The notes below the pieces were generated by a model that saw only the letters and a program-made list of their open reading frames with translations, did no database searches and was not told the origin of the DNA. Both the position numbers and the translations under genes were made by a program. A DNA stretch of 64,000 nt. It comes from Thermosulfurimonas sp. F29. Its GTDB lineage: Bacteria > Desulfobacterota > Thermodesulfobacteria > Thermodesulfobacteriales > Thermodesulfobacteriaceae. This document shows, piece after piece, positions 1 through 64,000 of this stretch; position 1 is the stretch's first letter; each line of letters starts with the position of its first letter. The DNA is taken from contig NZ_JAIFYA010000005.1 in the NCBI RefSeq assembly GCF_019688735.1, positions 1 to 64,000 of the forward strand, read 5' to 3'.

Positions 1-585
1 CCCGAAACCAATGACCGATTTCGAAAAGGAAGCCGCCTAACGGTTATCGAGAAAAATATCTTGAATCTCATAGAAAAGCGAGAGCGCAAAGGGAATGGCC
101 GTCCGCTGTTGTCTTTCAACATGGTGGCCTATCCGGAAATAGAGGACAGGGAGATCGAAATCTATGTCAGACGTTGGTTGCCTTATGCTGTGGTAGTGAG
201 CATATCCCGCTTTCGTCCTCTGGGCTCCAGACGTCTTCTCTCCCCGGAAGAGCGCACATGGATAAAACCCCGCCCCTGTCCGCTGCTTTATCGCCAGATG
301 GTTATAGCCTGGGACGGAACGGTGGGCTTGTGCTGCGAAGATATTCATGTAGAGGTTCCTTTGGGGCAAATAGGGGGAAAAACATTGCTCGAGATATTCA
401 ACGGAAAGGAGGCCCGACAGGCGCGTCGGTATCATGAAAGCGGACGCGCTAAAGATCTATCGCTCTGTAGGGAATGCGATGTCTGGGCCGCGGATATCGT
501 TTTGAAAGAAGAAATCCTTCGGATCGAGGACCTTTCCGTTCGTAAAATATACAGGCCGGCGGGTGTTCTTTATGAGAAACTTTAA
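1..585 (+). CDS. Radical SAM/SPASM-domain protein, C-terminal part (cut by window edge)
   Basis: The reading frame is open from the first base of the window, so the N-terminal part, where a radical SAM CxxxCxxC cluster would sit, is missing. What remains begins with a TNDRFRKGSRL stretch followed by a helix (IEKNILNLIEKRERKG), which resembles the end of a radical SAM barrel. It then has a Cys-rich auxiliary-cluster region: PCPLLYRQMVIAWDGTVGLCC, then GGKTLLEIFNG and CRECDVW. The phrase 'W DG V LCC D' plus a late CxxC is typical of SPASM/Twitch domains that bind extra iron-sulfur clusters. Its stop overlaps the start of the downstream methyltransferase gene, suggesting one operon for modification of a surface glycan or a peptide. 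The substrate cannot be read from the sequence. Confidence 0.75.
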   Translation, partial: PETNDRFRKGSRLTVIEKNILNLIEKRERKGNGRPLLSFNMVAYPEIEDREIEIYVRRWLPYAVVVSISRFRPLGSRRLLSPEERTWIKPRPCPLLYRQMVIAWDGTVGLCCEDIHVEVPLGQIGGKTLLEIFNGKEARQARRYHESGRAKDLSLCRECDVWAADIVLKEEILRIEDLSVRKIYRPAGVLYEKL

Positions 586-1741
586 GGTCCCATTTCTTCT
601 GATCTGGCCCCACCTGGAGCCTCCGGAAGTTTACGAAACGCGCTTCAGTTATCAATATTGTTTTCGCAAAACCCTTGCAGCCCTGAAAGGGACCTGCATT
701 AAGATATCTCCTGATGGCAAAGTTGCTGATTTGCTGGACCGGCTTCCCACCGAAGGCCCGTTGCTGGTGGTTACGGATCCGGAAACGGTGATCCCCTCCG
801 CGGCACTGAGAATCTTTTACGAACACTTACAACCGGGTGTACTCCTCGGCCCCGTATTCAATGAAACGGCTTTTCCCGAACAGCAGGCCGCTCTTCCTTT
901 CCCTTATCTGGACTACCCCACCTTTGAGGAAGTGGGGATGTTACTGAGAAATAAAAACGAGGTAAAAGAGGTTTCACGACTGGATCCAGCTTGCTTCGTA
1001 TGCATGGCCGATGATCTCCATCTCTATAGGGACTTACGGCTCCGGGAAATACCTCTCCAAACCCCTCTCTCCAAGCGAGTTCTCTCGGGGGCCCTGGTGC
1101 ATCGTTTCGGAGACTACTATTCTTCTGCTAGAGAAGACCTGGCGGCCCTCGTTCCGGAAAATGTAAAATATATCCTTGATGTGGGCTGCGCCCGGGGAGG
1201 ACTGGGAAAAACGCTGCTTCGGCTAAGACCCGGGCTGGTTATAGACGCCGTTGAAATCAATCCTCTTCTGGCGCGGGAAGCCGGCCGGGTATATCATAGG
1301 GTCCATGTGGCCTCTTTTGAGGAGGCCGAGCTGCCGGAGAACGCTTACGATCTGGTCGTAATGGGGGATGTTCTGGAACATCTCTATGATCCCTGGAAGG
1401 CCCTGGCCCGAGTAAGGACCGTCCTTAAAACCGGGGGATATTTTCTGGGAAGCGTGCCCAATGCCGCCCACTGGACCATAATAGCCCAGCTTCTTTCGGG
1501 ACGATTCGAGTACATTCCGGTAGGGCTCCTCTGCGTGTCGCATATCCGTTTTTTCACCTTTAGTTCTCTGAAAGAAGTATTGGAGGAAACAGGCTTTCGT
1601 CTGGTACGCTGCGAAAAGTACTCCCCTCCCCCCACCCCCAGAGGCCAAAAATTACTGGAAACTTTAAAAAAGGCCGGGTTAGGCGAGGAAAAGGAATTGC
1701 TTACCGCGGAAATACTCTTTCTGGCCCGGAGAACCTCGTGA
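572..1741 (+). CDS. Class I SAM-dependent methyltransferase with N-terminal extension
   Basis: About 390 residues. The SAM-binding motif I (ILDVGCARGG) lies near residue 205, followed by an acidic residue at the end of strand 2 (VDAVEINP) and the LVVMGDVLEHLYDPWKAL motif typical of the Methyltransf_11/12/23 families. A LKTGGYFLGSVPN segment follows. The first 190 residues have no domain I recognise, although a short TDPETV element recalls a degraded glycosyltransferase fold. ATG at 572 is preferred over GTG at 563; either start overlaps the upstream SPASM gene by 14-23 bp, and the stop shares GTGA with the next glycosyltransferase. Context suggests methylation of a sugar or polysaccharide terminus. 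The exact acceptor is unknown. Confidence 0.85.
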   Translation: MRNFKVPFLLIWPHLEPPEVYETRFSYQYCFRKTLAALKGTCIKISPDGKVADLLDRLPTEGPLLVVTDPETVIPSAALRIFYEHLQPGVLLGPVFNETAFPEQQAALPFPYLDYPTFEEVGMLLRNKNEVKEVSRLDPACFVCMADDLHLYRDLRLREIPLQTPLSKRVLSGALVHRFGDYYSSAREDLAALVPENVKYILDVGCARGGLGKTLLRLRPGLVIDAVEINPLLAREAGRVYHRVHVASFEEAELPENAYDLVVMGDVLEHLYDPWKALARVRTVLKTGGYFLGSVPNAAHWTIIAQLLSGRFEYIPVGLLCVSHIRFFTFSSLKEVLEETGFRLVRCEKYSPPPTPRGQKLLETLKKAGLGEEKELLTAEILFLARRTS

Positions 1742-2784
1742 TTACCGCGGTGGTAGTAAACTATCATACGGAGGTACTGCTCCGTCGTCTCCTCTCCGTT
1801 CTTGTCCGGGAAACCATAGTTGATCGTATTCTAGTGGTGGACAACTCCGACACCATGTCCGCCGAAAGGTTCCCCAAAACGGCCATCCTGAAACCCGGAA
1901 AAAATTTAGGCTTCGCCCGGGCCGTAAATCTTGCCTCCCGGGAAATGTCCTCCCCTTACCTGCTGGTGATTAACCCGGATGTCATCCCTTTCCCGGGCAG
2001 CATCTCGCACCTTCTTGTGACGGCGCAAAAATTTAATTGCGCTATAGTGGGTCCGCGCTTTTACTGGGATATGCAAAAACGCTTTCGTTTGCCTCCGGCG
2101 GAGGGTATGAGTCTTTTCTGGAAAACCGCCCGAATACTGGCCGAAATCTGGCCTCACGAGGCCGAACTTCTCTCCTTTTACTGGCGCTGTCGGCATGAGC
2201 GTTTCTGGGAAGCTACCGACCCTTTTTGGGAACCCTTCCTTTCGGGAGCCTGCCTTCTTATCCATAGGGAAAAACTCGGTGGGGAAGAAATATTCGATTC
2301 CCGATACTTTTTGTACTATGAGGATACGGATCTCTGTGTAAAGGTCAGAAACGAAGAAAAGCTGTTTCTCTGCGATCCCGGCGCGGAGATGATGCATCTC
2401 TGGAACCAGAGTCCTGAACCTCCGGAGGGAAAAGGAAGACTTATGGAAAAAGCGGAGACTTTCTTTTTTCTCAAACACTACGGTTCCCCTTATCCTTCTT
2501 TTTCCTTTCCTGCTCCGTCTAAACCCATTATGCCGGAAAAATCCCGTTATATAGAAATTTCGGCCGCTCTTCCGGAAGAAGTCCGTATTCCCGTTCCGGA
2601 ACCGGGGTATCTGGAGATCGGCCTCAATCCCTATCTGGTGCCCTTCGCCCAGACGGAGGTTCGCCCGCCGGTTTTCGTGTTCCCGGAAGACCCCTGGCGT
2701 TATATGCCCCCCGGCGATTACTATCTCCGTCTGTATAATCGACACGGTATACTCCTTCAAAGATTCCGGCTAAAAAAGTCGTAG
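1738..2784 (+). CDS. GT2 family glycosyltransferase (rhamnosyltransferase-like)
   Basis: A GTG start overlaps the previous stop (GTGA). The N-terminus ITAVVVNYHTEVLLRRLL, the LVVDNSD strand, GKNLGFARAVNLA and the VINPDV motif (the DxD equivalent) form a GT-A fold of the WbbL/rhamnosyltransferase type. FLSGACLLIHREKLGG and YEDTDLCVKVR give the acceptor-side acidic ED motif. Residues beyond about 260 form an extra C-terminal beta-type tail ending PPGDYYLRLYNRHG, not part of a normal GT2 protein. Cytoplasmic, probably adding a deoxyhexose or other sugar to a lipid-linked glycan. Tightly packed operon with the genes on both sides. Confidence 0.85.
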   Translation: MITAVVVNYHTEVLLRRLLSVLVRETIVDRILVVDNSDTMSAERFPKTAILKPGKNLGFARAVNLASREMSSPYLLVINPDVIPFPGSISHLLVTAQKFNCAIVGPRFYWDMQKRFRLPPAEGMSLFWKTARILAEIWPHEAELLSFYWRCRHERFWEATDPFWEPFLSGACLLIHREKLGGEEIFDSRYFLYYEDTDLCVKVRNEEKLFLCDPGAEMMHLWNQSPEPPEGKGRLMEKAETFFFLKHYGSPYPSFSFPAPSKPIMPEKSRYIEISAALPEEVRIPVPEPGYLEIGLNPYLVPFAQTEVRPPVFVFPEDPWRYMPPGDYYLRLYNRHGILLQRFRLKKS

Positions 2785-2789
2785 TTGCC

Positions 2790-3863
2790 ATGGACGAAAT
2801 GGTAGTGTTAGAAACTCGCCATGGACGTTTTTTGGTCAGACCTTACTACGAGGGGGACGAAAGCGCCATTCTTGAAGGATGGAAACGGGCTTTCGGTAAA
2901 GAGATGTCGCCAGAGGAATGGCGCTGGAAGTATGCGGAATGTCCCGGAGGATTTCGTTGTCTCTTATGTTTGTCCGAAAACGGGGAAGTAGCCGTCCACT
3001 ATGCCGCCCAGGTGTATCCTGCCGTTTTCCGTGGAGAAAGAATTTTGGGGCTCCACCTCACGGACACCTTCTCCGTCCCCGCTTACCGCTGGGCTATAGG
3101 AGGCAAGCACGGTTTGCTGGTGAAGGTTGGTCTTTACTTCCTTAAAACTTACCTGGAAAGCTTTCCGGTGGAGGAGAACTTCCGCCTGCCGGATACCGCC
3201 CCGAAGGCCGCCTTTCATTACGGTTTTCCGGGGGAGCGGCATTTCCGTCTGGGTGCGCTTCTACTCCATTACCGCCGCTTCGGCCCGGGAACGGCTTATC
3301 TAATCTGGCGTCCCGGAGATTTAACCGACCATCCCCCTGAAACTACCGGTATAAGCGCCTTAAGGTCCCAAGACTTGTGGGCCAGAGATCGGGCTATAGA
3401 AGATCTCTGGCTTTTCATCGAAAGAGAGTACCGACCTTTTATGGTGATGAGGGACTGGCGGTATTTCTGGTGGCGTTATCTTGCTTCTCCTCCTGGAAGA
3501 CGTTATGTATTTTTCTTGCGAGAAAGGGGTCTCCTACGGAAACGCCTTACGGCCTGGGCGGCAGGGGCGCTATCCCGAAAACGAAGCGCTTTTCTGACTC
3601 TACTCGACATTATCGCTCGGAATGAGGACGAACTGGAGGGGCTTTTGGCGGAAATTTTAGGGAGGCTGAGCGCCCACGGTCTGGCGTGTGAAGTCTGGCT
3701 ATCGGGCAATCATCCCTGGATCGGGGCCTTTTTGCGCCGGGGCTTCCGGCCGGCGAAAGAACCCCTGGGCATCGTGCCCTGCACCCGGATAGACCGCCCA
3801 GGGCTTTCCCCGGATCTGGGGGACGATTTGCTCTGGACTCTTGGTGAATCCGACCTTTTTTGA
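2790..3863 (+). CDS. GNAT-superfamily acyltransferase-like protein
   Basis: 357 residues, ATG start 5 bp after the upstream stop. The first half reads like an N-terminal GNAT domain: a conserved EGDESAILEGWKRAFG start, EWRWKYAECPGG, then strands around GEVAVHYAAQVYPAVF and LGLHLTDTFSVPAYR. The second half (LLDIIARNEDELEGLLAEIL, then CEVWLSGNHPWIGAFLRRGF) resembles a second, partial GNAT fold, giving an Eis/Acetyltransf_9-like double layout. These proteins often N- or O-acylate sugars in surface-glycan loci. No acceptor can be assigned. Operon with the preceding GT2 and the following methyltransferase, whose start lies 6 bp downstream. Confidence 0.65.
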   Translation: MDEMVVLETRHGRFLVRPYYEGDESAILEGWKRAFGKEMSPEEWRWKYAECPGGFRCLLCLSENGEVAVHYAAQVYPAVFRGERILGLHLTDTFSVPAYRWAIGGKHGLLVKVGLYFLKTYLESFPVEENFRLPDTAPKAAFHYGFPGERHFRLGALLLHYRRFGPGTAYLIWRPGDLTDHPPETTGISALRSQDLWARDRAIEDLWLFIEREYRPFMVMRDWRYFWWRYLASPPGRRYVFFLRERGLLRKRLTAWAAGALSRKRSAFLTLLDIIARNEDELEGLLAEILGRLSAHGLACEVWLSGNHPWIGAFLRRGFRPAKEPLGIVPCTRIDRPGLSPDLGDDLLWTLGESDLF

Positions 3864-3869
3864 AATAAA

Positions 3870-4697
3870 ATGGAAAACATTAAATCGGATATTAAACAGA
3901 TCCATGAAGAGATCGCACCACGATATGGTCTTATTCCTCCCGAGGGAACTTCTTGTAAGTGGGCACACTTTTTATTTCGTTATACGGTTATAGAAAAATT
4001 TCAAAACATCTTCAAAAAAATCAATGTATCCCCAGGAGCACATATTTTGGAAATAGGTTGTGGCAATGGACAAGTTGCTATAGCTTTTAATAACTATCAT
4101 ATAATTTACTCTGGTCTGGATTTTTCTTATAAAATGCTTTTACATGCTCAAAAAAGGCTTACTTTTCTAAATATCCCTGCTTATCATCTAATTCTGGGGG
4201 ATGCGGAAAAATTACCCTTTACTTCTGGTTGTTTTGATTTTGTTTTCTTTTATGGTGTCATGGAGCATCTTGATGATCCTTTAGTAGTAATTGATGAAAT
4301 GATAAGAGTTTGTAAGAAAAATGGATATATTTGCCTGGGAGTTCCATTAAAAAATAGCATAGCCTTCTGGACTTTTCTGTTTTTTGGAATATCTCCTAAA
4401 AAATGGAACAATCCCCCTTTATTAGACCTGAGTTTTCGAGAAAAACTTAAATATTATCGTTTCTTTTCATTAAAAAAAGTCAAGAAAACTATAGCAGAAC
4501 AGTTTAAAAATCAAATTAAACTTGTTTTCGAAGAACCAATCTGTTACTTTTATGGCGTTGGAATTTTTGAACTTCTACTAAAATTTTTGTTCAAAAAATT
4601 GCCAGAGGAGTTTTTCTATAAAATAGACAAAATCTTTAAAAAATGCAAAGTAGCTCCCGCCGGGGTATTTTTAGTTTATCAAAAAGTAGAAGTATAA
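3870..4697 (+). CDS. SAM-dependent methyltransferase (AT-rich gene)
   Basis: 275 residues with a clear class I methyltransferase core: ILEIGCGNGQVAIAF (motif I, about residue 60), GLDFSYKMLLHAQKR (motif II), LGDAEKLPFTSGCFDFVFF (motif III) and GVMEHLDDPLVVIDEM. The C-terminal about 110 residues are Lys/Phe-rich. Codon use is strikingly AT-rich compared with the GC-rich genes on either side, which suggests separate acquisition. It shares this trait with the convergent methyltransferase just downstream. Probably acts on a sugar or lipid-linked glycan; the substrate is unknown. Confidence 0.85.
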   Translation: MENIKSDIKQIHEEIAPRYGLIPPEGTSCKWAHFLFRYTVIEKFQNIFKKINVSPGAHILEIGCGNGQVAIAFNNYHIIYSGLDFSYKMLLHAQKRLTFLNIPAYHLILGDAEKLPFTSGCFDFVFFYGVMEHLDDPLVVIDEMIRVCKKNGYICLGVPLKNSIAFWTFLFFGISPKKWNNPPLLDLSFREKLKYYRFFSLKKVKKTIAEQFKNQIKLVFEEPICYFYGVGIFELLLKFLFKKLPEEFFYKIDKIFKKCKVAPAGVFLVYQKVEV

Positions 4698-4700
4698 ATG

Positions 4701-5552
4701 TTAACCAATTTTTTGAGCTACAACATATATTTCATCTCTCATACCAGGAAAAATGCGTTTGCATATGTTGAAAAATCTCCAAACAATATACCATTGCCTT
4801 TTTAAAAGACGCGTAGAAAATACCGGAAGTAATCTAAACGAAAATTTTATAATTTTAAAATACGGTCTAATTAAAGTCTGAACTTCTTCCAGAGAATATT
4901 CTCGCAAGTGCCCATATGTTTTGCCGTAAATAGGCTGAAATAAAGGAGGATTCGGAGAGTATCCTAAAAGAAGTTTAAGACGGAGTTCTAGACGGCATAG
5001 ATTGGGAGTACTCAAAACCAACAAACCATTGGGTTTAAGAACCCTTTTTATTTCTTCGATAATTTGTGGAATAAGATGTATGGGTAAATGTTCTATAACA
5101 TCACAGAAAAAGACCGCATTAAAAACTTCTGATTTAAAAGGCAATCCATCTATAAGATCCTGAGCAACGACATAAACTTTCCGTTTCCTGAATAAGTTAA
5201 GATATTCCTCTTTCCAAAAATATTCTCGCGAAGGATGTTCGGTAACCCATAATTCCCCGGAGATTTCAGAAAGCAATCCAGCAAGTATAGCATAACCTGC
5301 GCCTATTTCTAATATTCTTGATTGATCGGGCAAATAGTACTGAGCTAAAGATAGCAAATAATCATAGTGTGAAAGCCACCATCTTTTTATCTTCTCATTA
5401 CCCGCCAGCTTTAGTTCCGGAAAAACCTTTTCAATTTCTTGCAACAAGGACACCCTGTGTCTACTGTCATTCATCCTCGGCCTCCACCCTCCATCCGATG
5501 TACTATGACTCGATCGTTTCAAACTAAAAACGGATGAGATCAGACCGGACAT
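4701..5552 (-). CDS. SAM-dependent methyltransferase (AT-rich gene, convergent)
   Basis: 283 residues. Core motifs are ILEIGAGYAILAGLLSE (motif I), ALYVTEH-like strand LWVTEHPSREYF, then LPFKSEVFNAVFFCDVIEHL and LKPNGLLVLSTPNLCRLE, a typical Methyltransf_11/25 layout. It ends 3 bp from the stop of the convergent methyltransferase. ATG at 5552 is used here; an internal ATG near 5474 would remove a poorly ordered N-terminal stretch and is also plausible. Base composition is AT-rich like its neighbour. Only about 20 bp separate its start from the divergent ABC ATPase gene, leaving little room for two promoters. Confidence 0.85.
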   Translation of the reverse strand: MSGLISSVFSLKRSSHSTSDGGWRPRMNDSRHRVSLLQEIEKVFPELKLAGNEKIKRWWLSHYDYLLSLAQYYLPDQSRILEIGAGYAILAGLLSEISGELWVTEHPSREYFWKEEYLNLFRKRKVYVVAQDLIDGLPFKSEVFNAVFFCDVIEHLPIHLIPQIIEEIKRVLKPNGLLVLSTPNLCRLELRLKLLLGYSPNPPLFQPIYGKTYGHLREYSLEEVQTLIRPYFKIIKFSFRLLPVFSTRLLKRQWYIVWRFFNICKRIFPGMRDEIYVVAQKIG

Positions 5553-5572
5553 AGGGTATATTGCTTACTACC

Positions 5573-6724
5573 ATGTTTTCCGTAATTGTTCATAATCTTA
5601 CCAAAGTTTACCGGCTCTATCGGCATCCAGCGGATCGCCTATTCGAAATTTTATCCTCAAGACCCCGGCACACACCATTTGTAGCTCTCAATGAAATCTC
5701 CTTCGAAGTCGCCCGGGGTGAGACTTTCGGCATCATCGGCGCCAACGGGGCGGGAAAGTCCACGCTCCTCAAGATCCTGGCCGGGGTGCTGAGTCCCACT
5801 TCCGGGGAAATCCGGGTGGAAGGGCGCGTGGCCGCCCTCCTTGAGCTCGGCACGGGTTTCCATCCCGAACTTTCGGGCCGGGAAAACATCTATCTTTCCG
5901 CCTCCCTTCTGGGCCTTCCCGAGGATCTGGTCCGCAAAAAGGAAAGGGAAATCATCCGTTTCGCCGAACTCGAAGAGTTCATAGACCGTCCCCTCAAGAC
6001 CTACTCCTCCGGTATGCAGGTGCGTCTGGCCTTTTCCGTGGCCGTCCAGGTCGATCCCGACATACTCATAGTGGACGAAGCCCTCTCCGTGGGCGATCAA
6101 CGGTTCCAGAAAAAGAGTCTCGACCGCATACTCGATTTTCGCGAACGGGGAAAGACCATTCTTTTCTGCAGTCACAACATGTATCATGTACTTCATCTCT
6201 GCCGCCGGGCCATGTGGCTGGACCGGGGGCGCATTCGCATGCTGGGTCCGGCGGAAGAGGTGGTCAAGGCCTACGAGGACGCTTCCCGGGAAGATACGGA
6301 AATAACTCCTTCCCCTGCCCTTCCCTCCTATCCGGTCCGGATCGAAATGAACCTCTCTTCGACGGAAATTTTCCCTCTGGAAACTCTGGAGATTTCCGCC
6401 GAGTATGAAGCCGATGGCTCGCCTCTTCATTTTGCCGTGATCGTAAAACGCAACGACGGAGAACTGGTGTTCGCGGAAAGTACCGAAATGTTGGGTTTGC
6501 CTCCGATACGAAACCAAAAAGGGAGCGTTCGTCTGCGCCTTCCGCGTCTTAGGTTACTTCCTGGAAGTTACCTTGTGGGGATCATCGCCACCGACGATTC
6601 GGCCTCTATAACTATCGGTGAAGCCTGGCAGCCCATAGAGGTAAAACGCCCGCCGGGAGAAAAACATTTGGGCCTGGCCTTACTGGAAACAGAATGGTTG
6701 TATCCGGAAAAAGAGGATTGTTAA
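5573..6724 (+). CDS. wzt: ABC transporter ATP-binding protein for polysaccharide export (Wzt-like)
   Basis: ATP-binding subunit of an O-antigen/polysaccharide exporter. Walker A is GANGAGKST (about residues 60-68), the signature is TYSSGMQVRLAFS, Walker B is DILIVDEALSVGD, and the switch His is in LFCSHNMYHV. After residue about 240 a C-terminal beta-sandwich (RIEMNLSSTEIFPLETLEIS to the end) matches the Wzt C-terminal carbohydrate-binding domain that selects the modified glycan terminus. ATG at 5573 fits the family start (MFSVIVHNLTKVYRLY) better than the upstream TTG at 5561. The matching permease is not adjacent; the only candidate in the window is the wzm-like gene at 22946-23707. Confidence 0.92.
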   Translation: MFSVIVHNLTKVYRLYRHPADRLFEILSSRPRHTPFVALNEISFEVARGETFGIIGANGAGKSTLLKILAGVLSPTSGEIRVEGRVAALLELGTGFHPELSGRENIYLSASLLGLPEDLVRKKEREIIRFAELEEFIDRPLKTYSSGMQVRLAFSVAVQVDPDILIVDEALSVGDQRFQKKSLDRILDFRERGKTILFCSHNMYHVLHLCRRAMWLDRGRIRMLGPAEEVVKAYEDASREDTEITPSPALPSYPVRIEMNLSSTEIFPLETLEISAEYEADGSPLHFAVIVKRNDGELVFAESTEMLGLPPIRNQKGSVRLRLPRLRLLPGSYLVGIIATDDSASITIGEAWQPIEVKRPPGEKHLGLALLETEWLYPEKEDC

Positions 6725-6734
6725 ATCACCCACT

Positions 6735-9503
6735 CTAGCCCCTATCGACGGTTAAATGGACGAATCCTCCGGCGGTTTTCCACCGATAGAAGTAAGGGTC
6801 TTCCAGCTCCTCCCGTCGGGACGCAAACGCGCGTTTTTCCTCCGGGCTGACGGAAGTCTTTCCGCGACTGGTCATGCAAAAATGAACGGCCTGCGCCTCC
6901 CAGGCCAGCACCACCCGCCGGCCACTCTTTCGCAACCGCAGACAGTAATCCACATCGTTGAAGTTGAGAGGCAACCTCTCGTCGAATCCTCCGATATCCC
7001 GGAAAACTTCCCGCGGTGTCAGGAGCACCGCCCCGGTCACCGCACTCACATTTCTGGTAAGGGCCAATTCCCCCCGCACTCCTTTTTCTCGAATTTCACG
7101 CGCTATCCAGCGTGGATGCGTAACTATGCCATTATGCTGAAGAGAAGCGTCTGGGAAAAAGAGAGCCGCACCCACCGCTCCGGCTCCGGTGAGAATCGCC
7201 GTCCCCACTAGGGCCGAAAGCAGGTTCGGCTCCGGCGCCAGATCGTCGTTCAGAAACAAAAGAAAATCCTCCCGGGCCTTTCCGGCCGCAAGATTGTTAA
7301 AACGGGACCAGTTGAAGGGTTCGTTACCGAGATTGATTACTTCCACATGGGGCCTATGGGGCCTCGCGAGATCCAACCCCCTCAGAGATTTAGCTCCGTT
7401 GGACACCACCGTAACAGCCAGACGGGGGTACCCCTCTTTCTCAAGGGCTTTCAGAAGTTGTCGCACCCGAAAGACATTGCCGGGCGTAAGCACTATAACC
7501 CTCACGGAAGGGCAATCGTTCCCTTCTCTCGACCATATCTTCCGAAAACCCGTGCCTTCGGGATTGGGGCCTACTTTTACCCTGAACGCCCCGTATCCCG
7601 CTTTGCGAAGCCTTCTCCTTAACGCCGCCTCCAGGCACCTCCGGGCTGCCTCCACCGCCCAGGGTTTCTCCCCGGGACGCAGGGCCAGGGATCCCGGATG
7701 GGCCCGCCAGCGATAAAGAACCTCCCGCACATGCACCACCTCCGCCTCTTTCAGCAGCTCCGCGGCCCTCAGAAGCAGGTCCCAATCCTGAGCCCCGTCG
7801 AACTCCTCCCTGAATCCTCCCAGGTTCTCCCATAGATCCCTTCGGATGACCAGGGGATGGTTGATGTAATTGAAGGAAAAAAGAGTGTCCGGAGACCAAT
7901 CCGGCTTGGACTGAACGAGCAGGGTGCGTCCGGCCCGATCTATGATCTCCGAATCGGCATATATCAACCGGACTCCCGGCCCGGCTTCCTCCAGAAGTCG
8001 AGCGACTCCTCCGGGAACCAGCTCGTCGTCGTGGTCCACCGGAAAGACATAAGGCTCCGTACTCAGTCCCGCCAGAAAATTGTAAGCCTCCGAGATGCTG
8101 CTTCCCCAGCGTCTCAGGTATCGCAATCTTCCGCGCCATCCACTACATCTCCTCCATTTCCGCACCACCCGCCGGACCGTCCCGGTCACCCCTCCGTTCT
8201 CGAGCACATAAAGAGTAAAAAGTCCCCCGTCTCCGGTTGAAAGGGAAGCGAACAGTCTTTCCAGCAGATCCTCCGGAGTGTCCCTGGCGGCCACCACCAC
8301 GGCACACCGTCTGTCTCCCGTCACACACCGGGGCGCCGGAGACTTCGCGGAAGGTGGCGTGACCTCCGCGGCTTCCGATTCCCCGGAAGTGGCTTCCTCG
8401 GTTCGCCTCCTGCTCTCCAGATAAGCCTTCTTGAGGAGAAAATAAGCCTCCGGCGAAAGGGCCTCCAGAAAGAGACGGACGGCTTCAGGCTCGGCTTCGA
8501 GAAACCCTTTTTCCCGATGAACGGAAAGGAGATCCTCTCCGAACACCCGGTATTCGGCGGTAAGGTCGTGCAAAGGCAGAAACTTCAGGCCACGCAAAAC
8601 CAGTCTCACCAGGAAAACCCAATCCTCGTAGGCCGGAATCCCCTCCGGGAATCTCTCCAGGAGGAACAACTCCCGTCGGAAGAGCAAACTGTTAAGAGGA
8701 AGGTAATTTTCGAAAAAAAGTCGGAGGGGATCGAAGGCCTCTCGATAGACTCGAAGGACCCCCAGGAACTGGGATCCGGAATCCCTCCGTTCCCATCGAG
8801 AAACTACCGTCCCGGTATAGGCCACGGCGTAATCGGGGCGGCTCTGCAGAGCGGCGACGAGCTTTTCCAGATGATCCGGACGCCACAGGTCGTCCTGGTC
8901 CAGAAAGGCCAGATAGCGTCCCGAGGCCGCCTCCACTCCGAGGTTGAGATTGCGCCCCCGGTCCTCCTCCCCCGGAATCAAGCGCAGCTCGAAATCGCGC
9001 CGGTCCCGTGCCTCCGGTTCGAAACCCTTTCCGTGGCTCACTATCAATACCTCGAACCGATCGTAGGTCTGCGACCTCAAAGAGGCCAGGGCTTCCCGCA
9101 CCAGGGGAGAGCCGTCGGTGCGCACCACCACCGAGACCAGAGGGAGCAACGGGAAAAACTCCTGCGGGGAACCGTCCCAGTCATAGGGAAGCGCTGTTCT
9201 TTCGTCCACATTGTAGAAGAATAGCCTCATCTCCCGGGGAGCCCGTCCGGTAAGGGCTCTAAGGACGGCCCGGGTTATCCTGCGACGCGGGGGAGGGCTT
9301 TCTGGATGCGGCAGAAACACCGCCCAGGCCCCCACATCCCTCACCAGGTCCGCCAGGACCTCGTTCTCGGGACCGGAAAGGGGAACCTCCCGGGGACTCT
9401 CCCAGATTTGTTTATAGACGAAAAATCTCTCTCCTCTGAGGAGACCGGTAAGACGGGAAAGATCTTCTTTTAAGGCGAAGAGAATCCCCCGGGGACGAAC
9501 CAT
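6735..9503 (-). CDS. Large glycosyltransferase with three GT2 domains
   Basis: 922 residues. Three successive GT-A domains are visible. Domain 1 (about 125-350) has PLVSVVVRTDGSPLVREAL, NLGVEAASGRYLAFLDQDD. Domain 2 (about 395-625) has CAVVVAARDTPEDLLERL, AYNFLAGLSTEPYVFPVDHDDE and DGAQDWDLLLRA. Domain 3 (about 680-900) has VRVIVLTPGN, FNNLAAGKAREDFLLFLNDD and FNDVDYCLRLRKSGR. Each keeps an acidic DxD-type motif, so all three may be active. Such fused enzymes build repeating or multi-sugar units on carrier lipids or proteins. It lies 3 bp downstream of a GNAT-like gene on the same strand, and its end faces the end of the wzt gene. Confidence 0.9.
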   Translation of the reverse strand: MVRPRGILFALKEDLSRLTGLLRGERFFVYKQIWESPREVPLSGPENEVLADLVRDVGAWAVFLPHPESPPPRRRITRAVLRALTGRAPREMRLFFYNVDERTALPYDWDGSPQEFFPLLPLVSVVVRTDGSPLVREALASLRSQTYDRFEVLIVSHGKGFEPEARDRRDFELRLIPGEEDRGRNLNLGVEAASGRYLAFLDQDDLWRPDHLEKLVAALQSRPDYAVAYTGTVVSRWERRDSGSQFLGVLRVYREAFDPLRLFFENYLPLNSLLFRRELFLLERFPEGIPAYEDWVFLVRLVLRGLKFLPLHDLTAEYRVFGEDLLSVHREKGFLEAEPEAVRLFLEALSPEAYFLLKKAYLESRRRTEEATSGESEAAEVTPPSAKSPAPRCVTGDRRCAVVVAARDTPEDLLERLFASLSTGDGGLFTLYVLENGGVTGTVRRVVRKWRRCSGWRGRLRYLRRWGSSISEAYNFLAGLSTEPYVFPVDHDDELVPGGVARLLEEAGPGVRLIYADSEIIDRAGRTLLVQSKPDWSPDTLFSFNYINHPLVIRRDLWENLGGFREEFDGAQDWDLLLRAAELLKEAEVVHVREVLYRWRAHPGSLALRPGEKPWAVEAARRCLEAALRRRLRKAGYGAFRVKVGPNPEGTGFRKIWSREGNDCPSVRVIVLTPGNVFRVRQLLKALEKEGYPRLAVTVVSNGAKSLRGLDLARPHRPHVEVINLGNEPFNWSRFNNLAAGKAREDFLLFLNDDLAPEPNLLSALVGTAILTGAGAVGAALFFPDASLQHNGIVTHPRWIAREIREKGVRGELALTRNVSAVTGAVLLTPREVFRDIGGFDERLPLNFNDVDYCLRLRKSGRRVVLAWEAQAVHFCMTSRGKTSVSPEEKRAFASRREELEDPYFYRWKTAGGFVHLTVDRG

Positions 9504-9506
9504 CTT

Positions 9507-10121
9507 CTAAGGAGCACGAAACTCCGGAGAAACTCTCCGCCACCGGATCGGACTCCGGCGTTTCAGGTCCTCGAGCGTCTCCGGAAAGAGGGCGAACCGA
9601 TACACCCCGTAGCGTTCTCCCGTCAATGGATCCCTTCCCTCCCTCTCCAGATAGGCCTCAGGCTCGAGCCCCAGCCGCTCCAGAAAACGCAAAAACCGTT
9701 TTTCCTCCTCCCGCACTAAAAAAAAGAGTTTCTCGAGTCCCAACCAGCGGAAGGCCCCGTTCACCAGCAACCACAGTGCTTCCAGGCGCTCCCTGATCCA
9801 TAGATCCCGGAAAACCGCCACCAGCTCTCCCCTTCGATGCCAGTGATCCATTCCCAGTACCCCCATGAGTCCCCGCGGCCGAAGGGCATCCCGTCCGTAA
9901 ACCCAGACTTCCACCTCCAGGACGGGGTCCAGGTTTCGTCGCCACTCCAGGAAAGCTCTCGTACTCTCCACATCCGCAAGCAAAACCTCGAGGCCCGGAC
10001 GATAGATCCGAAAGACTCCCTCCCTCAACCAGCGCAGATATAAAGGCGCGTCTCCGGGCACCACCTCCCTCAATAAGACGCGCCTGCCCCGGTAAAGAAA
10101 GGCTTCAGTAAGCGCTTCCAC
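9507..10121 (-). CDS. GNAT family N-acetyltransferase (RimJ/RimL-like)
   Basis: 204 residues. VLLREVVPGDAPLYLRWLREG at the N-terminus is the RimJ/WbjR-like start. LMGVLGMDHWHRRGELVAVF supplies strand 4 and the acetyl-CoA-binding region, followed by LWLLVNGAFRWLGLEKLFFLV and FLERLGLEPEAYLEREGRD. These are common in sugar-modification loci, acetylating 4-amino sugars, and less often proteins. The start overlaps the upstream exported-protein gene by 17 bp and the stop lies 3 bp before the three-domain glycosyltransferase, so the three genes appear to be one transcript. Confidence 0.8.
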   Translation of the reverse strand: MEALTEAFLYRGRRVLLREVVPGDAPLYLRWLREGVFRIYRPGLEVLLADVESTRAFLEWRRNLDPVLEVEVWVYGRDALRPRGLMGVLGMDHWHRRGELVAVFRDLWIRERLEALWLLVNGAFRWLGLEKLFFLVREEEKRFLRFLERLGLEPEAYLEREGRDPLTGERYGVYRFALFPETLEDLKRRSPIRWRRVSPEFRAP

Positions 10122-10749
10122 CGTAAGGTGAACAATCCTGCACCTGCACCCTTATCCTCACCGGACTAGACACCTTGGCTTCCTCCCAGGACTGATTACC
10201 GCCAGGGAAAACCAGTACCTGCAGGTAGTATTCTTCACCGGCCAGGGCGGCCAAATCCGGCGGAAGATGGACCGGAATGATATAACAGGCCCCCGTCTCC
10301 TCCGGACTAGCTTCGAAGGGCACTCCCGGACTCGGCCAGCTTTCCGGATAACCGAAGGAAAAGTGGCTCAAAATCATGATATCTCCGCCTATCCGAATCT
10401 TGTTTTCGGTTCTTGAAAGTATGGAGGGATCGTCAAGGGCGGTGCCTATCCCCACGAACACTTCATCCCCGGGCCTGAGACCGCCCACTACCAGGTTCAA
10501 ACGATCGGGAAGCTGGTAATAGCACCCCTCCCCGGGGACATTCAAAACGATCTCCGCCGACGCGCCGTAAGGATCCGCAGCCTCGTAAAACTCCACCCCC
10601 TGCGGAGTGGACACCAACCCCACGCCCGGAGTCCCTGAAGCACAGTCCTCCAGGCTCATAGCCTTAGCGGAGGAGACGGCAAACCCGGACACCAGCCCCA
10701 GACCGAGTTTCCCCGAAATCAATAGAGAGTAAAAGGTCCTTTTGGTCAT
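10105..10749 (-). CDS. Exported beta-rich protein of unknown function
   Basis: 214 residues with a signal peptide: MTKRTFYSLLISGKLGLGL, then a hydrophobic stretch ending at SSAKA. The mature part includes GEGCYYQLPDRLNLVVGGLRPGDEVFVGIG and ends with LPPDLAALAGEEYYLQVLVFPGG. That last piece resembles the C-terminal beta-domain found in other exported proteins of this window (14067-17540, the cytochrome ending at 39900, 54963-58280, 59346-62138, 62135-64000). Four Cys residues could form disulfides. Function unknown; the shared domain suggests a common surface or secretion role. It overlaps the downstream GNAT-like gene. Confidence 0.7.
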   Translation of the reverse strand: MTKRTFYSLLISGKLGLGLVSGFAVSSAKAMSLEDCASGTPGVGLVSTPQGVEFYEAADPYGASAEIVLNVPGEGCYYQLPDRLNLVVGGLRPGDEVFVGIGTALDDPSILSRTENKIRIGGDIMILSHFSFGYPESWPSPGVPFEASPEETGACYIIPVHLPPDLAALAGEEYYLQVLVFPGGNQSWEEAKVSSPVRIRVQVQDCSPYGGSAY

Positions 10750-10782
10750 AAGCCCCCCCTAAATTTTAAATCTTTTGGCGGA

Positions 10783-10810
10783 ATTTTACTATCTTATCTT
10801 TTCGTGTTAA
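10783..10810 (-). promoter_or_regulatory. Candidate sigma-70-type promoter for the exported-protein/GNAT/GT genes
   Basis: On the minus strand, TTAACA (10805-10810) and TAAAAT (10783-10788) are separated by 16 bp, 34 bp upstream of the start at 10749. Found by eye; spacing and sequence are acceptable but not perfect. Confidence 0.4.
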
Positions 10811-10896
10811 TCACTTCCCTTGCCTCAGCCAGAATTGCCCTTACTGGTGTAATGTAATAGAAAAGATTTTAGTAATAACCAGGGAGCTCCCACACA

Positions 10897-11391
10897 ATGA
10901 GAAAATCCATTCCGATCTTTCTCGCCCTCCTCCTGGGATCTTGCGCTTCTTCTCCTCCGAAAGAAAAACTCCTCTTGGATCTTCTTTACCACCGAAACAT
11001 GGCTAAAGTCTCCACTCCTTGTGCCCGAGCTTTGTCTGAACATATCTACCAAAAAAGCAAACTGCATTTGGTTAAAAAAACCTGCACAAAAGGTCTATGT
11101 CTTTTCACGGTAGAAACGATTTCACCACAAGTTTCAAAAGCGGCTCTGCGCCAAGCCATAAAAAAAGCCCTGATTGCCGGTCTCGGAAATGCCACAAATT
11201 CTAAAGGACACACTCTTTCGGAGCGAGTGTGTAGAATCTTAGCTAGGAATGTAAAAGACATCTCTTTTTCTGGATTCAAAAGACGATGTCTTCGGTTAAC
11301 CATAAAACAAAACGGACGAAGCTGGAAATTGTTAAAAGTAGAAAGGGCGCCGGAGGAAGTCTGCGAAGGATCTTCCTCCGGCCCGGACTAG
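10897..11391 (+). CDS. Small lipoprotein, function unknown
   Basis: 164 residues. The N-terminus MRKSIPIFLALLLGSC is a classic lipoprotein signal with lipobox LLGSC, so the mature protein starts at Cys16 and is membrane-anchored. The rest is Lys/Arg- and Cys-rich (CTKGLCLF, CRILARNV, RRCLRLTI), with no domain I recognise. It stands alone between divergent and convergent genes. It is more AT-rich than its neighbours. The ATG follows a GGGAGC ribosome-binding sequence. Confidence 0.7.
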   Translation: MRKSIPIFLALLLGSCASSPPKEKLLLDLLYHRNMAKVSTPCARALSEHIYQKSKLHLVKKTCTKGLCLFTVETISPQVSKAALRQAIKKALIAGLGNATNSKGHTLSERVCRILARNVKDISFSGFKRRCLRLTIKQNGRSWKLLKVERAPEEVCEGSSSGPD

Positions 11392-11407
11392 ATCGATCTG
11401 GTGTTTC

Positions 11408-12541
11408 TTAATTCTTGGCCGGTAAATTTTTAAAGAGCGCTGGATCTTCCGGCCCTACGGGAACGCCCAAGAAGGTCTTCATGGCGCTAAAGCTATTTAT
11501 GTCGCCGGGACTGGTGGGACCAGTATAAGTATTTACATCCAGAATCGACACATTGCCCTGCTCGTCAATCATAATGTCACAAACCGTCCACACCCAATCG
11601 TCACCCACCTCCTGCCCCGGGGCCGGTTCAGGAGGGGTGTAGGTCTTAACCAGCCTGTCGCCTATAAAAATCTTAACCGTAGCCTGGCTCTGAGGGATGT
11701 TCAGATCTCCACTATAGTGATGCACCGAGTAACGGTAACGCCCAGGCACGAAATGGCCGTCCACTTTAGTAATGGTGATTGTCTCCGGACCGTAACTGGT
11801 GGTGTCGTCCACATCGAGCCAGGCCGGAATGTTCGGGTCGCAGGGACTAGCGTCACAGTTGTTCTTGGCCGCATAAAAAACATGAAAACGCTCCTCGGGA
11901 TTATCCGCCCGTGGACCGGTCAAATGAGAGTCTAAATCGTGAGGCTCTTCTCCCCAGGTGAGGACGATCCTGATGTCTCCACGAGCCGTTCCTGCATCGC
12001 CGGCGGGAAGAAGCGATATGCCTATGGAGGTCATTCCGCCGCATTCAAGGGCCACGGAAGTGGTCTGAGGAAGATACCCCGGAGCCGATACGGCGACCTG
12101 CACATTGTCTCCGGGGAGACCGTCCAGAGTCACTCGTCCATCTGTCTGTGTGACCCCGGATTGATCCGCCACAGTCACCGTAGCGCCAGCCACGGGCTCT
12201 CCAGTGAGTGCGTTCGTGACCACCACTTCAAGAGAAGAGTCCTGACATACCTCACTGCTCCCTGCGGCTCCTATGGGAATGAGAGCAAAGCGCGTTTGAT
12301 CCCAGCGCCAGCGCACATTGTAAGAGTCCGTCATGTAGGTGTCTTCTCCAGTCAACGGGTTGTGAACCCTTATAGTCACGGAAATGTTGTTTATCTGGAA
12401 TGTGTCCGCCCCAGTCCCAAAGCCCGTGCTGGCAGAGAAATCCACGGAAAAATCCTGTTGCGCCCTCCCCTGAAAAGATCCCCATCCCAAGAATACAATC
12501 GACACCAAAATCAATAATAACCCTTTGAAAGTTCTTTTCAT
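11408..12541 (-). CDS. Exported YfaP-like protein with Cna-B/carboxypeptidase-regulatory-like domain
   Basis: 377 residues. A signal peptide (MKRTFKGLLLILVSIVFLGW, cleaved near GRAQ) precedes a beta-sandwich of the carboxypeptidase-regulatory-like type (VVVTNALTGEPVAGATVTV to LECGG, about 105-165). This is followed by a YfaP/DUF2135-like region (IRIVLTWGEEPHDLDSHLTG, YRYSVHHYSG, VKIFIGDRLVKTY). Such proteins are periplasmic or surface-exposed. The ribosome-binding site AGGAGGTGG just upstream of the ATG now forms the left boundary of IS110 copy 1, so the native promoter has been separated from the gene by 1.4 kb. Reading through from the element may still express it. Confidence 0.8.
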   Translation of the reverse strand: MKRTFKGLLLILVSIVFLGWGSFQGRAQQDFSVDFSASTGFGTGADTFQINNISVTIRVHNPLTGEDTYMTDSYNVRWRWDQTRFALIPIGAAGSSEVCQDSSLEVVVTNALTGEPVAGATVTVADQSGVTQTDGRVTLDGLPGDNVQVAVSAPGYLPQTTSVALECGGMTSIGISLLPAGDAGTARGDIRIVLTWGEEPHDLDSHLTGPRADNPEERFHVFYAAKNNCDASPCDPNIPAWLDVDDTTSYGPETITITKVDGHFVPGRYRYSVHHYSGDLNIPQSQATVKIFIGDRLVKTYTPPEPAPGQEVGDDWVWTVCDIMIDEQGNVSILDVNTYTGPTSPGDINSFSAMKTFLGVPVGPEDPALFKNLPAKN

Positions 12542-12595
12542 GATTCCACCTCCTGCAATGAATTATGTTATATCCATTCCCGAGATAAAGTTTAT

Positions 12596-12724
12596 AGAGG
12601 GACAAGGACTCCATTTTTCGTAGGCTTGGAAGCCTCTATAGGAGTCTGTCCCTCTGTCCCTCAACTCCCAATTGGTTGGTTGGGCGCAAAAGCCCCTGCC
12701 AAACGGGAGGATGGAGCTGAGGGA
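12596..12724 (+). ncRNA. Candidate IS110 bridge RNA (two long stem-loops)
   Basis: The non-coding left end folds into two consecutive long hairpins. Hairpin 1 (12596-12655) pairs AGAGGGAC with GTCCCTCT and GGACTCC with GGAGTC around an inner AGGCT/AGCCT hairpin. Hairpin 2 (12657-12724) pairs TCCCTCA with TGAGGGA and CTCC with GGAG around an inner GGGC/GCCC hairpin. Two internal-loop structures upstream of the recombinase is the layout known for IS621-type bridge RNAs, with target- and donor-binding loops. AGGAGTC (12640-12646) is complementary to the element's right end GACTCCT. The role is inferred; no expression evidence. Confidence 0.6.
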
Positions 12725-12751
12725 CATATACCTTATCCCAGGAGGTAGCCT

Positions 12752-13936
12752 ATGTTCTACATAGGTATCGATGTCGCCAAAAATTCCTTCCAGTTCTGTA
12801 TCCTTCACCCACAAAAGGGAAAGCTCGTATCCAAAAACCTCCCCATGTCTTCCAAAGGCTTCGAAGACTTCCTCCAAACTCTCTCCGCCTATACCCCAAA
12901 CCATATCGTCCTTGAATCCTCCGGACGCTTCCACCTCCCTCTCCTCGCCTTCCTCCTGGACCAGGACTTCCGGGTATCCCTCCTCAACCCTAAAATGGTT
13001 CATCACTTCGTCCGGTTCGTCTCCGCTAACAACCCCTCTAAGTCCGATAAAAAAGACGCCTTCCTCCTGGCGCTCTTTGCCCTCTCCAATCCCCACCTCC
13101 TTAAACCAGCTACCCTCCCCTCCGAAACCAAACTCCTGGCCCGACAAATCCAAAAACTCAAACAGGAAATCGCCGAGGCCAAAACCCAAATCAAACACTC
13201 CCTCGCCGCCCTTTTCCCCGAAGCCGAAAAACACTTCAATGTCTTCTCTCGGGCCTTCCTTGAAATCCTCAGCCGCTACCCCTCCGCTAAAAGAATTGCC
13301 AAAGCCGGTTGGGGAAAAATAGACTATATCCTCTCCCGACTGCCGGGCCGTAAACCTTCCTTCTCCGCTCAAGACCTCGTGCAGGTGGCCCAAAACTCGG
13401 TGGGGATCTCTCATAAAGGCCTGGAAAAAATCCTCCAAATTTACATCCAAAAGATCTTCTTCCTCCAATCCATGATCGAAAAACTGGAAAAAGACCTCCA
13501 GACGGAGATCGAAACTACCATGAAAACTCAGCTGGAATGCCTCTCCTCCATAAAAGGCATCTCCCGCGACCTCGCCTCCAGGTTCCTGGCCGAAGTCGAA
13601 AACATAAAACGCTTCAGTAACGCCAAAAAACTGATCAAATATGCCGGAACAGATCCCGTGGTCAAACAATCCGGAAAATGGAAGGTCCGTATGAACATCT
13701 CCAAACAGGGAAATCCTTACCTTCGAAATATCCTCTTCCAGATGGCCGTAGGAACGGTCAAGTGGGAGAAAACTTTTCAGCATTACTTCCGAAGGAAATA
13801 CACCCAGTTCAGAAGCTATAAAAAAGCCATGATAGCCGTAGTTAACAAACTGATCCGGGTAATCTATGCCCTCTCTACTCGTAATCAATTCTTCGATCCT
13901 TCTAAACTTGCTCCTGCGGGGGTGCCCCATGCCTAG
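12752..13936 (+). CDS. IS110-family transposase/recombinase (DEDD), copy 1
   Basis: 394 residues. The N-terminal RuvC-like DEDD domain shows YIGIDVAKNSF (D), VLESSGRFH (E) and KSDKKDAFLLA (two D). A helical linker follows, then the Transposase_20 domain with IKGISRDLASRFLAEVE, IKYAGTDPVVKQSGK and the catalytic-Ser region MNISKQGNPYLRNILFQMA. All key residues are present, so the enzyme appears intact. The start at ATG 12752 has a strong AGGAGGT site 6 bp upstream. The protein is identical in sequence to the second copy at 43082-44266, implying recent movement. Confidence 0.95.
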   Translation: MFYIGIDVAKNSFQFCILHPQKGKLVSKNLPMSSKGFEDFLQTLSAYTPNHIVLESSGRFHLPLLAFLLDQDFRVSLLNPKMVHHFVRFVSANNPSKSDKKDAFLLALFALSNPHLLKPATLPSETKLLARQIQKLKQEIAEAKTQIKHSLAALFPEAEKHFNVFSRAFLEILSRYPSAKRIAKAGWGKIDYILSRLPGRKPSFSAQDLVQVAQNSVGISHKGLEKILQIYIQKIFFLQSMIEKLEKDLQTEIETTMKTQLECLSSIKGISRDLASRFLAEVENIKRFSNAKKLIKYAGTDPVVKQSGKWKVRMNISKQGNPYLRNILFQMAVGTVKWEKTFQHYFRRKYTQFRSYKKAMIAVVNKLIRVIYALSTRNQFFDPSKLAPAGVPHA

Positions 13937-13985
13937 CTATCAATTCCTGATAGTTGACTCCTTATAAGTTGTGTTTTTTAAAATA

Positions 13986-14025
13986 AAAAAAACCCTCCTC
14001 ACCCTGCAGGGTGAGGAGGGTTTTT
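13986..14025 (-). terminator. Strong bidirectional rho-independent terminator
   Basis: A perfect hairpin, CCCTCCTCACCC/GGGTGAGGAGGG with a TGCA loop, flanked by A-run and T-run so it works on either strand. It lies 42 bp beyond the stop of the minus-strand Ig-like adhesin (14067) and after IS110 copy 1. Confidence 0.9.
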
Positions 14026-14035
14026 CTCACTCAAA

Positions 14036-14059
14036 GCGGGGGGACCAAAAGCCCCCCGC
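14036..14059. repeat. GC-only inverted repeat next to the terminator
   Basis: GCGGGGGG (14036-14043) pairs with CCCCCCGC (14052-14059) across an 8-base loop, between the adhesin stop codon and the terminator. It probably protects the transcript 3' end or adds to termination. Confidence 0.6.
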
Positions 14060-14066
14060 AATTTCT

Positions 14067-17000
14067 TTATTCAAGGCATACTTCATAGTAAGTGTAGACC
14101 ACATCGGAGAGGTCGGGATTGGCCGCAAAACCGATGTACACATCGTAACATCCCGTGAGTCCCGAGAGATCCACAGGCTCGGACAGAATCGGGAAGCTCA
14201 CCACCTCGCCGAGCGTGGTCTCGCCCAGGGAGCCGAGATCACCGCACCAGGAACCGTCGCTCGCGCACACCAGGTAGTAGAGAGTGGCGGTCTGGCCCTG
14301 GCGATCCGCCGGAACGACCATCTCGGGAACTAAGGTCACCGCGCTCTTGTCCTCACCGGAGATGGTGAGACTGGTCACGGGCTCCGTGGCCGGGTTGTCC
14401 AGGGTGTAGGTCTGCGCAATCGGCTCAGCCGGAGCCGCCGCTCCTCCCATCTGCTGAGGCTCCGCATGGCAGGCACCGTCGTACCAGTAACCGCCAGCGT
14501 TCTCGCAGTCGGTCTGCGTGGTGCAGGCCGTAAGGTTGTCAGAAGAGCACTCCTCCGCAGGCTGAGGCGCAACACAGGTGCCGTTCTCCCACACGCCGCC
14601 GGCCGCCTCACAGTCGCTCTGCGTGGTGCAGGCCGTAAGGTTGTCAGAAGAGCAGACCGGCTGGGCAGAGACGGTCACCGTGAGCGAACCGGTTACGCCT
14701 TCACAGGTGGCCGTAATGTGAGCCGTTCCCTCAATGGTTCCAGCCTGAATCTCCACGGGAACCTCGCCGTCGGCACCAGTCTGGACCGTATCCGTAGCCG
14801 GAGCGGCTACATTCTCCGCATCCGTGGAGAGGGTACAGGTCCGACCCGAAAGACCATTGCCTTCACTATCGGTAACCCGCAGGGTAGCGGAAACCGTGCC
14901 CTCGGGCTGGACGGAAACGCTGGTCGGCTCGAAGGCCACGCTGGCCACGCTGGCCGGGATATCATTTACCGAACGCACGATGTGCACCGTGGCCGTGTCC
15001 GCCACCGAACCAGAGGTGTTCCGCACGGTAAACTCCACATCTCCGGGCGTGTTCTGCACCTCCACGATCAACACCAGTTCGCCCGTAGCCGTGCTCGCCG
15101 GGAGCACATCCCCGTGATGATACTCAGTAGTCCCGGTCTTATCGTAGATTTTAACCGCCGACGGATTACTCACCAGCAGAGTAAAGGTTCCACTGTTCCA
15201 GGCGATAGGATCGCCATTTTCGTCGTAAGCCTTAATGAGCAGAGGAATCTGTCCGTTGGTAAGGGCGTATTCACGTCCAGGGAGCACCTCTATACGGGAG
15301 AGCTTGGCGGATTCCACCACCCGCACCGGCACCTGCACAGGATCCACGCCCGGAATAGAAACCGCAAACTCCAGCGTGTCGTTCCCCACGCTGTTAAAGG
15401 TGGCCTTCACCGCCTCTCCGTTATCCATGCTGGTAGCGTTAAGCGTAGCCACCCCTTCCAGGGCATCTACATAGATGGTCTCTCCCGTCTTGACGTTCCC
15501 GTAAGCGTCCTCAACCACCACCACATAGTCTCCCGCAGGCGCCGTGGCGTTGTTCCAGAACTCAAAGCTTACTGGAGCACCACTATAGGTAGACTCTATA
15601 CCCGCGCTCACATCCGTACGATCCGAACCGCGTCCGATACAAGCGTTATAATCAGCGGTCTTTTCTTTATACACCGCTATCCGGTACGCTTCCGCCGGAT
15701 TGACGGAAATAGTAAAGTTGTCCGACCTGTCCGGCATGTACTGAGTCCCGGTGCTTCCCCAGCGCACCACATAGTACTCTCCGCCATCTCCGGTGAAGGC
15801 CTTATTGTAACGGAGATCCACCACACCGATACCCACGATCCGCGAGGTAACCTCACCCACCTTGGTGCCGTTGTCGTAAAGCTCCACCACCACCGACTTG
15901 TTAAGCAGGGCACTGTCAGCCTGGAAGGTAACGGTGGCGTTAGTGGTGTTATCCAAGTCTATCACTAAAGACCCGTCTCCAAAAACATCCCAGCTCGTAC
16001 CCACACCAGTCGCTGTGGACACCACAGTCGTACCACATTTTAGCGTAGCATTAGTAGATGTTCCGTTGGTTACTATCTCCAGCGTGTACGCCTCGTCACA
16101 CCAGGCCGTGGCGTTAGTGAAGTTACCGGCCACGGTGGCGTTGGCTATGCTCGAGTTACTCGATTTAAGCGTAAAAGTATTGTCTGTGGCGTTGTCCACC
16201 AGCCCCACCAGGATGGCGTTCGCAAGGGTCTGCCCCGCGGTGTAGGTGGCGTTGTGCCCGATCACCAGGAGGCCTTTCTGATAAATAGTAAGCTCAAGGC
16301 TCGAAGGCGTAACCTCATAAGGGGCCGAAAAACTGAGGGTTGCGGTGACCATCCCGTTGCTGAAGGCCGTGGCCGCAAGCGGAGCGTCCAGACGGAAGTC
16401 GCTGAAGGTAGCTGTATTAGTACCATTATTAATGGTTATGGTAGCGGTATCGGTGCCGGCCAGGACCTTGTAGTTGGAAGACACCTGAACCTCAACAGGG
16501 GAAGTTACCTCGTCCGTATCCGCAGGATTGCCATACTGATCCACCAGCGTCACCGTAAGCGTGGGGGAGCCAGCATTGGATTTATCGTTGTCCATGTAGT
16601 TGAAATCAAGCGCAGCCTGGACCCTGGCGGGACCAAGCGGATCCACTGTAAGAGTGCCGGTCTGCACCTCGTGGATCTCCCCAAGCGTGCTTTCGCCAGA
16701 CATGTAAATGGTGTAGTTGCCGGCCTTGGTGAGCGTCCCCGCGGGAACATGCACCAGAGCCACACCGTTTTGCATCTCTCCGGTCACCGTAACCACTCCC
16801 TCACAATCGCTCGCACCCTGGGGCACAAAATAAATCGTGAACTCTCCGTTCTGATAAAGAGTAGTATTGGCACTCGTGGTGCAATTAAGATTAGCGCAGG
16901 CCAAAACCTTCATGGTAAAGGGCTGACCCGCGTCGATCTTGGCTACATTCCCCGTGGAATTGGTGGTGCTGTTGGCATATTCGGCTCCCACATTGTCGCC

Positions 17001-17540
17001 CCCGGGATTGTCCGGCTCGATGGAGACCAGAAGAAGACCAGCGGCCTGATTGGGAGCCGGATGAACGGTTATGGGGATCAGCTTGGCCGGAAGAGCCAGA
17101 TAGTCTCCATCCACATCCTTTACAAAGACCTGAACCCTGAGCGTATCCTCTCCCGGAGTATTATAAGTAATATGAAACCGGGCCACTCCATTCTTCACCG
17201 CCACCTTCATGGTGTCCGCAGCAAAAGAACCCCACGCATCCACATTAGTGCCGTTTTCTGCAGGCCCATTAATAGTTCCGATTACCGTCCCCACATCCAC
17301 ATAGGCATAATCCACCCCGGATTCGGCGAAGACATCTACCTCGCCATTTTCGTTCAGAAGCTCCACCACCACATTCACCGAGGAACCGACGGAGACCTCC
17401 GTGCGATCGAGATTCACCCGAAAATCACTCACCGAAGTATTCACCACTCCATCGCCCGCAAACGCCCCCAGCGCCAGCACAAACACCCACATCAGCGCCA
17501 GAAGGGGTACCCCTAAAAATTTAGAAACTTTACTACCCAT
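14067..17540 (-). CDS. Large exported Ig-like (invasin/Big-type) repeat protein with Cys-rich repeats
   Basis: 1157 residues from the ATG at 17540, which has AGGAGGT upstream. A signal peptide (SKFLGVPLLALMWVFVLALG, cleaved near AFA) precedes a series of Ig-like beta domains. VDLTEVSVGSS-like starts and the clear bacterial-Ig unit PTSVSVQPEGTVSATLRV...LTVTVSAQ (about 865-960) are visible. Next come two Cys repeats of the form CSSDNLTACTTQxDC..AGG.W..G.C, encoded by a 37-bp DNA direct repeat (14513-14549, 14618-14654). Last is the shared C-terminal domain (LVPEMVVPADRQGQTATLYY ... YYEVCLE). About 28 N-X-S/T sequons are present. Likely a surface adhesin or structural protein. Confidence 0.85.
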   Translation of the reverse strand: MGSKVSKFLGVPLLALMWVFVLALGAFAGDGVVNTSVSDFRVNLDRTEVSVGSSVNVVVELLNENGEVDVFAESGVDYAYVDVGTVIGTINGPAENGTNVDAWGSFAADTMKVAVKNGVARFHITYNTPGEDTLRVQVFVKDVDGDYLALPAKLIPITVHPAPNQAAGLLLVSIEPDNPGGDNVGAEYANSTTNSTGNVAKIDAGQPFTMKVLACANLNCTTSANTTLYQNGEFTIYFVPQGASDCEGVVTVTGEMQNGVALVHVPAGTLTKAGNYTIYMSGESTLGEIHEVQTGTLTVDPLGPARVQAALDFNYMDNDKSNAGSPTLTVTLVDQYGNPADTDEVTSPVEVQVSSNYKVLAGTDTATITINNGTNTATFSDFRLDAPLAATAFSNGMVTATLSFSAPYEVTPSSLELTIYQKGLLVIGHNATYTAGQTLANAILVGLVDNATDNTFTLKSSNSSIANATVAGNFTNATAWCDEAYTLEIVTNGTSTNATLKCGTTVVSTATGVGTSWDVFGDGSLVIDLDNTTNATVTFQADSALLNKSVVVELYDNGTKVGEVTSRIVGIGVVDLRYNKAFTGDGGEYYVVRWGSTGTQYMPDRSDNFTISVNPAEAYRIAVYKEKTADYNACIGRGSDRTDVSAGIESTYSGAPVSFEFWNNATAPAGDYVVVVEDAYGNVKTGETIYVDALEGVATLNATSMDNGEAVKATFNSVGNDTLEFAVSIPGVDPVQVPVRVVESAKLSRIEVLPGREYALTNGQIPLLIKAYDENGDPIAWNSGTFTLLVSNPSAVKIYDKTGTTEYHHGDVLPASTATGELVLIVEVQNTPGDVEFTVRNTSGSVADTATVHIVRSVNDIPASVASVAFEPTSVSVQPEGTVSATLRVTDSEGNGLSGRTCTLSTDAENVAAPATDTVQTGADGEVPVEIQAGTIEGTAHITATCEGVTGSLTVTVSAQPVCSSDNLTACTTQSDCEAAGGVWENGTCVAPQPAEECSSDNLTACTTQTDCENAGGYWYDGACHAEPQQMGGAAAPAEPIAQTYTLDNPATEPVTSLTISGEDKSAVTLVPEMVVPADRQGQTATLYYLVCASDGSWCGDLGSLGETTLGEVVSFPILSEPVDLSGLTGCYDVYIGFAANPDLSDVVYTYYEVCLE

Positions 17541-17588
17541 AAGCCTACCTCCTTCTGAAAAGTAGTCTTCCAGGCCCATCTTATGGCC

Positions 17589-17616
17589 TTTTTAGCAAAT
17601 CCATCCACCGTGTCAA
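17589..17616 (-). promoter_or_regulatory. Candidate promoter for the Ig-like adhesin gene
   Basis: On the minus strand TTGACA (17611-17616), a 16-bp spacer and TAAAAA (17589-17594), ending about 48 bp upstream of the ATG at 17540. The -35 box is a consensus match. The rest of the gap (17617-17790) holds no gene; it is low-complexity purine/pyrimidine-rich DNA. Confidence 0.55.
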
Positions 17617-17790
17617 GCCCCTTTCACTCTCCCAACCCTCACTCTCCGGAGAAGGATTTCGTCTTTTTCAAGATTTAATGCAGGATTCATGCCAGTATAG
17701 GTGCTCCCTCCACTAAGGTAGGGAGACAGGGGACAGGAGAGGGTAAGGGACTTATCTCCTTTCTTAAGGGGGGTAGGAGGGATTGTGGGG

Positions 17791-17829
17791 TGGCTAAATT
17801 CGACCAGCTCTGGCTAAATTTAGCCAGAG
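17791..17829. repeat. 22-bp perfect palindrome plus an extra half-site
   Basis: CTCTGGCTAAA followed by its exact reverse complement (17808-17829), abutting the stop codon of the CAP protein gene. A further TGGCTAAATT half-site lies at 17791-17800. It could be a 3' transcript hairpin without a T-run, or an operator with three half-sites. Confidence 0.6.
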
Positions 17830-18678
17830 TTAAAATCTCAGAACGATACCTTGAGAAGGATCCACCACATAGAGCTGTTCCCCTCCTAATTTGAGCCGGT
17901 AAGTCTCCGACAGGGACGGAAAGACAAAGAAGAAACTCCCGTCGGGGAAAATCGGAAGCTCGAAAGCAGGTCCGTACGGAAAGATTTCGAGTGTCGCCTC
18001 TTGAAGGCTCTCAAGAGGTGCTCTGGCGATCAGAACACCAGGGATGCCTTCGTCAGACAAAGCAAAAAAAACATCCAGGATATAAGCGTAATATGGACGT
18101 CCATCGAACATCAAAATTCCCGCCACCATAGCCGCTCCCGCAGCCCGGTAGAAGGGGAACACCAGGGGCGCGCCCTCCGCCGAACGCATGGCGAGGGCGT
18201 CCTCCTCAAGACTCTTCACCAGGATATCCAGCGCCCGCTCCGGGGTTACGGACTGCTCGAAGACCATAACGGCCAGGCTCTCACCCACGAAGGCCGCCGG
18301 ATAACCCGCGGAAAGCACCCGTTCCATCGGCCCGAACCCTTCGGGACTCACATGCGAGAAGTAACCCCGCTCCAGCATGTCGCGCGCGTGTTCGGCCGCC
18401 GCTTCGGCCAGGGCCTCGCTCCAGGAAAGAGGAGGTTGAAGGGCAAGTACGGAAAGCGCCTCCCTCACCGCCGGCGGAAGGTCCTCCCGGGCAAGATATT
18501 CCTCCGCCCTGCCGCGGAATTCGTTTATGCGTTCCAGGGCCGCCGACGCAAGCTCCGGAAACTCCAGGAGATAGACCTGAAAGGTCCCGTTGTGACCGGA
18601 CGCAACCCCTCCGGCCCGGACCGGAACCGGCGCAAGGATCAATAACAGAACGATCAGGCACCTCGCCACCGAAAGCAT
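17830..18678 (-). CDS. Exported CAP/SCP-domain (YkwD-like) protein
   Basis: 282 residues. A signal peptide (MLSVARCLIVLLLILAPVPVRA) is followed by a CAP superfamily domain: LSWSEALAEAAAEHARDMLERG, then YFSHVSPEGFGPMERVLSAG, and GESLAV. This is the bacterial SCP pattern of helix 1, the HS/SH catalytic-like His and the G-E motif. The C-terminal about 80 residues are beta-rich (TLEIFPYGPAFELPIFPDGS). Bacterial CAP proteins are secreted and bind lipids or act as putative proteases; the precise role is unknown. It could be a T2SS substrate, judging by context only. Confidence 0.85.
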   Translation of the reverse strand: MLSVARCLIVLLLILAPVPVRAGGVASGHNGTFQVYLLEFPELASAALERINEFRGRAEEYLAREDLPPAVREALSVLALQPPLSWSEALAEAAAEHARDMLERGYFSHVSPEGFGPMERVLSAGYPAAFVGESLAVMVFEQSVTPERALDILVKSLEEDALAMRSAEGAPLVFPFYRAAGAAMVAGILMFDGRPYYAYILDVFFALSDEGIPGVLIARAPLESLQEATLEIFPYGPAFELPIFPDGSFFFVFPSLSETYRLKLGGEQLYVVDPSQGIVLRF

Positions 18679-18722
18679 CCCACTTCAAATATAATGCAAA
18701 AACGGTTCCGTTTTCTACCGTT

Positions 18723-18786
18723 CCCCGGCCCTCCCCTATCCTCCCCCACGGGGGGCTTATCCCCCTTCTCAAGGGGGATCAGGGGT
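18723..18786. repeat. GC-rich dispersed inverted-repeat element (copy A)
   Basis: C-run and G-run blocks (CCCTCCCC, ACGGGGGG, CCCCCTTCTCAAGGGGG) in alternating order. The same architecture recurs at 31681-31750 and 59198-59268, always between genes, so it resembles REP-type or widespread intergenic repeats. Confidence 0.5.
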
Positions 18787-18841
18787 TACTAACTGTTAAC
18801 CGACTATACAGCTCATTTAAGATTTGAAGTAAAATGGAAGC

Positions 18842-20026
18842 ATGAAATTAAGCTACAAGCTCAAAGTCTTCGCCAATAAGGGTAAAATTGCCGTCCTGGA
18901 AAGTTTGGCGAACTTCTGGGTTCGCAAGGTGAACGAGTACATCGTCCTTTACTGGCGGATGCCCGACTGGGAGATAAAGCTTGCGAAACCTCCTGCGGAG
19001 TTTCGGGGTTCCGGTTCCAAGCTTGAGAATCTGGCTTCGGTCAAAGCCTGGCAGATGGTAAGAGCGGTGCGGAAGAAAAAAAGAGGGCCAAAGGTCAAAC
19101 CGGTTTTGAAGAAGATTGAATTTGAGCTGGATGAGACGCTTTTCGCCTTTGGGGACTTCACCACGAAGGAGTTCGACCTCTGGATCAAGGCTTATTCTGG
19201 GGAGAAGGGCAAGCGGATAGCCATACCGGTCAAGAAGCATCGGCGGTTGAACTACTGGCTCAAGCGGGGAGCCAGGTTTCAGAAGACGGTGAAGTTCAAG
19301 AAGATAAACGGTGAGTGGTACGCGGTAGTGTTTCTCAGCCCACCGCCAAAGGAACCCAAAGGGGATGTTCCGGTGGTAGGAATGGATCTGGATTACACCA
19401 ATGGAGCGGTGGATTCTGCGGGAAGGGTCTGGTTTGACGAACGCTGGGTGAATCTCAGACAGCGAACCAAGTGGAGGCTTTACCCGGACGGGAACAATCC
19501 CCTCAAGCAGGAATTCAACCGATTGGCGAAGAGACTGGTGAATGAGTATGGGTGTCATTTAGCCTTTGAGAGGCTGGAATTAAGGGGCAAGCGAGGGAGA
19601 AGTAGAAAGTTTCGCCGGGACTACAAGAACCTACCCTATGGACACTTAGCCCGCCGGGTGAAGGTCCTGGCTGGTCTGGAAGGTTTCCGGACGGTCAGGG
19701 TCAACCCGGCGGGGACTTCGCAGACCTGCCCGGTGTGCGGACACAGGGAAAGGAGGAACCGAAAGGGAGAGGAATTTCGATGTGTGAGGTGTGGATTTTC
19801 GGCGCAGGCAGATGTGGTAGGTGCGGTCAACATTGCGATTCGGGCAGGCCAAAAGCATGGATTTCGGCCCGTGGTGGTCCGGGCCGTAGCCGAAGGGTGG
19901 AGGAGGCGAAGCATTCGGCCACCGGTGGAGCGCTTTGTCGTCTGGACTCTACTCCAGAGTAGGCCACCCGCCGATTTCCGCGGGTGTGATCCTCCGTGCC
20001 ATGCCTATCCGGTAAGCTACGGATAG
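18842..20026 (+). CDS. tnpB: TnpB RNA-guided nuclease (IS605 OrfB family)
   Basis: 394 residues. The RuvC-like active site appears intact: D182 in VVGMDLDYTNGA, E243 in HLAFERLELRG, D324 in SAQADVVGAVNIA. A four-Cys zinc ribbon (CPVCGH ... CVRCG) lies between the last two. The N-terminal about 170 residues are the basic wedge/REC part. Length is normal for TnpB (about 370-420). Related proteins cut DNA guided by an RNA from the element's right end. The stop overlaps the convergent subtilisin stop by 10 bp. Confidence 0.93.
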   Translation: MKLSYKLKVFANKGKIAVLESLANFWVRKVNEYIVLYWRMPDWEIKLAKPPAEFRGSGSKLENLASVKAWQMVRAVRKKKRGPKVKPVLKKIEFELDETLFAFGDFTTKEFDLWIKAYSGEKGKRIAIPVKKHRRLNYWLKRGARFQKTVKFKKINGEWYAVVFLSPPPKEPKGDVPVVGMDLDYTNGAVDSAGRVWFDERWVNLRQRTKWRLYPDGNNPLKQEFNRLAKRLVNEYGCHLAFERLELRGKRGRSRKFRRDYKNLPYGHLARRVKVLAGLEGFRTVRVNPAGTSQTCPVCGHRERRNRKGEEFRCVRCGFSAQADVVGAVNIAIRAGQKHGFRPVVVRAVAEGWRRRSIRPPVERFVVWTLLQSRPPADFRGCDPPCHAYPVSYG

Positions 20027-20031
20027 GTATG
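19880..20031 (+). ncRNA. Predicted omega (reRNA) region of the TnpB element
   Basis: TnpB guide RNAs arise from the 3' end of tnpB and the right-end hairpin. Here the terminal hairpin is at 20000-20031, so the guide part would start just to its right, in the subtilisin 3' coding sequence. The limits given are approximate and inferred from the family. Confidence 0.4.
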
Positions 20032-21546
20032 GTTAAAAACGGAGGAACGGTTGAGGAAGAGGTGGCGGCGGCAGGAGAGGTCCGGGCCGCAGAGAAGGAT
20101 CTCCTGAAGGCCCCTCTCCAGGGAGTCCCCCTCCAGGGAGGCACAATAAAGCAGCGGAGAGGCCCCGAGAGGGCCGGAAAAACTCCAGAGCGTCCGAAAG
20201 GAGACCCCCGTTTCGGAAAGGACGGTCTGGCGTAGATAGAGGGAAAGGGAGGAGGTCTGCGGGCTGAACACATAGGCACAGAAGAATTCCGGATGGCCCG
20301 GGGCCGGATAGACCAGCGCCTCGGACACCCCGGGGCCGTCCTCCTGCCCCTCCTGCACCCTCACCCTTACGGAGCCGACCTTGAGGGGGGAGAGGCGGTA
20401 AAGGTATATCTCCGCCTCTCCGGGGGAAAGACCGCGAAGGATAAGCCGCCCCTCCGAGGGGGAAAACTCCTCCACCGCCACTCTCCGGGGATCCGTAACC
20501 AGCACCTCGAGAGAGGGATCGGGGAGAAAGAAGACCGTTCTTTTCTCTCCGGAGCGAAGGAACACCTCCGAGGGGAGCAGGGGAAGATCCCGGGAAAACC
20601 AGGCCAGCAGGGCCCCCCAGACCGAAAGCCGGCCGAAACCGTAGTCCGTATCGTATCCGGGAGGGTCGGGATCCCCGGATCCCTCCGCCAGCAGGTAGCG
20701 CCAGAGCTCCGGGAAGAGTGCTTCCCCCGAAGGGACTTTCTCCATGAGAAGGGCCAAGGTGCCGGAGACGATGGCCGCGGCCAGAGAGGTGCCGCTCATG
20801 TAGGTGTATTCCCCGAAGATGGACGGAACGCGCAGGGATTGTCCGGGAGCGGCCAGGAAAAGCCCCCTTCCCCGGTTGGAGGAAGGGACGAGTTCCCCCG
20901 TAGGCCCGAAGGCGGCCACGGATATTACCCCCGGAACGGAAGCGGGGAAGTCCAGTTCCTCAAGCCCCTCGTTTCCCGCGGCCGCCACCACCGGAACACC
21001 CTTCCTCAGGAGGTCCTTCACCAGACGGGTCACCTCCCCGGAAGCCTCCGAGAGCACCAGACTCAGATTCACCACCACCGGCCCGTCGATCCTTTCCAGC
21101 AGGTCGAAAATGTACGCCAGAGCCCGTTCAAGGGCCGCGGTCTCGAAGAAGGACTCTCCGTCCCGATTGATCTTGAGAGGAACGATCTCGGCGCACGGAG
21201 CCACCTGAAGCACCAGACCGGCCGTGGCGGTGCCGTGACCCAGCCGATCGGTCACATCGGTGTCGTTGTCCCCGAAGTCGTAAGCCAGATCGAGACGGAG
21301 ATGACCCTCCAGGGCCGGATGATCGGGTTTTACCCCGGAGTCCACCATGACGACCGTAACCCCCCGCCCGCAGGCAAAAGCCCGGGCCTCGGAGATCCTT
21401 ATCGCGCTAAGCCACCAGTCTCCCTCCTGCGTGGGAAGGACCTCGGAGGCCGGAAACCAGCCCCCGGCCCACACCCCGAAACAGCGGCAACATATCCAGA
21501 AAACCAGCCACGCCACCCTCCGCCTCATCCTCCGGATTTTTTGCAA
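20017..21546 (-). CDS. Secreted subtilisin-like serine protease (S8)
   Basis: About 509 residues. The catalytic triad is complete: D69 in TVVMVDSGVKPDH, H104 in RLGHGTATAG, S254 in YMSGTSLAAAIVSG; AAAGNEG carries the oxyanion Asn. The N-terminus is a hydrophobic signal (VAWLVFWICCRCFGVWAGG) with no obvious long propeptide. The C-terminal about 220 residues are beta-rich with a few Cys and no named domain. The start is unclear: TTG 21546, ATG 21528 and GTG 21516 are all possible, the GTG having GGAGG spaced upstream. The last five codons lie within the TnpB element's terminal hairpin. Likely exported, and a plausible T2SS cargo. Confidence 0.88.
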   Translation of the reverse strand: MQKIRRMRRRVAWLVFWICCRCFGVWAGGWFPASEVLPTQEGDWWLSAIRISEARAFACGRGVTVVMVDSGVKPDHPALEGHLRLDLAYDFGDNDTDVTDRLGHGTATAGLVLQVAPCAEIVPLKINRDGESFFETAALERALAYIFDLLERIDGPVVVNLSLVLSEASGEVTRLVKDLLRKGVPVVAAAGNEGLEELDFPASVPGVISVAAFGPTGELVPSSNRGRGLFLAAPGQSLRVPSIFGEYTYMSGTSLAAAIVSGTLALLMEKVPSGEALFPELWRYLLAEGSGDPDPPGYDTDYGFGRLSVWGALLAWFSRDLPLLPSEVFLRSGEKRTVFFLPDPSLEVLVTDPRRVAVEEFSPSEGRLILRGLSPGEAEIYLYRLSPLKVGSVRVRVQEGQEDGPGVSEALVYPAPGHPEFFCAYVFSPQTSSLSLYLRQTVLSETGVSFRTLWSFSGPLGASPLLYCASLEGDSLERGLQEILLCGPDLSCRRHLFLNRSSVFNHTYP

Positions 21547-21737
21547 ATTTCATGCCAGCCTTTTAAAGCCTTGCGAATTAAGAAAGTTTTTATTTTTTTT
21601 GATCGATTCCGCAAAAATGTTCACTCGGACCGATATGATGGTCACATTTATGTAGAGTTAAAATAAATTTAATAATTTTTATTAATAAAGTTTATAAAAA
21701 TAAAAACAAACGAACGACGGGCTGAGAAGGACCGCCG

Positions 21738-21753
21738 GTAGCACGCGTGCTAC
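21738..21753. repeat. 16-bp perfect palindrome at the edge of the origin
   Basis: GTAGCACGCGTGCTAC reads the same on both strands. A half-copy, GTAGCACGCT, lies at 22190-22199 on the other side of the iterons, so the pair brackets the origin. Possible binding site for a Rep or partition protein. Confidence 0.6.
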
Positions 21754-21785
21754 GAAAGTCGAAAAAAGTGCCTATAGTTTGTTGT

Positions 21786-21822
21786 TTGTCTATATTTTGT
21801 CAAAAGTTGTCTATATATTGTC
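21786..21822. repeat. Two 16-bp near-identical direct repeats near the origin
   Basis: TTGTCTATATTTTGTC (21786-21801) and TTGTCTATATATTGTC (21807-21822) are spaced 21 bp apart, two helical turns, on the same face of the helix. A further TTGTCTG follows at 21830-21836. They look like a second set of protein-binding repeats next to the iterons. Confidence 0.6.
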
Positions 21823-21878
21823 TTATTATTTGTCTGTAGGGCGTTCAACCCCTTGAGCATCAAGGGATTCCGGGGATT

Positions 21879-21987
21879 TTCTGCCCTCATTTCATGATAG
21901 TTCTGCCCTCATTTCATGATAGTTCTGCCCTCATTTCATGATAGTTCTGCCCTCATTTCATGATAGTTCTGCCCTCATTTCATGATA
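21879..21987 (+). repeat. Five tandem 22-bp iterons
   Basis: The unit begins TTCTGCCCTCATTTCATG and ends ATAG. Copies start at 21879, 21901, 21923, 21945 and 21967, with the last one a base short. The period of exactly 22 bp (two helical turns) and identity between copies indicate initiator binding sites. There are no spacers, so it is not a CRISPR array. Confidence 0.92.
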
Positions 21988-21990
21988 CCC

Positions 21991-22059
21991 CTATCATGAA
22001 ATGAGGACACACCTCCCGAAACCCTTGATATTCCCGGGTGGTTCACTCATGAAATGAGG
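21991..22059 (-). repeat. Inverted iteron copies
   Basis: CTATCATGAAATGAGG (21991-22006) and ACTCATGAAATGAGG (22045-22059) are reverse-complement copies of the iteron core. Opposed iterons often allow Rep-dimer 'handcuffing' for copy control; that role is inferred. Confidence 0.75.
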
Positions 22060-22206
22060 TCAATTTTATGTGGAGTTGTAGATGTAATATTACATAAAAT
22101 ATAACACAATTTTGAAACCGAAATAAAGTAATTATAACACCGTTTATTTGATAATTACTATTTTACATTTTTGTAAAATTTTGCTTTGCGTAGCACGCTT
22201 TCTGCC

Positions 22207-22295
22207 CAAAATTTCCGGTTAAGTTCGGCTCCCGCGCTGGAGGGCTTCGCCCCCAAACCCCCGGGGTGCCTGTGGGGGCGGCCCTTCATTTTCTT
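22207..22295. repeat. Dispersed about 85-bp repeat, copy R1
   Basis: The segment starting with AAAATTTCCGG, with a central GCTTCGCCCCCAAACCCCCG, closely matches 39421-39508 (R3) and more weakly 31602-31672 (R2). It sits between the origin and the stop of the GspH-like gene. Confidence 0.75.
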
Positions 22296-22315
22296 CCTTC
22301 CACCTGCACCCGATG

Positions 22316-22789
22316 TCACCGGGGGACGGTCGGGGGCATCGGGAGCGGGCCCATCTGGGAGAGGGGGAAGTAGAGGACGAAACTGGTTTGTCTCTCCCGG
22401 TTAACGAATTCCAGTTCCCCGCCGCTGCTGAAGCCCTCGGCCCATATGATAAGGGCAGGACGACCGTCGGGAAGCTCGAGGAGCCCCCGTTCCCTGACCT
22501 CAATCTCCTCAGGGATGTTTAGCCCGGAGAGGGGGCGGGAATCGGGAAACCGATCGGTGGGGAAAAGTAGCAGGGCCCTCCGTCGGGGATCGACGACCAC
22601 GAGAAGATTACGGCCGGAGGAAACCGCCCGCACCTCCGCCCGCAGCAGGAATCGCATGACCCTTACCCGAAAATCCCTTTCCCCCCACGGGACCGGAAGC
22701 CTCGGCAGGACCACCGCCGCAAGCATCCCCAGCAACACCAGTACCACCAGAACCTCAAAAAGAGTCAGCGCTTTTGCTTTTTTATTCAT
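22316..22789 (-). CDS. gspH: T2SS minor pseudopilin GspH-like
   Basis: 157 residues. A short basic leader and the type III prepilin motif ALTLFEVLVVLVLLGMLAAV (cleavage after A, Glu at position 5) identify a pseudopilin. After the helix, ARVMRFLLRAEVRAVSSGRN-like and ALLLFPTDRFPD sequence resembles GspH. Minor pseudopilins cap the T2SS pseudopilus in the periplasm. It is 156 bp downstream of wzm on the same strand, in an AT-rich gap, and is the last gene before the origin. Confidence 0.8.
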   Translation of the reverse strand: MNKKAKALTLFEVLVVLVLLGMLAAVVLPRLPVPWGERDFRVRVMRFLLRAEVRAVSSGRNLLVVVDPRRRALLLFPTDRFPDSRPLSGLNIPEEIEVRERGLLELPDGRPALIIWAEGFSSGGELEFVNRERQTSFVLYFPLSQMGPLPMPPTVPR

Positions 22790-22945
22790 ATATGTTGAGA
22801 CATATTTATTTATTTAAGCGAATTATAAAATTTTTGCACAAAAAAGTAAAAATGATTTTTTATCGTCCGGTCCGGAATTTTGGAGGCCGGCCGGATCCGC
22901 GCGGTTAGTCCTGACATGGAGACCGTTCTCCACGGAGGAGGGGGT

Positions 22946-23707
22946 TCAGAGGACATCGGGAAACCCCTTTTTCAATCGGCTAAACAAGAGGTAAGAAGCG
23001 GAGAGGAGAACGGCGCCTTCAGCGGAGCTCAGGAGGATCTCCCTCCACGGGAATTCCCGAAGGATGAGAAGCCTCTGCCAGGCTTCCACCACCGGAGTGT
23101 AGGGATTCAGGGCACACAGAAACCGCAGCTTCGGGGGAAGCATTTCCCTGGTGTAGAGGACCGGAGTGGCGTAGAACCATAGGGTAAGGAATAGCGGGAT
23201 CATTTGAAGGAGGTCCCGTATGTAAACGGAAACGGCGGAGACGAACAGCACCGAGGCCAGGGTGATGAGAAAACCCGGTACGACCAGGATGGGACAGAAC
23301 AGGAATATCCCGTGAACCCCCTCCCGGTAGGCCATTATGGCCAGCAAAAGGGGCAGGGCGGCGAGTCCCATGAGGTAGGAGGCGCAGGTGGAGGCCATGG
23401 GAAGAACCTCCGTGGGAAATCTTATCTTGGTTATGAGATGGGCCTGGTGAACCAGGCTTCCACCGCCTCTGCCCACCCCTTCGGCATGCCAGCTCCAGGG
23501 GATATAGCCCGCGAGAAAAAAACGCAGGAAATCCTCCTCCCGTCCCATCAGATGGATCTTGACCTTAAATACCCACTGGAACAGGAAAAGATAGGTTACG
23601 ATCTGCAGGAACGGTTGCAGAAAGAACAATACAGGCCCCAGTATGGAGCCGGCAATGTAGCTCTTAATTTCGCGCTTTATGAAGGACTTAAGAAGACCTG
23701 TCTTCAT
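22946..23707 (-). CDS. wzm: ABC-2 polysaccharide export permease (Wzm-like)
   Basis: 253 residues with about six membrane segments: ILGPVLFFLQPFLQIVTYLFLF, FLRFFLAGYIPWSWHAEG, SYLMGLAALPLLLAIMAY, IFLFCPILVVPGFLITLASVLF, MIPLFLTLWFYATPVLYTREMLP, EILLSSAEGAVLLSASYLLF. The NPYTPVVEAWQRLL and YATPVLY motifs are typical of O-antigen export permeases. It would pair with the Wzt-like ATPase at 5573-6724, 16 kb away. It overlaps the upstream pseudopilin gene by 20 bp, so it is embedded in a T2SS operon. Confidence 0.92.
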   Translation of the reverse strand: MKTGLLKSFIKREIKSYIAGSILGPVLFFLQPFLQIVTYLFLFQWVFKVKIHLMGREEDFLRFFLAGYIPWSWHAEGVGRGGGSLVHQAHLITKIRFPTEVLPMASTCASYLMGLAALPLLLAIMAYREGVHGIFLFCPILVVPGFLITLASVLFVSAVSVYIRDLLQMIPLFLTLWFYATPVLYTREMLPPKLRFLCALNPYTPVVEAWQRLLILREFPWREILLSSAEGAVLLSASYLLFSRLKKGFPDVL

Positions 23708-24113
23708 AAGACCGTTGCAGGAGTCCTTTTCCGCCCGCAGCCTCGTCCCCGGAACCTTCCCCGTCTTCCATTATCGAAAATATCCAGAAGGGCGTCTTTT
23801 TGATTCGTATAATCCATACGGAAATTTTCCCTTCCTCCGGCCCCTCCTCTGTTTCCACCTTAATTTTAATTTCCCCTCTTCGGACTTCCACTGTTTCGTC
23901 TTTCCCGTCATTCCATTTTTGGGGCTGTTTTTTTATTGATATTAGTTTATTTTTGTAATATCCCGATCCTGATAATAACTCGTCGGTCCTTTTGTAATAA
24001 AAATTGTTCTGGATCAGGAAATACAGGGTGATTCCAAGGGTCATGGAGACGAGCCAGGTCCCCACCAGCACCTCCAGCAACACGAAGCCTTTGCGGCTAC
24101 AGGTTCCACTCAT
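23688..24113 (-). CDS. T2SS pseudopilin (GspI/GspJ-like)
   Basis: About 141 residues from ATG 24113. CSRKGFVLLEVLVGTWLVSM carries the prepilin cleavage site (after G) with E5; a helix and a lysine/glutamate-rich short C-terminal part follow (VRRGEIKIKVETEEG). The upstream extended reading frame lacks a leader and lies inside the TonB-receptor gene. The start overlaps that gene by 17 bp; the end overlaps wzm by 20 bp. The distinction between GspI and GspJ is not safe from sequence alone, since a second J-like gene is at 49924. Confidence 0.75.
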   Translation of the reverse strand: MSGTCSRKGFVLLEVLVGTWLVSMTLGITLYFLIQNNFYYKRTDELLSGSGYYKNKLISIKKQPQKWNDGKDETVEVRRGEIKIKVETEEGPEEGKISVWIIRIKKTPFWIFSIMEDGEGSGDEAAGGKGLLQRSYEDRSS

Positions 24114-26070
24114 GATTGATTCCAAGATATATCCGGAAGCCCGGATCCGCCACGGTGGATAGATAGGAGGCGTGACGAGGAGCCCGGTCGAAGAGATCTT
24201 TAACCAGAAGAAAAAGGGAGGTTCGGTCACCGAGCCGCCAGCGCACCGAGGCGTCCACGGTGATGCTTGAGTTTATTGATGTTTTTGAATTTTTGCGTAA
24301 ATCGTGAAAAGTTCTGTTGCTTAAAAAATTTATTCTAGTAATGATGTTTAAATTTCTTGATGCTTTGATGTCAAGGAGGAGATTGCCCGTAAGGTGGGGG
24401 CCTGAGGCGTAGGGGCGACGGTAGGTGTGGTAGAAGGGGGTCCAGTTATTTGTGGCGGGATCGTAGATCATGTATTCCAGAACCCGGTACCTTTCGTTCG
24501 ATCCCCAGCTGTTTACCACGGAGAGGTTGGCGGTGAGGTGGAGGGAGGGAGAATATTGCAGTGAAAGCTGGGTTTCCAGCCCCAGGAAATGTCTCCTTAT
24601 GGGGTGAGAGAAACCGCCCAGAGGGTGTTCCAGGACCATGCGTTTTACGAGGGTGTAGAAGGGCGTTATGCGCCAGGAGAATCGGGGATGGGGTCGAGTC
24701 AGGAGCTCCAGGGAAAGGGTGTAGGCCCTTTCCGGCGAGGGATTTCGATCCAGAAATTCGGCCGCGTACGGAGTGCGATAGGCTGACCCGTAATTCAACT
24801 TTATTCCCCAGCGGGAGGAAGGCCTGAAGTATAATCCCGTTGAAAACGACCAGCCGGGGCGGTACTCCGTGTGATCGTCAAATCTCAAGCCTCCGTACCA
24901 TTCCAGGGACCGAAAACGATGTCTCGCCTGAAAAAAGAAGGAGAGGAGTTCGGTGTCGAAGGATTTTCGGTCCACCAGAGGTCGGAAGTAGGGCATCTCT
25001 TTTAGATACTGGGACAGAAGTCCTCTAACCCTGATGACGGCGTCCCGGGTGCGGTTCCTCCGGTAGCCCACGCCGAGGGTAAACATTCCCTTTCCCCCGG
25101 CCCATTCCCTGGAGAGGATTCCTTCAAGGCCCAGGGTTCGGGATTTCTGCGAAAGATGGAAGTCCATTTCCTCCCGTTCCGGATGCGTGCTTTCCCAGTA
25201 GGCCTTAAGGTCGAGGGCCCATGGACCGAAGGGGTGCCGGAATTCTCCTTTTAGAAAATTAACGGGATATTTTCTCCTCCCGGGCCAGTCCAGATTCAGA
25301 AAGGAATCGTAACCCTTAAAGGATTTCCGGCCGGAGGAAAACCGTCCCACGATACGGATTCCGGGCCAGCCCTCCAGATTGAAGACCAGCTCCTCCAGCT
25401 CGTCCGTATGCTCTCCGGTGAACTTCTTTCCCCATAGGGAAAAAGTCATTGTCCCCCGCCAGTACTCGCCGGGATACGAAAGGCCGGCCACGATTTTCCG
25501 TTCCGAAAAAGGAGAACCCAAGAAAGTTTTAAGTCTTAAGCGTTTTCCGGAGGGGTGTTTGGGAATGAGATTCACTATACCCGCAAAGGCGTCGGGCCCC
25601 CACAGGACGGATCCCGGTCCCAACACTATTTCTATCCGTTCCAGGGCCTCGAGATTCAATTCCTCATCCAGAAGGTTTAAAGTCTTCGTGCTGTCCGAGG
25701 TTAGCGGGACTCCGTCGTAAAGAAAGAGCACCCCCTCGGGAACACCCCTTAAATAGGGACGGCTGCCCCACCAGACCCGGCCCATGTAAAAACCCGGTAC
25801 GAAGGAAAGCGCCTCGCCCAGGGTCAGAAATCCGTATCTTTCGAGGTCTTCGGCCGTCAAAATGTAAGTGGAACCGGGAGGAGAAAAAGGATTTTCACTT
25901 TTGGAGGACAGGACGGTCAGGGCCTGCGGCTCCCCCCAGAAAATACCTTCGTATGGAGACGAACCGGAGGAATAGCCCGGAGATATTCTGGAAAAAGAGG
26001 CCAACAATAAAAACAGACAGTAACTCAGCACGATCCTGTGACGGCTTACACTATGGTGGTAGGGCATCAA
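24097..26070 (-). CDS. TonB-dependent outer-membrane receptor
   Basis: 657 residues. A signal peptide (RIVLSYCLFLLLASF) leads into a TonB-box-like region (ALTVLSSK). The plug domain follows: GSTYILTAEDLERYGFLTLGEAL, RPYLRGVPEGVLFLYDGVPL, ALERIEIVLGPGSVLWG. A long beta-barrel with alternating strands completes it. The barrel ends in YLGINHEWNL rather than the usual Phe. It lies between gspE (4-bp overlap) and a pseudopilin gene. Ligand unknown; such receptors take up siderophores, cobalamin or glycans. Its presence in a T2SS operon is odd. Confidence 0.92.
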   Translation of the reverse strand: MMPYHHSVSRHRIVLSYCLFLLLASFSRISPGYSSGSSPYEGIFWGEPQALTVLSSKSENPFSPPGSTYILTAEDLERYGFLTLGEALSFVPGFYMGRVWWGSRPYLRGVPEGVLFLYDGVPLTSDSTKTLNLLDEELNLEALERIEIVLGPGSVLWGPDAFAGIVNLIPKHPSGKRLRLKTFLGSPFSERKIVAGLSYPGEYWRGTMTFSLWGKKFTGEHTDELEELVFNLEGWPGIRIVGRFSSGRKSFKGYDSFLNLDWPGRRKYPVNFLKGEFRHPFGPWALDLKAYWESTHPEREEMDFHLSQKSRTLGLEGILSREWAGGKGMFTLGVGYRRNRTRDAVIRVRGLLSQYLKEMPYFRPLVDRKSFDTELLSFFFQARHRFRSLEWYGGLRFDDHTEYRPGWSFSTGLYFRPSSRWGIKLNYGSAYRTPYAAEFLDRNPSPERAYTLSLELLTRPHPRFSWRITPFYTLVKRMVLEHPLGGFSHPIRRHFLGLETQLSLQYSPSLHLTANLSVVNSWGSNERYRVLEYMIYDPATNNWTPFYHTYRRPYASGPHLTGNLLLDIKASRNLNIITRINFLSNRTFHDLRKNSKTSINSSITVDASVRWRLGDRTSLFLLVKDLFDRAPRHASYLSTVADPGFRIYLGINHEWNL

Positions 26071-27545
26071 TTTTTTGTCGTTCTTACAATTTCTTCAAAG
26101 GTAGTCCACCCTTTAGCCGCTTTAAGTAGACCATCCTCAAAGAGACGCCTGAATCCTCTTTTCCTGGCCCATCCGTAAAACGATTCCGGACTTTTGTTCT
26201 CCAGAATAAGATCGCGCAATTCGTCATCTACCGGGAAGATTTCATACACGGCTATTCGTCCCAGATATCCCGTGCCGTAGCACAGTGCGCATCCTTTTCC
26301 CCGGCGGTAATGCACCGGGAGCTCCGGGAGTCCAGCCTCGGACAGGGCTTTGAGAAAGGGACCGGGAGGGGGGGTTTCCTTACCGCATTCAGGGCAGACC
26401 TTCCTCACCAGTCGTTGAGCCACGAGTCCTATCACCGAAGCGGCGATAAGGTAGCGCTCTATCCCCATGTCCCGCAGACGGGTTACGGCGGAGAGAGCGT
26501 CCCGGGTGTGAAGGGTGGAAAAAACCAGGTGTCCGGTAAGGGCGGCCTGCATGGCTATTTCCGCCGTCTCTTGATCCCTTATTTCGCCCACCAGAATTAT
26601 GTCCGGATCGTGTCGTAGAATGGCTCTTAGGGCGGAGGCGAAGGTTAAGCCTATTTCCGGTTTGACTTGTATCTGACTGAGTCCGGGAATTTGATATTCC
26701 ACCGGATCCTCTATGGTGATGATCTTCACCTCCGGACGCTGAAGGTATCTAAGGGCCGCATAGAGGGTGGTGGTCTTACCCGAGCCCGTGGGACCGGTCA
26801 CCAGAATTATACCGTTGGGTCTGGAGAGAAGGTCACGAAAGATTTCCAGAGAGTCGTCTTCGAATCCCAGATTCTCCAGATTTAAGAGCTTTTCGTTTCT
26901 GGTCAGAAGACGAAGAACCACGCCTTCCCCGTACAAAGTAGGAATGACCGACACGCGTACATCGAGATCCTTACCACCCACCCGGAAACGAAACCCTCCG
27001 TCCTGGGGAAGGCGGTGTTCGGCAATGTTCAGACCGGCCATGAGTTTGATGCGGGATATTACCGGTGCGTGCAGCCTGCGAGGTAGATGTTCCTTCTCCC
27101 TCAGGAGGCCATCCACACGGAATCGAACCGTTAGCCCATCCTTAAAAGGCTCAAAATGGATGTCCGTGGCCCTCTGTTCGGCCGCCTCTCGCAGCAGGCG
27201 ATTCACCAGTCTTATGACCGGAGCTTCCGAGGCGAGGTCCTTTAGATGGGTTTCCTCTTCATCCTCTCTGTAGTCCTCTATTTCCAGACTTTCCTCTCTG
27301 CCTTCGTAATATTTCTGTATCAGCTCAAGGATCAATTCCTCGCTGGCCACATATATCTTTCCGGAAAGGCCCACTTTCTTAATGACGATATCCGCGCGCG
27401 TTATTTCCTCCATAGAAGGGATGAGAATGACGAAGGAACCGTTTTGAAAAAAGGGAAAAACCTTCAGCGTTCTTAAAAGGGCAGGATTCAACCCCTCCAC
27501 CGGAGATATTTCCCCGGAAAGGAGATGTTCGGAGGCTAATTCCAT
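26067..27545 (-). CDS. gspE: T2SS assembly ATPase GspE
   Basis: 492 residues. Walker A GPTGSGKTTT (251-260), Asp box and Walker B in IILVGEIRDQETAEIAM, and the His box TGHLVFSTLHTRDA are complete. The zinc-binding tetracysteine CPECG ... CALC is present before the C-terminus. The N-terminal about 100 residues are shorter than in typical GspE. It powers pseudopilus assembly at the inner membrane. It lies 3 bp from gspG and overlaps the TonB-receptor gene by 4 bp. Confidence 0.97.
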   Translation of the reverse strand: MELASEHLLSGEISPVEGLNPALLRTLKVFPFFQNGSFVILIPSMEEITRADIVIKKVGLSGKIYVASEELILELIQKYYEGREESLEIEDYREDEEETHLKDLASEAPVIRLVNRLLREAAEQRATDIHFEPFKDGLTVRFRVDGLLREKEHLPRRLHAPVISRIKLMAGLNIAEHRLPQDGGFRFRVGGKDLDVRVSVIPTLYGEGVVLRLLTRNEKLLNLENLGFEDDSLEIFRDLLSRPNGIILVTGPTGSGKTTTLYAALRYLQRPEVKIITIEDPVEYQIPGLSQIQVKPEIGLTFASALRAILRHDPDIILVGEIRDQETAEIAMQAALTGHLVFSTLHTRDALSAVTRLRDMGIERYLIAASVIGLVAQRLVRKVCPECGKETPPPGPFLKALSEAGLPELPVHYRRGKGCALCYGTGYLGRIAVYEIFPVDDELRDLILENKSPESFYGWARKRGFRRLFEDGLLKAAKGWTTFEEIVRTTKN

Positions 27546-27548
27546 ACT

Positions 27549-27971
27549 CTAATCCCAGCTGGTTATATCGGCGTTTTCTCCTTCTCCTCCCGGCTGTCCA
27601 TCCGCTCCGTAGCTCCAGAGATCGTATTCTCCGTGTTCACCGGGAGAACGATAATGGTAGGGGCGTCCCCAGGGATCCACAGGGATCTTCCTTTTTTTCA
27701 GGTAAGGCCCCTGCCACCTGCTTCGGGCTTCCTCGTCCTCCGGGGGCTCTATGAGAACCCTCAGACCTTCCTCGGTGGTGGGGTAACGCCCCACATCCAG
27801 ACGGAACTGATCCAGGGCGGCCTCGAGAAGGGCGATCTGACTCCTGGCTATCTCTCCCTTGGCCTTTCCCAGGCGGCCCACCACCCTTGGGCCCACCAGC
27901 GCGGCCAGTAAACCGAGAATTATCAGAACTACGAGAAGTTCCAATAGAGTGAATCCCCGTCCCCTTTTCAT
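27549..27971 (-). CDS. gspG: T2SS major pseudopilin GspG
   Basis: 140 residues. GRGFTLLELLVVLIILGLLA gives the prepilin site and E5. RVVGRLGKAKGEIARSQIALLEAAL, LDVGRYPTTEEGLRVLIEPP, and DPWGRPYHYRSPGEHGEYDLWSYGADGQPGG with the calcium-binding C-terminal loop identify the major pseudopilin. Its start overlaps the stop of the replication initiator gene by 4 bp. Confidence 0.97.
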   Translation of the reverse strand: MKRGRGFTLLELLVVLIILGLLAALVGPRVVGRLGKAKGEIARSQIALLEAALDQFRLDVGRYPTTEEGLRVLIEPPEDEEARSRWQGPYLKKRKIPVDPWGRPYHYRSPGEHGEYDLWSYGADGQPGGEGENADITSWD

Positions 27972-29215
27972 GTTCTTTTCTCCTCGAAAAGTTTTCGTCT
28001 AAGGATAAAACGCATCTGCATTCTTACCAGAGAGGGTTCGTCCTTTAAATCCTCGGGAAGTTCCGATAGAGCCTGTGCTCTTAATTCCGCAATTTCCCTC
28101 TCGGATAGTTTTTTCAGACATTCCTCAACTTTTATCCGTAATCGCTTTTCCTCATCTAAAACCTCCTCCATATCCGGGAACATGGTGGCCTGTGCAATGT
28201 TGTCCTCCCACCATTCCCTGGCCCAATCCTCCTTCAGGGCCTTTATCAAAAAGATCCTGTAGCTGCCCGGTTTTTTCACCTTTTCGTTGGCATACAGGAT
28301 GTTTCGCCTTACGAATTCTTCGTCGTGGCGATCCAGAGCCCTTTTTATGGCCTCAATGAGGGTTTGCTTTTTTCGCTCGGAGGGAGGCAACAGTTTTATT
28401 AAAGACTCCAGTAGGTGATCATGGTGTCTTTTTTTACCTTTGCAAAACATTAAAATAGTTTTGTTTTTGAATTTTTCTACTTCCAGATTTATTTTTAGGT
28501 CTGTATGTTCGTTAATTCTGTTTATTGCTGTTTTTATTTTGGTTATTATGTGAGAAGGATACTTTTTTTTCATTGGAATTTTTTCTGCTAATTTGGTTAC
28601 TTCTATTCTCCACTCTTCTCTGTTTTGAAAGTTTTTTATCAGTATTTCGTAAAGTCTTACGGCCAGAGGCGATCTTAGGGCTTTTATTTTATCGAAATCT
28701 AAATATTTGAAATATGTGGAATTTTTTATGCGGGTTAGCCATTCTCTGTTGAATCTTATGTAAAGTTTTTTGCTTTCTTCCTCCAATTTCCAGGTATCAA
28801 TTATGCCGAAACTCAGTGTTATATACTTTTTGCCGTCGTAAAAGGAACCATGGTAGCGAACCCCCACCATTTTCCATCTTTCCAGACTGTCCTCGAGTCG
28901 GCGATAATCTACGGGTCTGATGCTACGGAAACCGCAATTTTTCAGAATTTCATATCTGGAAAGCTCGATTTCTTCTTTCCATCCCTCTTTTTGAGATTTG
29001 TACAACAAATAGAACAGAAATATGGCATCCAGTTTTGTGGGGGGTTTATATCCACATCGATATTCGTAACCCTCTCTATCTTTCCATATGAAGCCGATGT
29101 CATTTTCCAGTTTGGACACCAGTTTTTCGTCCTGCATCCACAGGGGATACTCCAGCATATTGATGTCTTGCTTGATGTTTTTCTCAAAAGACTTTACGGT
29201 CTCCCCGGTTTTCAT
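27968..29215 (-). CDS. repA: Plasmid replication initiator (RepA/TrfA-like winged helix)
   Basis: 415 residues, AT-rich gene. The middle (about 90-260) fits the winged-helix initiator fold of the RepA (RPA)/TrfA-type family: YRRLEDSLERWKMVGVRYHG, FGIIDTWKLEEESKKLYIRF, LAVRLYEILIKNFQN, VTKLAEKIPMKKKYPSHIITKIK. The C-terminal third is helical and charged. Rep proteins bind iterons such as those at 21879-21987 and open the origin. The stop overlaps gspG by 4 bp and the start is 72 bp after the histidine kinase stop, so rep sits inside a T2SS operon. Confidence 0.8.
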   Translation of the reverse strand: MKTGETVKSFEKNIKQDINMLEYPLWMQDEKLVSKLENDIGFIWKDREGYEYRCGYKPPTKLDAIFLFYLLYKSQKEGWKEEIELSRYEILKNCGFRSIRPVDYRRLEDSLERWKMVGVRYHGSFYDGKKYITLSFGIIDTWKLEEESKKLYIRFNREWLTRIKNSTYFKYLDFDKIKALRSPLAVRLYEILIKNFQNREEWRIEVTKLAEKIPMKKKYPSHIITKIKTAINRINEHTDLKINLEVEKFKNKTILMFCKGKKRHHDHLLESLIKLLPPSERKKQTLIEAIKRALDRHDEEFVRRNILYANEKVKKPGSYRIFLIKALKEDWAREWWEDNIAQATMFPDMEEVLDEEKRLRIKVEECLKKLSEREIAELRAQALSELPEDLKDEPSLVRMQMRFILRRKLFEEKRT

Positions 29216-29287
29216 GTAGCCCCCCGGAAAAACTCATGGTTTTTAAAATCATAGCGCATACCGCCTGGAAAGGGAAGGCGCCGGTAT

Positions 29288-30619
29288 TCATGCGGCGGGA
29301 AGCCGTATTTCGAATTCCGCCCCACCCAGGTGAGGGCATTTTCGGACCTCTATCGAACCGTTCAGATTTTCTATGATTCGCTTTACCACGGTAAGCCCCA
29401 ATCCGGCCCCTTTACTTTTCGTGGTGAAGAAGGGTTCGAAAATCATGATCGTGTACTCATCGGGAATTCCCCGACCGTCGTCGCAAACCAGGATGGATAC
29501 ATAATCGCCTTTTGAATGCACCGTTAAGAGGACATTCCGGGCCTCAGCCTCGAAAGCGTTCCTTATCAGGTTGTAAAATACCTGTACCAAAAGATCGGGA
29601 TCGGTCTTTATGTTTAAGTCTTTTTTGATATTGATATGAATCTTTCTGGATATGCTCAACATTTGTAATTTGTGTACGGTGTGTAGGATTGTTGATATTT
29701 TTATTGATTGCAAGTGCGGCTTGATAGGCTTTGCATATATTAGCAGATTTTTTACCAGAACATCGATCCTTTTGATTTCTTCTTCCAGAAATGATGCAAG
29801 TCTCTTTCGTTCTTCATGAGGAAGGTCCTTTTTCAGCAGATCCAGAGCCCCCTGCATAATCCCCAGAGGGTTTTTTATTTCGTGGGCAGCAATGGCGGCG
29901 AACTTTCCCAATTCCGCCAAAAATTTCTGTTCCGCCATTTGCCGGTACGCTTTTTGAAGGTCGTTCTGATATTTTTGTATAGCCTGTAGCATTTCATTGA
30001 ATGCTTTAGCCAATTCTTCCGTTTCCTTGAGTCCGTGCCCAGAAATTCGGAGGTCTATCTTGCCCCGGGAGATCTCGTTTGCGGCTTTAAGGAGAGCCTC
30101 AAGTGGAATAGCTATTGCTCTGTAAAGCAGGATATATATCAATATGCTGGCTAGCATAGCGATTGCACTTATTATTGACGCACTTATTATAAATATTTTT
30201 TTGATTGCTAATCTTAGAGGTTCTTTTGTATAGTACAATTTCAGCTCTCCTATTTTTGATGGTGATAAAAATAGTTCTTCTTCTGTTGATGTGATTTGGA
30301 CAGGCATTTTTATGTAAAATTTTGTGTCCGTTATTCCTCTTTTTATCCATATTTCTCCATTCGTCTTTGTTACAGTTGCTCCTATTATTTCTCTATTTTT
30401 CAAAACTTCTTCTATAATTTTGTTTGCGGTTTCTTTATTGTTTATTATAATGAATAATGATAAATTCCTGGATGTTTGTTTGGCCAAAAAAAGCAACCTT
30501 TTTGTGTAGTATAGTTCTAAAAAATTTGATACCAGATAATGGGCCATTGCAAACGAAATAATAACTATAATGAATAATATCAATGCCAGTATCAGGAGCA
30601 TTTTCCTTTTTAAGGTCAT
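29288..30619 (-). CDS. Membrane sensor histidine kinase
   Basis: About 443 residues from ATG 30619, where ATGA overlaps the upstream gene. Membrane segment 1 is MLLILALILFIIVIISFAMA, a periplasmic part follows (30-140), then membrane segment 2 (KIFIISASIISAIAMLASIL), HAMP, H-box IAAHEIKNPLGIM (His246) and HATPase motifs FYNLIRNAFEA, CDDGRGIP and FTTKSKGAGLGLTVVK. This NtrB-like kinase probably acts on the NtrC-type regulator at 33244. The input is likely the binding protein encoded directly upstream. Confidence 0.93.
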   Translation of the reverse strand: MTLKRKMLLILALILFIIVIISFAMAHYLVSNFLELYYTKRLLFLAKQTSRNLSLFIIINNKETANKIIEEVLKNREIIGATVTKTNGEIWIKRGITDTKFYIKMPVQITSTEEELFLSPSKIGELKLYYTKEPLRLAIKKIFIISASIISAIAMLASILIYILLYRAIAIPLEALLKAANEISRGKIDLRISGHGLKETEELAKAFNEMLQAIQKYQNDLQKAYRQMAEQKFLAELGKFAAIAAHEIKNPLGIMQGALDLLKKDLPHEERKRLASFLEEEIKRIDVLVKNLLIYAKPIKPHLQSIKISTILHTVHKLQMLSISRKIHINIKKDLNIKTDPDLLVQVFYNLIRNAFEAEARNVLLTVHSKGDYVSILVCDDGRGIPDEYTIMIFEPFFTTKSKGAGLGLTVVKRIIENLNGSIEVRKCPHLGGAEFEIRLPAA

Positions 30620-31545
30620 TTTTTCTCCACAAAGAATGGAACATGTAAAACACAATTCTTTTGCGCTGTAAAATTCATCTTTCCCACTAGTTTTCCTGCT
30701 GAAAAATAATCCGGCTTAAAGCAGATGCCATTTTTATACTGACAGTATAATGGTCCGAATCCTATGATGTATTTTTTGTTTAAAGCGCTTATTTTTAAAA
30801 TTATGGAAGCAACCGGATACATGAGTAATTTCTCTTCCGGATGGATATATATAATATCGTCTTTATTGTTATAAATGCTCTTGATCAATTCTTTTGTGTT
30901 CCGGCATTTTGTGATCTGGAAGTTCAATTTTGTTTTTTGTTTTATTATGTTTTTTATTTCTTTTAATGAAAGACAATCATCCATACAGATCGCTTTTATT
31001 CCGGAATTGTGGTCGAATTTTAGCGTATCTAAGGCTTTTAAGAGAAGGGAGGCTTCGTGGTCCGGCGATGGTTTTATGTAAATTCCGCAAGCTTTTTCCT
31101 TAATAGGTTCAAAAAGCAAGCATGCATATATTGATGCCTTCGAATTTATTTTCATATCGGTTTGAAGATACTGTATCGCTTTCGGGCCGACGGCCAGAAT
31201 GACATCCGGTTTGAAGTATTTCAGTTCTGTCCTTAAAAAGGGGGTTTCGGGTAATAAGACGGCCTTGATCTTTCGTTGCGGAAAATTTCTGGAGCTTTCC
31301 TCTTTAAAGCCCCGGTAAAAGTCATAGAAGGGTTTAAGTTCGGAGGAGAGAATAACGAGCACTTTTTCGGCATGGACATATTTTTCGGCATGGACATAAT
31401 GACATATAGAGAAGCAGAAGATGAAAATCAGGAGGGATAGACGGGCCAGGTCTCTTTTTCGTGGGACGCCCCCTCTCCAATGAAGCAGGGTAATACCGAT
31501 TTTTCTCCTCCTTTTTTCATTTCTTGAATTGAACAGTTTCTGCAA
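30616..31545 (-). CDS. ABC-type substrate-binding-like protein paired with the kinase
   Basis: About 310 residues. A hydrophobic segment (LARLSLLIFIFCFSICHYV) leads to a periplasmic-binding fold of the PF04392-like type: VLVILSSELKPFYDFYRGFKEE, DVILAVGPKAIQYLQTD, then GIYIKPSPDHEASLLLKAL and FSAGKLVGKMNF. It has no transporter genes nearby and overlaps the kinase gene, so it may serve as a sensing subunit. The start is uncertain: TTG at 31545 is used, but the only good AAGGAGGAG lies downstream. An 18-bp tandem duplication repeats YVHAEK at the cleavage site (31363-31398). AT-rich. Confidence 0.75.
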   Translation of the reverse strand: MQKLFNSRNEKRRRKIGITLLHWRGGVPRKRDLARLSLLIFIFCFSICHYVHAEKYVHAEKVLVILSSELKPFYDFYRGFKEESSRNFPQRKIKAVLLPETPFLRTELKYFKPDVILAVGPKAIQYLQTDMKINSKASIYACLLFEPIKEKACGIYIKPSPDHEASLLLKALDTLKFDHNSGIKAICMDDCLSLKEIKNIIKQKTKLNFQITKCRNTKELIKSIYNNKDDIIYIHPEEKLLMYPVASIILKISALNKKYIIGFGPLYCQYKNGICFKPDYFSAGKLVGKMNFTAQKNCVLHVPFFVEKK

Positions 31546-31601
31546 AGCCGATCGTTAAATATAATCTTTGGTTTCGGATGTTGCTTTTGTATTTGTACAA
31601 C

Positions 31602-31672
31602 CAAGATTTCCGATTAAGTCCGGCTCCAGCGCTGGGGGCTTCGCCCTCCAAAACCCCAGGGGAGGGCGTTCG
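31602..31672. repeat. Dispersed repeat, copy R2 (divergent)
   Basis: Matches R1/R3 through AAGTCCGGCTCC and GCTTCGCCCTCC, then diverges. Located in the divergent promoter region between the two long operons. The rest of this 333-bp gap holds a GC-rich inverted repeat and a promoter. Confidence 0.65.
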
Positions 31673-31680
31673 AAAAATGA

Positions 31681-31750
31681 CCCCTCCCTAACCCTCCCTT
31701 CAAAGGGGAGGGAACAAATTCCCCCCTTTGTGAGGGGGGGCCGGGGGATT
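31681..31750. repeat. GC-rich dispersed inverted-repeat element (copy B)
   Basis: CCCTCCC...AAAGGGGAGGGAACAAATT...CCCCCCTTTGTGAGGGGGGG, the same architecture as 18723-18786 and 59198-59268. Confidence 0.5.
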
Positions 31751-31816
31751 TGCTGTTCCTTCATAAGAGGGCAAGAGGTAATACGCTTCCTTTTTCGAAC
31801 ACTCCCCAGTTCCCTG

Positions 31817-31844
31817 TTGACATTTTTGCGTGTTTGCGTATAGA
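31817..31844 (+). promoter_or_regulatory. Sigma-70-type promoter of the dsbC-gspK-ntrC-parA-gspD operon
   Basis: TTGACA (31817-31822) and TATAGA (31839-31844) separated by 16 bp, about 30 bp upstream of the AGGAGAGG ribosome-binding site at 31868. A consensus -35 box and good -10 box. No convincing -24/-12 sigma-54 promoter was seen nearby despite the NtrC-type regulator in the operon. Confidence 0.7.
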
Positions 31845-31878
31845 TGGATTTAAATCATGCGCGGTCAGGAGAGGTTTC

Positions 31879-32655
31879 ATGAGTAAAGCGTACCGGATTG
31901 GGATGGTGATAGTCATGGTTTTGTTGTCGGTTGCGGTTTTATGGCCGGGCAGTATTCGGGCCCGATCCTCCTGCCCACAGGCCGAAAGCGTGGAGCAGGC
32001 TTTGTTGCAGATCTGGCCGCGGGCCAGGGGACGCCTACGGGTGGAAAGGGTACGGCCCCTGAAAGAATGGCCGGATTTCTGTGAAGCCGCGGTTTCCTTT
32101 GGAGGGCCTTTCAGGAGCTTCGTTTATATCCATCGGGATGGACATTTCGCCTTCGTCGGGCAGTTGCTGGACCTGAAAAAGGGGGAAAATATCACCCGAA
32201 AACACATGGCCTCCCTCAAGGTGCTGAATCCGATAGAAATACTGCGTCTCGAGGGAGCGGTGGGATATATCTGGGGAGAGTCCGGGGGAAAATCCGTTTA
32301 TTTCATCATGGATCCCGATTGCCCTTTCTGCAAGAGAATGCTTCCTGTACTTGAAAGTCTGGTAAATAAAAAGCTGATTAGAGTGAAGGTAATTTACTAT
32401 CCCCTGGAAAAGATACATCCCGACGCCGGGAAAAAAGCTATTTCTCTTATCTGTGACCAAAAATCGCCTCTCGTTCTTCTGAAAGAATATAAACCGGGTA
32501 ATATGTGTGAGGAGGGAAGAAAGAAGATCGAGTATGCTAAAAGAGTATTGCGTTCCCTGAACATAACCGCCGTGCCCGTTTTAATCCGGCCGGACGGACG
32601 GATGCTAAAAGGACAGGCCTCTGCGGCCAGAATCAAAACCTTTCTTTTAAAGTAA
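31879..32655 (+). CDS. DsbC/DsbG-like thiol-disulfide interchange protein
   Basis: About 258 residues from ATG 31879 (AGGAGAGG upstream). A signal peptide (GMVIVMVLLSVAVLWPGSIR, cleaved near ARS) is followed by a DsbC-N-like dimerisation part (GHFAFVGQLLDLKKGENIT) and a thioredoxin domain. The active site is DPDCPFCKRM (Cys148, Cys151) and the cis-Pro region is ITAVPVLIRPDGR. This periplasmic enzyme isomerises or reduces disulfides. It suits the Cys-rich exported proteins and cytochrome encoded here. First gene of the plus-strand operon. Confidence 0.88.
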   Translation: MSKAYRIGMVIVMVLLSVAVLWPGSIRARSSCPQAESVEQALLQIWPRARGRLRVERVRPLKEWPDFCEAAVSFGGPFRSFVYIHRDGHFAFVGQLLDLKKGENITRKHMASLKVLNPIEILRLEGAVGYIWGESGGKSVYFIMDPDCPFCKRMLPVLESLVNKKLIRVKVIYYPLEKIHPDAGKKAISLICDQKSPLVLLKEYKPGNMCEEGRKKIEYAKRVLRSLNITAVPVLIRPDGRMLKGQASAARIKTFLLK

Positions 32656-32661
32656 CCGGAA

Positions 32662-33237
32662 GTGCTCCTGGCCCTGATTTTAGTGTTATTGTTGACCGTG
32701 GAATTTTTTTCCTCGGAATCCATAAGAAGATACCGGGAGGCCTCCCTTTTAAATACTGCCTTCCTGGATCACTCCGAAGCGACCATGTTAAAAGATTCTT
32801 TATTGGAAATCGTACTGAAAAACCCCTTTCACGGATCCGTAGAGTATAAACTCGACGAATTTAAAGCCGTGGTCAGAATTGAAGACAGTAGCGATAAACC
32901 GAATCTAAACAATCTTTCCCTTCAAGAATTATCCGATATTTTGCTGGATACGGATTTGCCCGAAGAAAGCATAGAAGGAATACTTCAGAATTTCGAGGAC
33001 TTGAAGGCAAACAACCAAACAATTGGAAGTCTGGACGATGTCGTTAAATATAAATTAATAGATGCTTATTCATTCTGGATAAAACCCGGACTGTACAGAT
33101 ATTTTACTGTCTATTCGGAGGAATCGTTTAGAATTTTTATGGCTATCTATTATCACGGCAGGCGGTATGTTTTTTTTATTATCGTTGGACCTCATAACAA
33201 AATTTTATTTGAAAAAAAGAATAGCCTGGAGTTCTAG
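32662..33237 (+). CDS. GspK-like minor pseudopilin or inner-membrane protein
   Basis: 191 residues starting at GTG 32662, 6 bp after the previous stop. The N-terminus is a hydrophobic helix (LLALILVLLLTVEFFSSES). The VRIEDSSDKPNLNNLSLQEL motif and a following helical segment resemble GspK (the 'D..GK.NLN' region). The usual short prepilin leader is missing because an in-frame stop lies 2 codons upstream. In the next frame the preceding codons read KVTG, which would supply a leader end only after a frameshift. Assignment is tentative; position between dsbC and ntrC in a T2SS operon supports it. Confidence 0.55.
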   Translation: MLLALILVLLLTVEFFSSESIRRYREASLLNTAFLDHSEATMLKDSLLEIVLKNPFHGSVEYKLDEFKAVVRIEDSSDKPNLNNLSLQELSDILLDTDLPEESIEGILQNFEDLKANNQTIGSLDDVVKYKLIDAYSFWIKPGLYRYFTVYSEESFRIFMAIYYHGRRYVFFIIVGPHNKILFEKKNSLEF

Positions 33238-33243
33238 ATAGTT

Positions 33244-34602
33244 ATGGCCAGGATTCTTGTGGTGGATGACGAAGAAAAGATGTGTGAAATATTGAAAATG
33301 ATGTTGAGTTTTAAGGGGCATTCAGTTGATGTAGCTTACAATGGTCGTGAAGCTCTGGAGAAGATTAGAGACAGTTTTTATGATCTGGTTATTGCCGACA
33401 TAAAGATGCCGGAAATGGACGGCAGGAAATTGCTGGAGGAGATCAAGAAGCTCGAAATAGCGATACCGGTGGTGTTTATTACGGCTTACGCTTCGGTGGA
33501 GGACGCCGTGGAGGCCATGAGGGCCGGGGCCGTAGATTACATACCGAAGCCCTTTACGGAGGAGAGGATCTTTCTCACCGTGGAAAGGGCCCTGGGTATA
33601 TCCAGACTCATATCCGAAAAGGAGGCTCTGGCCAGGGAACTGGAGAGGAAGACCTTTCCCGAGGACATAGTGTGTGTCTCTCCGGCCATGCGGAAGGTGA
33701 TGGACCTTGTGGAGAGGGTAGCCGCGCAGAGGAACACCACCGTCCTGATCCTGGGAGAGTCGGGGGTGGGGAAGGAGGTGGTGGCGAAACATCTCCATCG
33801 AAGGAGCCCGCGGGCGAAGGGGAGGTTTGTGGCTATAAATTGTGCGGCGGTGCCCGAGAACCTGCTCGAGGCCGAGCTTTTCGGTTACGAACGGGGAGCC
33901 TTTACCGGGGCGGCGAGCCGGAAGAAGGGAGTGTTCGAAGTGGCCCATGGTGGGACCGTGTTCCTGGACGAGGTGGGGGACATTCCCCTGGAGGCGCAGG
34001 CCAAGCTTTTAAGGGTGCTACAGGAGCGGAAGATACAGAGACTCGGTGGGCTGGAAGAGATCCCCATCGATGTGAGGATCGTCGCGGCCACCCACAAGGA
34101 CCTGAAGGCCATGGTGGAGGAAGGGACCTTTCGGGAGGACCTGTATTACAGGATCAATGTTTTTCCCATCTACATTCCCCCTCTCCGGGAGAGGCGGGAA
34201 GACATAATTCCGCTGGCCGAACATTTTATCCGCCGGTTCGTGGGGCCGAAGGTCTCGGGTCCGTTGCTCACGCCGGGGGCGAAGAAACTCCTGTTGAGTT
34301 ATTCCTTCCCCGGCAATGTGCGCGAGCTGGCCAATGCCTGCGAAAGGGCCCTAATTCTGGCCGGAGGGGAATTGCCCCTGACGGTGGAACATTTTGATTT
34401 TCTTTACGCTCAGTCTCCCGGAAGCAGGTCCCGACGGTTCGAACTGCCGCCGGAAGGGATTTCCCTGGAGGAACTGGAAAAGGAATTGATTCGCCAGGCC
34501 CTGGATCGCACGGGGGGTAATCAGAGCGCCGCGGCCAGGCTTCTCGGTCTCACCCGATCGAAGTTTCGCACGCGCATGAAAATGCTCGAGGAAGATAAAT
34601 GA
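33244..34602 (+). CDS. NtrC-family sigma-54-dependent response regulator
   Basis: 452 residues. Receiver domain with D52 in ADIKMPEMDG, acidic pair VVDDEE and Lys in YIPKPF. Central AAA+ domain with Walker A GESGVGKE (171-178), GAFTGA (218-223) for sigma-54 contact, and Walker B GGTVFLDEVGD. A Fis-type HTH ends the protein (GGNQSAAARLLGLTRSKFRTRM). The likely partner is the kinase at 29288-30619, transcribed divergently. Its stop overlaps the parA start by 4 bp. Confidence 0.96.
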   Translation: MARILVVDDEEKMCEILKMMLSFKGHSVDVAYNGREALEKIRDSFYDLVIADIKMPEMDGRKLLEEIKKLEIAIPVVFITAYASVEDAVEAMRAGAVDYIPKPFTEERIFLTVERALGISRLISEKEALARELERKTFPEDIVCVSPAMRKVMDLVERVAAQRNTTVLILGESGVGKEVVAKHLHRRSPRAKGRFVAINCAAVPENLLEAELFGYERGAFTGAASRKKGVFEVAHGGTVFLDEVGDIPLEAQAKLLRVLQERKIQRLGGLEEIPIDVRIVAATHKDLKAMVEEGTFREDLYYRINVFPIYIPPLRERREDIIPLAEHFIRRFVGPKVSGPLLTPGAKKLLLSYSFPGNVRELANACERALILAGGELPLTVEHFDFLYAQSPGSRSRRFELPPEGISLEELEKELIRQALDRTGGNQSAAARLLGLTRSKFRTRMKMLEEDK

Positions 34603-35351
34603 AAGTAATCGTGGTGGCCAACCAGAAGGGTGGGGTGGGGAAAACCTCGCTGGTGTTTCACCTGGCACATGCGATTTCCGAGGAAGGCGGGAGGGTAATG
34701 GTTATCGATCTGGATCCCCAGGGCAACCTTTCGTGGTGTCTGCGCCGGAGGACGGAGGAGGCCTGCCCCGCGGCGGAGATCTTCGAGCGGGAGGTGCTGG
34801 AAGCCGAGCCCTGCACCGAACGCATTCTTCTAGTGGCTTCCAACATAAAACTGGCTCGCTACGAGGCCGCCCCCGGGGGAATGCGGATTTACTTTAAGTT
34901 GCGCAGGGCCCTGGAGAGACACCGGGAAAACCCGGAGGCGGATTATGTGTTGATAGACTGTCCACCTTCTCTGGGTTTGTTTTCGCTGGCGGCGCTGGTG
35001 GCAGGGCACAGGGTGGTTATTCCCATGCGCACCGAAATCTTTTCGGTCTCCGGTCTGGGAGATCTCCTCAATGTAGTGGAAGAGGTGAGGGAAAGCGTGA
35101 ATCCCGGGCTTGAGGTGGCCGGTATAGTGATGAACGCGGTGAGTTCCCGTACCCGGGTGGCGCAGAGCACTCTGGAGGAGCTTGCGGAATTGTCGGAGGA
35201 GCTTTCCCTCCCCGTGCTGGCCGTCCTTCCGGCCACGGTTCGATTGGAGGAGGCCCTGCGGGAAGGAATTCCGGTCTGGAGACTTAAGGAGGCCGGTCCC
35301 ATGGGGACCAGAATAAGAAAGGAAATCGGTAAAATATTGAACTCCTTATGA
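34599..35351 (+). CDS. parA: ParA/Soj-family partition ATPase
   Basis: 250 residues with a deviant Walker A (ANQKGGVGKTSLVFHL), VMVIDLDPQGNLSWCL, and YVLIDCPPSLGLFSLAAL. There is no N-terminal HTH, so it is the type Ib/Soj form. It is paired with a small ribbon-helix-helix gene 13 bp downstream, the usual ParA/ParG- or ParB-like layout. It segregates the plasmid by moving on the nucleoid. The start overlaps the NtrC-like gene (ATGA) and the operon continues into gspD. Confidence 0.93.
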   Translation: MKVIVVANQKGGVGKTSLVFHLAHAISEEGGRVMVIDLDPQGNLSWCLRRRTEEACPAAEIFEREVLEAEPCTERILLVASNIKLARYEAAPGGMRIYFKLRRALERHRENPEADYVLIDCPPSLGLFSLAALVAGHRVVIPMRTEIFSVSGLGDLLNVVEEVRESVNPGLEVAGIVMNAVSSRTRVAQSTLEELAELSEELSLPVLAVLPATVRLEEALREGIPVWRLKEAGPMGTRIRKEIGKILNSL

Positions 35352-35364
35352 CAGGGAGGCAATC

Positions 35365-35577
35365 ATGTCGAAAGGGTTGGTGAGCGAACTGCTCAGGCAG
35401 AAAAAAAGGGAGGCCGGGAATAAAGGGCAAAACCCGGAGGTACCCTACAAACGCACCACCATCTGCCTGCCGGAAGATCTCCACAGAAGGCTCAAGGTAC
35501 TTGCCGCCGAACAGGGCCGGGGCCTCAATGAGCTCATGCTGGAGTTGATCATCAAAGGCCTGGGAGAGAATCAATGA
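35365..35577 (+). CDS. Small ribbon-helix-helix DNA-binding protein (partition partner)
   Basis: 70 residues. A flexible Lys-rich N-terminus (LVSELLRQKKREAGNKG) is followed by an RHH fold: YKRTTICLPEDLHRRLKVLAAEQGRGLNELMLELIIKGL. Position after parA suggests a ParG/ParB-type centromere-binding and repressor role. It has AGGGAGG upstream. Its stop overlaps gspD by 4 bp. No centromere repeats were seen next to it. Confidence 0.8.
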   Translation: MSKGLVSELLRQKKREAGNKGQNPEVPYKRTTICLPEDLHRRLKVLAAEQGRGLNELMLELIIKGLGENQ

Positions 35578-37670
35578 AGTCCCTGATCCTTCTCCTGTGT
35601 TCCCTCCTTCTGTTCGTCTCGTGTTCCATTCACCCAAAGAAGACCCCTCCTCTCAGCCCTAAGGGTCCCTCCTTTCCGTCCGACCGGGAGAGTCAGGGAA
35701 GGTTTTCGACCGCGAACCCGCGGGTGAGTCCGCAAAAAATTTTGTCGGAGGAGGATGGGGACGACAGACGGAAGGAAAATGTCGGGACGGATAAAACCGT
35801 TCCGGAAGGGAAACACACGGTCGCTCCCCCGGAGGCTCCCGAGATCTTATCTCTACAGAAAAGGCACTATCGAATTGCTTCCGGCAAGCCCCTGTCCGTT
35901 TCTTTAGACATGGAGGGGGCGGACTTACTGGATTTTCTGGATCTGATTCTTTTAAAGACCCTTCATCTGAATTATGCCGTGGATCCTGCGGCCAGGGCCA
36001 AGATTACCGCGCACATTAAAGGCGATTTCAGCCCCGAGGAATTAATCGAAATAGTCAGGGCCGTTCTGGAATTGCATGCTCTGGATCTGGTTCAGGACGG
36101 AAAGATCTGGCGCGTAATTCCCGATCGCAAACGGGGAGAGGTGGGAGCCGGGCCCGGTTTCCTGATCGTGAGACCCAGGTATGCTTCGGCAACCAGTCTG
36201 GTGCTTCCGCTCAAGTCCTTCGTTTCCGCGCAGGGGCGTATCCTGGCGGACAGGCAAAGCAACATATTGCTGGTCGTTGATAGAGACACCAATTTACAGA
36301 AGGTCTTGCGGGTTATATCCGTCCTGGACCAGGCGAGATTCGCCCGTTTCGTTTACCGGCTCTATCCGTGTCGAGTCCTTGCCGCCGGTGATCTGGCTAA
36401 ATATGTAAGAGAATCGCTACGATCCAGTGTCCTTAAAGATAGCGGTCTCTATCAGAGGGTAGAGGTAATTCCTCTGGAAAAACTGGATACGCTACTAGTT
36501 CTTGCTCAGAACGAGGAAGAGCTTCAACGGGTCTGGCAGCTGCTTATCGATCTGGATAAGGGAGAGGTGCGCGAGGAAAGGGTCTATGTGTATCAGGTGG
36601 AGAACGGAGATGCCGAGGAAATAGCCCGTATCCTGGAGAGTGTTTTCTCGAAGGGAAATGTTTCGCGACGCAGGACGGTGATCAGGGCCAGAAAGGGAAA
36701 AACGGGGATTTCGGGAGCGGGTCTTACCGGGGAGGTGAGGATCGTTCCGGACAAGGCCAATAATTTGTTGCTTATAAGGGCCAATCCGGACGACTACAGG
36801 CGCATCCTTAGGGTGCTCAAACAGATAGATGTCGTTCCGCGGCAGGTGGTCATCGAGACTCTCATTGCGGAAGTCACTCTGAACAAGGCTCTGGAGTACG
36901 GGCTGGAGTGGTTTCTGAAGACCAACTTCCGGCTGGAGGGGCGCAGGCTGGAGGGCAATGCGGTTTTTTCCCGTGAGGGTCGGGGCCCCTTCGATCTGGG
37001 GTCGGATGTTTCGGGATTCGTCTATACCCTCTTCCGGGGGCAAAGCCTGCGGGCGCTTCTTTACGCGCTGTCGTCCGTTTCGGAGGTAAACATCCTCTCC
37101 AATCCGGTGCTCCTGGCTACTGATAATCGGAAAGCGCGTATTCAAATAGGCCAGGAGGTGCCGATCATCACTCAGAAGGTGACGAACACCTCGGCGAGCA
37201 TCCCCACGGTGACCTCCAATGTGCAATACAGGGATACGGGAATAATACTGGAGGTCAAGCCTCAGATTAATTCCAGCGGTCTGGTCAAACTGGACATTGT
37301 GCAGGAGGTAAGCACGGCGCAGAAGAATTATCTGGGCCTGGAGTCCCCCCTCTTCAGCAAAAGGAGGATCGAGACCTCGCTGGTGGTGGAGGACGGCCAG
37401 ACGGTCATTCTGGGGGGACTGATAGATACTAGGAAGGAAACGGGGAAGACCGGTGTGCCCGTCCTACGGAGAATACCCCTGGTGGGAAAGTTTTTCGAGT
37501 GGAACACCGTTTCCCGGGATCGCACCGAGTTGTTCGTGGCCATAACCCCCCGGGTGGTTCGCTCCCGCGCCGAAGCGGAGGAGGTTATGCGCAATTTCAA
37601 ACGCCGGATAAGGGAACTACAGGAATATCTTCGCGAGAAGAACTCCCGGGTCCATCCCTATGAACCTTAA
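35574..37670 (+). CDS. gspD: T2SS outer-membrane secretin GspD (lipoprotein form)
   Basis: 698 residues. The N-terminal signal MKSLILLLCSLLLFVSC contains a lipobox (LFVSC), so the secretin itself is acylated, which removes the need for a pilotin. A Pro/Ser-rich linker (25-100) precedes N0-like and N1/N2 periplasmic domains (SVSLDMEGADLLDFLDLILLK; YRRILRVLKQIDVVPRQVV). The secretin core has VPIITQKVT, YRDTGIILEVKPQI, VVEDGQTVILGGL and VPVLRRIPLVGKFF. It forms the gated exit pore. It overlaps gspL by 11 bp. Confidence 0.95.
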   Translation: MKSLILLLCSLLLFVSCSIHPKKTPPLSPKGPSFPSDRESQGRFSTANPRVSPQKILSEEDGDDRRKENVGTDKTVPEGKHTVAPPEAPEILSLQKRHYRIASGKPLSVSLDMEGADLLDFLDLILLKTLHLNYAVDPAARAKITAHIKGDFSPEELIEIVRAVLELHALDLVQDGKIWRVIPDRKRGEVGAGPGFLIVRPRYASATSLVLPLKSFVSAQGRILADRQSNILLVVDRDTNLQKVLRVISVLDQARFARFVYRLYPCRVLAAGDLAKYVRESLRSSVLKDSGLYQRVEVIPLEKLDTLLVLAQNEEELQRVWQLLIDLDKGEVREERVYVYQVENGDAEEIARILESVFSKGNVSRRRTVIRARKGKTGISGAGLTGEVRIVPDKANNLLLIRANPDDYRRILRVLKQIDVVPRQVVIETLIAEVTLNKALEYGLEWFLKTNFRLEGRRLEGNAVFSREGRGPFDLGSDVSGFVYTLFRGQSLRALLYALSSVSEVNILSNPVLLATDNRKARIQIGQEVPIITQKVTNTSASIPTVTSNVQYRDTGIILEVKPQINSSGLVKLDIVQEVSTAQKNYLGLESPLFSKRRIETSLVVEDGQTVILGGLIDTRKETGKTGVPVLRRIPLVGKFFEWNTVSRDRTELFVAITPRVVRSRAEAEEVMRNFKRRIRELQEYLREKNSRVHPYEP

Positions 37671-38823
37671 AGATCGTCTCTATCTTTTCGTGGAATTCTG
37701 GTCTCCTTCCACGGTTCCGGCCTATTTTGATGGCGAGCGTCTATGGTTGCCGGAGGAGTATCGCCGCCCTGGGCGCCTTTATTTAGGCATTTCCCATCGA
37801 TGTCTCTACTTCGGAGAGATGGAGCTTAATCTTGCGGATACCAGAAAGATAGCCGGAGCGGTGCAGCTCGAAGCCCTGCGACTTCTTTCCTTAATGGAGG
37901 AGGATGCGGAGGCGGCGGAGGTAGCTTTTTTTAAAGACAACGGCCGTGTCGTTTTCGTTTTTCAAAAACGATCCTTCTTCGAAAAACTTAAAACCCGGAT
38001 CCCCCGGGGAGTGACTCTGTGTGGGGTGTTTCCGGTGGGGCTGGCCCTCCTGGCCCGCAATCCCCGGGATGGACTGCATGCCTGGTTTCGCGAGGATCGC
38101 TGCGAGGGAATTATCGTGGAAGCGGGCAGGATTAAATCCTTTTTGCCGGCGGATCCGGTCTCCGCTGAAACCGTGGTGAAGAACTTTTCCGGGCCCCGTT
38201 TTGTCTATTCGGAGGACCAGGTCCGGGAAATGTTGCCCTGGATTGGACGGATTTGTGAGCTCCCTTCGGAAAAACTGTTAGTGTTTCAAGGATTCCCTTT
38301 TTCCGTACGCCCCAGGATTCGTCCGGCCTACCTGATTCCCTGGTGCGTGCCGCTCCTGATCCTGGGTACGAGCTTTTATCTCACCGATGTGAGCCGCCGG
38401 GAGAGACAGGCCGTTGCTGATCTCGAAAGCCGGCTCCGAATGCTTCGAATGGAGCTTAAGAAAACGGAGGAAGCGATAGAACAGTACGAGGAGAATCGCA
38501 GGATTCGAAAGGAATGGGAAAATTTTCGCAAAGGAAACTATGATTTATATAAGATTATTAAAAAACTTAGCTTAATATTCCCGGAAAATGCCTGGGTAAA
38601 TAGGTTTTCATTTAATCTTTCCCGTAAAGAGATAATTATTTCCGGGGAAGCCACGGACATTCTTTCCATAGTGAATCGAATAAAACAGGAAAAGTGGGTG
38701 GAGGATGTGCGTCTCTCGACGGTTACGCGTCAGACTTCCACGGAGAAGGAGCGTTTTTCTCTTACCATCAGGCTTGCTTCTCCTCGGGCAGTCGAATCAA
38801 AGCCTCAATCTCCAGGGAAATAG
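37660..38823 (+). CDS. gspL: T2SS inner-membrane platform protein GspL-like
   Basis: 387 residues. The cytoplasmic part (1-220) is an actin-like GspL/PilM-type domain, weakly conserved. One membrane helix (YLIPWCVPLLILGTSFYL, near 227-244) is followed by a coiled-coil and a ferredoxin-like periplasmic domain resembling PilN (NAWVNRFSFNLSRKEIIIS, DILSIVNRIKQEKWVEDVRL). It couples GspE to the platform. The last 56 bp overlap the convergent gspM-like gene. Confidence 0.75.
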   Translation: MNLKDRLYLFVEFWSPSTVPAYFDGERLWLPEEYRRPGRLYLGISHRCLYFGEMELNLADTRKIAGAVQLEALRLLSLMEEDAEAAEVAFFKDNGRVVFVFQKRSFFEKLKTRIPRGVTLCGVFPVGLALLARNPRDGLHAWFREDRCEGIIVEAGRIKSFLPADPVSAETVVKNFSGPRFVYSEDQVREMLPWIGRICELPSEKLLVFQGFPFSVRPRIRPAYLIPWCVPLLILGTSFYLTDVSRRERQAVADLESRLRMLRMELKKTEEAIEQYEENRRIRKEWENFRKGNYDLYKIIKKLSLIFPENAWVNRFSFNLSRKEIIISGEATDILSIVNRIKQEKWVEDVRLSTVTRQTSTEKERFSLTIRLASPRAVESKPQSPGK

Positions 38824-39379
38824 ACAGTCCCCAGCGGTCCCTGAACTTGCGCGAAAAAAGATTTAGAGTCCGTATTCTAAAGGCCGACTCATTTCGGCGA
38901 AGCCGTTTCAGCAGTTCATCCAGACTCAGAATGTTCCCCTCTAGGGTGAAGTTGATCCGTACCAGGTGGAGATCTCCGATCACCGGGCGGCTGGAGACGA
39001 TGCGAAAGGTTTTGATGTTGAGGTCGGGTATGTCCTTCATGAGGTTCTGGAGGTCGGATACCAGGGTGTAGCTGTCCTGCATCCTGGGGATGCCGGAGGA
39101 GCCGGAGGCGGAATCGCGTTTCAGGGCCTCGAGTTTGTTTTTCGTTTCGAGTAATTTCTGGCGGTAGTTCTTTAATAGAGCGGACTTCTGAATCCTGAGC
39201 TCTCGAACGGATTGGAGGGAAGACCAGGCCGGATAAAGATAACGCCACAGGAGAAAGGCGTTCAGTATTATCCAGAAACCCACAAAATATGCAACGGATC
39301 TGGAAATTCTTAAACGAAACCGGCTTTGACGGTGGCTCCCGGGAAAGGCGAGTTTCAGGACAGGTCTCTTCATGTGCAT
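38768..39379 (-). CDS. gspM: T2SS GspM-like (PilO-like) inner-membrane protein
   Basis: 203 residues. After a short basic N-terminus comes one membrane helix (VAYFVGFWIILNAFLLWRYL). A periplasmic coiled-coil (VRELRIQKSALLKNYRQKLL...LKRD) and a ferredoxin-like domain follow (LNIKTFRIVSSRPVIGDLHL, NILSLDELLKRLRR, ISLEIEALIRLP). This is the GspM/PilO pattern. It is encoded on the opposite strand with a 56-bp tail-to-tail overlap with gspL, its structural partner. Confidence 0.75.
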   Translation of the reverse strand: MHMKRPVLKLAFPGSHRQSRFRLRISRSVAYFVGFWIILNAFLLWRYLYPAWSSLQSVRELRIQKSALLKNYRQKLLETKNKLEALKRDSASGSSGIPRMQDSYTLVSDLQNLMKDIPDLNIKTFRIVSSRPVIGDLHLVRINFTLEGNILSLDELLKRLRRNESAFRIRTLNLFSRKFRDRWGLSISLEIEALIRLPEEKQA

Positions 39380-39420
39380 ATATTAGCATCTACCGGTTGG
39401 GAGAAAAGACCGGGAAAGCC

Positions 39421-39508
39421 CAAAATTCCCGGATAAGTCCGGCTCCCGTGCTGGGGACTTCGCCCCCAAACCCCCGGGGTGCCTGTGGGTGCGGCTCTTC
39501 GCTTTCTT
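39421..39508. repeat. Dispersed about 85-bp repeat, copy R3
   Basis: Nearly the same as R1 (22207-22295), including CAAACCCCCGGGGTGCCTGT. It lies just upstream of the gspM-like gene start. Confidence 0.75.
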
Positions 39509-39663
39509 TTTGGGGGCCTTCCCCCATCGAGGGAAAACCCGGAACTTTATAAACCGGCTTCACTCAACGATTCCTTTTCCTCCTTCTGGGATATTTCCCT
39601 TCTTGATCTGGATGCTCCAGAAGGTAGAAATTAAACGAAAAAATTGTATAAGGCCCGGGTTCC

Positions 39664-39872
39664 CCGGCCGGGGGAGGCGGTGAATAGACCGCCGCCCTAC
39701 AAAAGGGATCAGGGCACCGAGGAAAAAACAAATTGAATTTTGCCTTAAGAAGGAGAATTTTTACTTTTAAGGAAATCAACCTGCGCTGGCCGTGGCTCAG
39801 AAGTCTTCATGCTCGGCTGGTGTCCGCCCCTTTTGTAGAGTGGCGGTCTATCCACTGCTTCCTCCCAGCCGG
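39664..39872. repeat. 209-bp element with about 45-bp imperfect inverted repeats (MITE-like)
   Basis: 39664-39707 (including GTGAATAGACCGCCGCCCTA) and 39827-39872 (including TAGAGTGGCGGTCTATCCAC) are reverse complements over about 45 bp with some mismatches, separated by about 120 bp. No gene lies inside. It occupies the 520-bp gap between gspM and the cytochrome gene. It may be a miniature transposable element, or could fold into a long hairpin. Confidence 0.6.
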
Positions 39873-39899
39873 AGACCCCAAACCTTACAATTTTCTCCG

Positions 39900-41280
39900 T
39901 TAATCCAATTTTACCTCGTAAAATGAGTAAACTAGGTCGGAGAAGTCTGGCACTCTGGAAAACCCTACATAGATCCTATAAGTTCCAGCGGGAATACCGC
40001 TAAGAGGTGTTGGAGTTTCTATGATAGGAAACAACACCGTGTGGCCAAGGGTGACCCTCCCCAAAGATCTCACATCGCTGCACCAGGAGTGGTCCGCAGA
40101 GCAAACCAGATAATAAAGCGAGACCCGCTCCCCGATCCTGTCCTCGGGAACTAGCAATTCCGGTATTAAAACCATCTTCCCTCTCCTGGGCATGGAGAGG
40201 TGAGCTTGAGAAGAGGAGGTGACCGGAGGCCCTAGAAATCTCCTTCCTTCGAGGGGTGAAGAAGGGGCCAGATTGACGACCTCTGCCGTACTGGAAGGCG
40301 GGAGACCGTGGGGGCCGGGTTCATCCGGAAGAGAAGTGTGACAGGCCAGACAGTTTTTCCCCAGAGGGCCGGACTCGCCCTGCAGGAGGATGGCCTGCCG
40401 GTTGTCTTTGGGCAGAAGCGAAGGCCACCAGGCATGTGGTTCGTAATGACAGGTAGCGCAGTACACTCCGTGGTGCCCCCGGGCGTCTCTGTATAGGGTG
40501 GAGCCGGTGTCTATCTCCAGACCCTGATGGCAGTTTGAACACTTCGGTTCGTCCAGCCAGGGTCGCCGACCATTCCGCAAAGAAGTGGCCATTTCCTGCA
40601 GATTTCCATGACAGTTTTCGCAGCTCTGCATGCCTTCTATAGCCGTCCTCAGACATTGCGTAACAGGTCCGGGATGACAATCGTAACACCCCGGCCGGGG
40701 AGAAACCCTCGCGTGTTTTCCGTGCATGGCGAGAGAAAAAGAGGGCACGCCTGGTATTCCCTCCTTATTTAAAACCGGATCGGCATGACAATTCTGACAC
40801 AGCACGGGGGGTGTGGTTTGCCAGATCCGTTCCCTCCAGCTCGTCGTGTTTCTGCAGAATGTTAAGCATGGTGTCCTGACCGCCACTTCCTCCATGGCAC
40901 CGATGACAATTCATTTCATGGGACACCGGGGCCACCGTGGTGGTTGTGGCCAGAATATTTCCCGTCTGTGCGTCCCTGACCACTATTTCTACCAGGGGAT
41001 ACGGATTGAAAGCACCATCGTCATCGAAAGGGGTCAAAGGAAGACCTTTAGCGACAAATCTATCGCCCTCAAGATCCATAGTGCCTACTAAGGTTTTCCC
41101 GGTCAATCCGGTACAAAAGGAAAGATCCACCCCGAAAAGCTGACCTGCATAATTCCAAAAATTTATCCCCTGACAGGTAGTGTTTTGAAGCAAGCGATAT
41201 TCTACCGTAATGCCCTGTGTTACGATTCGCGGCTCTTCGCCTCTTTGAATCACCTGCGCCACAAGTGTGTTGTAAGGAGG
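39900..41280 (-). pseudogene. Heptaheme c-type cytochrome gene, 3' part (split by IS256; frameshifted)
   Basis: This is the distal part of a multiheme cytochrome gene. Two frames encode it: 40765-41262 (YRLLQNTTCQGINFW ... MNCHRCHGG ... LANHTP) and 39900-40895 (PVLCQNCH onward). They join at a C6 run (40806-40811 on the plus strand): removing one C makes them continuous. Heme sites are CHRCH, CQNCH, CYDCH, CENCH, CSNCH, CATCH and CLACH, seven in all. The C-terminus (VPEDRIGERVSLYYLVCS ... YSFYEVKLD) is the shared exported-protein domain. The 5' part is at 42614-42871, beyond IS256. Periplasmic or surface electron carrier in its intact form. Confidence 0.88.
41272..41280 (+). repeat. IS256 target-site duplication, left copy (GTAAGGAGG)
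   Basis: GTAAGGAGG at 41272-41280 is repeated at 42614-42622, exactly flanking the element. A 9-bp duplication fits IS256-family insertion. Confidence 0.95.
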
Positions 41281-42613
41281 GGTGGTACCTAAATTTTTGT
41301 GTCCGGGTATTAAGAGAAAAGAGGGAGCCTCTCCAACGGGAAAGGCTCCCTAGGCAGCGAGAAAAAATTCAAACAGGAGGTACACCTATGAAGCAAGATA
41401 AACTCTTTACCGAAAAATTTCTAGAGGAGCTCCAGAAGTGGGAGGACTTTGTCCCTCAGGAATTCTTCTCCTGGCTCTTCAAACACCTGGGCCTGGCTCA
41501 CCGCGCCATCCACCTTAAACACCATCCCCACGACAAGGGAAACGGTTTCTACCAGAGAAACCTCCAGATAGGAGGACTCTCCTTCCCGGTGGAGATTGCC
41601 CGCACCCGCTACGAAAAATTCCGCCCCTTCTTCCTCCCTCCCGGACACACCCGCTACCTCCCAGAAGACTACCTCAACATGGCCTTCTCTTTCCTCTTAG
41701 GGGCCCGATCCATACAAAGCGCCTCCCGATCCCTTAAACATCTGGATCTACCTATCAATCAGAACTACCTGGACGAAGTGATTGAAGAGTTCGTGACCTA
41801 TCTCGAAACCCTCAACACCTCGCCTCTGCCCTCGGATCTGGCCGCCATCTTCCTGGACGGCAAATCCATCCGCCAGAAAGTTAAGGAGGGAAGGGAAGTC
41901 CGGGAATACACTACCTATGTGGTTATAGGCCTTACCCTTGAGGGCCAAAAGTTGCTCCTGGGCCTCTACACCTTTGAAGGTCGGGAAAGCAAGGAAGGCT
42001 GGAAAAAGGTTCTTGAAACCTTGAGCCAGAGAGGGTTACGAAGGGTCCTTATCGTGGTTCACGATGATTTCCCCGGGCTTTCCTCCCTTACCAGGACCTT
42101 CTTCCCTAAGGCCGATATTCAGCTCTGCACCGTTCATCTCCTGAGAAATGCTAAACGCCACCTCAGCCGGGAACATTACCGAACCTTCAGGGAATACTTC
42201 CAGAGCATTAAAAACAGCCTCACCTATGAGAAAGGTTTGAGGTTATTTGAGGCTCTGCTGGAGAAGCTACCCCAGGAGTCGGATTTTGTGAAAAGAATAG
42301 CCAATCGCAAGGAACAATATCTGGCTTTTCTGAAATATCCAAAGGAGCTGAGGGCATTACTATCGTCTACGAATGTGGCCGAAGGAGTCAATCGGAAGAT
42401 AGAGGAGGCGGAGAGGGCCTGTGGAGGGTATTTTCACTCCGAAAGGGACCGGGATTTCAGATATGGGGTATTGGCCAGGGAGTTGCTTGAGGGCTGGTGG
42501 AAGAGGGCCAACTGGAAATATCAGCAGGTGGCTCACCTTCTGAGATACCTCTTTAAAGAGAGGTACGAAAAAGATGACCTACAGGTCTAGACACAAAAAA
42601 CTTGACAAGCGCC
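41281..42613 (+). mobile_element. IS256-family insertion sequence
   Basis: 1333 bp between the 9-bp duplications. The ends form imperfect inverted repeats of about 24 bp: left GGTGGTACCTAAATTTTTGT, right (reverse complement) GGCGCTTGTCAAGTTTTTTG, both continuing TGTC or GTGTC. It carries one transposase gene. It is inserted in the heptaheme cytochrome gene, after the codons for ILPPY. Confidence 0.96.
41388..42590 (+). CDS. IS256-family (mutator-type) transposase
   Basis: 400 residues from ATG 41388, preceded by CAGGAGG. The DDE catalytic residues are visible: AIFLDGKSIRQK (D), VVHDDFPGLSSL (D) and STNVAEGVNRKIEEAERACG (E). Other family features are LLGARSIQSASRSLK and QLCTVHLLRNAKRH. No frame disruption, so it appears functional. 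An upstream reading frame from 41217 is not needed. Confidence 0.96.
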   Translation: MKQDKLFTEKFLEELQKWEDFVPQEFFSWLFKHLGLAHRAIHLKHHPHDKGNGFYQRNLQIGGLSFPVEIARTRYEKFRPFFLPPGHTRYLPEDYLNMAFSFLLGARSIQSASRSLKHLDLPINQNYLDEVIEEFVTYLETLNTSPLPSDLAAIFLDGKSIRQKVKEGREVREYTTYVVIGLTLEGQKLLLGLYTFEGRESKEGWKKVLETLSQRGLRRVLIVVHDDFPGLSSLTRTFFPKADIQLCTVHLLRNAKRHLSREHYRTFREYFQSIKNSLTYEKGLRLFEALLEKLPQESDFVKRIANRKEQYLAFLKYPKELRALLSSTNVAEGVNRKIEEAERACGGYFHSERDRDFRYGVLARELLEGWWKRANWKYQQVAHLLRYLFKERYEKDDLQV

Positions 42614-42871
42614 GTAAGGAGGCAAGATCGAAACCATCGAGTGATCCTCGTTCGTGCAGTGCATCCCTAAATCATTGTATGCAATTACGATGTAATTGCC
42701 GGCTGATTCCTCGATTCTTTCACCGGGATCATGATTGTCTGCCATATTCTCCTGGCGATTTCTGTAATAATCGTGGTCTTCGTAGGCAGAATCGGCTTTG
42801 GCGATACTCCCGGAGAAAATCAACAAAGTAGATAGAAACAACACAACAAACGATATTAAGCGAAAATACAT
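42614..42871 (-). pseudogene. Heptaheme cytochrome gene, 5' part (signal peptide and N-terminus)
   Basis: ATG 42871 with AGGAGGAG upstream. Signal peptide MYFRLISFVVLFLSTLLIFS, cleaved near AKA. NYIVIAYNDLGMHCTNEDHS and MVSILPPY then run into IS256. Deleting the element and one 9-bp duplication restores ILPPYNTLVAQVIQRGEEP in frame with the 3' part at 39900-41280. IS110 copy 2 sits directly at the ribosome-binding site, cutting this gene off from its own promoter as well. Confidence 0.9.
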
Positions 42872-42925
42872 TTTTTCTCCTCCTGCAATGAATTATGTTA
42901 TATCCATTCCCGAGATAAAGTTTAT

Positions 42926-43054
42926 AGAGGGACAAGGACTCCATTTTTCGTAGGCTTGGAAGCCTCTATAGGAGTCTGTCCCTCTGTCCCTCAACTCCCA
43001 ATTGGTTGGTTGGGCGCAAAAGCCCCTGCCAAACGGGAGGATGGAGCTGAGGGA
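42926..43054 (+). ncRNA. Candidate IS110 bridge RNA, copy 2
   Basis: Same two-hairpin leader as at 12596-12724, shifted by exactly 330 plus 30,000 bp with the element. See the copy 1 entry for pairings. Confidence 0.6.
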
Positions 43055-43081
43055 CATATACCTTATCCCAGGAGGTAGCCT

Positions 43082-44266
43082 ATGTTCTACATAGGTATCG
43101 ATGTCGCCAAAAATTCCTTCCAGTTCTGTATCCTTCACCCACAAAAGGGAAAGCTCGTATCCAAAAACCTCCCCATGTCTTCCAAAGGCTTCGAAGACTT
43201 CCTCCAAACTCTCTCCGCCTATACCCCAAACCATATCGTCCTTGAATCCTCCGGACGCTTCCACCTCCCTCTCCTCGCCTTCCTCCTGGACCAGGACTTC
43301 CGGGTATCCCTCCTCAACCCTAAAATGGTTCATCACTTCGTCCGGTTCGTCTCCGCTAACAACCCCTCTAAGTCCGATAAAAAAGACGCCTTCCTCCTGG
43401 CGCTCTTTGCCCTCTCCAATCCCCACCTCCTTAAACCAGCTACCCTCCCCTCCGAAACCAAACTCCTGGCCCGACAAATCCAAAAACTCAAACAGGAAAT
43501 CGCCGAGGCCAAAACCCAAATCAAACACTCCCTCGCCGCCCTTTTCCCCGAAGCCGAAAAACACTTCAATGTCTTCTCTCGGGCCTTCCTTGAAATCCTC
43601 AGCCGCTACCCCTCCGCTAAAAGAATTGCCAAAGCCGGTTGGGGAAAAATAGACTATATCCTCTCCCGACTGCCGGGCCGTAAACCTTCCTTCTCCGCTC
43701 AAGACCTCGTGCAGGTGGCCCAAAACTCGGTGGGGATCTCTCATAAAGGCCTGGAAAAAATCCTCCAAATTTACATCCAAAAGATCTTCTTCCTCCAATC
43801 CATGATCGAAAAACTGGAAAAAGACCTCCAGACGGAGATCGAAACTACCATGAAAACTCAGCTGGAATGCCTCTCCTCCATAAAAGGCATCTCCCGCGAC
43901 CTCGCCTCCAGGTTCCTGGCCGAAGTCGAAAACATAAAACGCTTCAGTAACGCCAAAAAACTGATCAAATATGCCGGAACAGATCCCGTGGTCAAACAAT
44001 CCGGAAAATGGAAGGTCCGTATGAACATCTCCAAACAGGGAAATCCTTACCTTCGAAATATCCTCTTCCAGATGGCCGTAGGAACGGTCAAGTGGGAGAA
44101 AACTTTTCAGCATTACTTCCGAAGGAAATACACCCAGTTCAGAAGCTATAAAAAAGCCATGATAGCCGTAGTTAACAAACTGATCCGGGTAATCTATGCC
44201 CTCTCTACTCGTAATCAATTCTTCGATCCTTCTAAACTTGCTCCTGCGGGGGTGCCCCATGCCTAG
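43082..44266 (+). CDS. IS110-family transposase/recombinase (DEDD), copy 2
   Basis: 394 residues, protein sequence identical to copy 1 (12752-13936). DEDD residues and C-terminal Ser region intact. Identity between copies 30 kb apart implies very recent transposition or gene conversion. Confidence 0.95.
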   Translation: MFYIGIDVAKNSFQFCILHPQKGKLVSKNLPMSSKGFEDFLQTLSAYTPNHIVLESSGRFHLPLLAFLLDQDFRVSLLNPKMVHHFVRFVSANNPSKSDKKDAFLLALFALSNPHLLKPATLPSETKLLARQIQKLKQEIAEAKTQIKHSLAALFPEAEKHFNVFSRAFLEILSRYPSAKRIAKAGWGKIDYILSRLPGRKPSFSAQDLVQVAQNSVGISHKGLEKILQIYIQKIFFLQSMIEKLEKDLQTEIETTMKTQLECLSSIKGISRDLASRFLAEVENIKRFSNAKKLIKYAGTDPVVKQSGKWKVRMNISKQGNPYLRNILFQMAVGTVKWEKTFQHYFRRKYTQFRSYKKAMIAVVNKLIRVIYALSTRNQFFDPSKLAPAGVPHA

Positions 44267-44325
44267 CTATCAATTCCTGATAGTTGACTCCTGTATTTAA
44301 TTTAATAAAAAATTATAGTACCTTT

Positions 44326-45738
44326 TTATGGAAGGCAAGGATTTTCCGGGCACGGAACGCTAAAGGAGTAATATTCCAGAAGATAAGGGCCGGAGAGGGC
44401 GGAATCCCGAACGGGAGAGATTAACACGAACGGGTAATACCTTCCGGGCGGAACTTCCTCCACCGGGATTCTTTCCGAAAGGAACACCTCCCGGGCCTCT
44501 CCGGGGTTCCAGCGGTACGGGTGAAGCGGTAAACTGTCCGACGCGTCCCGGACGGAAGGACCGTTCCCCGAAAACCATAAGATTTTCCCCCCGGGGAGGA
44601 CGACGCCGGCCCACACGCAGGCTTCCCTGTCCGGGGCCGGAAGGTTCAGGACCAATCGGAGGATCTCGCCGGGTTTCCCGCATCCATCCCGGGAGGCTTC
44701 TCCCAGGCGAAAGAGGCTTCCTTCCGTGTCCTGGGGAACTATCCATCGCGTGTATGTTTCATTCTCAGGAATGTGCAGAGCTGTTTTGCGACACAGATTG
44801 TCCGCGGGGGCCGAGGGTATCGATTCTATGACGCAGATATCCCCGCCCCGGCTCTCCAGGCGAACGGGAAGGGCAACGGGACGATAACACAGGGCGTTTT
44901 CCCCGGAAGAGACCCTCTCAAGCCCCTTAAGGGTCTTTAGCCCCAAGGATCCCCACACGCAAACGGTATCGGGGGGAAAGGGGTCCGGGCCCATGTCGGC
45001 ATAGCGATAGACATAGGCCCGCAGGCGCACATACCTTACCGGAGGGGAGCCGTAAAGACGACGCAACACCTCCAGGTCGGAGCGAGAGGGCAGGGTGGTG
45101 CCGTATTCGTAATAGTTCATGATGGAGGGGGTATGGGGTTCCCTGTGGTCGAAGGGATGATCCAGGCCCAGAGCGTGTCCTATTTCGTGGGCCACCACCG
45201 CCAGCGCCAGTTCGAAGGGATAGGCAGGCACCGAGGGATCTATGAAAACGGCGGAAAAAAGTTTGTAAATGGATAGGGGATTCACCGCGTAGTAGGAATG
45301 CGTGACCCCCGCGCTGTCCGGATCCAGACACCCTTCGGTGCCGGGGACGGCCAGCGCGGTCACATAGATGCCCGGAGGAACGGTCTCGCTCTCCCCCTCT
45401 CCGCAGTCGTTCGCCAGAAAGGACAGATCCCTCCGTCCGGCATAGACCAGATTTACGGCCCCGAGGCTATTCCACAAATCGAGGGCTTCGATCAAGAGAC
45501 GCTCCATCTCGGGGGCATCCCTTCGATCCAGAAAGACCGGAACCTCCACTCCCGGCCTCCAGCGTACGGTTACTCCGGATATCCTTTCCGTGTAACGGTA
45601 AGGGGGAACGGCTTCCGACAGGGGCTCTCCGGAGAACCGGTTTCCGAAAGGCAGTATATGCTGGTGCAGATCCCCGGCCGAACCTTCTATCGCCCCCAGA
45701 ACCAGAAAGACGAAGAGAAAAAGGGAGAACCGTATCAC
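44326..45738 (-). CDS. Exported matrixin-like zinc metalloprotease
   Basis: 470 residues from a GTG start with AAGGTGG upstream. A signal peptide (FSLFLFVFLVLGAIEGSAG) is followed by the catalytic domain. It has HEIGHALGLDH (zinc ligands His184, 188, 194) and the Met-turn SIMNYY (Met207), the metzincin/matrixin signature. A beta-rich C-terminal half with five or more Cys follows (YVRLRAYVYRYADMG onward), and ends LEYYSFSVPCPENPC, reminiscent of the shared C-terminal domain's final strand. Secreted protease, plausible T2SS substrate. Located between the GH114 gene and IS110 copy 2. Confidence 0.9.
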   Translation of the reverse strand: MIRFSLFLFVFLVLGAIEGSAGDLHQHILPFGNRFSGEPLSEAVPPYRYTERISGVTVRWRPGVEVPVFLDRRDAPEMERLLIEALDLWNSLGAVNLVYAGRRDLSFLANDCGEGESETVPPGIYVTALAVPGTEGCLDPDSAGVTHSYYAVNPLSIYKLFSAVFIDPSVPAYPFELALAVVAHEIGHALGLDHPFDHREPHTPSIMNYYEYGTTLPSRSDLEVLRRLYGSPPVRYVRLRAYVYRYADMGPDPFPPDTVCVWGSLGLKTLKGLERVSSGENALCYRPVALPVRLESRGGDICVIESIPSAPADNLCRKTALHIPENETYTRWIVPQDTEGSLFRLGEASRDGCGKPGEILRLVLNLPAPDREACVWAGVVLPGGKILWFSGNGPSVRDASDSLPLHPYRWNPGEAREVFLSERIPVEEVPPGRYYPFVLISPVRDSALSGPYLLEYYSFSVPCPENPCLP

Positions 45739-45845
45739 ATGACCACCTTATCCGAAAAACTCCGTCTTCGCCATACGGTCGTATCCTTTCAAGGACACCT
45801 TAACCCGCTTTCTGGAGAACGGCGTTAAATTTTACATAAGATTTA

Positions 45846-46670
45846 TTATCGGAAATCGAGGACGGAACGGCAGGGGATGCGCCAGGCGTCCAGTTCTTGT
45901 CTCTTGCGAAGGGCCGAGAAACCCAGTTCGGCGGCCTCGGCACAGAATTCCTCCGGAGACAGGTTGTATTCCACGGCGAAAACGGCCTTTCCCCGCCGAA
46001 CGAATACCCGATAGGCCTCACACTCCCCGTATTCGAAGCATTCCTCCACCAGCGCCCAGTCGAAGAAGAGCTCGAGCTCCTCGGCCTGTTCCGGATCGTT
46101 CTTTAATCCGATAGAAAGTCCCCGTTTGTGGGCTTCCAGGGAGAGCCACACATTGTAGCGGAGTTGATCCCCGTAGGTGATCGGAAATCCGGTATCGTGC
46201 AGATACCCATCCACATCATCCGGCTCCACGCCGTCGCAGCCCTTCCTTACGGCAAGATCCAGACGCGCCCTCACAATGGGGGCCAGAAGGTCGAGCCGCC
46301 TTATGTCCAGCCACCTTTCTTCGGGCCAGTCCTCGAGGGGATTCCCGATTATCTCCTCCGGGAAGGCGTCCGCGTCCGGACGCCAGGGCTCGAGGCTTCC
46401 CGCGCTGAAGTAGCAAATGACCTTTCGGCCGCGCCGTTTGAGCTCGGCGATCGTCTCCGGCGGCGTTTCAAAAAGATCCACATCGAACACTTCGGCCTCC
46501 ACTGAGACATCCACTGGCTGGGTGAGCTGCCACTGCCAGCTTGTGCCCGGAGCCGGCCTCCAGGGCATTCTCACCCGGAAGTGCTCCACATTAGAAAAAC
46601 GACCGTTTCCCTCCTCCGCCACCGCCACATAAAGGGCTACATCCTCCGGAAGCTCCACGGAAATCTCCAC
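45846..46670 (-). CDS. GH114-family (endo-alpha-1,4-polygalactosaminidase-like) domain, distal part of a split gene
   Basis: Reads as 274 residues from GTG 46670, but the frame is open further up. ARWGGLSGNKAYRLYYAPYP is encoded from about 46770 and completes a fibronectin-type-III-like domain (ending NGRFSNVEHFRV). The rest is a GH114/TM1410-like barrel: WQWQLTQPVDVSVEAEVFDVD, VICYFSAGSLEPWRPD, WLDIRRLDLLAPIVRARLDL, GCDGVEPDDVDGY (catalytic acids), and LKNDPEQAEEL. GH114 enzymes cleave galactosamine-containing polysaccharide. The signal peptide and Kazal domain lie upstream in another frame, so translation as written would give a leaderless product. Confidence 0.8.
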   Translation of the reverse strand: MEISVELPEDVALYVAVAEEGNGRFSNVEHFRVRMPWRPAPGTSWQWQLTQPVDVSVEAEVFDVDLFETPPETIAELKRRGRKVICYFSAGSLEPWRPDADAFPEEIIGNPLEDWPEERWLDIRRLDLLAPIVRARLDLAVRKGCDGVEPDDVDGYLHDTGFPITYGDQLRYNVWLSLEAHKRGLSIGLKNDPEQAEELELFFDWALVEECFEYGECEAYRVFVRRGKAVFAVEYNLSPEEFCAEAAELGFSALRKRQELDAWRIPCRSVLDFR

Positions 46671-46740
46671 CGTCTCCCCCAGAAAAACGCTTTCAATGGG
46701 ATGGGGATCAGGATAAGGCGCGTAGTAGAGCCGATACGCT

Positions 46741-47115
46741 TTATTTCCGGAAAGGCCTCCCCACCTCGCGAAAAACCCGCCGGCCGTCGGTCCATAGACG
46801 CAACCAGAGGGGAGCTCCCTCGCAGGCCCCCTCGTAGGCTACCGGGACCCCGGCCATGGCTGCAAAACAGGCGTTGGAATAGCGCCCGTCGCATCCGCAC
46901 ACGGGCCGATACACCTCCGGACAAAAGTCCGGACGGGCCGTGCACTTCCCCACCACCAGATCACATTTCTCTCGGAAACAGTAGCTTCCCGGACCGCATT
47001 CGGTACCCGTAATACAGAAAGGAGCCTCCTCTCCATGCCCCCCGCCCGTCCATAAAAAGAGAGTCAGCAAGACGAGACCGGCTACTATACCTGTGCCGCG
47101 CCCGGAACTCTTCAT
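46741..47115 (-). CDS. Exported Kazal-type inhibitor domain, proximal part of the split GH114 gene
   Basis: 124 residues. A signal peptide (GIVAGLVLLTLFLWTGG, cleaved near HGEE) is followed by a Cys-rich region (FCITGTECGPGSYCFREKC) and a Kazal-like motif: CPEVYRPVCGCDGRYSNACF, then AYEGAC. The tail LRLWTDGRRVF then loses sense. Removing one A from the A5 run at 46771-46775 joins it to the FnIII/GH114 frame, giving a 422-residue protein. It overlaps gspF by 4 bp. As it stands it would be a short secreted protein with a Kazal domain. Confidence 0.8.
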   Translation of the reverse strand: MKSSGRGTGIVAGLVLLTLFLWTGGGHGEEAPFCITGTECGPGSYCFREKCDLVVGKCTARPDFCPEVYRPVCGCDGRYSNACFAAMAGVPVAYEGACEGAPLWLRLWTDGRRVFREVGRPFRK

Positions 47116-48299
47116 GGCTGAACGCTGAAGATAGCGCTGAGAAGAGTGGCCATTATGGAGCCGATGAAAAGCCCAAAAAACAATATGGTGGCCGGTTCGA
47201 GCCCCCTGAGGAAACGGGTCACCGTCGTTCGGAAACGCTCCTCACACACGGCGGCCACCTGAAAGCAGGCTTCGGGTAAAGCCCCGCTTTCCTCCCCCAC
47301 AGCCAAGAAATCACGCACCAGGGAGGCCTCCTGCGGAAGATCAAGCAACACTAATCTTAAAGGATAACCCGTCCTCATCCTTTCCGCCATATCCTCCAGG
47401 GCTTCCTTCATTAAGTGTAGCGTGGTGATCCGGGCTCCCTGCTGAAAACTTGCCGGCAGGGACAATCCCCCCTTCAACATAAGCCCTATTGCGCGAAAAA
47501 TCCGTGCCAGTTCCGCCCACACCAGCACCTTGCCCACCCAGGGCATTCGGATCAATCTCCTTTCCAGCCACAGACGCTGCTCCTCACCTCTTAGCCATCG
47601 CAGTCCCACCAGCACGCCTCCTCCGAGACCGAGAAGAACATAGGCCCCGTAGTCCCGCCAGAAAAGACCGGCCTTTAGAAGATATAGGGTAAAACGGGGA
47701 GGTGACACCCCGAAATCCTCAAAGATGGAAGCAAACCGGGGCAGGATATAGACTAGAATGGTCTGGACCGCTATTAAGCCGAAAAAGAGCAAAAAGGATG
47801 GATAAAGCAGACTGGAGATCAGTTCGGAGCGGAAGCGCTGTCGCTCCCTGAGGTATTGTTCGAGAGAATCGAGGATGTTAGGTAGTTGACCGGAAAGTTC
47901 ACCGGCCCGGATCAGCTGCACATAAAAAGCGGGAAAGTCCTCTTCCTCGGCCAAGGCCCCGGAAAGGCTCTGCCCCTCCTTCAGACGACTTCTCAAGCGA
48001 CCCGCGAGCTGGACCAGACGATGACCGGCCGTAGCACTCAGGATTTTTTCCATAAAAGAAAGGGCCCGGTCCAGAGGAAGTCCCCCTTTTACCAGACGCG
48101 AGAGCTGTTCAGTAAAGAGAAGGATTTCTTCCTCTCCGAGTTTTCGTCGGGGCAGAAGGCTTTTTCTCCTGTACGGTTCCACCTCTATAGGGATTAATCC
48201 CCTGTCACGGAGGCTCTGGAGAGCGGCCTGAAGGTCCCGGGCCTCCAGCCAGCCCTTCTCTTCCCGCCCTTCTCTTAAGGCCAGATAGCGATACTTCAT
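47112..48299 (-). CDS. gspF: T2SS inner-membrane platform protein GspF
   Basis: 395 residues with two GspF/PilC helical domains. The first has ILLFTEQLSRLVKGGLPLDRAL, LSGALAEEEDFPAFYVQLIRAGEL and GQLPNILDSLEQYLRER. The second has ELARIFRAIGLMLKGGLSLP and FLAVGEESGALPEACFQVA. Membrane segments occur at SLLYPSFLLFFGLIAVQTIL, YGAYVLLGLGGGVLVG and PATILFFGLFIGSIMATLL. The N-terminal YLALREGREEKGWLEA is the family start. It overlaps gspC by 4 bp and the Kazal gene by 4 bp. Confidence 0.96.
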   Translation of the reverse strand: MKYRYLALREGREEKGWLEARDLQAALQSLRDRGLIPIEVEPYRRKSLLPRRKLGEEEILLFTEQLSRLVKGGLPLDRALSFMEKILSATAGHRLVQLAGRLRSRLKEGQSLSGALAEEEDFPAFYVQLIRAGELSGQLPNILDSLEQYLRERQRFRSELISSLLYPSFLLFFGLIAVQTILVYILPRFASIFEDFGVSPPRFTLYLLKAGLFWRDYGAYVLLGLGGGVLVGLRWLRGEEQRLWLERRLIRMPWVGKVLVWAELARIFRAIGLMLKGGLSLPASFQQGARITTLHLMKEALEDMAERMRTGYPLRLVLLDLPQEASLVRDFLAVGEESGALPEACFQVAAVCEERFRTTVTRFLRGLEPATILFFGLFIGSIMATLLSAIFSVQP

Positions 48300-49111
48300 T
48301 GCCCGGATGGAGGAAGAAAGGGAAAAGGCGCTTTCCGGGAGGGTGCTGGAGCTCGTCCTTCTCTGATGCGCTTGAGTAATTCAAGAAAGGGATTGCGGCC
48401 GGGGTTCTTTCCGGAGTGGTTTTTGGCTTCGGGACCGGTTCGGGGAGCGGAGGACCTCGCCTTACGAGAAGAGACGGAAATAGAGGTTTTACTCCCGCGG
48501 GTGCTGGAAGCGACTCCGGAGGGAAAAGCGCCCCCCTTCCCGGGCTTTCTCCCTCCGCCAGTCCTGGCCGGGGCGGCGGCCGTGCGGGAAGGTTTTGAGA
48601 CCGGAGGACCTGGGGGAGGAAGGGGTCTTTTTCGCTCGGGTGACAGAGCCAGAGAGAGCCAGAGCCCCCCGCAGGGGCCGCCTCCGAGTTTGATCCTTCC
48701 CCTTTCCACCTTTTCCACCGTACAGTCACCTATGTTCTCTCCTGAGCGCAAACGCACGATGCGCCGGGAAGGTAGTTCCTCAAGATGGAGCAATGTTTTA
48801 GCCGGGGGTTTAAGTTCCAGCACGGCCCAGCACTCCCTGCCCAGGCAATAAGTTCCTCTGAGTATTAAATTTTTATTCAATCTGTCTGCGCTTATAGAAG
48901 AAGCTCCGGAATGAGTTTTCGTCTCCGAAGGCCTGAAGCTTCTTTCCGGAGAAAAGAGATTGCGCTCCACCAGCGGATCGTTTGCGTCGGAGGCTAAAAG
49001 CGGAAACCGGGCTGTAAAAAGACTTAAAAGTAGTATAATACACTCCAGCCTCAGGAAAAAAAGGAAACGACGGAAAAGGATGTCTCTGGACTTAACCGTA
49101 TCCATCGTCAC
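48296..49111 (-). CDS. gspC: T2SS GspC-like protein (HR domain, no PDZ)
   Basis: 271 residues. One membrane helix (LECIILLLSLFTARFPLL) precedes the HR-like domain: VERNLFSPERS, NLILRGTYCLGRECWAVLEL, ... SGENIGDCTVEKVERGRIKL. These resemble GspC, which links the inner platform to the secretin. The C-terminal 100 residues are Pro/Arg/Lys-rich and probably disordered instead of a PDZ domain. Its start overlaps the divergent GT2 gene by 32 bp; a later in-frame start at 49105 is possible. Confidence 0.7.
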   Translation of the reverse strand: MTMDTVKSRDILFRRFLFFLRLECIILLLSLFTARFPLLASDANDPLVERNLFSPERSFRPSETKTHSGASSISADRLNKNLILRGTYCLGRECWAVLELKPPAKTLLHLEELPSRRIVRLRSGENIGDCTVEKVERGRIKLGGGPCGGLWLSLALSPERKRPLPPPGPPVSKPSRTAAAPARTGGGRKPGKGGAFPSGVASSTRGSKTSISVSSRKARSSAPRTGPEAKNHSGKNPGRNPFLELLKRIREGRAPAPSRKAPFPFLPPSGQ

Positions 49112-49922
49112 CTACAACGATCCGCCGGAAATAGTGGAAAAAGCCCTGCAGAGTCTTCTTTCTTCCGGACTCCGATTGAAAGTCTACCTGATCTGTAACG
49201 GCAATGCAAATAGTCTGCCCGAAATAGCCCGGGATTCGCGCATCATAATTCGTAAAAGTCCTTCCAATCAGGGATATGCCCGGGGCAACAACCTCGTGCT
49301 GCGCGAGGTCCTTAACAATTCCCCTCCTCCTTTTCACCTAGTCATGAATCCGGATGTTTATTTCGGCGAAGGAGTTCTGGAAGAACTGTTCGATTTCATG
49401 CGAGAAAACCGGGACATCGGTCTCGTGATGCCTCGGGTTTTATATCCGGACGGTCGCCTCCAGTACCTATGTAAGCTACTCCCTTCCCCCCTGGTGCTCT
49501 TTCTCCGGCGGTTTCCGGTGAATCGGAAGTTGCGGGAGTACTTCAATCGCTACTACGAACTTCGCTTTGCCGATTACAATCGAATCATGGAGGTTCCCTT
49601 TCTTTCCGGATGTTTCATGTTTTTGAGGACGCGAGCCCTAAAAAAGGTGGGCCTTTTCGACGAACGCTTTTTTCTGTACTTCGAGGATACGGATCTTTCC
49701 AGGCGGATATGGAGGGCCTTTCGAAATGTTTACTACCCTCTGGTGCACATTTATCACATACACCGCCGGGCCTCCTATCGGGATCCGGATATTCTAAAAG
49801 TTCATCTCCGTTCAGCGATACAATATTTTAATAAGTGGGGCTGGTTTATAGATCCGGAACGCTGGAGAATAAACCGGGAAGTAATAAAGAACCTGAAGAC
49901 GGATTCGGGCAGCGGAGACTGA
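49080..49922 (+). CDS. GT2 family glycosyltransferase
   Basis: About 280 residues from ATG 49080 (AAAAGG upstream); a longer frame from 48960 would run deep into gspC. GT-A motifs: LTVSIVTYNDPPEIVEKAL, NQGYARGNNLVL, HLVMNPDVYFGE (DxD equivalent), FLSGCFMFLRTRALKKVG, YFEDTDLSRRIWR. Similar to rhamnosyl- or WbbL-like transferases. The stop (TGATG) abuts the gspJ-like gene. Starts the plus-strand glycan operon. Confidence 0.88.
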   Translation: MSLDLTVSIVTYNDPPEIVEKALQSLLSSGLRLKVYLICNGNANSLPEIARDSRIIIRKSPSNQGYARGNNLVLREVLNNSPPPFHLVMNPDVYFGEGVLEELFDFMRENRDIGLVMPRVLYPDGRLQYLCKLLPSPLVLFLRRFPVNRKLREYFNRYYELRFADYNRIMEVPFLSGCFMFLRTRALKKVGLFDERFFLYFEDTDLSRRIWRAFRNVYYPLVHIYHIHRRASYRDPDILKVHLRSAIQYFNKWGWFIDPERWRINREVIKNLKTDSGSGD

Positions 49923-49923
49923 T

Positions 49924-50457
49924 GTGGAGGTTATCCCGGGGGGGCGGCGAGGTTTTACCCTCATAGAACTGCTTGCAGCCTTGGTTCTCCTGGCCCTGAT
50001 CGTGCAAACGCTTCAGAGGGCGCATTTTTACTTTTCCCGGGCCCTGAAGCGAGGGCCTTCCCTTTCGGCCATCCTTCAGGCGGAGGGATTGCGACGCGAA
50101 TTGCACAACATCTATAAGGGCGCGGTCACTTTTCAGGGGCGCAGGGTGCAGCCCTTTTTTCTCTGGACCGGAGACAGACTGGTTTTTATCACCACCTGGG
50201 CCTCCGTTCCTCCGGTAGCGATATGTTACTTCCAACGCGGCCGGCGGTGGTTTTTTAACGAACATCCCCTGAAGGGTTCCCGGATCGAGGGCGACCCCTG
50301 TGAAGGCTCTCCGAAGGAACTGGCTCTGATCTCCCTGGAGGTGCGGTCCGCCGGGGACAGAGAACCCGTCTCCGAAATCACCCCCGGCGTCCACGGAAAT
50401 TTCATTCTCCATGTGGAAGGAACCTCCCTTCGGCGTGAAATTGCTTTTAGTTTATGA
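49924..50457 (+). CDS. gspJ: T2SS pseudopilin GspJ-like
   Basis: 177 residues from GTG 49924. GGRRGFTLIELLAALVLLAL has the prepilin cleavage site and E5. RALKRGPSLSAILQAEGLRREL, then FLWTGDRLVFITTWAS and SLEVRSAGDREPVS resemble GspJ. Two Cys (ICYF, GDPCEG) could form a disulfide. It lies inside a glycan operon, 1 bp after a glycosyltransferase stop and overlapping rmlA (ATGA). Confidence 0.8.
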   Translation: MEVIPGGRRGFTLIELLAALVLLALIVQTLQRAHFYFSRALKRGPSLSAILQAEGLRRELHNIYKGAVTFQGRRVQPFFLWTGDRLVFITTWASVPPVAICYFQRGRRWFFNEHPLKGSRIEGDPCEGSPKELALISLEVRSAGDREPVSEITPGVHGNFILHVEGTSLRREIAFSL

Positions 50458-51362
50458 AATACTATAATACCGTCCCCATGAAGGCGGTAATTCTGGCGGG
50501 AGGCCGGGGAACCCGACTGTTCCCCATTACCGTGGCGGTAAACAAACACCTTCTTCCCGTCTATAACAAACCCATGATTTACTATCCCCTATCCATCCTC
50601 ATGTTGATGGGATTGCGGGACATTATCATCGTCCTCAACGGTGAGGATCTTCCCGCTTTCAAGAAGCTTCTGGGAAACGGGGAACACCTGGGGATCCGCT
50701 TGAAATATGTGGTTCAGGAAGCCCCTCTGGGCCTGGCCCACGCCCTGAAAAGCACGGCCTCCCTCCTTGAAGGACAGTCCGTATGTCTGGTCCTGGGCGA
50801 CAACATTTTCTTCGGTCACGGATTGCCCGCTCTCCTGAAAAAAGCACGTCGTGAGGTGGAGGAAGGGGGAGGGGCCGCCATTTTCGTTTATCAGGTTCAC
50901 GATCCCGAGCGTTACGGTGTAGCGGAGTTTGACGAAAAGGGACGCGTTCTGCGCCTTGAGGAAAAACCTCGCCGCCCTTCTTCAAACTGGGCGGTGGTCG
51001 GGTTGTATTTCTATGACTCGCAGGTGTGGGACTTTCTCAGGCTACTCAAGCCCTCCCCTCGCGGAGAATACGAAATCACCGGTATAAATCAGATTTATCT
51101 TGAAAAGGGACTTCTTAAGGCCTATCGCCTGGGGCGCGGCTTCACCTGGTTCGACGCCGGAACTCCCGAGAGCTTTCTGGAAGCCTCGGAATTCGTAGCC
51201 GTTTACGAAAAGCGGTCCGGAAAGATGCTGGCCTGTCCGGAGGAAATCGCTCTGGCTAACGGCTGGATATCTTCCGAAGAGATCCTATCTCGATGCAACA
51301 TGTTCGGGGATGGTCTCTATTCTCAATATCTCAAGAGGTTGATTGAAGAGCATACAAGATGA
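50454..51362 (+). CDS. rmlA: Glucose-1-phosphate thymidylyltransferase
   Basis: 302 residues at most. MKAVILAGGRGTRLFPITVA (nucleotide-binding GGxGTRL), NKHLLPVYNKPMIYYPLSIL, LVLGDNIFFGHGL, YGVAEFDEKGRVLRLEEKP and TWFDAGTPESFLEASEFV are diagnostic of RmlA. It makes dTDP-glucose, precursor of dTDP-rhamnose and related sugars. The first ATG (50454) overlaps the gspJ stop; the family start suggests ATG 50478. No rmlB, C or D is in the window. Confidence 0.95.
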   Translation: MKYYNTVPMKAVILAGGRGTRLFPITVAVNKHLLPVYNKPMIYYPLSILMLMGLRDIIIVLNGEDLPAFKKLLGNGEHLGIRLKYVVQEAPLGLAHALKSTASLLEGQSVCLVLGDNIFFGHGLPALLKKARREVEEGGGAAIFVYQVHDPERYGVAEFDEKGRVLRLEEKPRRPSSNWAVVGLYFYDSQVWDFLRLLKPSPRGEYEITGINQIYLEKGLLKAYRLGRGFTWFDAGTPESFLEASEFVAVYEKRSGKMLACPEEIALANGWISSEEILSRCNMFGDGLYSQYLKRLIEEHTR

Positions 51363-52459
51363 AAACGAATGTGTTGGTAGTTGGGGCCGGCATTTCCGGC
51401 CTTACGGTGGCCCGGGTTTTAGCGGAGGCCGGCAAGCGCGTAGTGATTGTAGAAAAACGCTTCCACCTCGGTGGTAACTGTTACGACGAATACGATAAGT
51501 ACGGCATTTTAATCCATCGTTACGGTCCCCACATTTTTCATACCCGTTACAAGGAGGTCTGGGACTTCCTTTCCCGTTTTACGCGCTGGCGTTATTATCA
51601 GCACCGGGTCCTAGCCCGGGTAGAAGGAAGATTTGTGCCCTTTCCTATTTCTCCTCTCACTCTGGAGGCACTTTACGGAAAAAGATTTTCCGTAGAAGAG
51701 TTTCGGGCCCATCTTGAAGAGGTCAAAGTTCCTCTAACACGGCCTCCGCAAAACTCTAAAGAAGTTATTATTTCTCAGGTGGGGGAGGACCTGTATCGGA
51801 CTTTTTTTGAAAATTACACTAAAAAGCAGTGGGGACGGTCTCCTGAAGAACTTCTCCCGGAGGTATGCGCCCGTATCCCTGTTCGTTTTTCGCGTGATAC
51901 ACGCTATTTTGACGATCCATGGCAGGGAATCCCCCTGGAGGGATATACCAGAATGTTCGAAAGGATGGTGACTCACCCGAACATCGCTCTCGTTCTCGGA
52001 GTGGATTATCTTCGCCATCGCGAAGATTTTAAAGCCGAGACTATAATTTATACCGGACCTCTTGATGCTTTCTTTGACTATTGTTTTGGCCCCCTACCCT
52101 ATCGCCGTCTCGAATTCGTTTTCGAAACGCATTTCCGAGAAAGCTTCCAGCCGGCCGCGGTAGTGAACTATCCCAACGACTACGATTTCACACGTATTAC
52201 CGAATACAAAAAGCTCACCGGCCAAAAACATCCCTTCACCACCATTTCGTATGAATATCCCGGAGAAACCGGGGTGGATTGCTACCCGATCCCGGCTCCC
52301 GATTACTCCGAGTTGAGGCAAAAGTACCTGGATCTGGCGCGCCGGGAAAAGAATGTTCACTTCCTGGGACGGCTGGGCACCTACCGGTACCTCAATATGG
52401 ATCAGGCGGTACTGGAAGCTCTAGAACTCGCTCGAAACATTCTCGGGAATCATGTCTAA
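51359..52459 (+). CDS. glf: UDP-galactopyranose mutase
   Basis: 366 residues. FAD-binding VVGAGISGLTVARVLAEAGK, then HLGGNCYDEYDK and GPHIFHTRYKEVWDFL. Arg and Tyr active-site regions are YTKKQWG, FSRDTRYFDDPWQGIPLEGY and RRLEFVFETH; the C-terminal VNYPNDYDFTRITEYKKLTG is typical. It converts UDP-Galp to UDP-Galf. It overlaps rmlA (ATGA) and the following transferase by 8 bp, implying a galactofuranose-containing glycan. Confidence 0.97.
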   Translation: MKTNVLVVGAGISGLTVARVLAEAGKRVVIVEKRFHLGGNCYDEYDKYGILIHRYGPHIFHTRYKEVWDFLSRFTRWRYYQHRVLARVEGRFVPFPISPLTLEALYGKRFSVEEFRAHLEEVKVPLTRPPQNSKEVIISQVGEDLYRTFFENYTKKQWGRSPEELLPEVCARIPVRFSRDTRYFDDPWQGIPLEGYTRMFERMVTHPNIALVLGVDYLRHREDFKAETIIYTGPLDAFFDYCFGPLPYRRLEFVFETHFRESFQPAAVVNYPNDYDFTRITEYKKLTGQKHPFTTISYEYPGETGVDCYPIPAPDYSELRQKYLDLARREKNVHFLGRLGTYRYLNMDQAVLEALELARNILGNHV

Positions 52460-53324
52460 GGTCGCGGCCCTGGTCGTTACCTACAACCGGTTACCTCTTT
52501 TGCGGGAAACGATAGAGGCCCTCAAGAATCAAACTTATCCCCCTGAAGAAATTTTGATCGTGGACAATTTTTCCGGAGATGGTACTCGGGAATGGCTAAC
52601 GGGGGAAGCCAAACGCTATGGTTTGAAAACCCTGTTTCTTCCCGAAAATACCGGCGGAGCCGGAGGATTTTTTCATGGCCTGAAGTGGTTAAGCTTAAAC
52701 TGGCAGGGAGACTTTATCTGGTTGCTTGACGATGACGCCTGTCCGGAGGCGGAGGCTCTGCATAAACTCCTTGGAGCAGCCCGGCAATTGCCGAAAGCAC
52801 TGGGTTTTTTCCCGGGAGTTTACACCCGACAGGGCCAAATAGAAGGGTATTCCTGGCCCAAGAAACATTATCGTCCCGGCGATTTTCCCCCACACCCGGG
52901 CTACTCCCTGAAGGAGACAGGAGAGGAGCCGCTGGGACCGGTAGCCGTGGGAACCTTCGTGGGGCTGCTTCTCAAATTTTCAGCCTTTAAAAATATAGGT
53001 TTCCCCAGGGCGGATTTCTTTATTTGTTTCGATGATATCGAGTATACCTGGCGCCTGTCCCGCCATGGTGAGCTCTACTTTGTCCCTTCGGCCAGAATCC
53101 ACCATCATTATTTTCGGCCGGTCCTGAGAGGCCCCAAAGTCTACTACTTTTTCAGAAACTGGACCTATTTGTCCGTCCACATAGGAGCCAGAAGCCGTAC
53201 TAGAGCTTTTATCTTTTGGTGGCTATATCTCCTGCGACACAGGAACTTCTCGGTGAAGGAATGGAAATTGGGTCTTAAAGGAATAAGAGACGGAATTTCA
53301 GGACGTCTGGGCAAACGCTTATAA
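52452..53324 (+). CDS. GT2 galactofuranosyltransferase-like
   Basis: 290 residues. VAALVVTYNRLPLLRETIEAL, ILIVDNFSGDGT, ENTGGAGGFFHGL (the GGAGGF loop found in GlfT-type enzymes), FIWLLDDDACPEAEAL (DDD) and CFDDIEYTWRLSRHGE. It directly follows glf, so Galf transfer is the obvious role, although only inferred. Cytoplasmic, membrane-associated C-terminus (FIFWWLYLLRHRNF). Confidence 0.88.
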   Translation: MSKVAALVVTYNRLPLLRETIEALKNQTYPPEEILIVDNFSGDGTREWLTGEAKRYGLKTLFLPENTGGAGGFFHGLKWLSLNWQGDFIWLLDDDACPEAEALHKLLGAARQLPKALGFFPGVYTRQGQIEGYSWPKKHYRPGDFPPHPGYSLKETGEEPLGPVAVGTFVGLLLKFSAFKNIGFPRADFFICFDDIEYTWRLSRHGELYFVPSARIHHHYFRPVLRGPKVYYFFRNWTYLSVHIGARSRTRAFIFWWLYLLRHRNFSVKEWKLGLKGIRDGISGRLGKRL

Positions 53325-53340
53325 AGCGAGATTTTCGGAG

Positions 53341-54741
53341 ATGACTCCAAAATCAAAAATTTTGATCATCATTGTGACCTGGAACAAAAAAGATTATGTC
53401 CTGAACCTTTTACGCTCCCTACGTCAACAAACCTATCCCCAGGAGCTTCTGGACATACTGGTGGTGGACAACGCTTCTACCGATGGAACGGTACAGGCCA
53501 TCAAAAGTGCTTTTCCCGAAGTAAAACTTATCGAAAACACTGAAAATTTGGGAGGAACCGGGGGATTCAATACCGGCCTTCGCTACGCCTTCTCTTTGCC
53601 TGAAGATCGGTACGACTATTTATGGTTGCTTGACAATGATGTTCTTGTTCATCGAGAGGCCCTCGCGCATTTGGTGGAGGCCCTGGAAACCCACCGGGAT
53701 CTCGGAGCATGTGGTTCCGTAATGCTTCAGCTGGATTACCCCTGGCGCATAAACGAAATAGGAGCCTTCTTTGATTTTACTACCGGGCGGCTGGTGTTGA
53801 ATTACCATCTAACGGAAATCCCCCTCTGGCGCGGACGGACCGCGGAAAGTCTTTTATCCGAGCCTCCGGATCTGAGCCGATATATCCCGGGCCTTCCTCA
53901 GATAATAGAGGTGGATTATGTGGCCGCGGCTTCGCTACTAGTAAGGAATACCGTGGCGCGTAAGGCCGGGTTATGGAAAGACTTTTTCATTCATTTTGAC
54001 GATGTGGAATGGTGCCTCCGAATCGCTCGCCTCGGATACGGGGTGGCGGTCTGCACGCGTTCCCTCATCTGGCATCTTTCCGGCATAGCCAAAGTCCCTA
54101 CCTGGGTACTTTACTACGACAATCGGAATGTACTCGAGGTGGTGCGGGAACACGGAGACCACGCGCATCTTCGGTGCGTTTTCAGAAGGATCGCACGCAA
54201 ACCCCTTTATTACGCCCTTATAGGGAAACCGGAACTGGGCGATCTGATAGCGGAGGCCCTGAGAGACTTCCGGAAAGGCCGCTGGGGACGCAGGGGAATA
54301 TCGCTTCCCCGGTCCTATCGGGATCCTTCCAGAGTGGAAGAGGTCTTCCGGCGTCAGGAGATCCGTCGGGTTCTGATATCGCCCACGGTGAATCTCTCGG
54401 CCACGGGCCTTCAGCGACCGCTCGCCCGCGTCCTTCGCGAACGGGGAGACCTTTCGGTGGAAGTATTAATCCCCCGCGGCGATCCTCCCTGGTTCCAGCT
54501 CCCCCGCCAAAGGTTTGTTCCCTACCCCGCTCGACGCGCGGCGCGCCTTTTATGGGTCCTGAAACGTCTTAAACATTATGATCTTTTCGTGCAATCCGAC
54601 TACGCCCCTCTCATGCTTCTTCCCTTCACCGCCCGCTACACCCTCTGCGTGAACGAGTACGGTTTCAGCCTGCGACCGAGCCCATCCCTTTGCGATCTCT
54701 TTCGCCATCTCCCTTTAGCCCTGCGAAGCCTCGTGCCCTGA
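53341..54741 (+). CDS. GT2 galactofuranosyltransferase-like with C-terminal extension
   Basis: 466 residues. The GT2 core (about 1-290) has ILIIIVTWNKKDYVLNLLRSL, DILVVDNASTDGT, ENLGGTGGFNTGL, YLWLLDNDVL and FFIHFDDVEWCLRIAR. The last 130 residues (PTVNLSATGLQRPLARVLRE, LFVQSDYAPLMLLPFTARYT) begin like a GT4 family domain but end abruptly. It is the last gene of the operon; a hairpin-like stretch near 54838-54872 might terminate it. Confidence 0.85.
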   Translation: MTPKSKILIIIVTWNKKDYVLNLLRSLRQQTYPQELLDILVVDNASTDGTVQAIKSAFPEVKLIENTENLGGTGGFNTGLRYAFSLPEDRYDYLWLLDNDVLVHREALAHLVEALETHRDLGACGSVMLQLDYPWRINEIGAFFDFTTGRLVLNYHLTEIPLWRGRTAESLLSEPPDLSRYIPGLPQIIEVDYVAAASLLVRNTVARKAGLWKDFFIHFDDVEWCLRIARLGYGVAVCTRSLIWHLSGIAKVPTWVLYYDNRNVLEVVREHGDHAHLRCVFRRIARKPLYYALIGKPELGDLIAEALRDFRKGRWGRRGISLPRSYRDPSRVEEVFRRQEIRRVLISPTVNLSATGLQRPLARVLRERGDLSVEVLIPRGDPPWFQLPRQRFVPYPARRAARLLWVLKRLKHYDLFVQSDYAPLMLLPFTARYTLCVNEYGFSLRPSPSLCDLFRHLPLALRSLVP

Positions 54742-54837
54742 TCGGCTGCGGCTATTCGCACGGCCCCTCGTGAGCCACGAACATAGAGGTAGGGCAAAAT
54801 GTCCACTATAGAAAGAGATTGATAGCGTCGGATAGAT

Positions 54838-54932
54838 TGAAACCGCCCTTTTTCAGAACTTTTTAAGCGGTTTCTTTAGCATGTTTGTTTAGATAAATCT
54901 TACGCCCCCCTTCCTCTCAGGGAAGAGGGGCA
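54838..54932. terminator. Possible convergent terminator region
   Basis: In the 221-bp gap between convergent genes there are GAAACCGC ... GCGGTTTC (54838-54873, 18+ base loop) and CCCCTTCC ... GGAAGAGGGG (about 54907-54931). Neither has a clean T-run, so the assignment is weak. No gene was seen in the gap. Confidence 0.35.
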
Positions 54933-54962
54933 TTCTCAAGACAATAACTTAATACCCCGGTT

Positions 54963-57900
54963 TTACCGTATATGAAGCACATAACTGGTGAGTACAAACC
55001 GCCTTTCATCTCCCGTGGCGTATCCCACATAAACGGTTATATCACCTCTGAATCCGTAAAGAGGTAGACGATTAAAATCAAAAGATCTCCCACCCACTTT
55101 GACTTCACTCAGTATTTCAGAAAGATCCAAGCTTTCTCCCAGCTCCATCCCTCCCAGATTCAGATCTTCAATTTCACCTCCATAATAAGGCACCAATTCG
55201 TAACTACAGAAGAACAATTGACAATGTTTAACCACAAAGAAATACTGACCGTTTACTTCCGCCAGCCAGTAAACCGCATCTACATGTCTTCCCCTATCTT
55301 CTTCCGGCACCGTCATGGGGTGGACCAGATCCACCTCTCCGGAATAAGTAAGATCGCCAACCGGACCGTGAAAATCATTCAGACTCTGTCCCTCAAAGGC
55401 TTCCGCGCAATAACCGCCCCTTAAGTTATTCCAGTAGTATCCCTGAGCCTCACATTCGGCCTCGTTGTCAGGAAGCTCTGCTCCGGTGGAGGGATTGAAA
55501 TGGCAACCCCCATCATACCACCAGAACCCCAGGGCTTCGCATTCTTCCTGATTGCATCCGGAAACATCGAAGATGTTACAAACGGTCCCGTTTTGCGGGG
55601 CGGAATGACAGGTTCCGTTATACCAATACCCTCCCGCGGCATCGCAATCGCTCTGCGTGATGCAGGCTTCTAAATTAGTGGAGTTACATTCCGCCTGGCT
55701 CGTAGGCAATGCCTCTATTAATAAATCGACCGTATATGAAGTCTGAGCTCCGCTATCATCAAATGCTATGCATCTGGCTACATAAGAGCCCGGTTCCCTA
55801 TAAGTGTGAGTGAAAACCCCGCCCGAATTCTCGTCAAAATTCCCGTCTCCGTAGTCGATACGGTATTCCGCAATGTAGCCGTCGGGATCCGTGGCCTCAC
55901 AGCGGAAGTTCACCTCGAGGGGAGCCTCACCACTTGTGGGATCAGCGGTGAAATCCACAATCTCCGGCGGCTGATTGATTTGAGATTGTCCTTCTTCGTA
56001 GAGACGCTGTATCTCTTCTGAAGACAAAGCATAGTTATAAATTCTTACCTCATCTAAGTATCCATTAAAATTTGCGTTATTATGCCTATCTATTCCGATA
56101 CGAATATCCGGTCCTCTGCGATTCCAGCCCTCAGCATCGGAATAATCTAAAAATCGTTGATTATCCGGATACGAATACTCAGACACAAGACGAGCATTTT
56201 CATAAAGTTTCAATGTCTGACCATCAAAAGTGCCACAAACAAAAGTCCATCGTCCTATAACTGTGCTATTGTTAGAACATATGTGTTTCTCCGGATCATA
56301 TTCATCACCCGGATGTCCAGGATGAACACCAAAAGTAAAACCCTTAGAATAAATATGGGAATCTCCACACCAACCAGAAGTATTTTTCCAGGAAATATGG
56401 AAGGTTTCAGAATCTTTCCAGGCATCAATTATAGGTTCACGTGCATAATTAGTGTCTTCTTTTTTTATCCAAGCACATACTGACACATAAGAATATCCCT
56501 GGAAGAAATCTGGCAAATCTATATAATTGCCGTCACTGAAACGAAAGGCATATCCTTTAACTCCGGGAACACATTCTAAAGTACCATACACTACACCATC
56601 ATATCCGTTACCACTATCATCGTGAGCATCACAGTTATCAAAGCTATAGTAAGCCAGTAACCTCGGTGGCGAGATCTGATGTGTGCTAACAGATACAGAA
56701 AGCGTATTCGAGTCTTCTAAATTATCGTTATCTACCGCGGTGCAGGTTGCGGTATAATTGCCGGCCTGCTGATAGGTATGCGTAAAACTACCAGTTTGAT
56801 TTCTGTCGAAGGATCCGTCTCCGTAATCGATCCGGTATTCTGCGATGTAACCGTCTGGATCGGAGGCGGTGCAGGAAAAGTTCACCGTAAGCGGAGCCTC
56901 TCCGTTTAAAGGATTGGCAGTAAAACTGATAACCGCCGGAGGCTGGTTAATCTGTATAACTTCCGGCTGTGACTGTTTTTCCACATAGATGTAATCTATT
57001 TTGGTATAAAAGTCGTTTCGACCATCACAACATGTATTCCCGGATTTTATTAAAATTTTAGAAATTTGAAAGCTCCCGTTTACACTTTCGCTATAGAGCA
57101 ATTGATCATCATGATAAAACTCTACGGATCCATTGTTAATTCTCCATCTAATCACTCCTCTTCCATATGACACATTAAAAGGCACCTGGTGAGGCACGCC
57201 TAAAATATAAACCCAATTAGAAGAATATGGCCCCCAGGCATCGTATCCCCATTTCCATCCTAAAACCTCTTCACCATTAGAATTTAGAAAAGATATTCGG
57301 GTAAAACCACAGCTGGCAATTTGAGCATCCCAATCATAACCGACTTCGATTACCGAGGGTTGGACAGGAGTAGAAAAATTGTAATTCCATTCTGCGCGTG
57401 AATATCTAGAATGAGAATGAATGACAAAATAATCACCATCCAGAAAACCCTCGGAATATCTTGTAAATCCGGTACAGGCCGGATCAACATCTGTACTGGA
57501 AACATCGGAGAAAATCCAGTCATTAATAATTGAAGGATCGGAAGCCGAAAAATCCCAATAGCTAATAACAGTACTGTTAGACAAAATTTCCCGATAAATG
57601 GCTCTTATTTCCTCCTGAGTTAAAGCACGATTATAAAAAATAATTTCATCTACCGTTGCATTCTTTAAAAAGCGATTGTGCCAAAAATCCATTCCTATAT
57701 TAAGATTAGAAGCAGTACTATTACCATACCAGGGAATCGTATATCCATTAATACGGCCTGTTTGTTGCGCAACAAGTTGACCATTCAGATAAGCAAGACG
57801 CTCTCCACTGTCCGTATTGCCATTCCTATAAACAATAGCCAGCATTAACCAGCGGTTTAAAAGAGCGGAACTTAATTCGATTTCCGGATAGCCTATCCTG

Positions 57901-58280
57901 AGAAATGGAGAAGATGAGTTTCCTATCCAGATGGCACTACTAAAGTTAGTTTTTGAGGACAAAATCGTCCATATTTGATCGGAAGGTGGCAGAGCATCTA
58001 TTTTCACAAAAACAATAATTGTGCCCTCGACAACAGGGAAAAAAGCATCGGCACCAATCCAGTCATCTCCATCAAAATAAAAAGCATTTCCTTTGATGCC
58101 TTCCACACATTGAGGAGAGCCATGAATATCAAAACTTGCCACATGATTACTCTCATCTCTAACAGTACAATTATCAAAGGTAATATGTAATACCAATCCA
58201 TTATTAGGAATGGCAAAAGCAATTTTTTGAGCAACTATTAAAAATAGAAGCAGGGTTAAAAACAAAACCTTCCTTCCCAT
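54963..58280 (-). CDS. Large exported LamG/PKD-repeat protein
   Basis: About 1105 residues from ATG 58280 (AAGGAGAG upstream). Signal peptide KVLFLTLLLFLIVAQKIAFA. Domain order: LamG/concanavalin-like 1 (about 30-225; LNIGMDFWHNRFLKNATVDE, IIFYNRALTQEEIRAIY), another beta domain to about 445, PKD 1 (NGEAPLTVNFSCTASDPDGY), LamG 2 (DEVRIYNYALSSEEIQRLY), PKD 2 (SGEAPLEVNFRCEATDPDGY), Cys repeats (LEACITQSDCDAAGGYWYNG and two variants) and the shared C-terminal domain (VPEEDRGRHVDAVYWLAEVN). About 19 N-X-S/T sequons. The gene is AT-rich and probably a surface adhesin or glycan binder. Confidence 0.87.
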   Translation of the reverse strand: MGRKVLFLTLLLFLIVAQKIAFAIPNNGLVLHITFDNCTVRDESNHVASFDIHGSPQCVEGIKGNAFYFDGDDWIGADAFFPVVEGTIIVFVKIDALPPSDQIWTILSSKTNFSSAIWIGNSSSPFLRIGYPEIELSSALLNRWLMLAIVYRNGNTDSGERLAYLNGQLVAQQTGRINGYTIPWYGNSTASNLNIGMDFWHNRFLKNATVDEIIFYNRALTQEEIRAIYREILSNSTVISYWDFSASDPSIINDWIFSDVSSTDVDPACTGFTRYSEGFLDGDYFVIHSHSRYSRAEWNYNFSTPVQPSVIEVGYDWDAQIASCGFTRISFLNSNGEEVLGWKWGYDAWGPYSSNWVYILGVPHQVPFNVSYGRGVIRWRINNGSVEFYHDDQLLYSESVNGSFQISKILIKSGNTCCDGRNDFYTKIDYIYVEKQSQPEVIQINQPPAVISFTANPLNGEAPLTVNFSCTASDPDGYIAEYRIDYGDGSFDRNQTGSFTHTYQQAGNYTATCTAVDNDNLEDSNTLSVSVSTHQISPPRLLAYYSFDNCDAHDDSGNGYDGVVYGTLECVPGVKGYAFRFSDGNYIDLPDFFQGYSYVSVCAWIKKEDTNYAREPIIDAWKDSETFHISWKNTSGWCGDSHIYSKGFTFGVHPGHPGDEYDPEKHICSNNSTVIGRWTFVCGTFDGQTLKLYENARLVSEYSYPDNQRFLDYSDAEGWNRRGPDIRIGIDRHNNANFNGYLDEVRIYNYALSSEEIQRLYEEGQSQINQPPEIVDFTADPTSGEAPLEVNFRCEATDPDGYIAEYRIDYGDGNFDENSGGVFTHTYREPGSYVARCIAFDDSGAQTSYTVDLLIEALPTSQAECNSTNLEACITQSDCDAAGGYWYNGTCHSAPQNGTVCNIFDVSGCNQEECEALGFWWYDGGCHFNPSTGAELPDNEAECEAQGYYWNNLRGGYCAEAFEGQSLNDFHGPVGDLTYSGEVDLVHPMTVPEEDRGRHVDAVYWLAEVNGQYFFVVKHCQLFFCSYELVPYYGGEIEDLNLGGMELGESLDLSEILSEVKVGGRSFDFNRLPLYGFRGDITVYVGYATGDERRFVLTSYVLHIR

Positions 58281-58316
58281 ACCCCTCTCCTTATCCATTA
58301 ATTTAAAATTCTCTTG

Positions 58317-59030
58317 TTATTCTATTTCTTCAAAAGGCCCACTTATTCTGTAAATTTTCACCCTTTGATTGATTAAATCATATTCATACTTCGTGATGCT
58401 ACCGAATCCATCGGAAGGACCTGAAAAAATTAAGTCAACAACCCATTTGTTACTCATAAATTTTGCAGTTATGGCTACTGTAGCATCAAAAACTATTTCA
58501 GAATTATCCGGAAATACTTTTTTAAATTTAACCTGTTCAATGCTAATAGAACGATTCGCCAAATAAAGAGGCAGGCCCTCAGACTCTAAATTAATTAATT
58601 TTACCCCATTATCAAAAATTTCTCCAATCAAACGATAATTTCTAGAGGTAAAACACAAGAACTTGTGCGCATAGCAGGAAGGACAGTAATATTTCCAAAC
58701 TTCTTCACACCCATTTAAATCAAAATCAGAAAGCTCTGGAGAATTAATATCAACAACCTCAATGTGATAAGCCTTGGAATACAGATCTTTTATATTTAAG
58801 GAGGAACTATTATTCTGAATTTCATAACCAGCAAATTCATAGGATAAGTTTAAAGGATTAAGTCGCCAGTTAACAATATATGGAACCCCGTTTATAACTA
58901 TATTTCCAATAAGAATTTGAGTTCCGTTAACCAAACAATACGAATTGGAAAAATAATCTTCTAAAGCATTAGCGAAAGCAGAATAACAAAAAAATAAATA
59001 CAAGCACATAAACAAGAGAGCTTTTTTCAT
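58317..59030 (-). CDS. Exported protein of unknown function, partner of the LamG/PKD protein
   Basis: 237 residues with a signal peptide (LLFMCLYLFFCYSAFA). The mature part is beta-rich with several Cys (GCEEVWKYYCPSCYAHKFLC) and no recognised domain. Four Asn-X-Ser/Thr sites. The GGAGGAG site is 10 bp from the ATG. It ends 37 bp before the LamG/PKD gene, so they form one transcript. AT-rich like its partner, unlike its GC-rich neighbours. Confidence 0.7.
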   Translation of the reverse strand: MKKALLFMCLYLFFCYSAFANALEDYFSNSYCLVNGTQILIGNIVINGVPYIVNWRLNPLNLSYEFAGYEIQNNSSSLNIKDLYSKAYHIEVVDINSPELSDFDLNGCEEVWKYYCPSCYAHKFLCFTSRNYRLIGEIFDNGVKLINLESEGLPLYLANRSISIEQVKFKKVFPDNSEIVFDATVAITAKFMSNKWVVDLIFSGPSDGFGSITKYEYDLINQRVKIYRISGPFEEIE

Positions 59031-59109
59031 TGGCTTGAGCTCCTCCTGCTTTTTGTTCCTGGTTTGACACTAGGCCTGGAAAGTGACATAAAAACTCCTT
59101 CTCTTTTGC

Positions 59110-59138
59110 GCCATAGCAAAAGAAAATGTCTATGTCAA
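59110..59138 (-). promoter_or_regulatory. Candidate promoter for the unknown/LamG-PKD operon
   Basis: Minus strand TTGACA (59133-59138), 17-bp spacer, TATGGC (59110-59115), about 80 bp upstream of the ATG at 59030. The -35 is consensus; the -10 is weak. Confidence 0.5.
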
Positions 59139-59197
59139 GCCCTCTGATTTCCGGCTATTAATGGGAGCATTAAAAAGTAGCCATCTTTACCTCCACC

Positions 59198-59268
59198 CCA
59201 ACCCTCCCCCCACAGGGGGAGGGCTAAATTTCCCCCTCCCTTTGGGAGGGGAGAGGGGGGAGGGGATG
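59198..59268. repeat. GC-rich dispersed inverted-repeat element (copy C)
   Basis: CCCTCCCCCCACAGGGGGAGGG...CCCCCTCCCTTTGGGAGGGG, same pattern as at 18723 and 31681. Together with the promoter it fills the 315-bp gap between divergent genes; no gene seen. Confidence 0.5.
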
Positions 59269-59345
59269 TTTATAAGTACTTCCGGTAACACCCGTAATTT
59301 AGGGGGGGTCTGGAATAAAAAGACAGGTTCAGGTATAGATGAAGC

Positions 59346-62138
59346 ATGAGATTCCTGAAAATCCTCTTTCTCCTCTGGCTTTTTGCGGCGAGGGCCGGAG
59401 CGGAGGTCTTTGTTCCCCATTGCTCTCCGGAACTCGACGGTTTCCCATCCCCGGGAGAATACCCTTCCCTAGGGGAGATCCACCTGGTTCGTTTCTACGG
59501 TCTGGATCAGCGGGCCGATTTTTACTGGTGCTGGGACGAGAACTATCTTTATCTGGCCGGTTTCCTTAAGGATTTCTCCCTTTTCGAGGACGGACCGGCG
59601 GAACACCGCTGGGAGACCTGGCGGGACGACAGTCTGGAGGTCTATCTCCATCCCGACGAAGATCCACCTCCGGAGATCCTGTCCTCCCGGTCACGGGTGA
59701 TAGCCTTCAGCATTTCCGGCCGCTACTGGCGGGTGGACCGGGGAGAGAACGGACACACCGTCGGGCTCGAGGGCATCACGGAGGGGGCTTTCGGCCCGCA
59801 GGGAAGGATTCGCTACCTTTATCGGGTGGAAGGAACCCTCAATCGGTCCGGGGATCGAGACCGGGGCTGGAGTTTCGAGCTGGCCATTCCCTGGGATATC
59901 CTGGGAATCTCTCCTGAAGACGGAGTTCGCCTTCGTTTCAACCTCTACCGGGTGATAGACGACGACGGCGGCGAGGTACGGCCGGAGTTCATACCCTCGG
60001 ACGGCTTCCGCGACGAGTGGACGGTCTATCGGGGCGACCGTTACCGTCCGTCGGAATGGGAGGTCCTCGTGCTTTCCGGGAATCCCGCCCATCCCCCTTA
60101 TTTTTCCGATTCGGACCTGGAGGTTATTCCCCTTGAGGGCCGTCGCGTCCGGTTGCATTTCAGGGCCCCTTATCGGGACGCAAAGGGCAATCCGGCCTTC
60201 CGCTACGAGATTCGCCTCAGACAGGAAGGTTCCCCGGACATGGAACCCGACCTCGCCGCCATGGAAGTGTCCTCCGTAGCCCGGAAACCCTCGACTCCGG
60301 GGGAGGAAGAGACCCTGGAGATCGTAGGGCTTGAGCCCGGCACCACCTACACCCTGGCCCTCCGGGCCTTCAACGAGAAGGGGATGCCCTCTTCCCCGCT
60401 GGTCACAAGCTTTACCACCCCCGAGGATGATAGAATCTTCGTGACCGTATCTCCCTCCGGACGCACCCTGGCGCTTACCGATGGCTCTCCCTTTCTCATG
60501 GTGCCGGAGGCGGCCATGATCCCCTGGCTTCCCCTGCGGGGGCTATATGACGAACCCATCTACGATCCCCACCTGGGACGCTGGCGCAATTTTTATGAAG
60601 AAGAAGGGCCGCAGGGTGCCGAGGAATACCTGGCCTCCCTTGCCCGGGCCGGGGTCAACACCCTTATGGTGGGAGTGGAATCCCTGGATCGGGACATCCT
60701 TTTCGAGCCCTCGCCCGGACGATTCAATCAGGCGGTCTTTCGCTTCCTGGACCGGCTGCTGTCTCTTTGCCGGCGCTACGGGGTAAAGCTCCTCATACGG
60801 ATTTACGATACCTATTACTATCGGGAAAAATGGAGCCTCACCCCCTGGTATCAACTGGGAAAGCGCGAACCCGAAGGCTTTTTCGATCCCGATCTGTATC
60901 CCCATCACGAGGCCCGGTTGCGGGCCCTTCTCGAACGCTACCGGGACGAACCCTACATCTTGGGCTGGGAGATCCTGAACGAAGTGGACAACGCCGAACG
61001 CTTCAATTCCGCCTCTTTCGAAGCACGCCGGGCCTGGCTGGAACACATGCTGGCCTTCGCCCGACAAATTGATCCCCACCACCTCCTCTTCTTTACCTTC
61101 GTCACCTGGGACCCCAAAGACGACGATGGCCACTACCGCGGTGAACTGGGGATGGATACGGCCACCGCTTACCGCCTTCCCGGGGTCTCCCTGGCCGTCC
61201 CGCACGCCTACTATCCCAACATAAGGGATCCTCACGATCCCCTGAAAGGGCCTCTGGAGATGTCCCGGGGGATGCTCTACGCTTTCTATCGCACGCCTCC
61301 GGATCGTCCCGTATTCGACGGTGAGTCCGGCCCGAGCCCTCTCTACATAACCTCCTACCGTGCCGACTTCACCGCTGAAGACGATCTTCTCTTTTTCACC
61401 CGCAACCTCTGGATGCACTTCGCCTCCGGAGGGGCCGGGGCTCCGGTGCGCTGGCCCGGAGAAATGTTCTCGGATACGAACACCATTTCTCCCGAAATGC
61501 GAAACCGTCTGCACCTCTTTTCCCTGCTGGTAAAAGATATTTCTTGGAATGGCAGGCACCTGGTAATTCGGCGCAAAGTAACGGATTCCCTGGTGGCGGT
61601 GGGACGAAGCGATGGTCGGCACATGGTGGGCTATGTTCTCAATAAAAACGGATCTCCGCAGGCGGAAATTCCCTGGCCGGCGGAACCCGGCTTATGGCAC
61701 ATAAAAGTCTATTCTCCTTTTGACGGCCGGCTCTTGCACGAAGACTCCAGGTGGATTGAGGAACGCTTTCCTCTGTCTTCCGGCGTCCCTTACGATCTGG
61801 TGCTCCTGGCGGAAAAGGAATCCATGGTGCTACTCCATGCGGACAGAACCGAATATCGTCCGGATGAAACCGTGAGGATCTTTCTGGATCTTGCCCCCTT
61901 CATGGGGGAGGAAATATGGCTCCGGGCCGAGGTAAATGGTAAACCGTATTTCATTTCCGGTCTGTATCCGCTTGAGGTCTCTACCGTTTCCGTTCCTCTG
62001 GCTATTTCTTTCGACCTTCCGACACCGATCTCGGGCTTTCCCCTGTTTGAGCTGCCTCGTTTGCCTCCCGGAGATTACTGTCTCGGTATGAAAGTCGGCG
62101 ATTTTGAGGACCAGTTCTGCTGGGAGGTGTCCCAGTGA
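59346..62138 (+). CDS. Exported glycoside hydrolase-like protein (CBM9, FnIII, TIM barrel)
   Basis: 930 residues. Signal peptide MRFLKILFLLWLFAARAGA. Residues about 20-215 look like a CBM9/DOMON-type domain (YWCWDENYLYLAGFLKDF, WRDDSLEVYLHPDED). Residues about 235-345 form an FnIII domain (LEPGTTYTLALRAFNEKGMP). Residues about 350-680 form a clan-A barrel: GVNTLMVGVESLDRDI, YGVKLLIRIYDTYYY, LGWEILNEVDNAE (general acid E) and RPVFDGESGPS (nucleophile E). The C-terminus (EEIWLRAEVNGKPYFISGLY ... PPGDYCLGMKVG) resembles the shared exported domain. Best guess is GH5-like; substrate unknown. Confidence 0.82.
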   Translation: MRFLKILFLLWLFAARAGAEVFVPHCSPELDGFPSPGEYPSLGEIHLVRFYGLDQRADFYWCWDENYLYLAGFLKDFSLFEDGPAEHRWETWRDDSLEVYLHPDEDPPPEILSSRSRVIAFSISGRYWRVDRGENGHTVGLEGITEGAFGPQGRIRYLYRVEGTLNRSGDRDRGWSFELAIPWDILGISPEDGVRLRFNLYRVIDDDGGEVRPEFIPSDGFRDEWTVYRGDRYRPSEWEVLVLSGNPAHPPYFSDSDLEVIPLEGRRVRLHFRAPYRDAKGNPAFRYEIRLRQEGSPDMEPDLAAMEVSSVARKPSTPGEEETLEIVGLEPGTTYTLALRAFNEKGMPSSPLVTSFTTPEDDRIFVTVSPSGRTLALTDGSPFLMVPEAAMIPWLPLRGLYDEPIYDPHLGRWRNFYEEEGPQGAEEYLASLARAGVNTLMVGVESLDRDILFEPSPGRFNQAVFRFLDRLLSLCRRYGVKLLIRIYDTYYYREKWSLTPWYQLGKREPEGFFDPDLYPHHEARLRALLERYRDEPYILGWEILNEVDNAERFNSASFEARRAWLEHMLAFARQIDPHHLLFFTFVTWDPKDDDGHYRGELGMDTATAYRLPGVSLAVPHAYYPNIRDPHDPLKGPLEMSRGMLYAFYRTPPDRPVFDGESGPSPLYITSYRADFTAEDDLLFFTRNLWMHFASGGAGAPVRWPGEMFSDTNTISPEMRNRLHLFSLLVKDISWNGRHLVIRRKVTDSLVAVGRSDGRHMVGYVLNKNGSPQAEIPWPAEPGLWHIKVYSPFDGRLLHEDSRWIEERFPLSSGVPYDLVLLAEKESMVLLHADRTEYRPDETVRIFLDLAPFMGEEIWLRAEVNGKPYFISGLYPLEVSTVSVPLAISFDLPTPISGFPLFELPRLPPGDYCLGMKVGDFEDQFCWEVSQ

Positions 62139-64000
62139 AAAATATCTTTTTCAATTTTTCCAGAGCCCTGGCTCAGCTAATCGTCGGGCTTTTCCTTGCC
62201 AAACACGCTTTTGCCGGTGTCCAGCTATTCATTAAGTCCAGTATAGGCCCGGAAGAACCTCTGAGGATCTACCTCGAGGCATCTTCTGAAAGAAAAAGCG
62301 ATGTGTATGTGGCGATCTATAAAGATCACCAATTTTTCTCTCTGAGCCCGGGGAACCGGATTATTCCCGGAATTTTGCCTTACGGGACATATCGGAACTT
62401 CGAAGGCACCGTTCTGGACCTCACGATTGGTGCCATCCCTCCGGAACTTGCCGGAGAATATTTCATCATTGCGGCCGTAGTCCCCGAAGGGGTTGATCCC
62501 CTAACTTATGAATTCCGGCCCTCGGAGATCCAGATCAAACCCTTGAGCATAAGATCCGTTTTTCCGCGAAAAACAAGCTACCTCACCCGCTATTTTCAAA
62601 GATTAGAAGAAAATGACAGAGCTTATGCTTATAGCATTTACGGAGCGCGCCTGCTCACCGTTTATCATCCGGAAATCTATCTTAAAGCCGACGACCTTTT
62701 CCTCCAATTTCTGTTTCGAATCGAGGGGTCAAGCTGGTTTTGGGATCGAGAGCCTGCCTCCATTGGCCCGGAGGAGTACCTAGAAAAACCAGGCCACCCC
62801 TCCTTTTCCATGTCCATGGTTGATCTTTCGGATTATGAATCGGTGCAGGACTTTGAGGTCTACCCTCAGCCGGTCCCTTTTTTGAATTGGTTCGACCGCC
62901 GGGTCGCCCCCATTCATTTTATCCTGAAAGCCAGGAAGAGATTCGCTCTGAAGCTCACCCATCTGGAAAAAGCCTTCCTTCTCTACTTTTACAAGAAGTA
63001 TGCCGAGCAGAAAGACGCCTCCGAATTGTTCATAGTCTATTCGCTGGACGGCTCGGCTTATGTTTACGACGGCGAACAAATTTTTGATCCCGAAAACCGG
63101 CCTGTCTCACCGGATGAGCTTTCTAAACCTGTAGTCCTCGTGTTCAACGAAAACAGCGTGTGGTTTCCCTTGATGGAGCGGGACGATTCAGCGACCGATT
63201 CCCACCTTGCTCAAGCCCTCTCCTTCTTAGCCCCTGGGGACGGGAATTTCACTTTCCTTCTCTCAGACTTCGAGCAGGAAGCCATTCGCATCTTGAAAGA
63301 GAAAACCAGGCTGGACTCTATCGAACAGCTGGAATTTGCTAAATATGTAGCCATGAATGCCGAACCTCATATTTTGTATTACGGTTATAACCGGCTGGGA
63401 ATTTTCCCCGAAACCTCATCTCTTCCGGCAGATGCTATCCTGAATTGGCATTTCCATATCCGAATATTAGCCTCCGCCCTCTCTCCTTTTAGCGATTACC
63501 TGGCCCAAACCCTGGAAGATGCGGGCTACCCGGAATTTTCACGCCGTTTTCTGGAGTTCAATCAATGGGGAGGGGAAACTGTTTCCATCGATACGGCTTC
63601 TTACACCATCGATGTGGGATTCCGGGCCGATGTGGGCACCTGTAAAGATCTTTCGGTCTATGCCGCGGCGGGGCTGGAAGTGGCCGAAAAATATTGGGTT
63701 CGCATTCATGGCGTCATTCCCAACCCCAATGCTTCGGGTTCGCATCTCACCAGCAATTATCCTCACTTTTATGTTTATGTCCCTGAAGATGAAGCATTCA
63801 TTGATAATGGCCGTTACGGAGATGGCCGGGCGTATGGCCTCAAGTACGTATGGGGCGGAGTTCTCGGGGCTGCTATTCCCACTCTGGAAAACTTCAGTAT
63901 TGATATAATCAATACCCCTGAAGGTTTTGCGGTTTTCCAGCTTGCCGGCTCTCCTCCTGAGTACGCCGATTCCAGATGGAACGTTTTCGGTTCCTTTTCG
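62135..64000 (+). CDS. Exported protein, function unknown (cut by window edge)
   Basis: Open from GTG 62135, overlapping the upstream stop (GTGA), to the window end, 622 codons. Signal peptide RALAQLIVGLFLAKHAFA. The first about 120 residues (EEPLRIYLEASSERKSDVYV ... PELAGEYFIIAAVVPEG) resemble the shared beta-domain but here at the N-terminus. The rest is long and mixed (YAYSIYGARLLTVYHPEIYL; ELFIVYSLDGSAYVYDGE; FSDYLAQTLEDAGYPEFSRR) and I do not recognise it. Translationally coupled to the hydrolase gene, so probably works with it at the surface. Confidence 0.75.
   Translation, partial: MKNIFFNFSRALAQLIVGLFLAKHAFAGVQLFIKSSIGPEEPLRIYLEASSERKSDVYVAIYKDHQFFSLSPGNRIIPGILPYGTYRNFEGTVLDLTIGAIPPELAGEYFIIAAVVPEGVDPLTYEFRPSEIQIKPLSIRSVFPRKTSYLTRYFQRLEENDRAYAYSIYGARLLTVYHPEIYLKADDLFLQFLFRIEGSSWFWDREPASIGPEEYLEKPGHPSFSMSMVDLSDYESVQDFEVYPQPVPFLNWFDRRVAPIHFILKARKRFALKLTHLEKAFLLYFYKKYAEQKDASELFIVYSLDGSAYVYDGEQIFDPENRPVSPDELSKPVVLVFNENSVWFPLMERDDSATDSHLAQALSFLAPGDGNFTFLLSDFEQEAIRILKEKTRLDSIEQLEFAKYVAMNAEPHILYYGYNRLGIFPETSSLPADAILNWHFHIRILASALSPFSDYLAQTLEDAGYPEFSRRFLEFNQWGGETVSIDTASYTIDVGFRADVGTCKDLSVYAAAGLEVAEKYWVRIHGVIPNPNASGSHLTSNYPHFYVYVPEDEAFIDNGRYGDGRAYGLKYVWGGVLGAAIPTLENFSIDIINTPEGFAVFQLAGSPPEYADSRWNVFGSFS

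Follow-up and report, generated by a model that had tools for sequence, protein, structure and literature searches.

A probable iteron-controlled replication origin on a circular 69.6-kb plasmid of Thermosulfurimonas sp. F29

A repeat-rich, non-coding region at positions 21738–22200 of a 69,636-bp contig from Thermosulfurimonas sp. F29 raises the question of whether the contig is a plasmid that starts its replication here and, if so, which initiator protein serves it. The stretch of DNA that was analysed, hereafter the window, comprises bases 1–64000 of this contig. A first-pass annotation had taken the repeats for the iterons of an iteron-controlled replicon and the window for plasmid-borne, but it had not located the initiator gene. 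Our analysis indicates that a circular plasmid of about 69.6 kb very probably has its vegetative origin (oriV) in this region and that it would replicate in theta mode under iteron control through its own Rep protein. The assignment to a known origin class, the standard iteron-controlled origins, is well supported, and the locus is a new member of that class with a moderately unusual gene arrangement. The features on which the analysis turns are the following.

21738–21753, no strand assigned: palindrome GTAGCACGCGTGCTAC, the left edge of the putative origin, with a CGCGCG tract as its aligned counterpart in two related origins
21786–21834, forward strand: TTGTC repeats, proposed as the repeats of the DNA unwinding element (DUE) and common to the related origins L028 and L029 in fewer copies
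21850–21866, no strand assigned: small palindrome CCCTTGAGCATCAAGGG
21879–21988, forward strand: iterons, five tandem units of 22 bp, proposed as Rep binding sites, with a GATAGTTCTsCCC block that recurs in iterons belonging to related Reps
21973–22006, no strand assigned: 34-bp inverted repeat, a candidate Rep-dimer or operator-like site
22044–22062, reverse strand: second inverted iteron core, CACTCATGAAATGAGGTCA
22063–22180, no strand assigned: AT-rich stretch on the right-hand side of the iterons (78–85% AT in 40-bp bins), a less likely alternative DUE
27968–29215, reverse strand: rep, encoding a 415-aa replication initiator with two predicted winged-helix domains (Rep3_N match)
34599–35351, forward strand: parA, encoding a Walker-type partition ATPase
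35365–35577, forward strand: gene for a 70-aa ribbon-helix-helix (RHH) protein, a candidate centromere-binding partner of ParA

The 22-bp array consists of five copies of TTCTGCCCTCATTTCATGATAG, with units 1–4 identical and unit 5 deviating at its final base only. It is by far the top tandem array of the window (TRF score 218, compared with 51–72 for the remaining rows), and five direct repeats of this length in a non-coding region fit the range of approximately 17–22 bp expected of iterons in Rep_3-class origins. Within the units, a 13-bp core, CCTCATTTCATGA, has seven exact sites, five of them direct and two inverted (21994–22006 and 22047–22059), in agreement with the five tandem iterons and two inverted cores reported by the first-pass annotation. 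Allowing up to 2 mismatches added no further site across the 64-kb window, where shuffles average 1.7 chance sites, and in the whole 2.35-Mb genome the core occurs outside the cluster only as two distant, chance-like sites with 2 mismatches, with no exact site elsewhere. Together with the first inverted copy, the core of the final iteron makes up the 34-bp inverted repeat, which is perfect and has arms of 15 bp around a 4-nt loop, CCCC. The flanking palindrome of the earlier reading is also real; it is perfect over its 16 bp and has a half copy, GTAGCACGC, at 22190–22198. No sigma-70-like promoters were found within the origin. Just beyond this region, a GC-rich non-coding element of about 90 bp with hairpin potential (22204–22295) was considered as a part of the origin and rejected, its copies occurring also on other contigs of the genome: the plasmid holds two more (31601–31662 and 39418–39508), and at least five partial copies lie on the other contigs.

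The candidate initiator gene lies on the same molecule, 6 kb from the iterons and reading toward the origin. Its product scores above the curated cut-off for Rep3_N, the sole match to this family in its own genome, and a search of 40 other genomes of the order found none. As a structure model, we used one built from three sequences (mean pLDDT 69.8); a fold from the single sequence, with a pLDDT of 44, was set aside. Approximately residues 59–260 of the model align with mini-F RepE (8AC8, Z 12.4, rmsd 6.2 Å, 178 residues; 1REP, Z 12.3) and likewise with R6K Pi in its iteron-bound form (Z 11.0, 5.7 Å, 188 residues), and RctB was a further match (Z 8.6). The first unrelated rows, at a Z of about 8.5, fall below those of RepE and Pi. 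Given the large rmsd, which would fit two domains that are mobile relative to each other, the alignment supports a two-winged-helix architecture for the modelled Rep and not its fine detail. When solved structures were searched by sequence only, no meaningful match to Rep was returned. Near rep itself, loosening the iteron core to as many as 4 mismatches uncovered no site, that is, no iteron-like operator there.

The best evidence for an iteron origin is comparative. Querying genome_contigs with a two-sequence alignment of Rep led to two relatives with 44–45% identical Reps, one (L028) in a MAG of Candidatus Desulfaltia (Thermodesulfobacteriota) and the other (L029) in a MAG of the Anaerohalosphaeraceae (Planctomycetota), and it is on these two that the comparison of origins rests. 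Both carry about six 22-bp repeats, the array ending approximately 50 bp upstream of rep. Their units differ from that of the F29 plasmid in one half, and the block GATAGTTCTsCCC is common to all three. With the iteron regarded as two halves, GATAGTTCTGCCC and CATTTCAT, L029 has 12 of the 13 bases of GATAGTTCTGCCC in common with the plasmid and L028 has 11 of 13; when the unit was shuffled 20,000 times, these identities were reached in 9 and 118 cases, respectively. Among 395 genomes of the phylum, a two-unit iteron pattern was present only in the plasmid's own genome and in that of L028, which are also the two genomes with a strong Rep match (E < 1e-80); the pattern was derived from the matching sequences themselves, and its absence elsewhere is the part that counts as independent evidence.

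Aligning the three origins places a CG-rich element, a T-rich TTGTC zone and the iterons in the same order in each. This association of iteron type with Rep type in three lineages supports the assignment of the iterons to this Rep, and the conserved block likely marks the half of the iteron that Rep reads. The F29 plasmid differs in the position of rep, which is 6 kb off and overlaps a secretion gene, whereas in both relatives the gene follows directly after the iterons, and the inverted copies were not seen there. The iteron-controlled replicon of the first-pass annotation is borne out by the Rep3_N initiator on the same molecule and by the homologous rep genes of two other lineages, each of which is immediately preceded by homologous iterons. 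It had also proposed searching related plasmids for the 22-bp unit; the iteron DNA had no match in the plasmid collection. In that collection, tblastn with Rep recovered only distant initiators of 21–37% identity. The single-sequence Rep query found no close relatives in genome_contigs or viral_contigs, the alignment query found none in viral_contigs, the phage collection held no Rep relatives, and the iteron pattern had no match in viral contigs.

Where such an origin would open is suggested by the zone to the left of the iterons. Here five TTGTC pentamers are set at spacings of 11, 10, 11 and 12 bp on the T-rich strand, followed by the second palindrome between this zone and the iterons; both features were absent from the first-pass annotation. 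A five-TTGTC chain was reached by none of 2000 dinucleotide shuffles, and neither the rest of the contig nor any of 20 local contig shuffles contains a comparable one. A T-rich region with repeats adjoining the iterons is as expected of a Rep_3-class origin, melting itself being a prediction. In addition, the motifs known from DUEs include TTGT and T-rich repeats, and TTGT and TTATT are DnaA single-strand motifs in E. coli (PMC10797057); both of the latter occur in the TTGTC zone, TTATT at 21823. The likely unwinding element is the helically phased TTGTC array, and not the AT-rich stretch that follows the iterons. The first-pass annotation had pointed to that stretch, which is indeed present and is richer in AT than the left zone. 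As the true unwinding element, it is unlikely: in the relatives the corresponding side is just the gap of about 50 bp before rep, while the T-rich zone on the left is conserved. No DnaA box was found between 21500 and 22300 with TTWTNCACA or TTATCCACA (up to 2 mismatches), a consensus of the E. coli type that may not be that of the host. Such boxes are common, and not universal, in iteron-controlled Rep_3-class plasmid origins.

The repeats must also be weighed against a role in partition, as the plasmid has a ParA ATPase gene followed by a small RHH gene, as in type Ib-like systems. Near parA no tandem array was found, and the TTGTC array would be a remote candidate centromere. RHH centromere arrays have a spacing of about 11 bp, which the phasing of the TTGTC motifs at 10–12 bp resembles, and a count of five is far above chance. 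It is nevertheless improbable that this array is an RHH centromere beside a genuine iteron origin, since the motifs are at the same place in the two aligned related origins and repeats of the TTGT and T-rich kind already have a known role in unwinding (PMC10797057). For the 22-bp repeats themselves, a corresponding role as the partition centromere (parS/parC) of the 70-aa protein, with the origin elsewhere, for example near rep, is very unlikely. The ParA/RHH pair does exist on the plasmid, and RHH proteins often have direct-repeat arrays as their centromeres, as in ParR- and omega-type systems. A distance of 12 kb, however, separates the par genes from the repeats; in both relatives, iterons that share the period and the block stand directly upstream of rep and not of parA; and neither the window nor the tail of the contig has another repeat array that could serve Rep.

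The plasmid status of the contig follows from its ends. The last and first open frames fuse exactly in frame into one 320-aa protein, which has an unbroken Radical_SAM match over residues 11–179, across the junction at residue 126, and then a SPASM match; bases are apparently neither missing nor duplicated at the join. Because the join is exact, in frame and inside a single radical-SAM/SPASM gene, the 69,636-bp contig is almost certainly a closed circle. This supplies the circularity check that the first-pass annotation had proposed, with the contig closing on itself and not joining the chromosome. The size of the contig, the initiator on the same molecule, the ParA/RHH pair and the window's lack of any tRNA or Rfam match likewise agree with the window being plasmid-borne. 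GC skew is weak, with a detrended minimum at 18.8 kb, near the origin, and a maximum at 41.5 kb, which is not opposite it. Displacement of rep from the iterons and an operator-like inverted repeat with no neighbouring rep gene could be taken for signs of an integrated element or chromosomal segment with a relic origin, but this is highly improbable for a contig that closes in frame, with an intact rep and a window free of tRNA and Rfam matches.

For the plasmid origin, we infer a mechanism in which Rep monomers would bind the five iterons and open the TTGTC zone next to them, on their left side. Loading of the host's helicase and polymerase, and then theta replication, would follow. The inverted repeat with which the array ends on the right, and likewise the additional inverted core, may act as sites for Rep dimers or for origin pairing (handcuffing), thereby braking copy number. 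Precedents exist for the melting step: RepE is known to grip one T-rich strand of the DUE while bound to iteron dsDNA (PDB 8AAN; PMC10797057), and TrfA binds one DUE strand sequence-specifically (PMC4081077). Against the oriV reading stands the distance of 6 kb between rep and the iterons, two elements that adjoin each other in both relatives. The negative search for E. coli-type DnaA boxes in 21500–22300 and the weak GC skew belong on the same side.

Of the nearest known systems, the L028 and L029 modules resemble the F29 origin in Rep, in the 22-bp iterons and in the order of the elements. Mini-F RepE/oriS and the R6K Pi/gamma origin resemble the F29 origin in the two-winged-helix Rep fold, in tandem iterons of similar length, in adjacent T-rich repeats and in inverted core copies. 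In contrast to these, rep is not next to the iterons here, no DnaA box of the E. coli-type consensus was found, the sequences paired in the fold alignment are just 13–15% identical, and the C-terminal helical part of Rep (residues 270–415) has no match. In RK2, the origin and the initiator gene are separate loci, and the iterons include opposed copies. The F29 plasmid shares both traits with RK2/RP4 oriV–TrfA, together with repeats in the DUE (PMC4081077). Its DUE repeats are TTGTC pentamers at 10–12 bp, however, whereas those of RK2 are TAAACnTTnTTTT 13-mers; no E. coli-type DnaA boxes were found and no TrfA family model matched Rep.

The unusual side of the locus is its gene arrangement. Type II secretion genes (pilins, gspE, gspG, gspD, a pilN-like gene and gspF) occupy 22316–28000, 32662–38823 and 47112–49111, and are thus spread over approximately 27 kb, with rep and par set among them. 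ATGA overlaps join the stop codon of rep to the start of gspG, the stop of the response-regulator gene upstream of parA to the parA start, and the stop of the RHH gene to the start of gspD. In three genomes of the order, which we take to be Thermodesulfatator-like, the homologues form one compact cluster, gspE-gspG-gspF-pilN and then gspD, which in the one single-contig genome among them lies on the sole contig; no homologues of rep, ParA or the RHH gene were found in the stretches of these genomes that were compared. A 3.7-kb contig from another family of the order (L025, G038:C59) carries at its end, in positions 1–84, the first codons of a close rep (79% over 28 residues), with an 86% identical gspG at 2903–3325. 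This contig is probably from a related plasmid with the same rep–gspG linkage. On other contigs of the F29 genome, the best GspE-like matches are 43–50% identical and are probably PilB-type paralogues.

These overlaps permit a tentative, and on balance doubtful, proposal that plasmid maintenance is wired into secretion. On this view, translation of rep and parA–RHH, which lie apart from the origin, would be coupled to that of regulatory genes and of genes for type II secretion. If true, plasmid copying and inheritance would answer to the same two-component signal as secretion, and the rep fragment linked to gspG in the other family would suggest that the arrangement has been kept. A histidine kinase gene (29288–30655) lies just upstream of rep, and the gene for an NtrC-type response regulator (33244–34602) just upstream of parA; the two may form one split two-component system.

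The locus thus provides a matched initiator and iteron set from what is, partly by inference, a thermophilic Thermodesulfobacteriota lineage, and such a set could be the starting point for a vector that replicates in organisms for which genetic tools are scarce. The analysis moreover puts the type II secretion and surface-glycan genes of the host on a plasmid.

Two further elements were observed in the window. Copies of a 1418-bp sequence, 99.9% identical, are located at 12549–13965 and 42879–44296 with antiparallel ORFs of 455 and 394 aa; neither Pfam nor NCBIfam gave a match to the 455-aa frame, and the duplicated element is probably an insertion sequence. A TnpB-like protein with a Cas12f1-like TNB domain is encoded at 18842–20026, where its gene overlaps the end of a subtilase gene.
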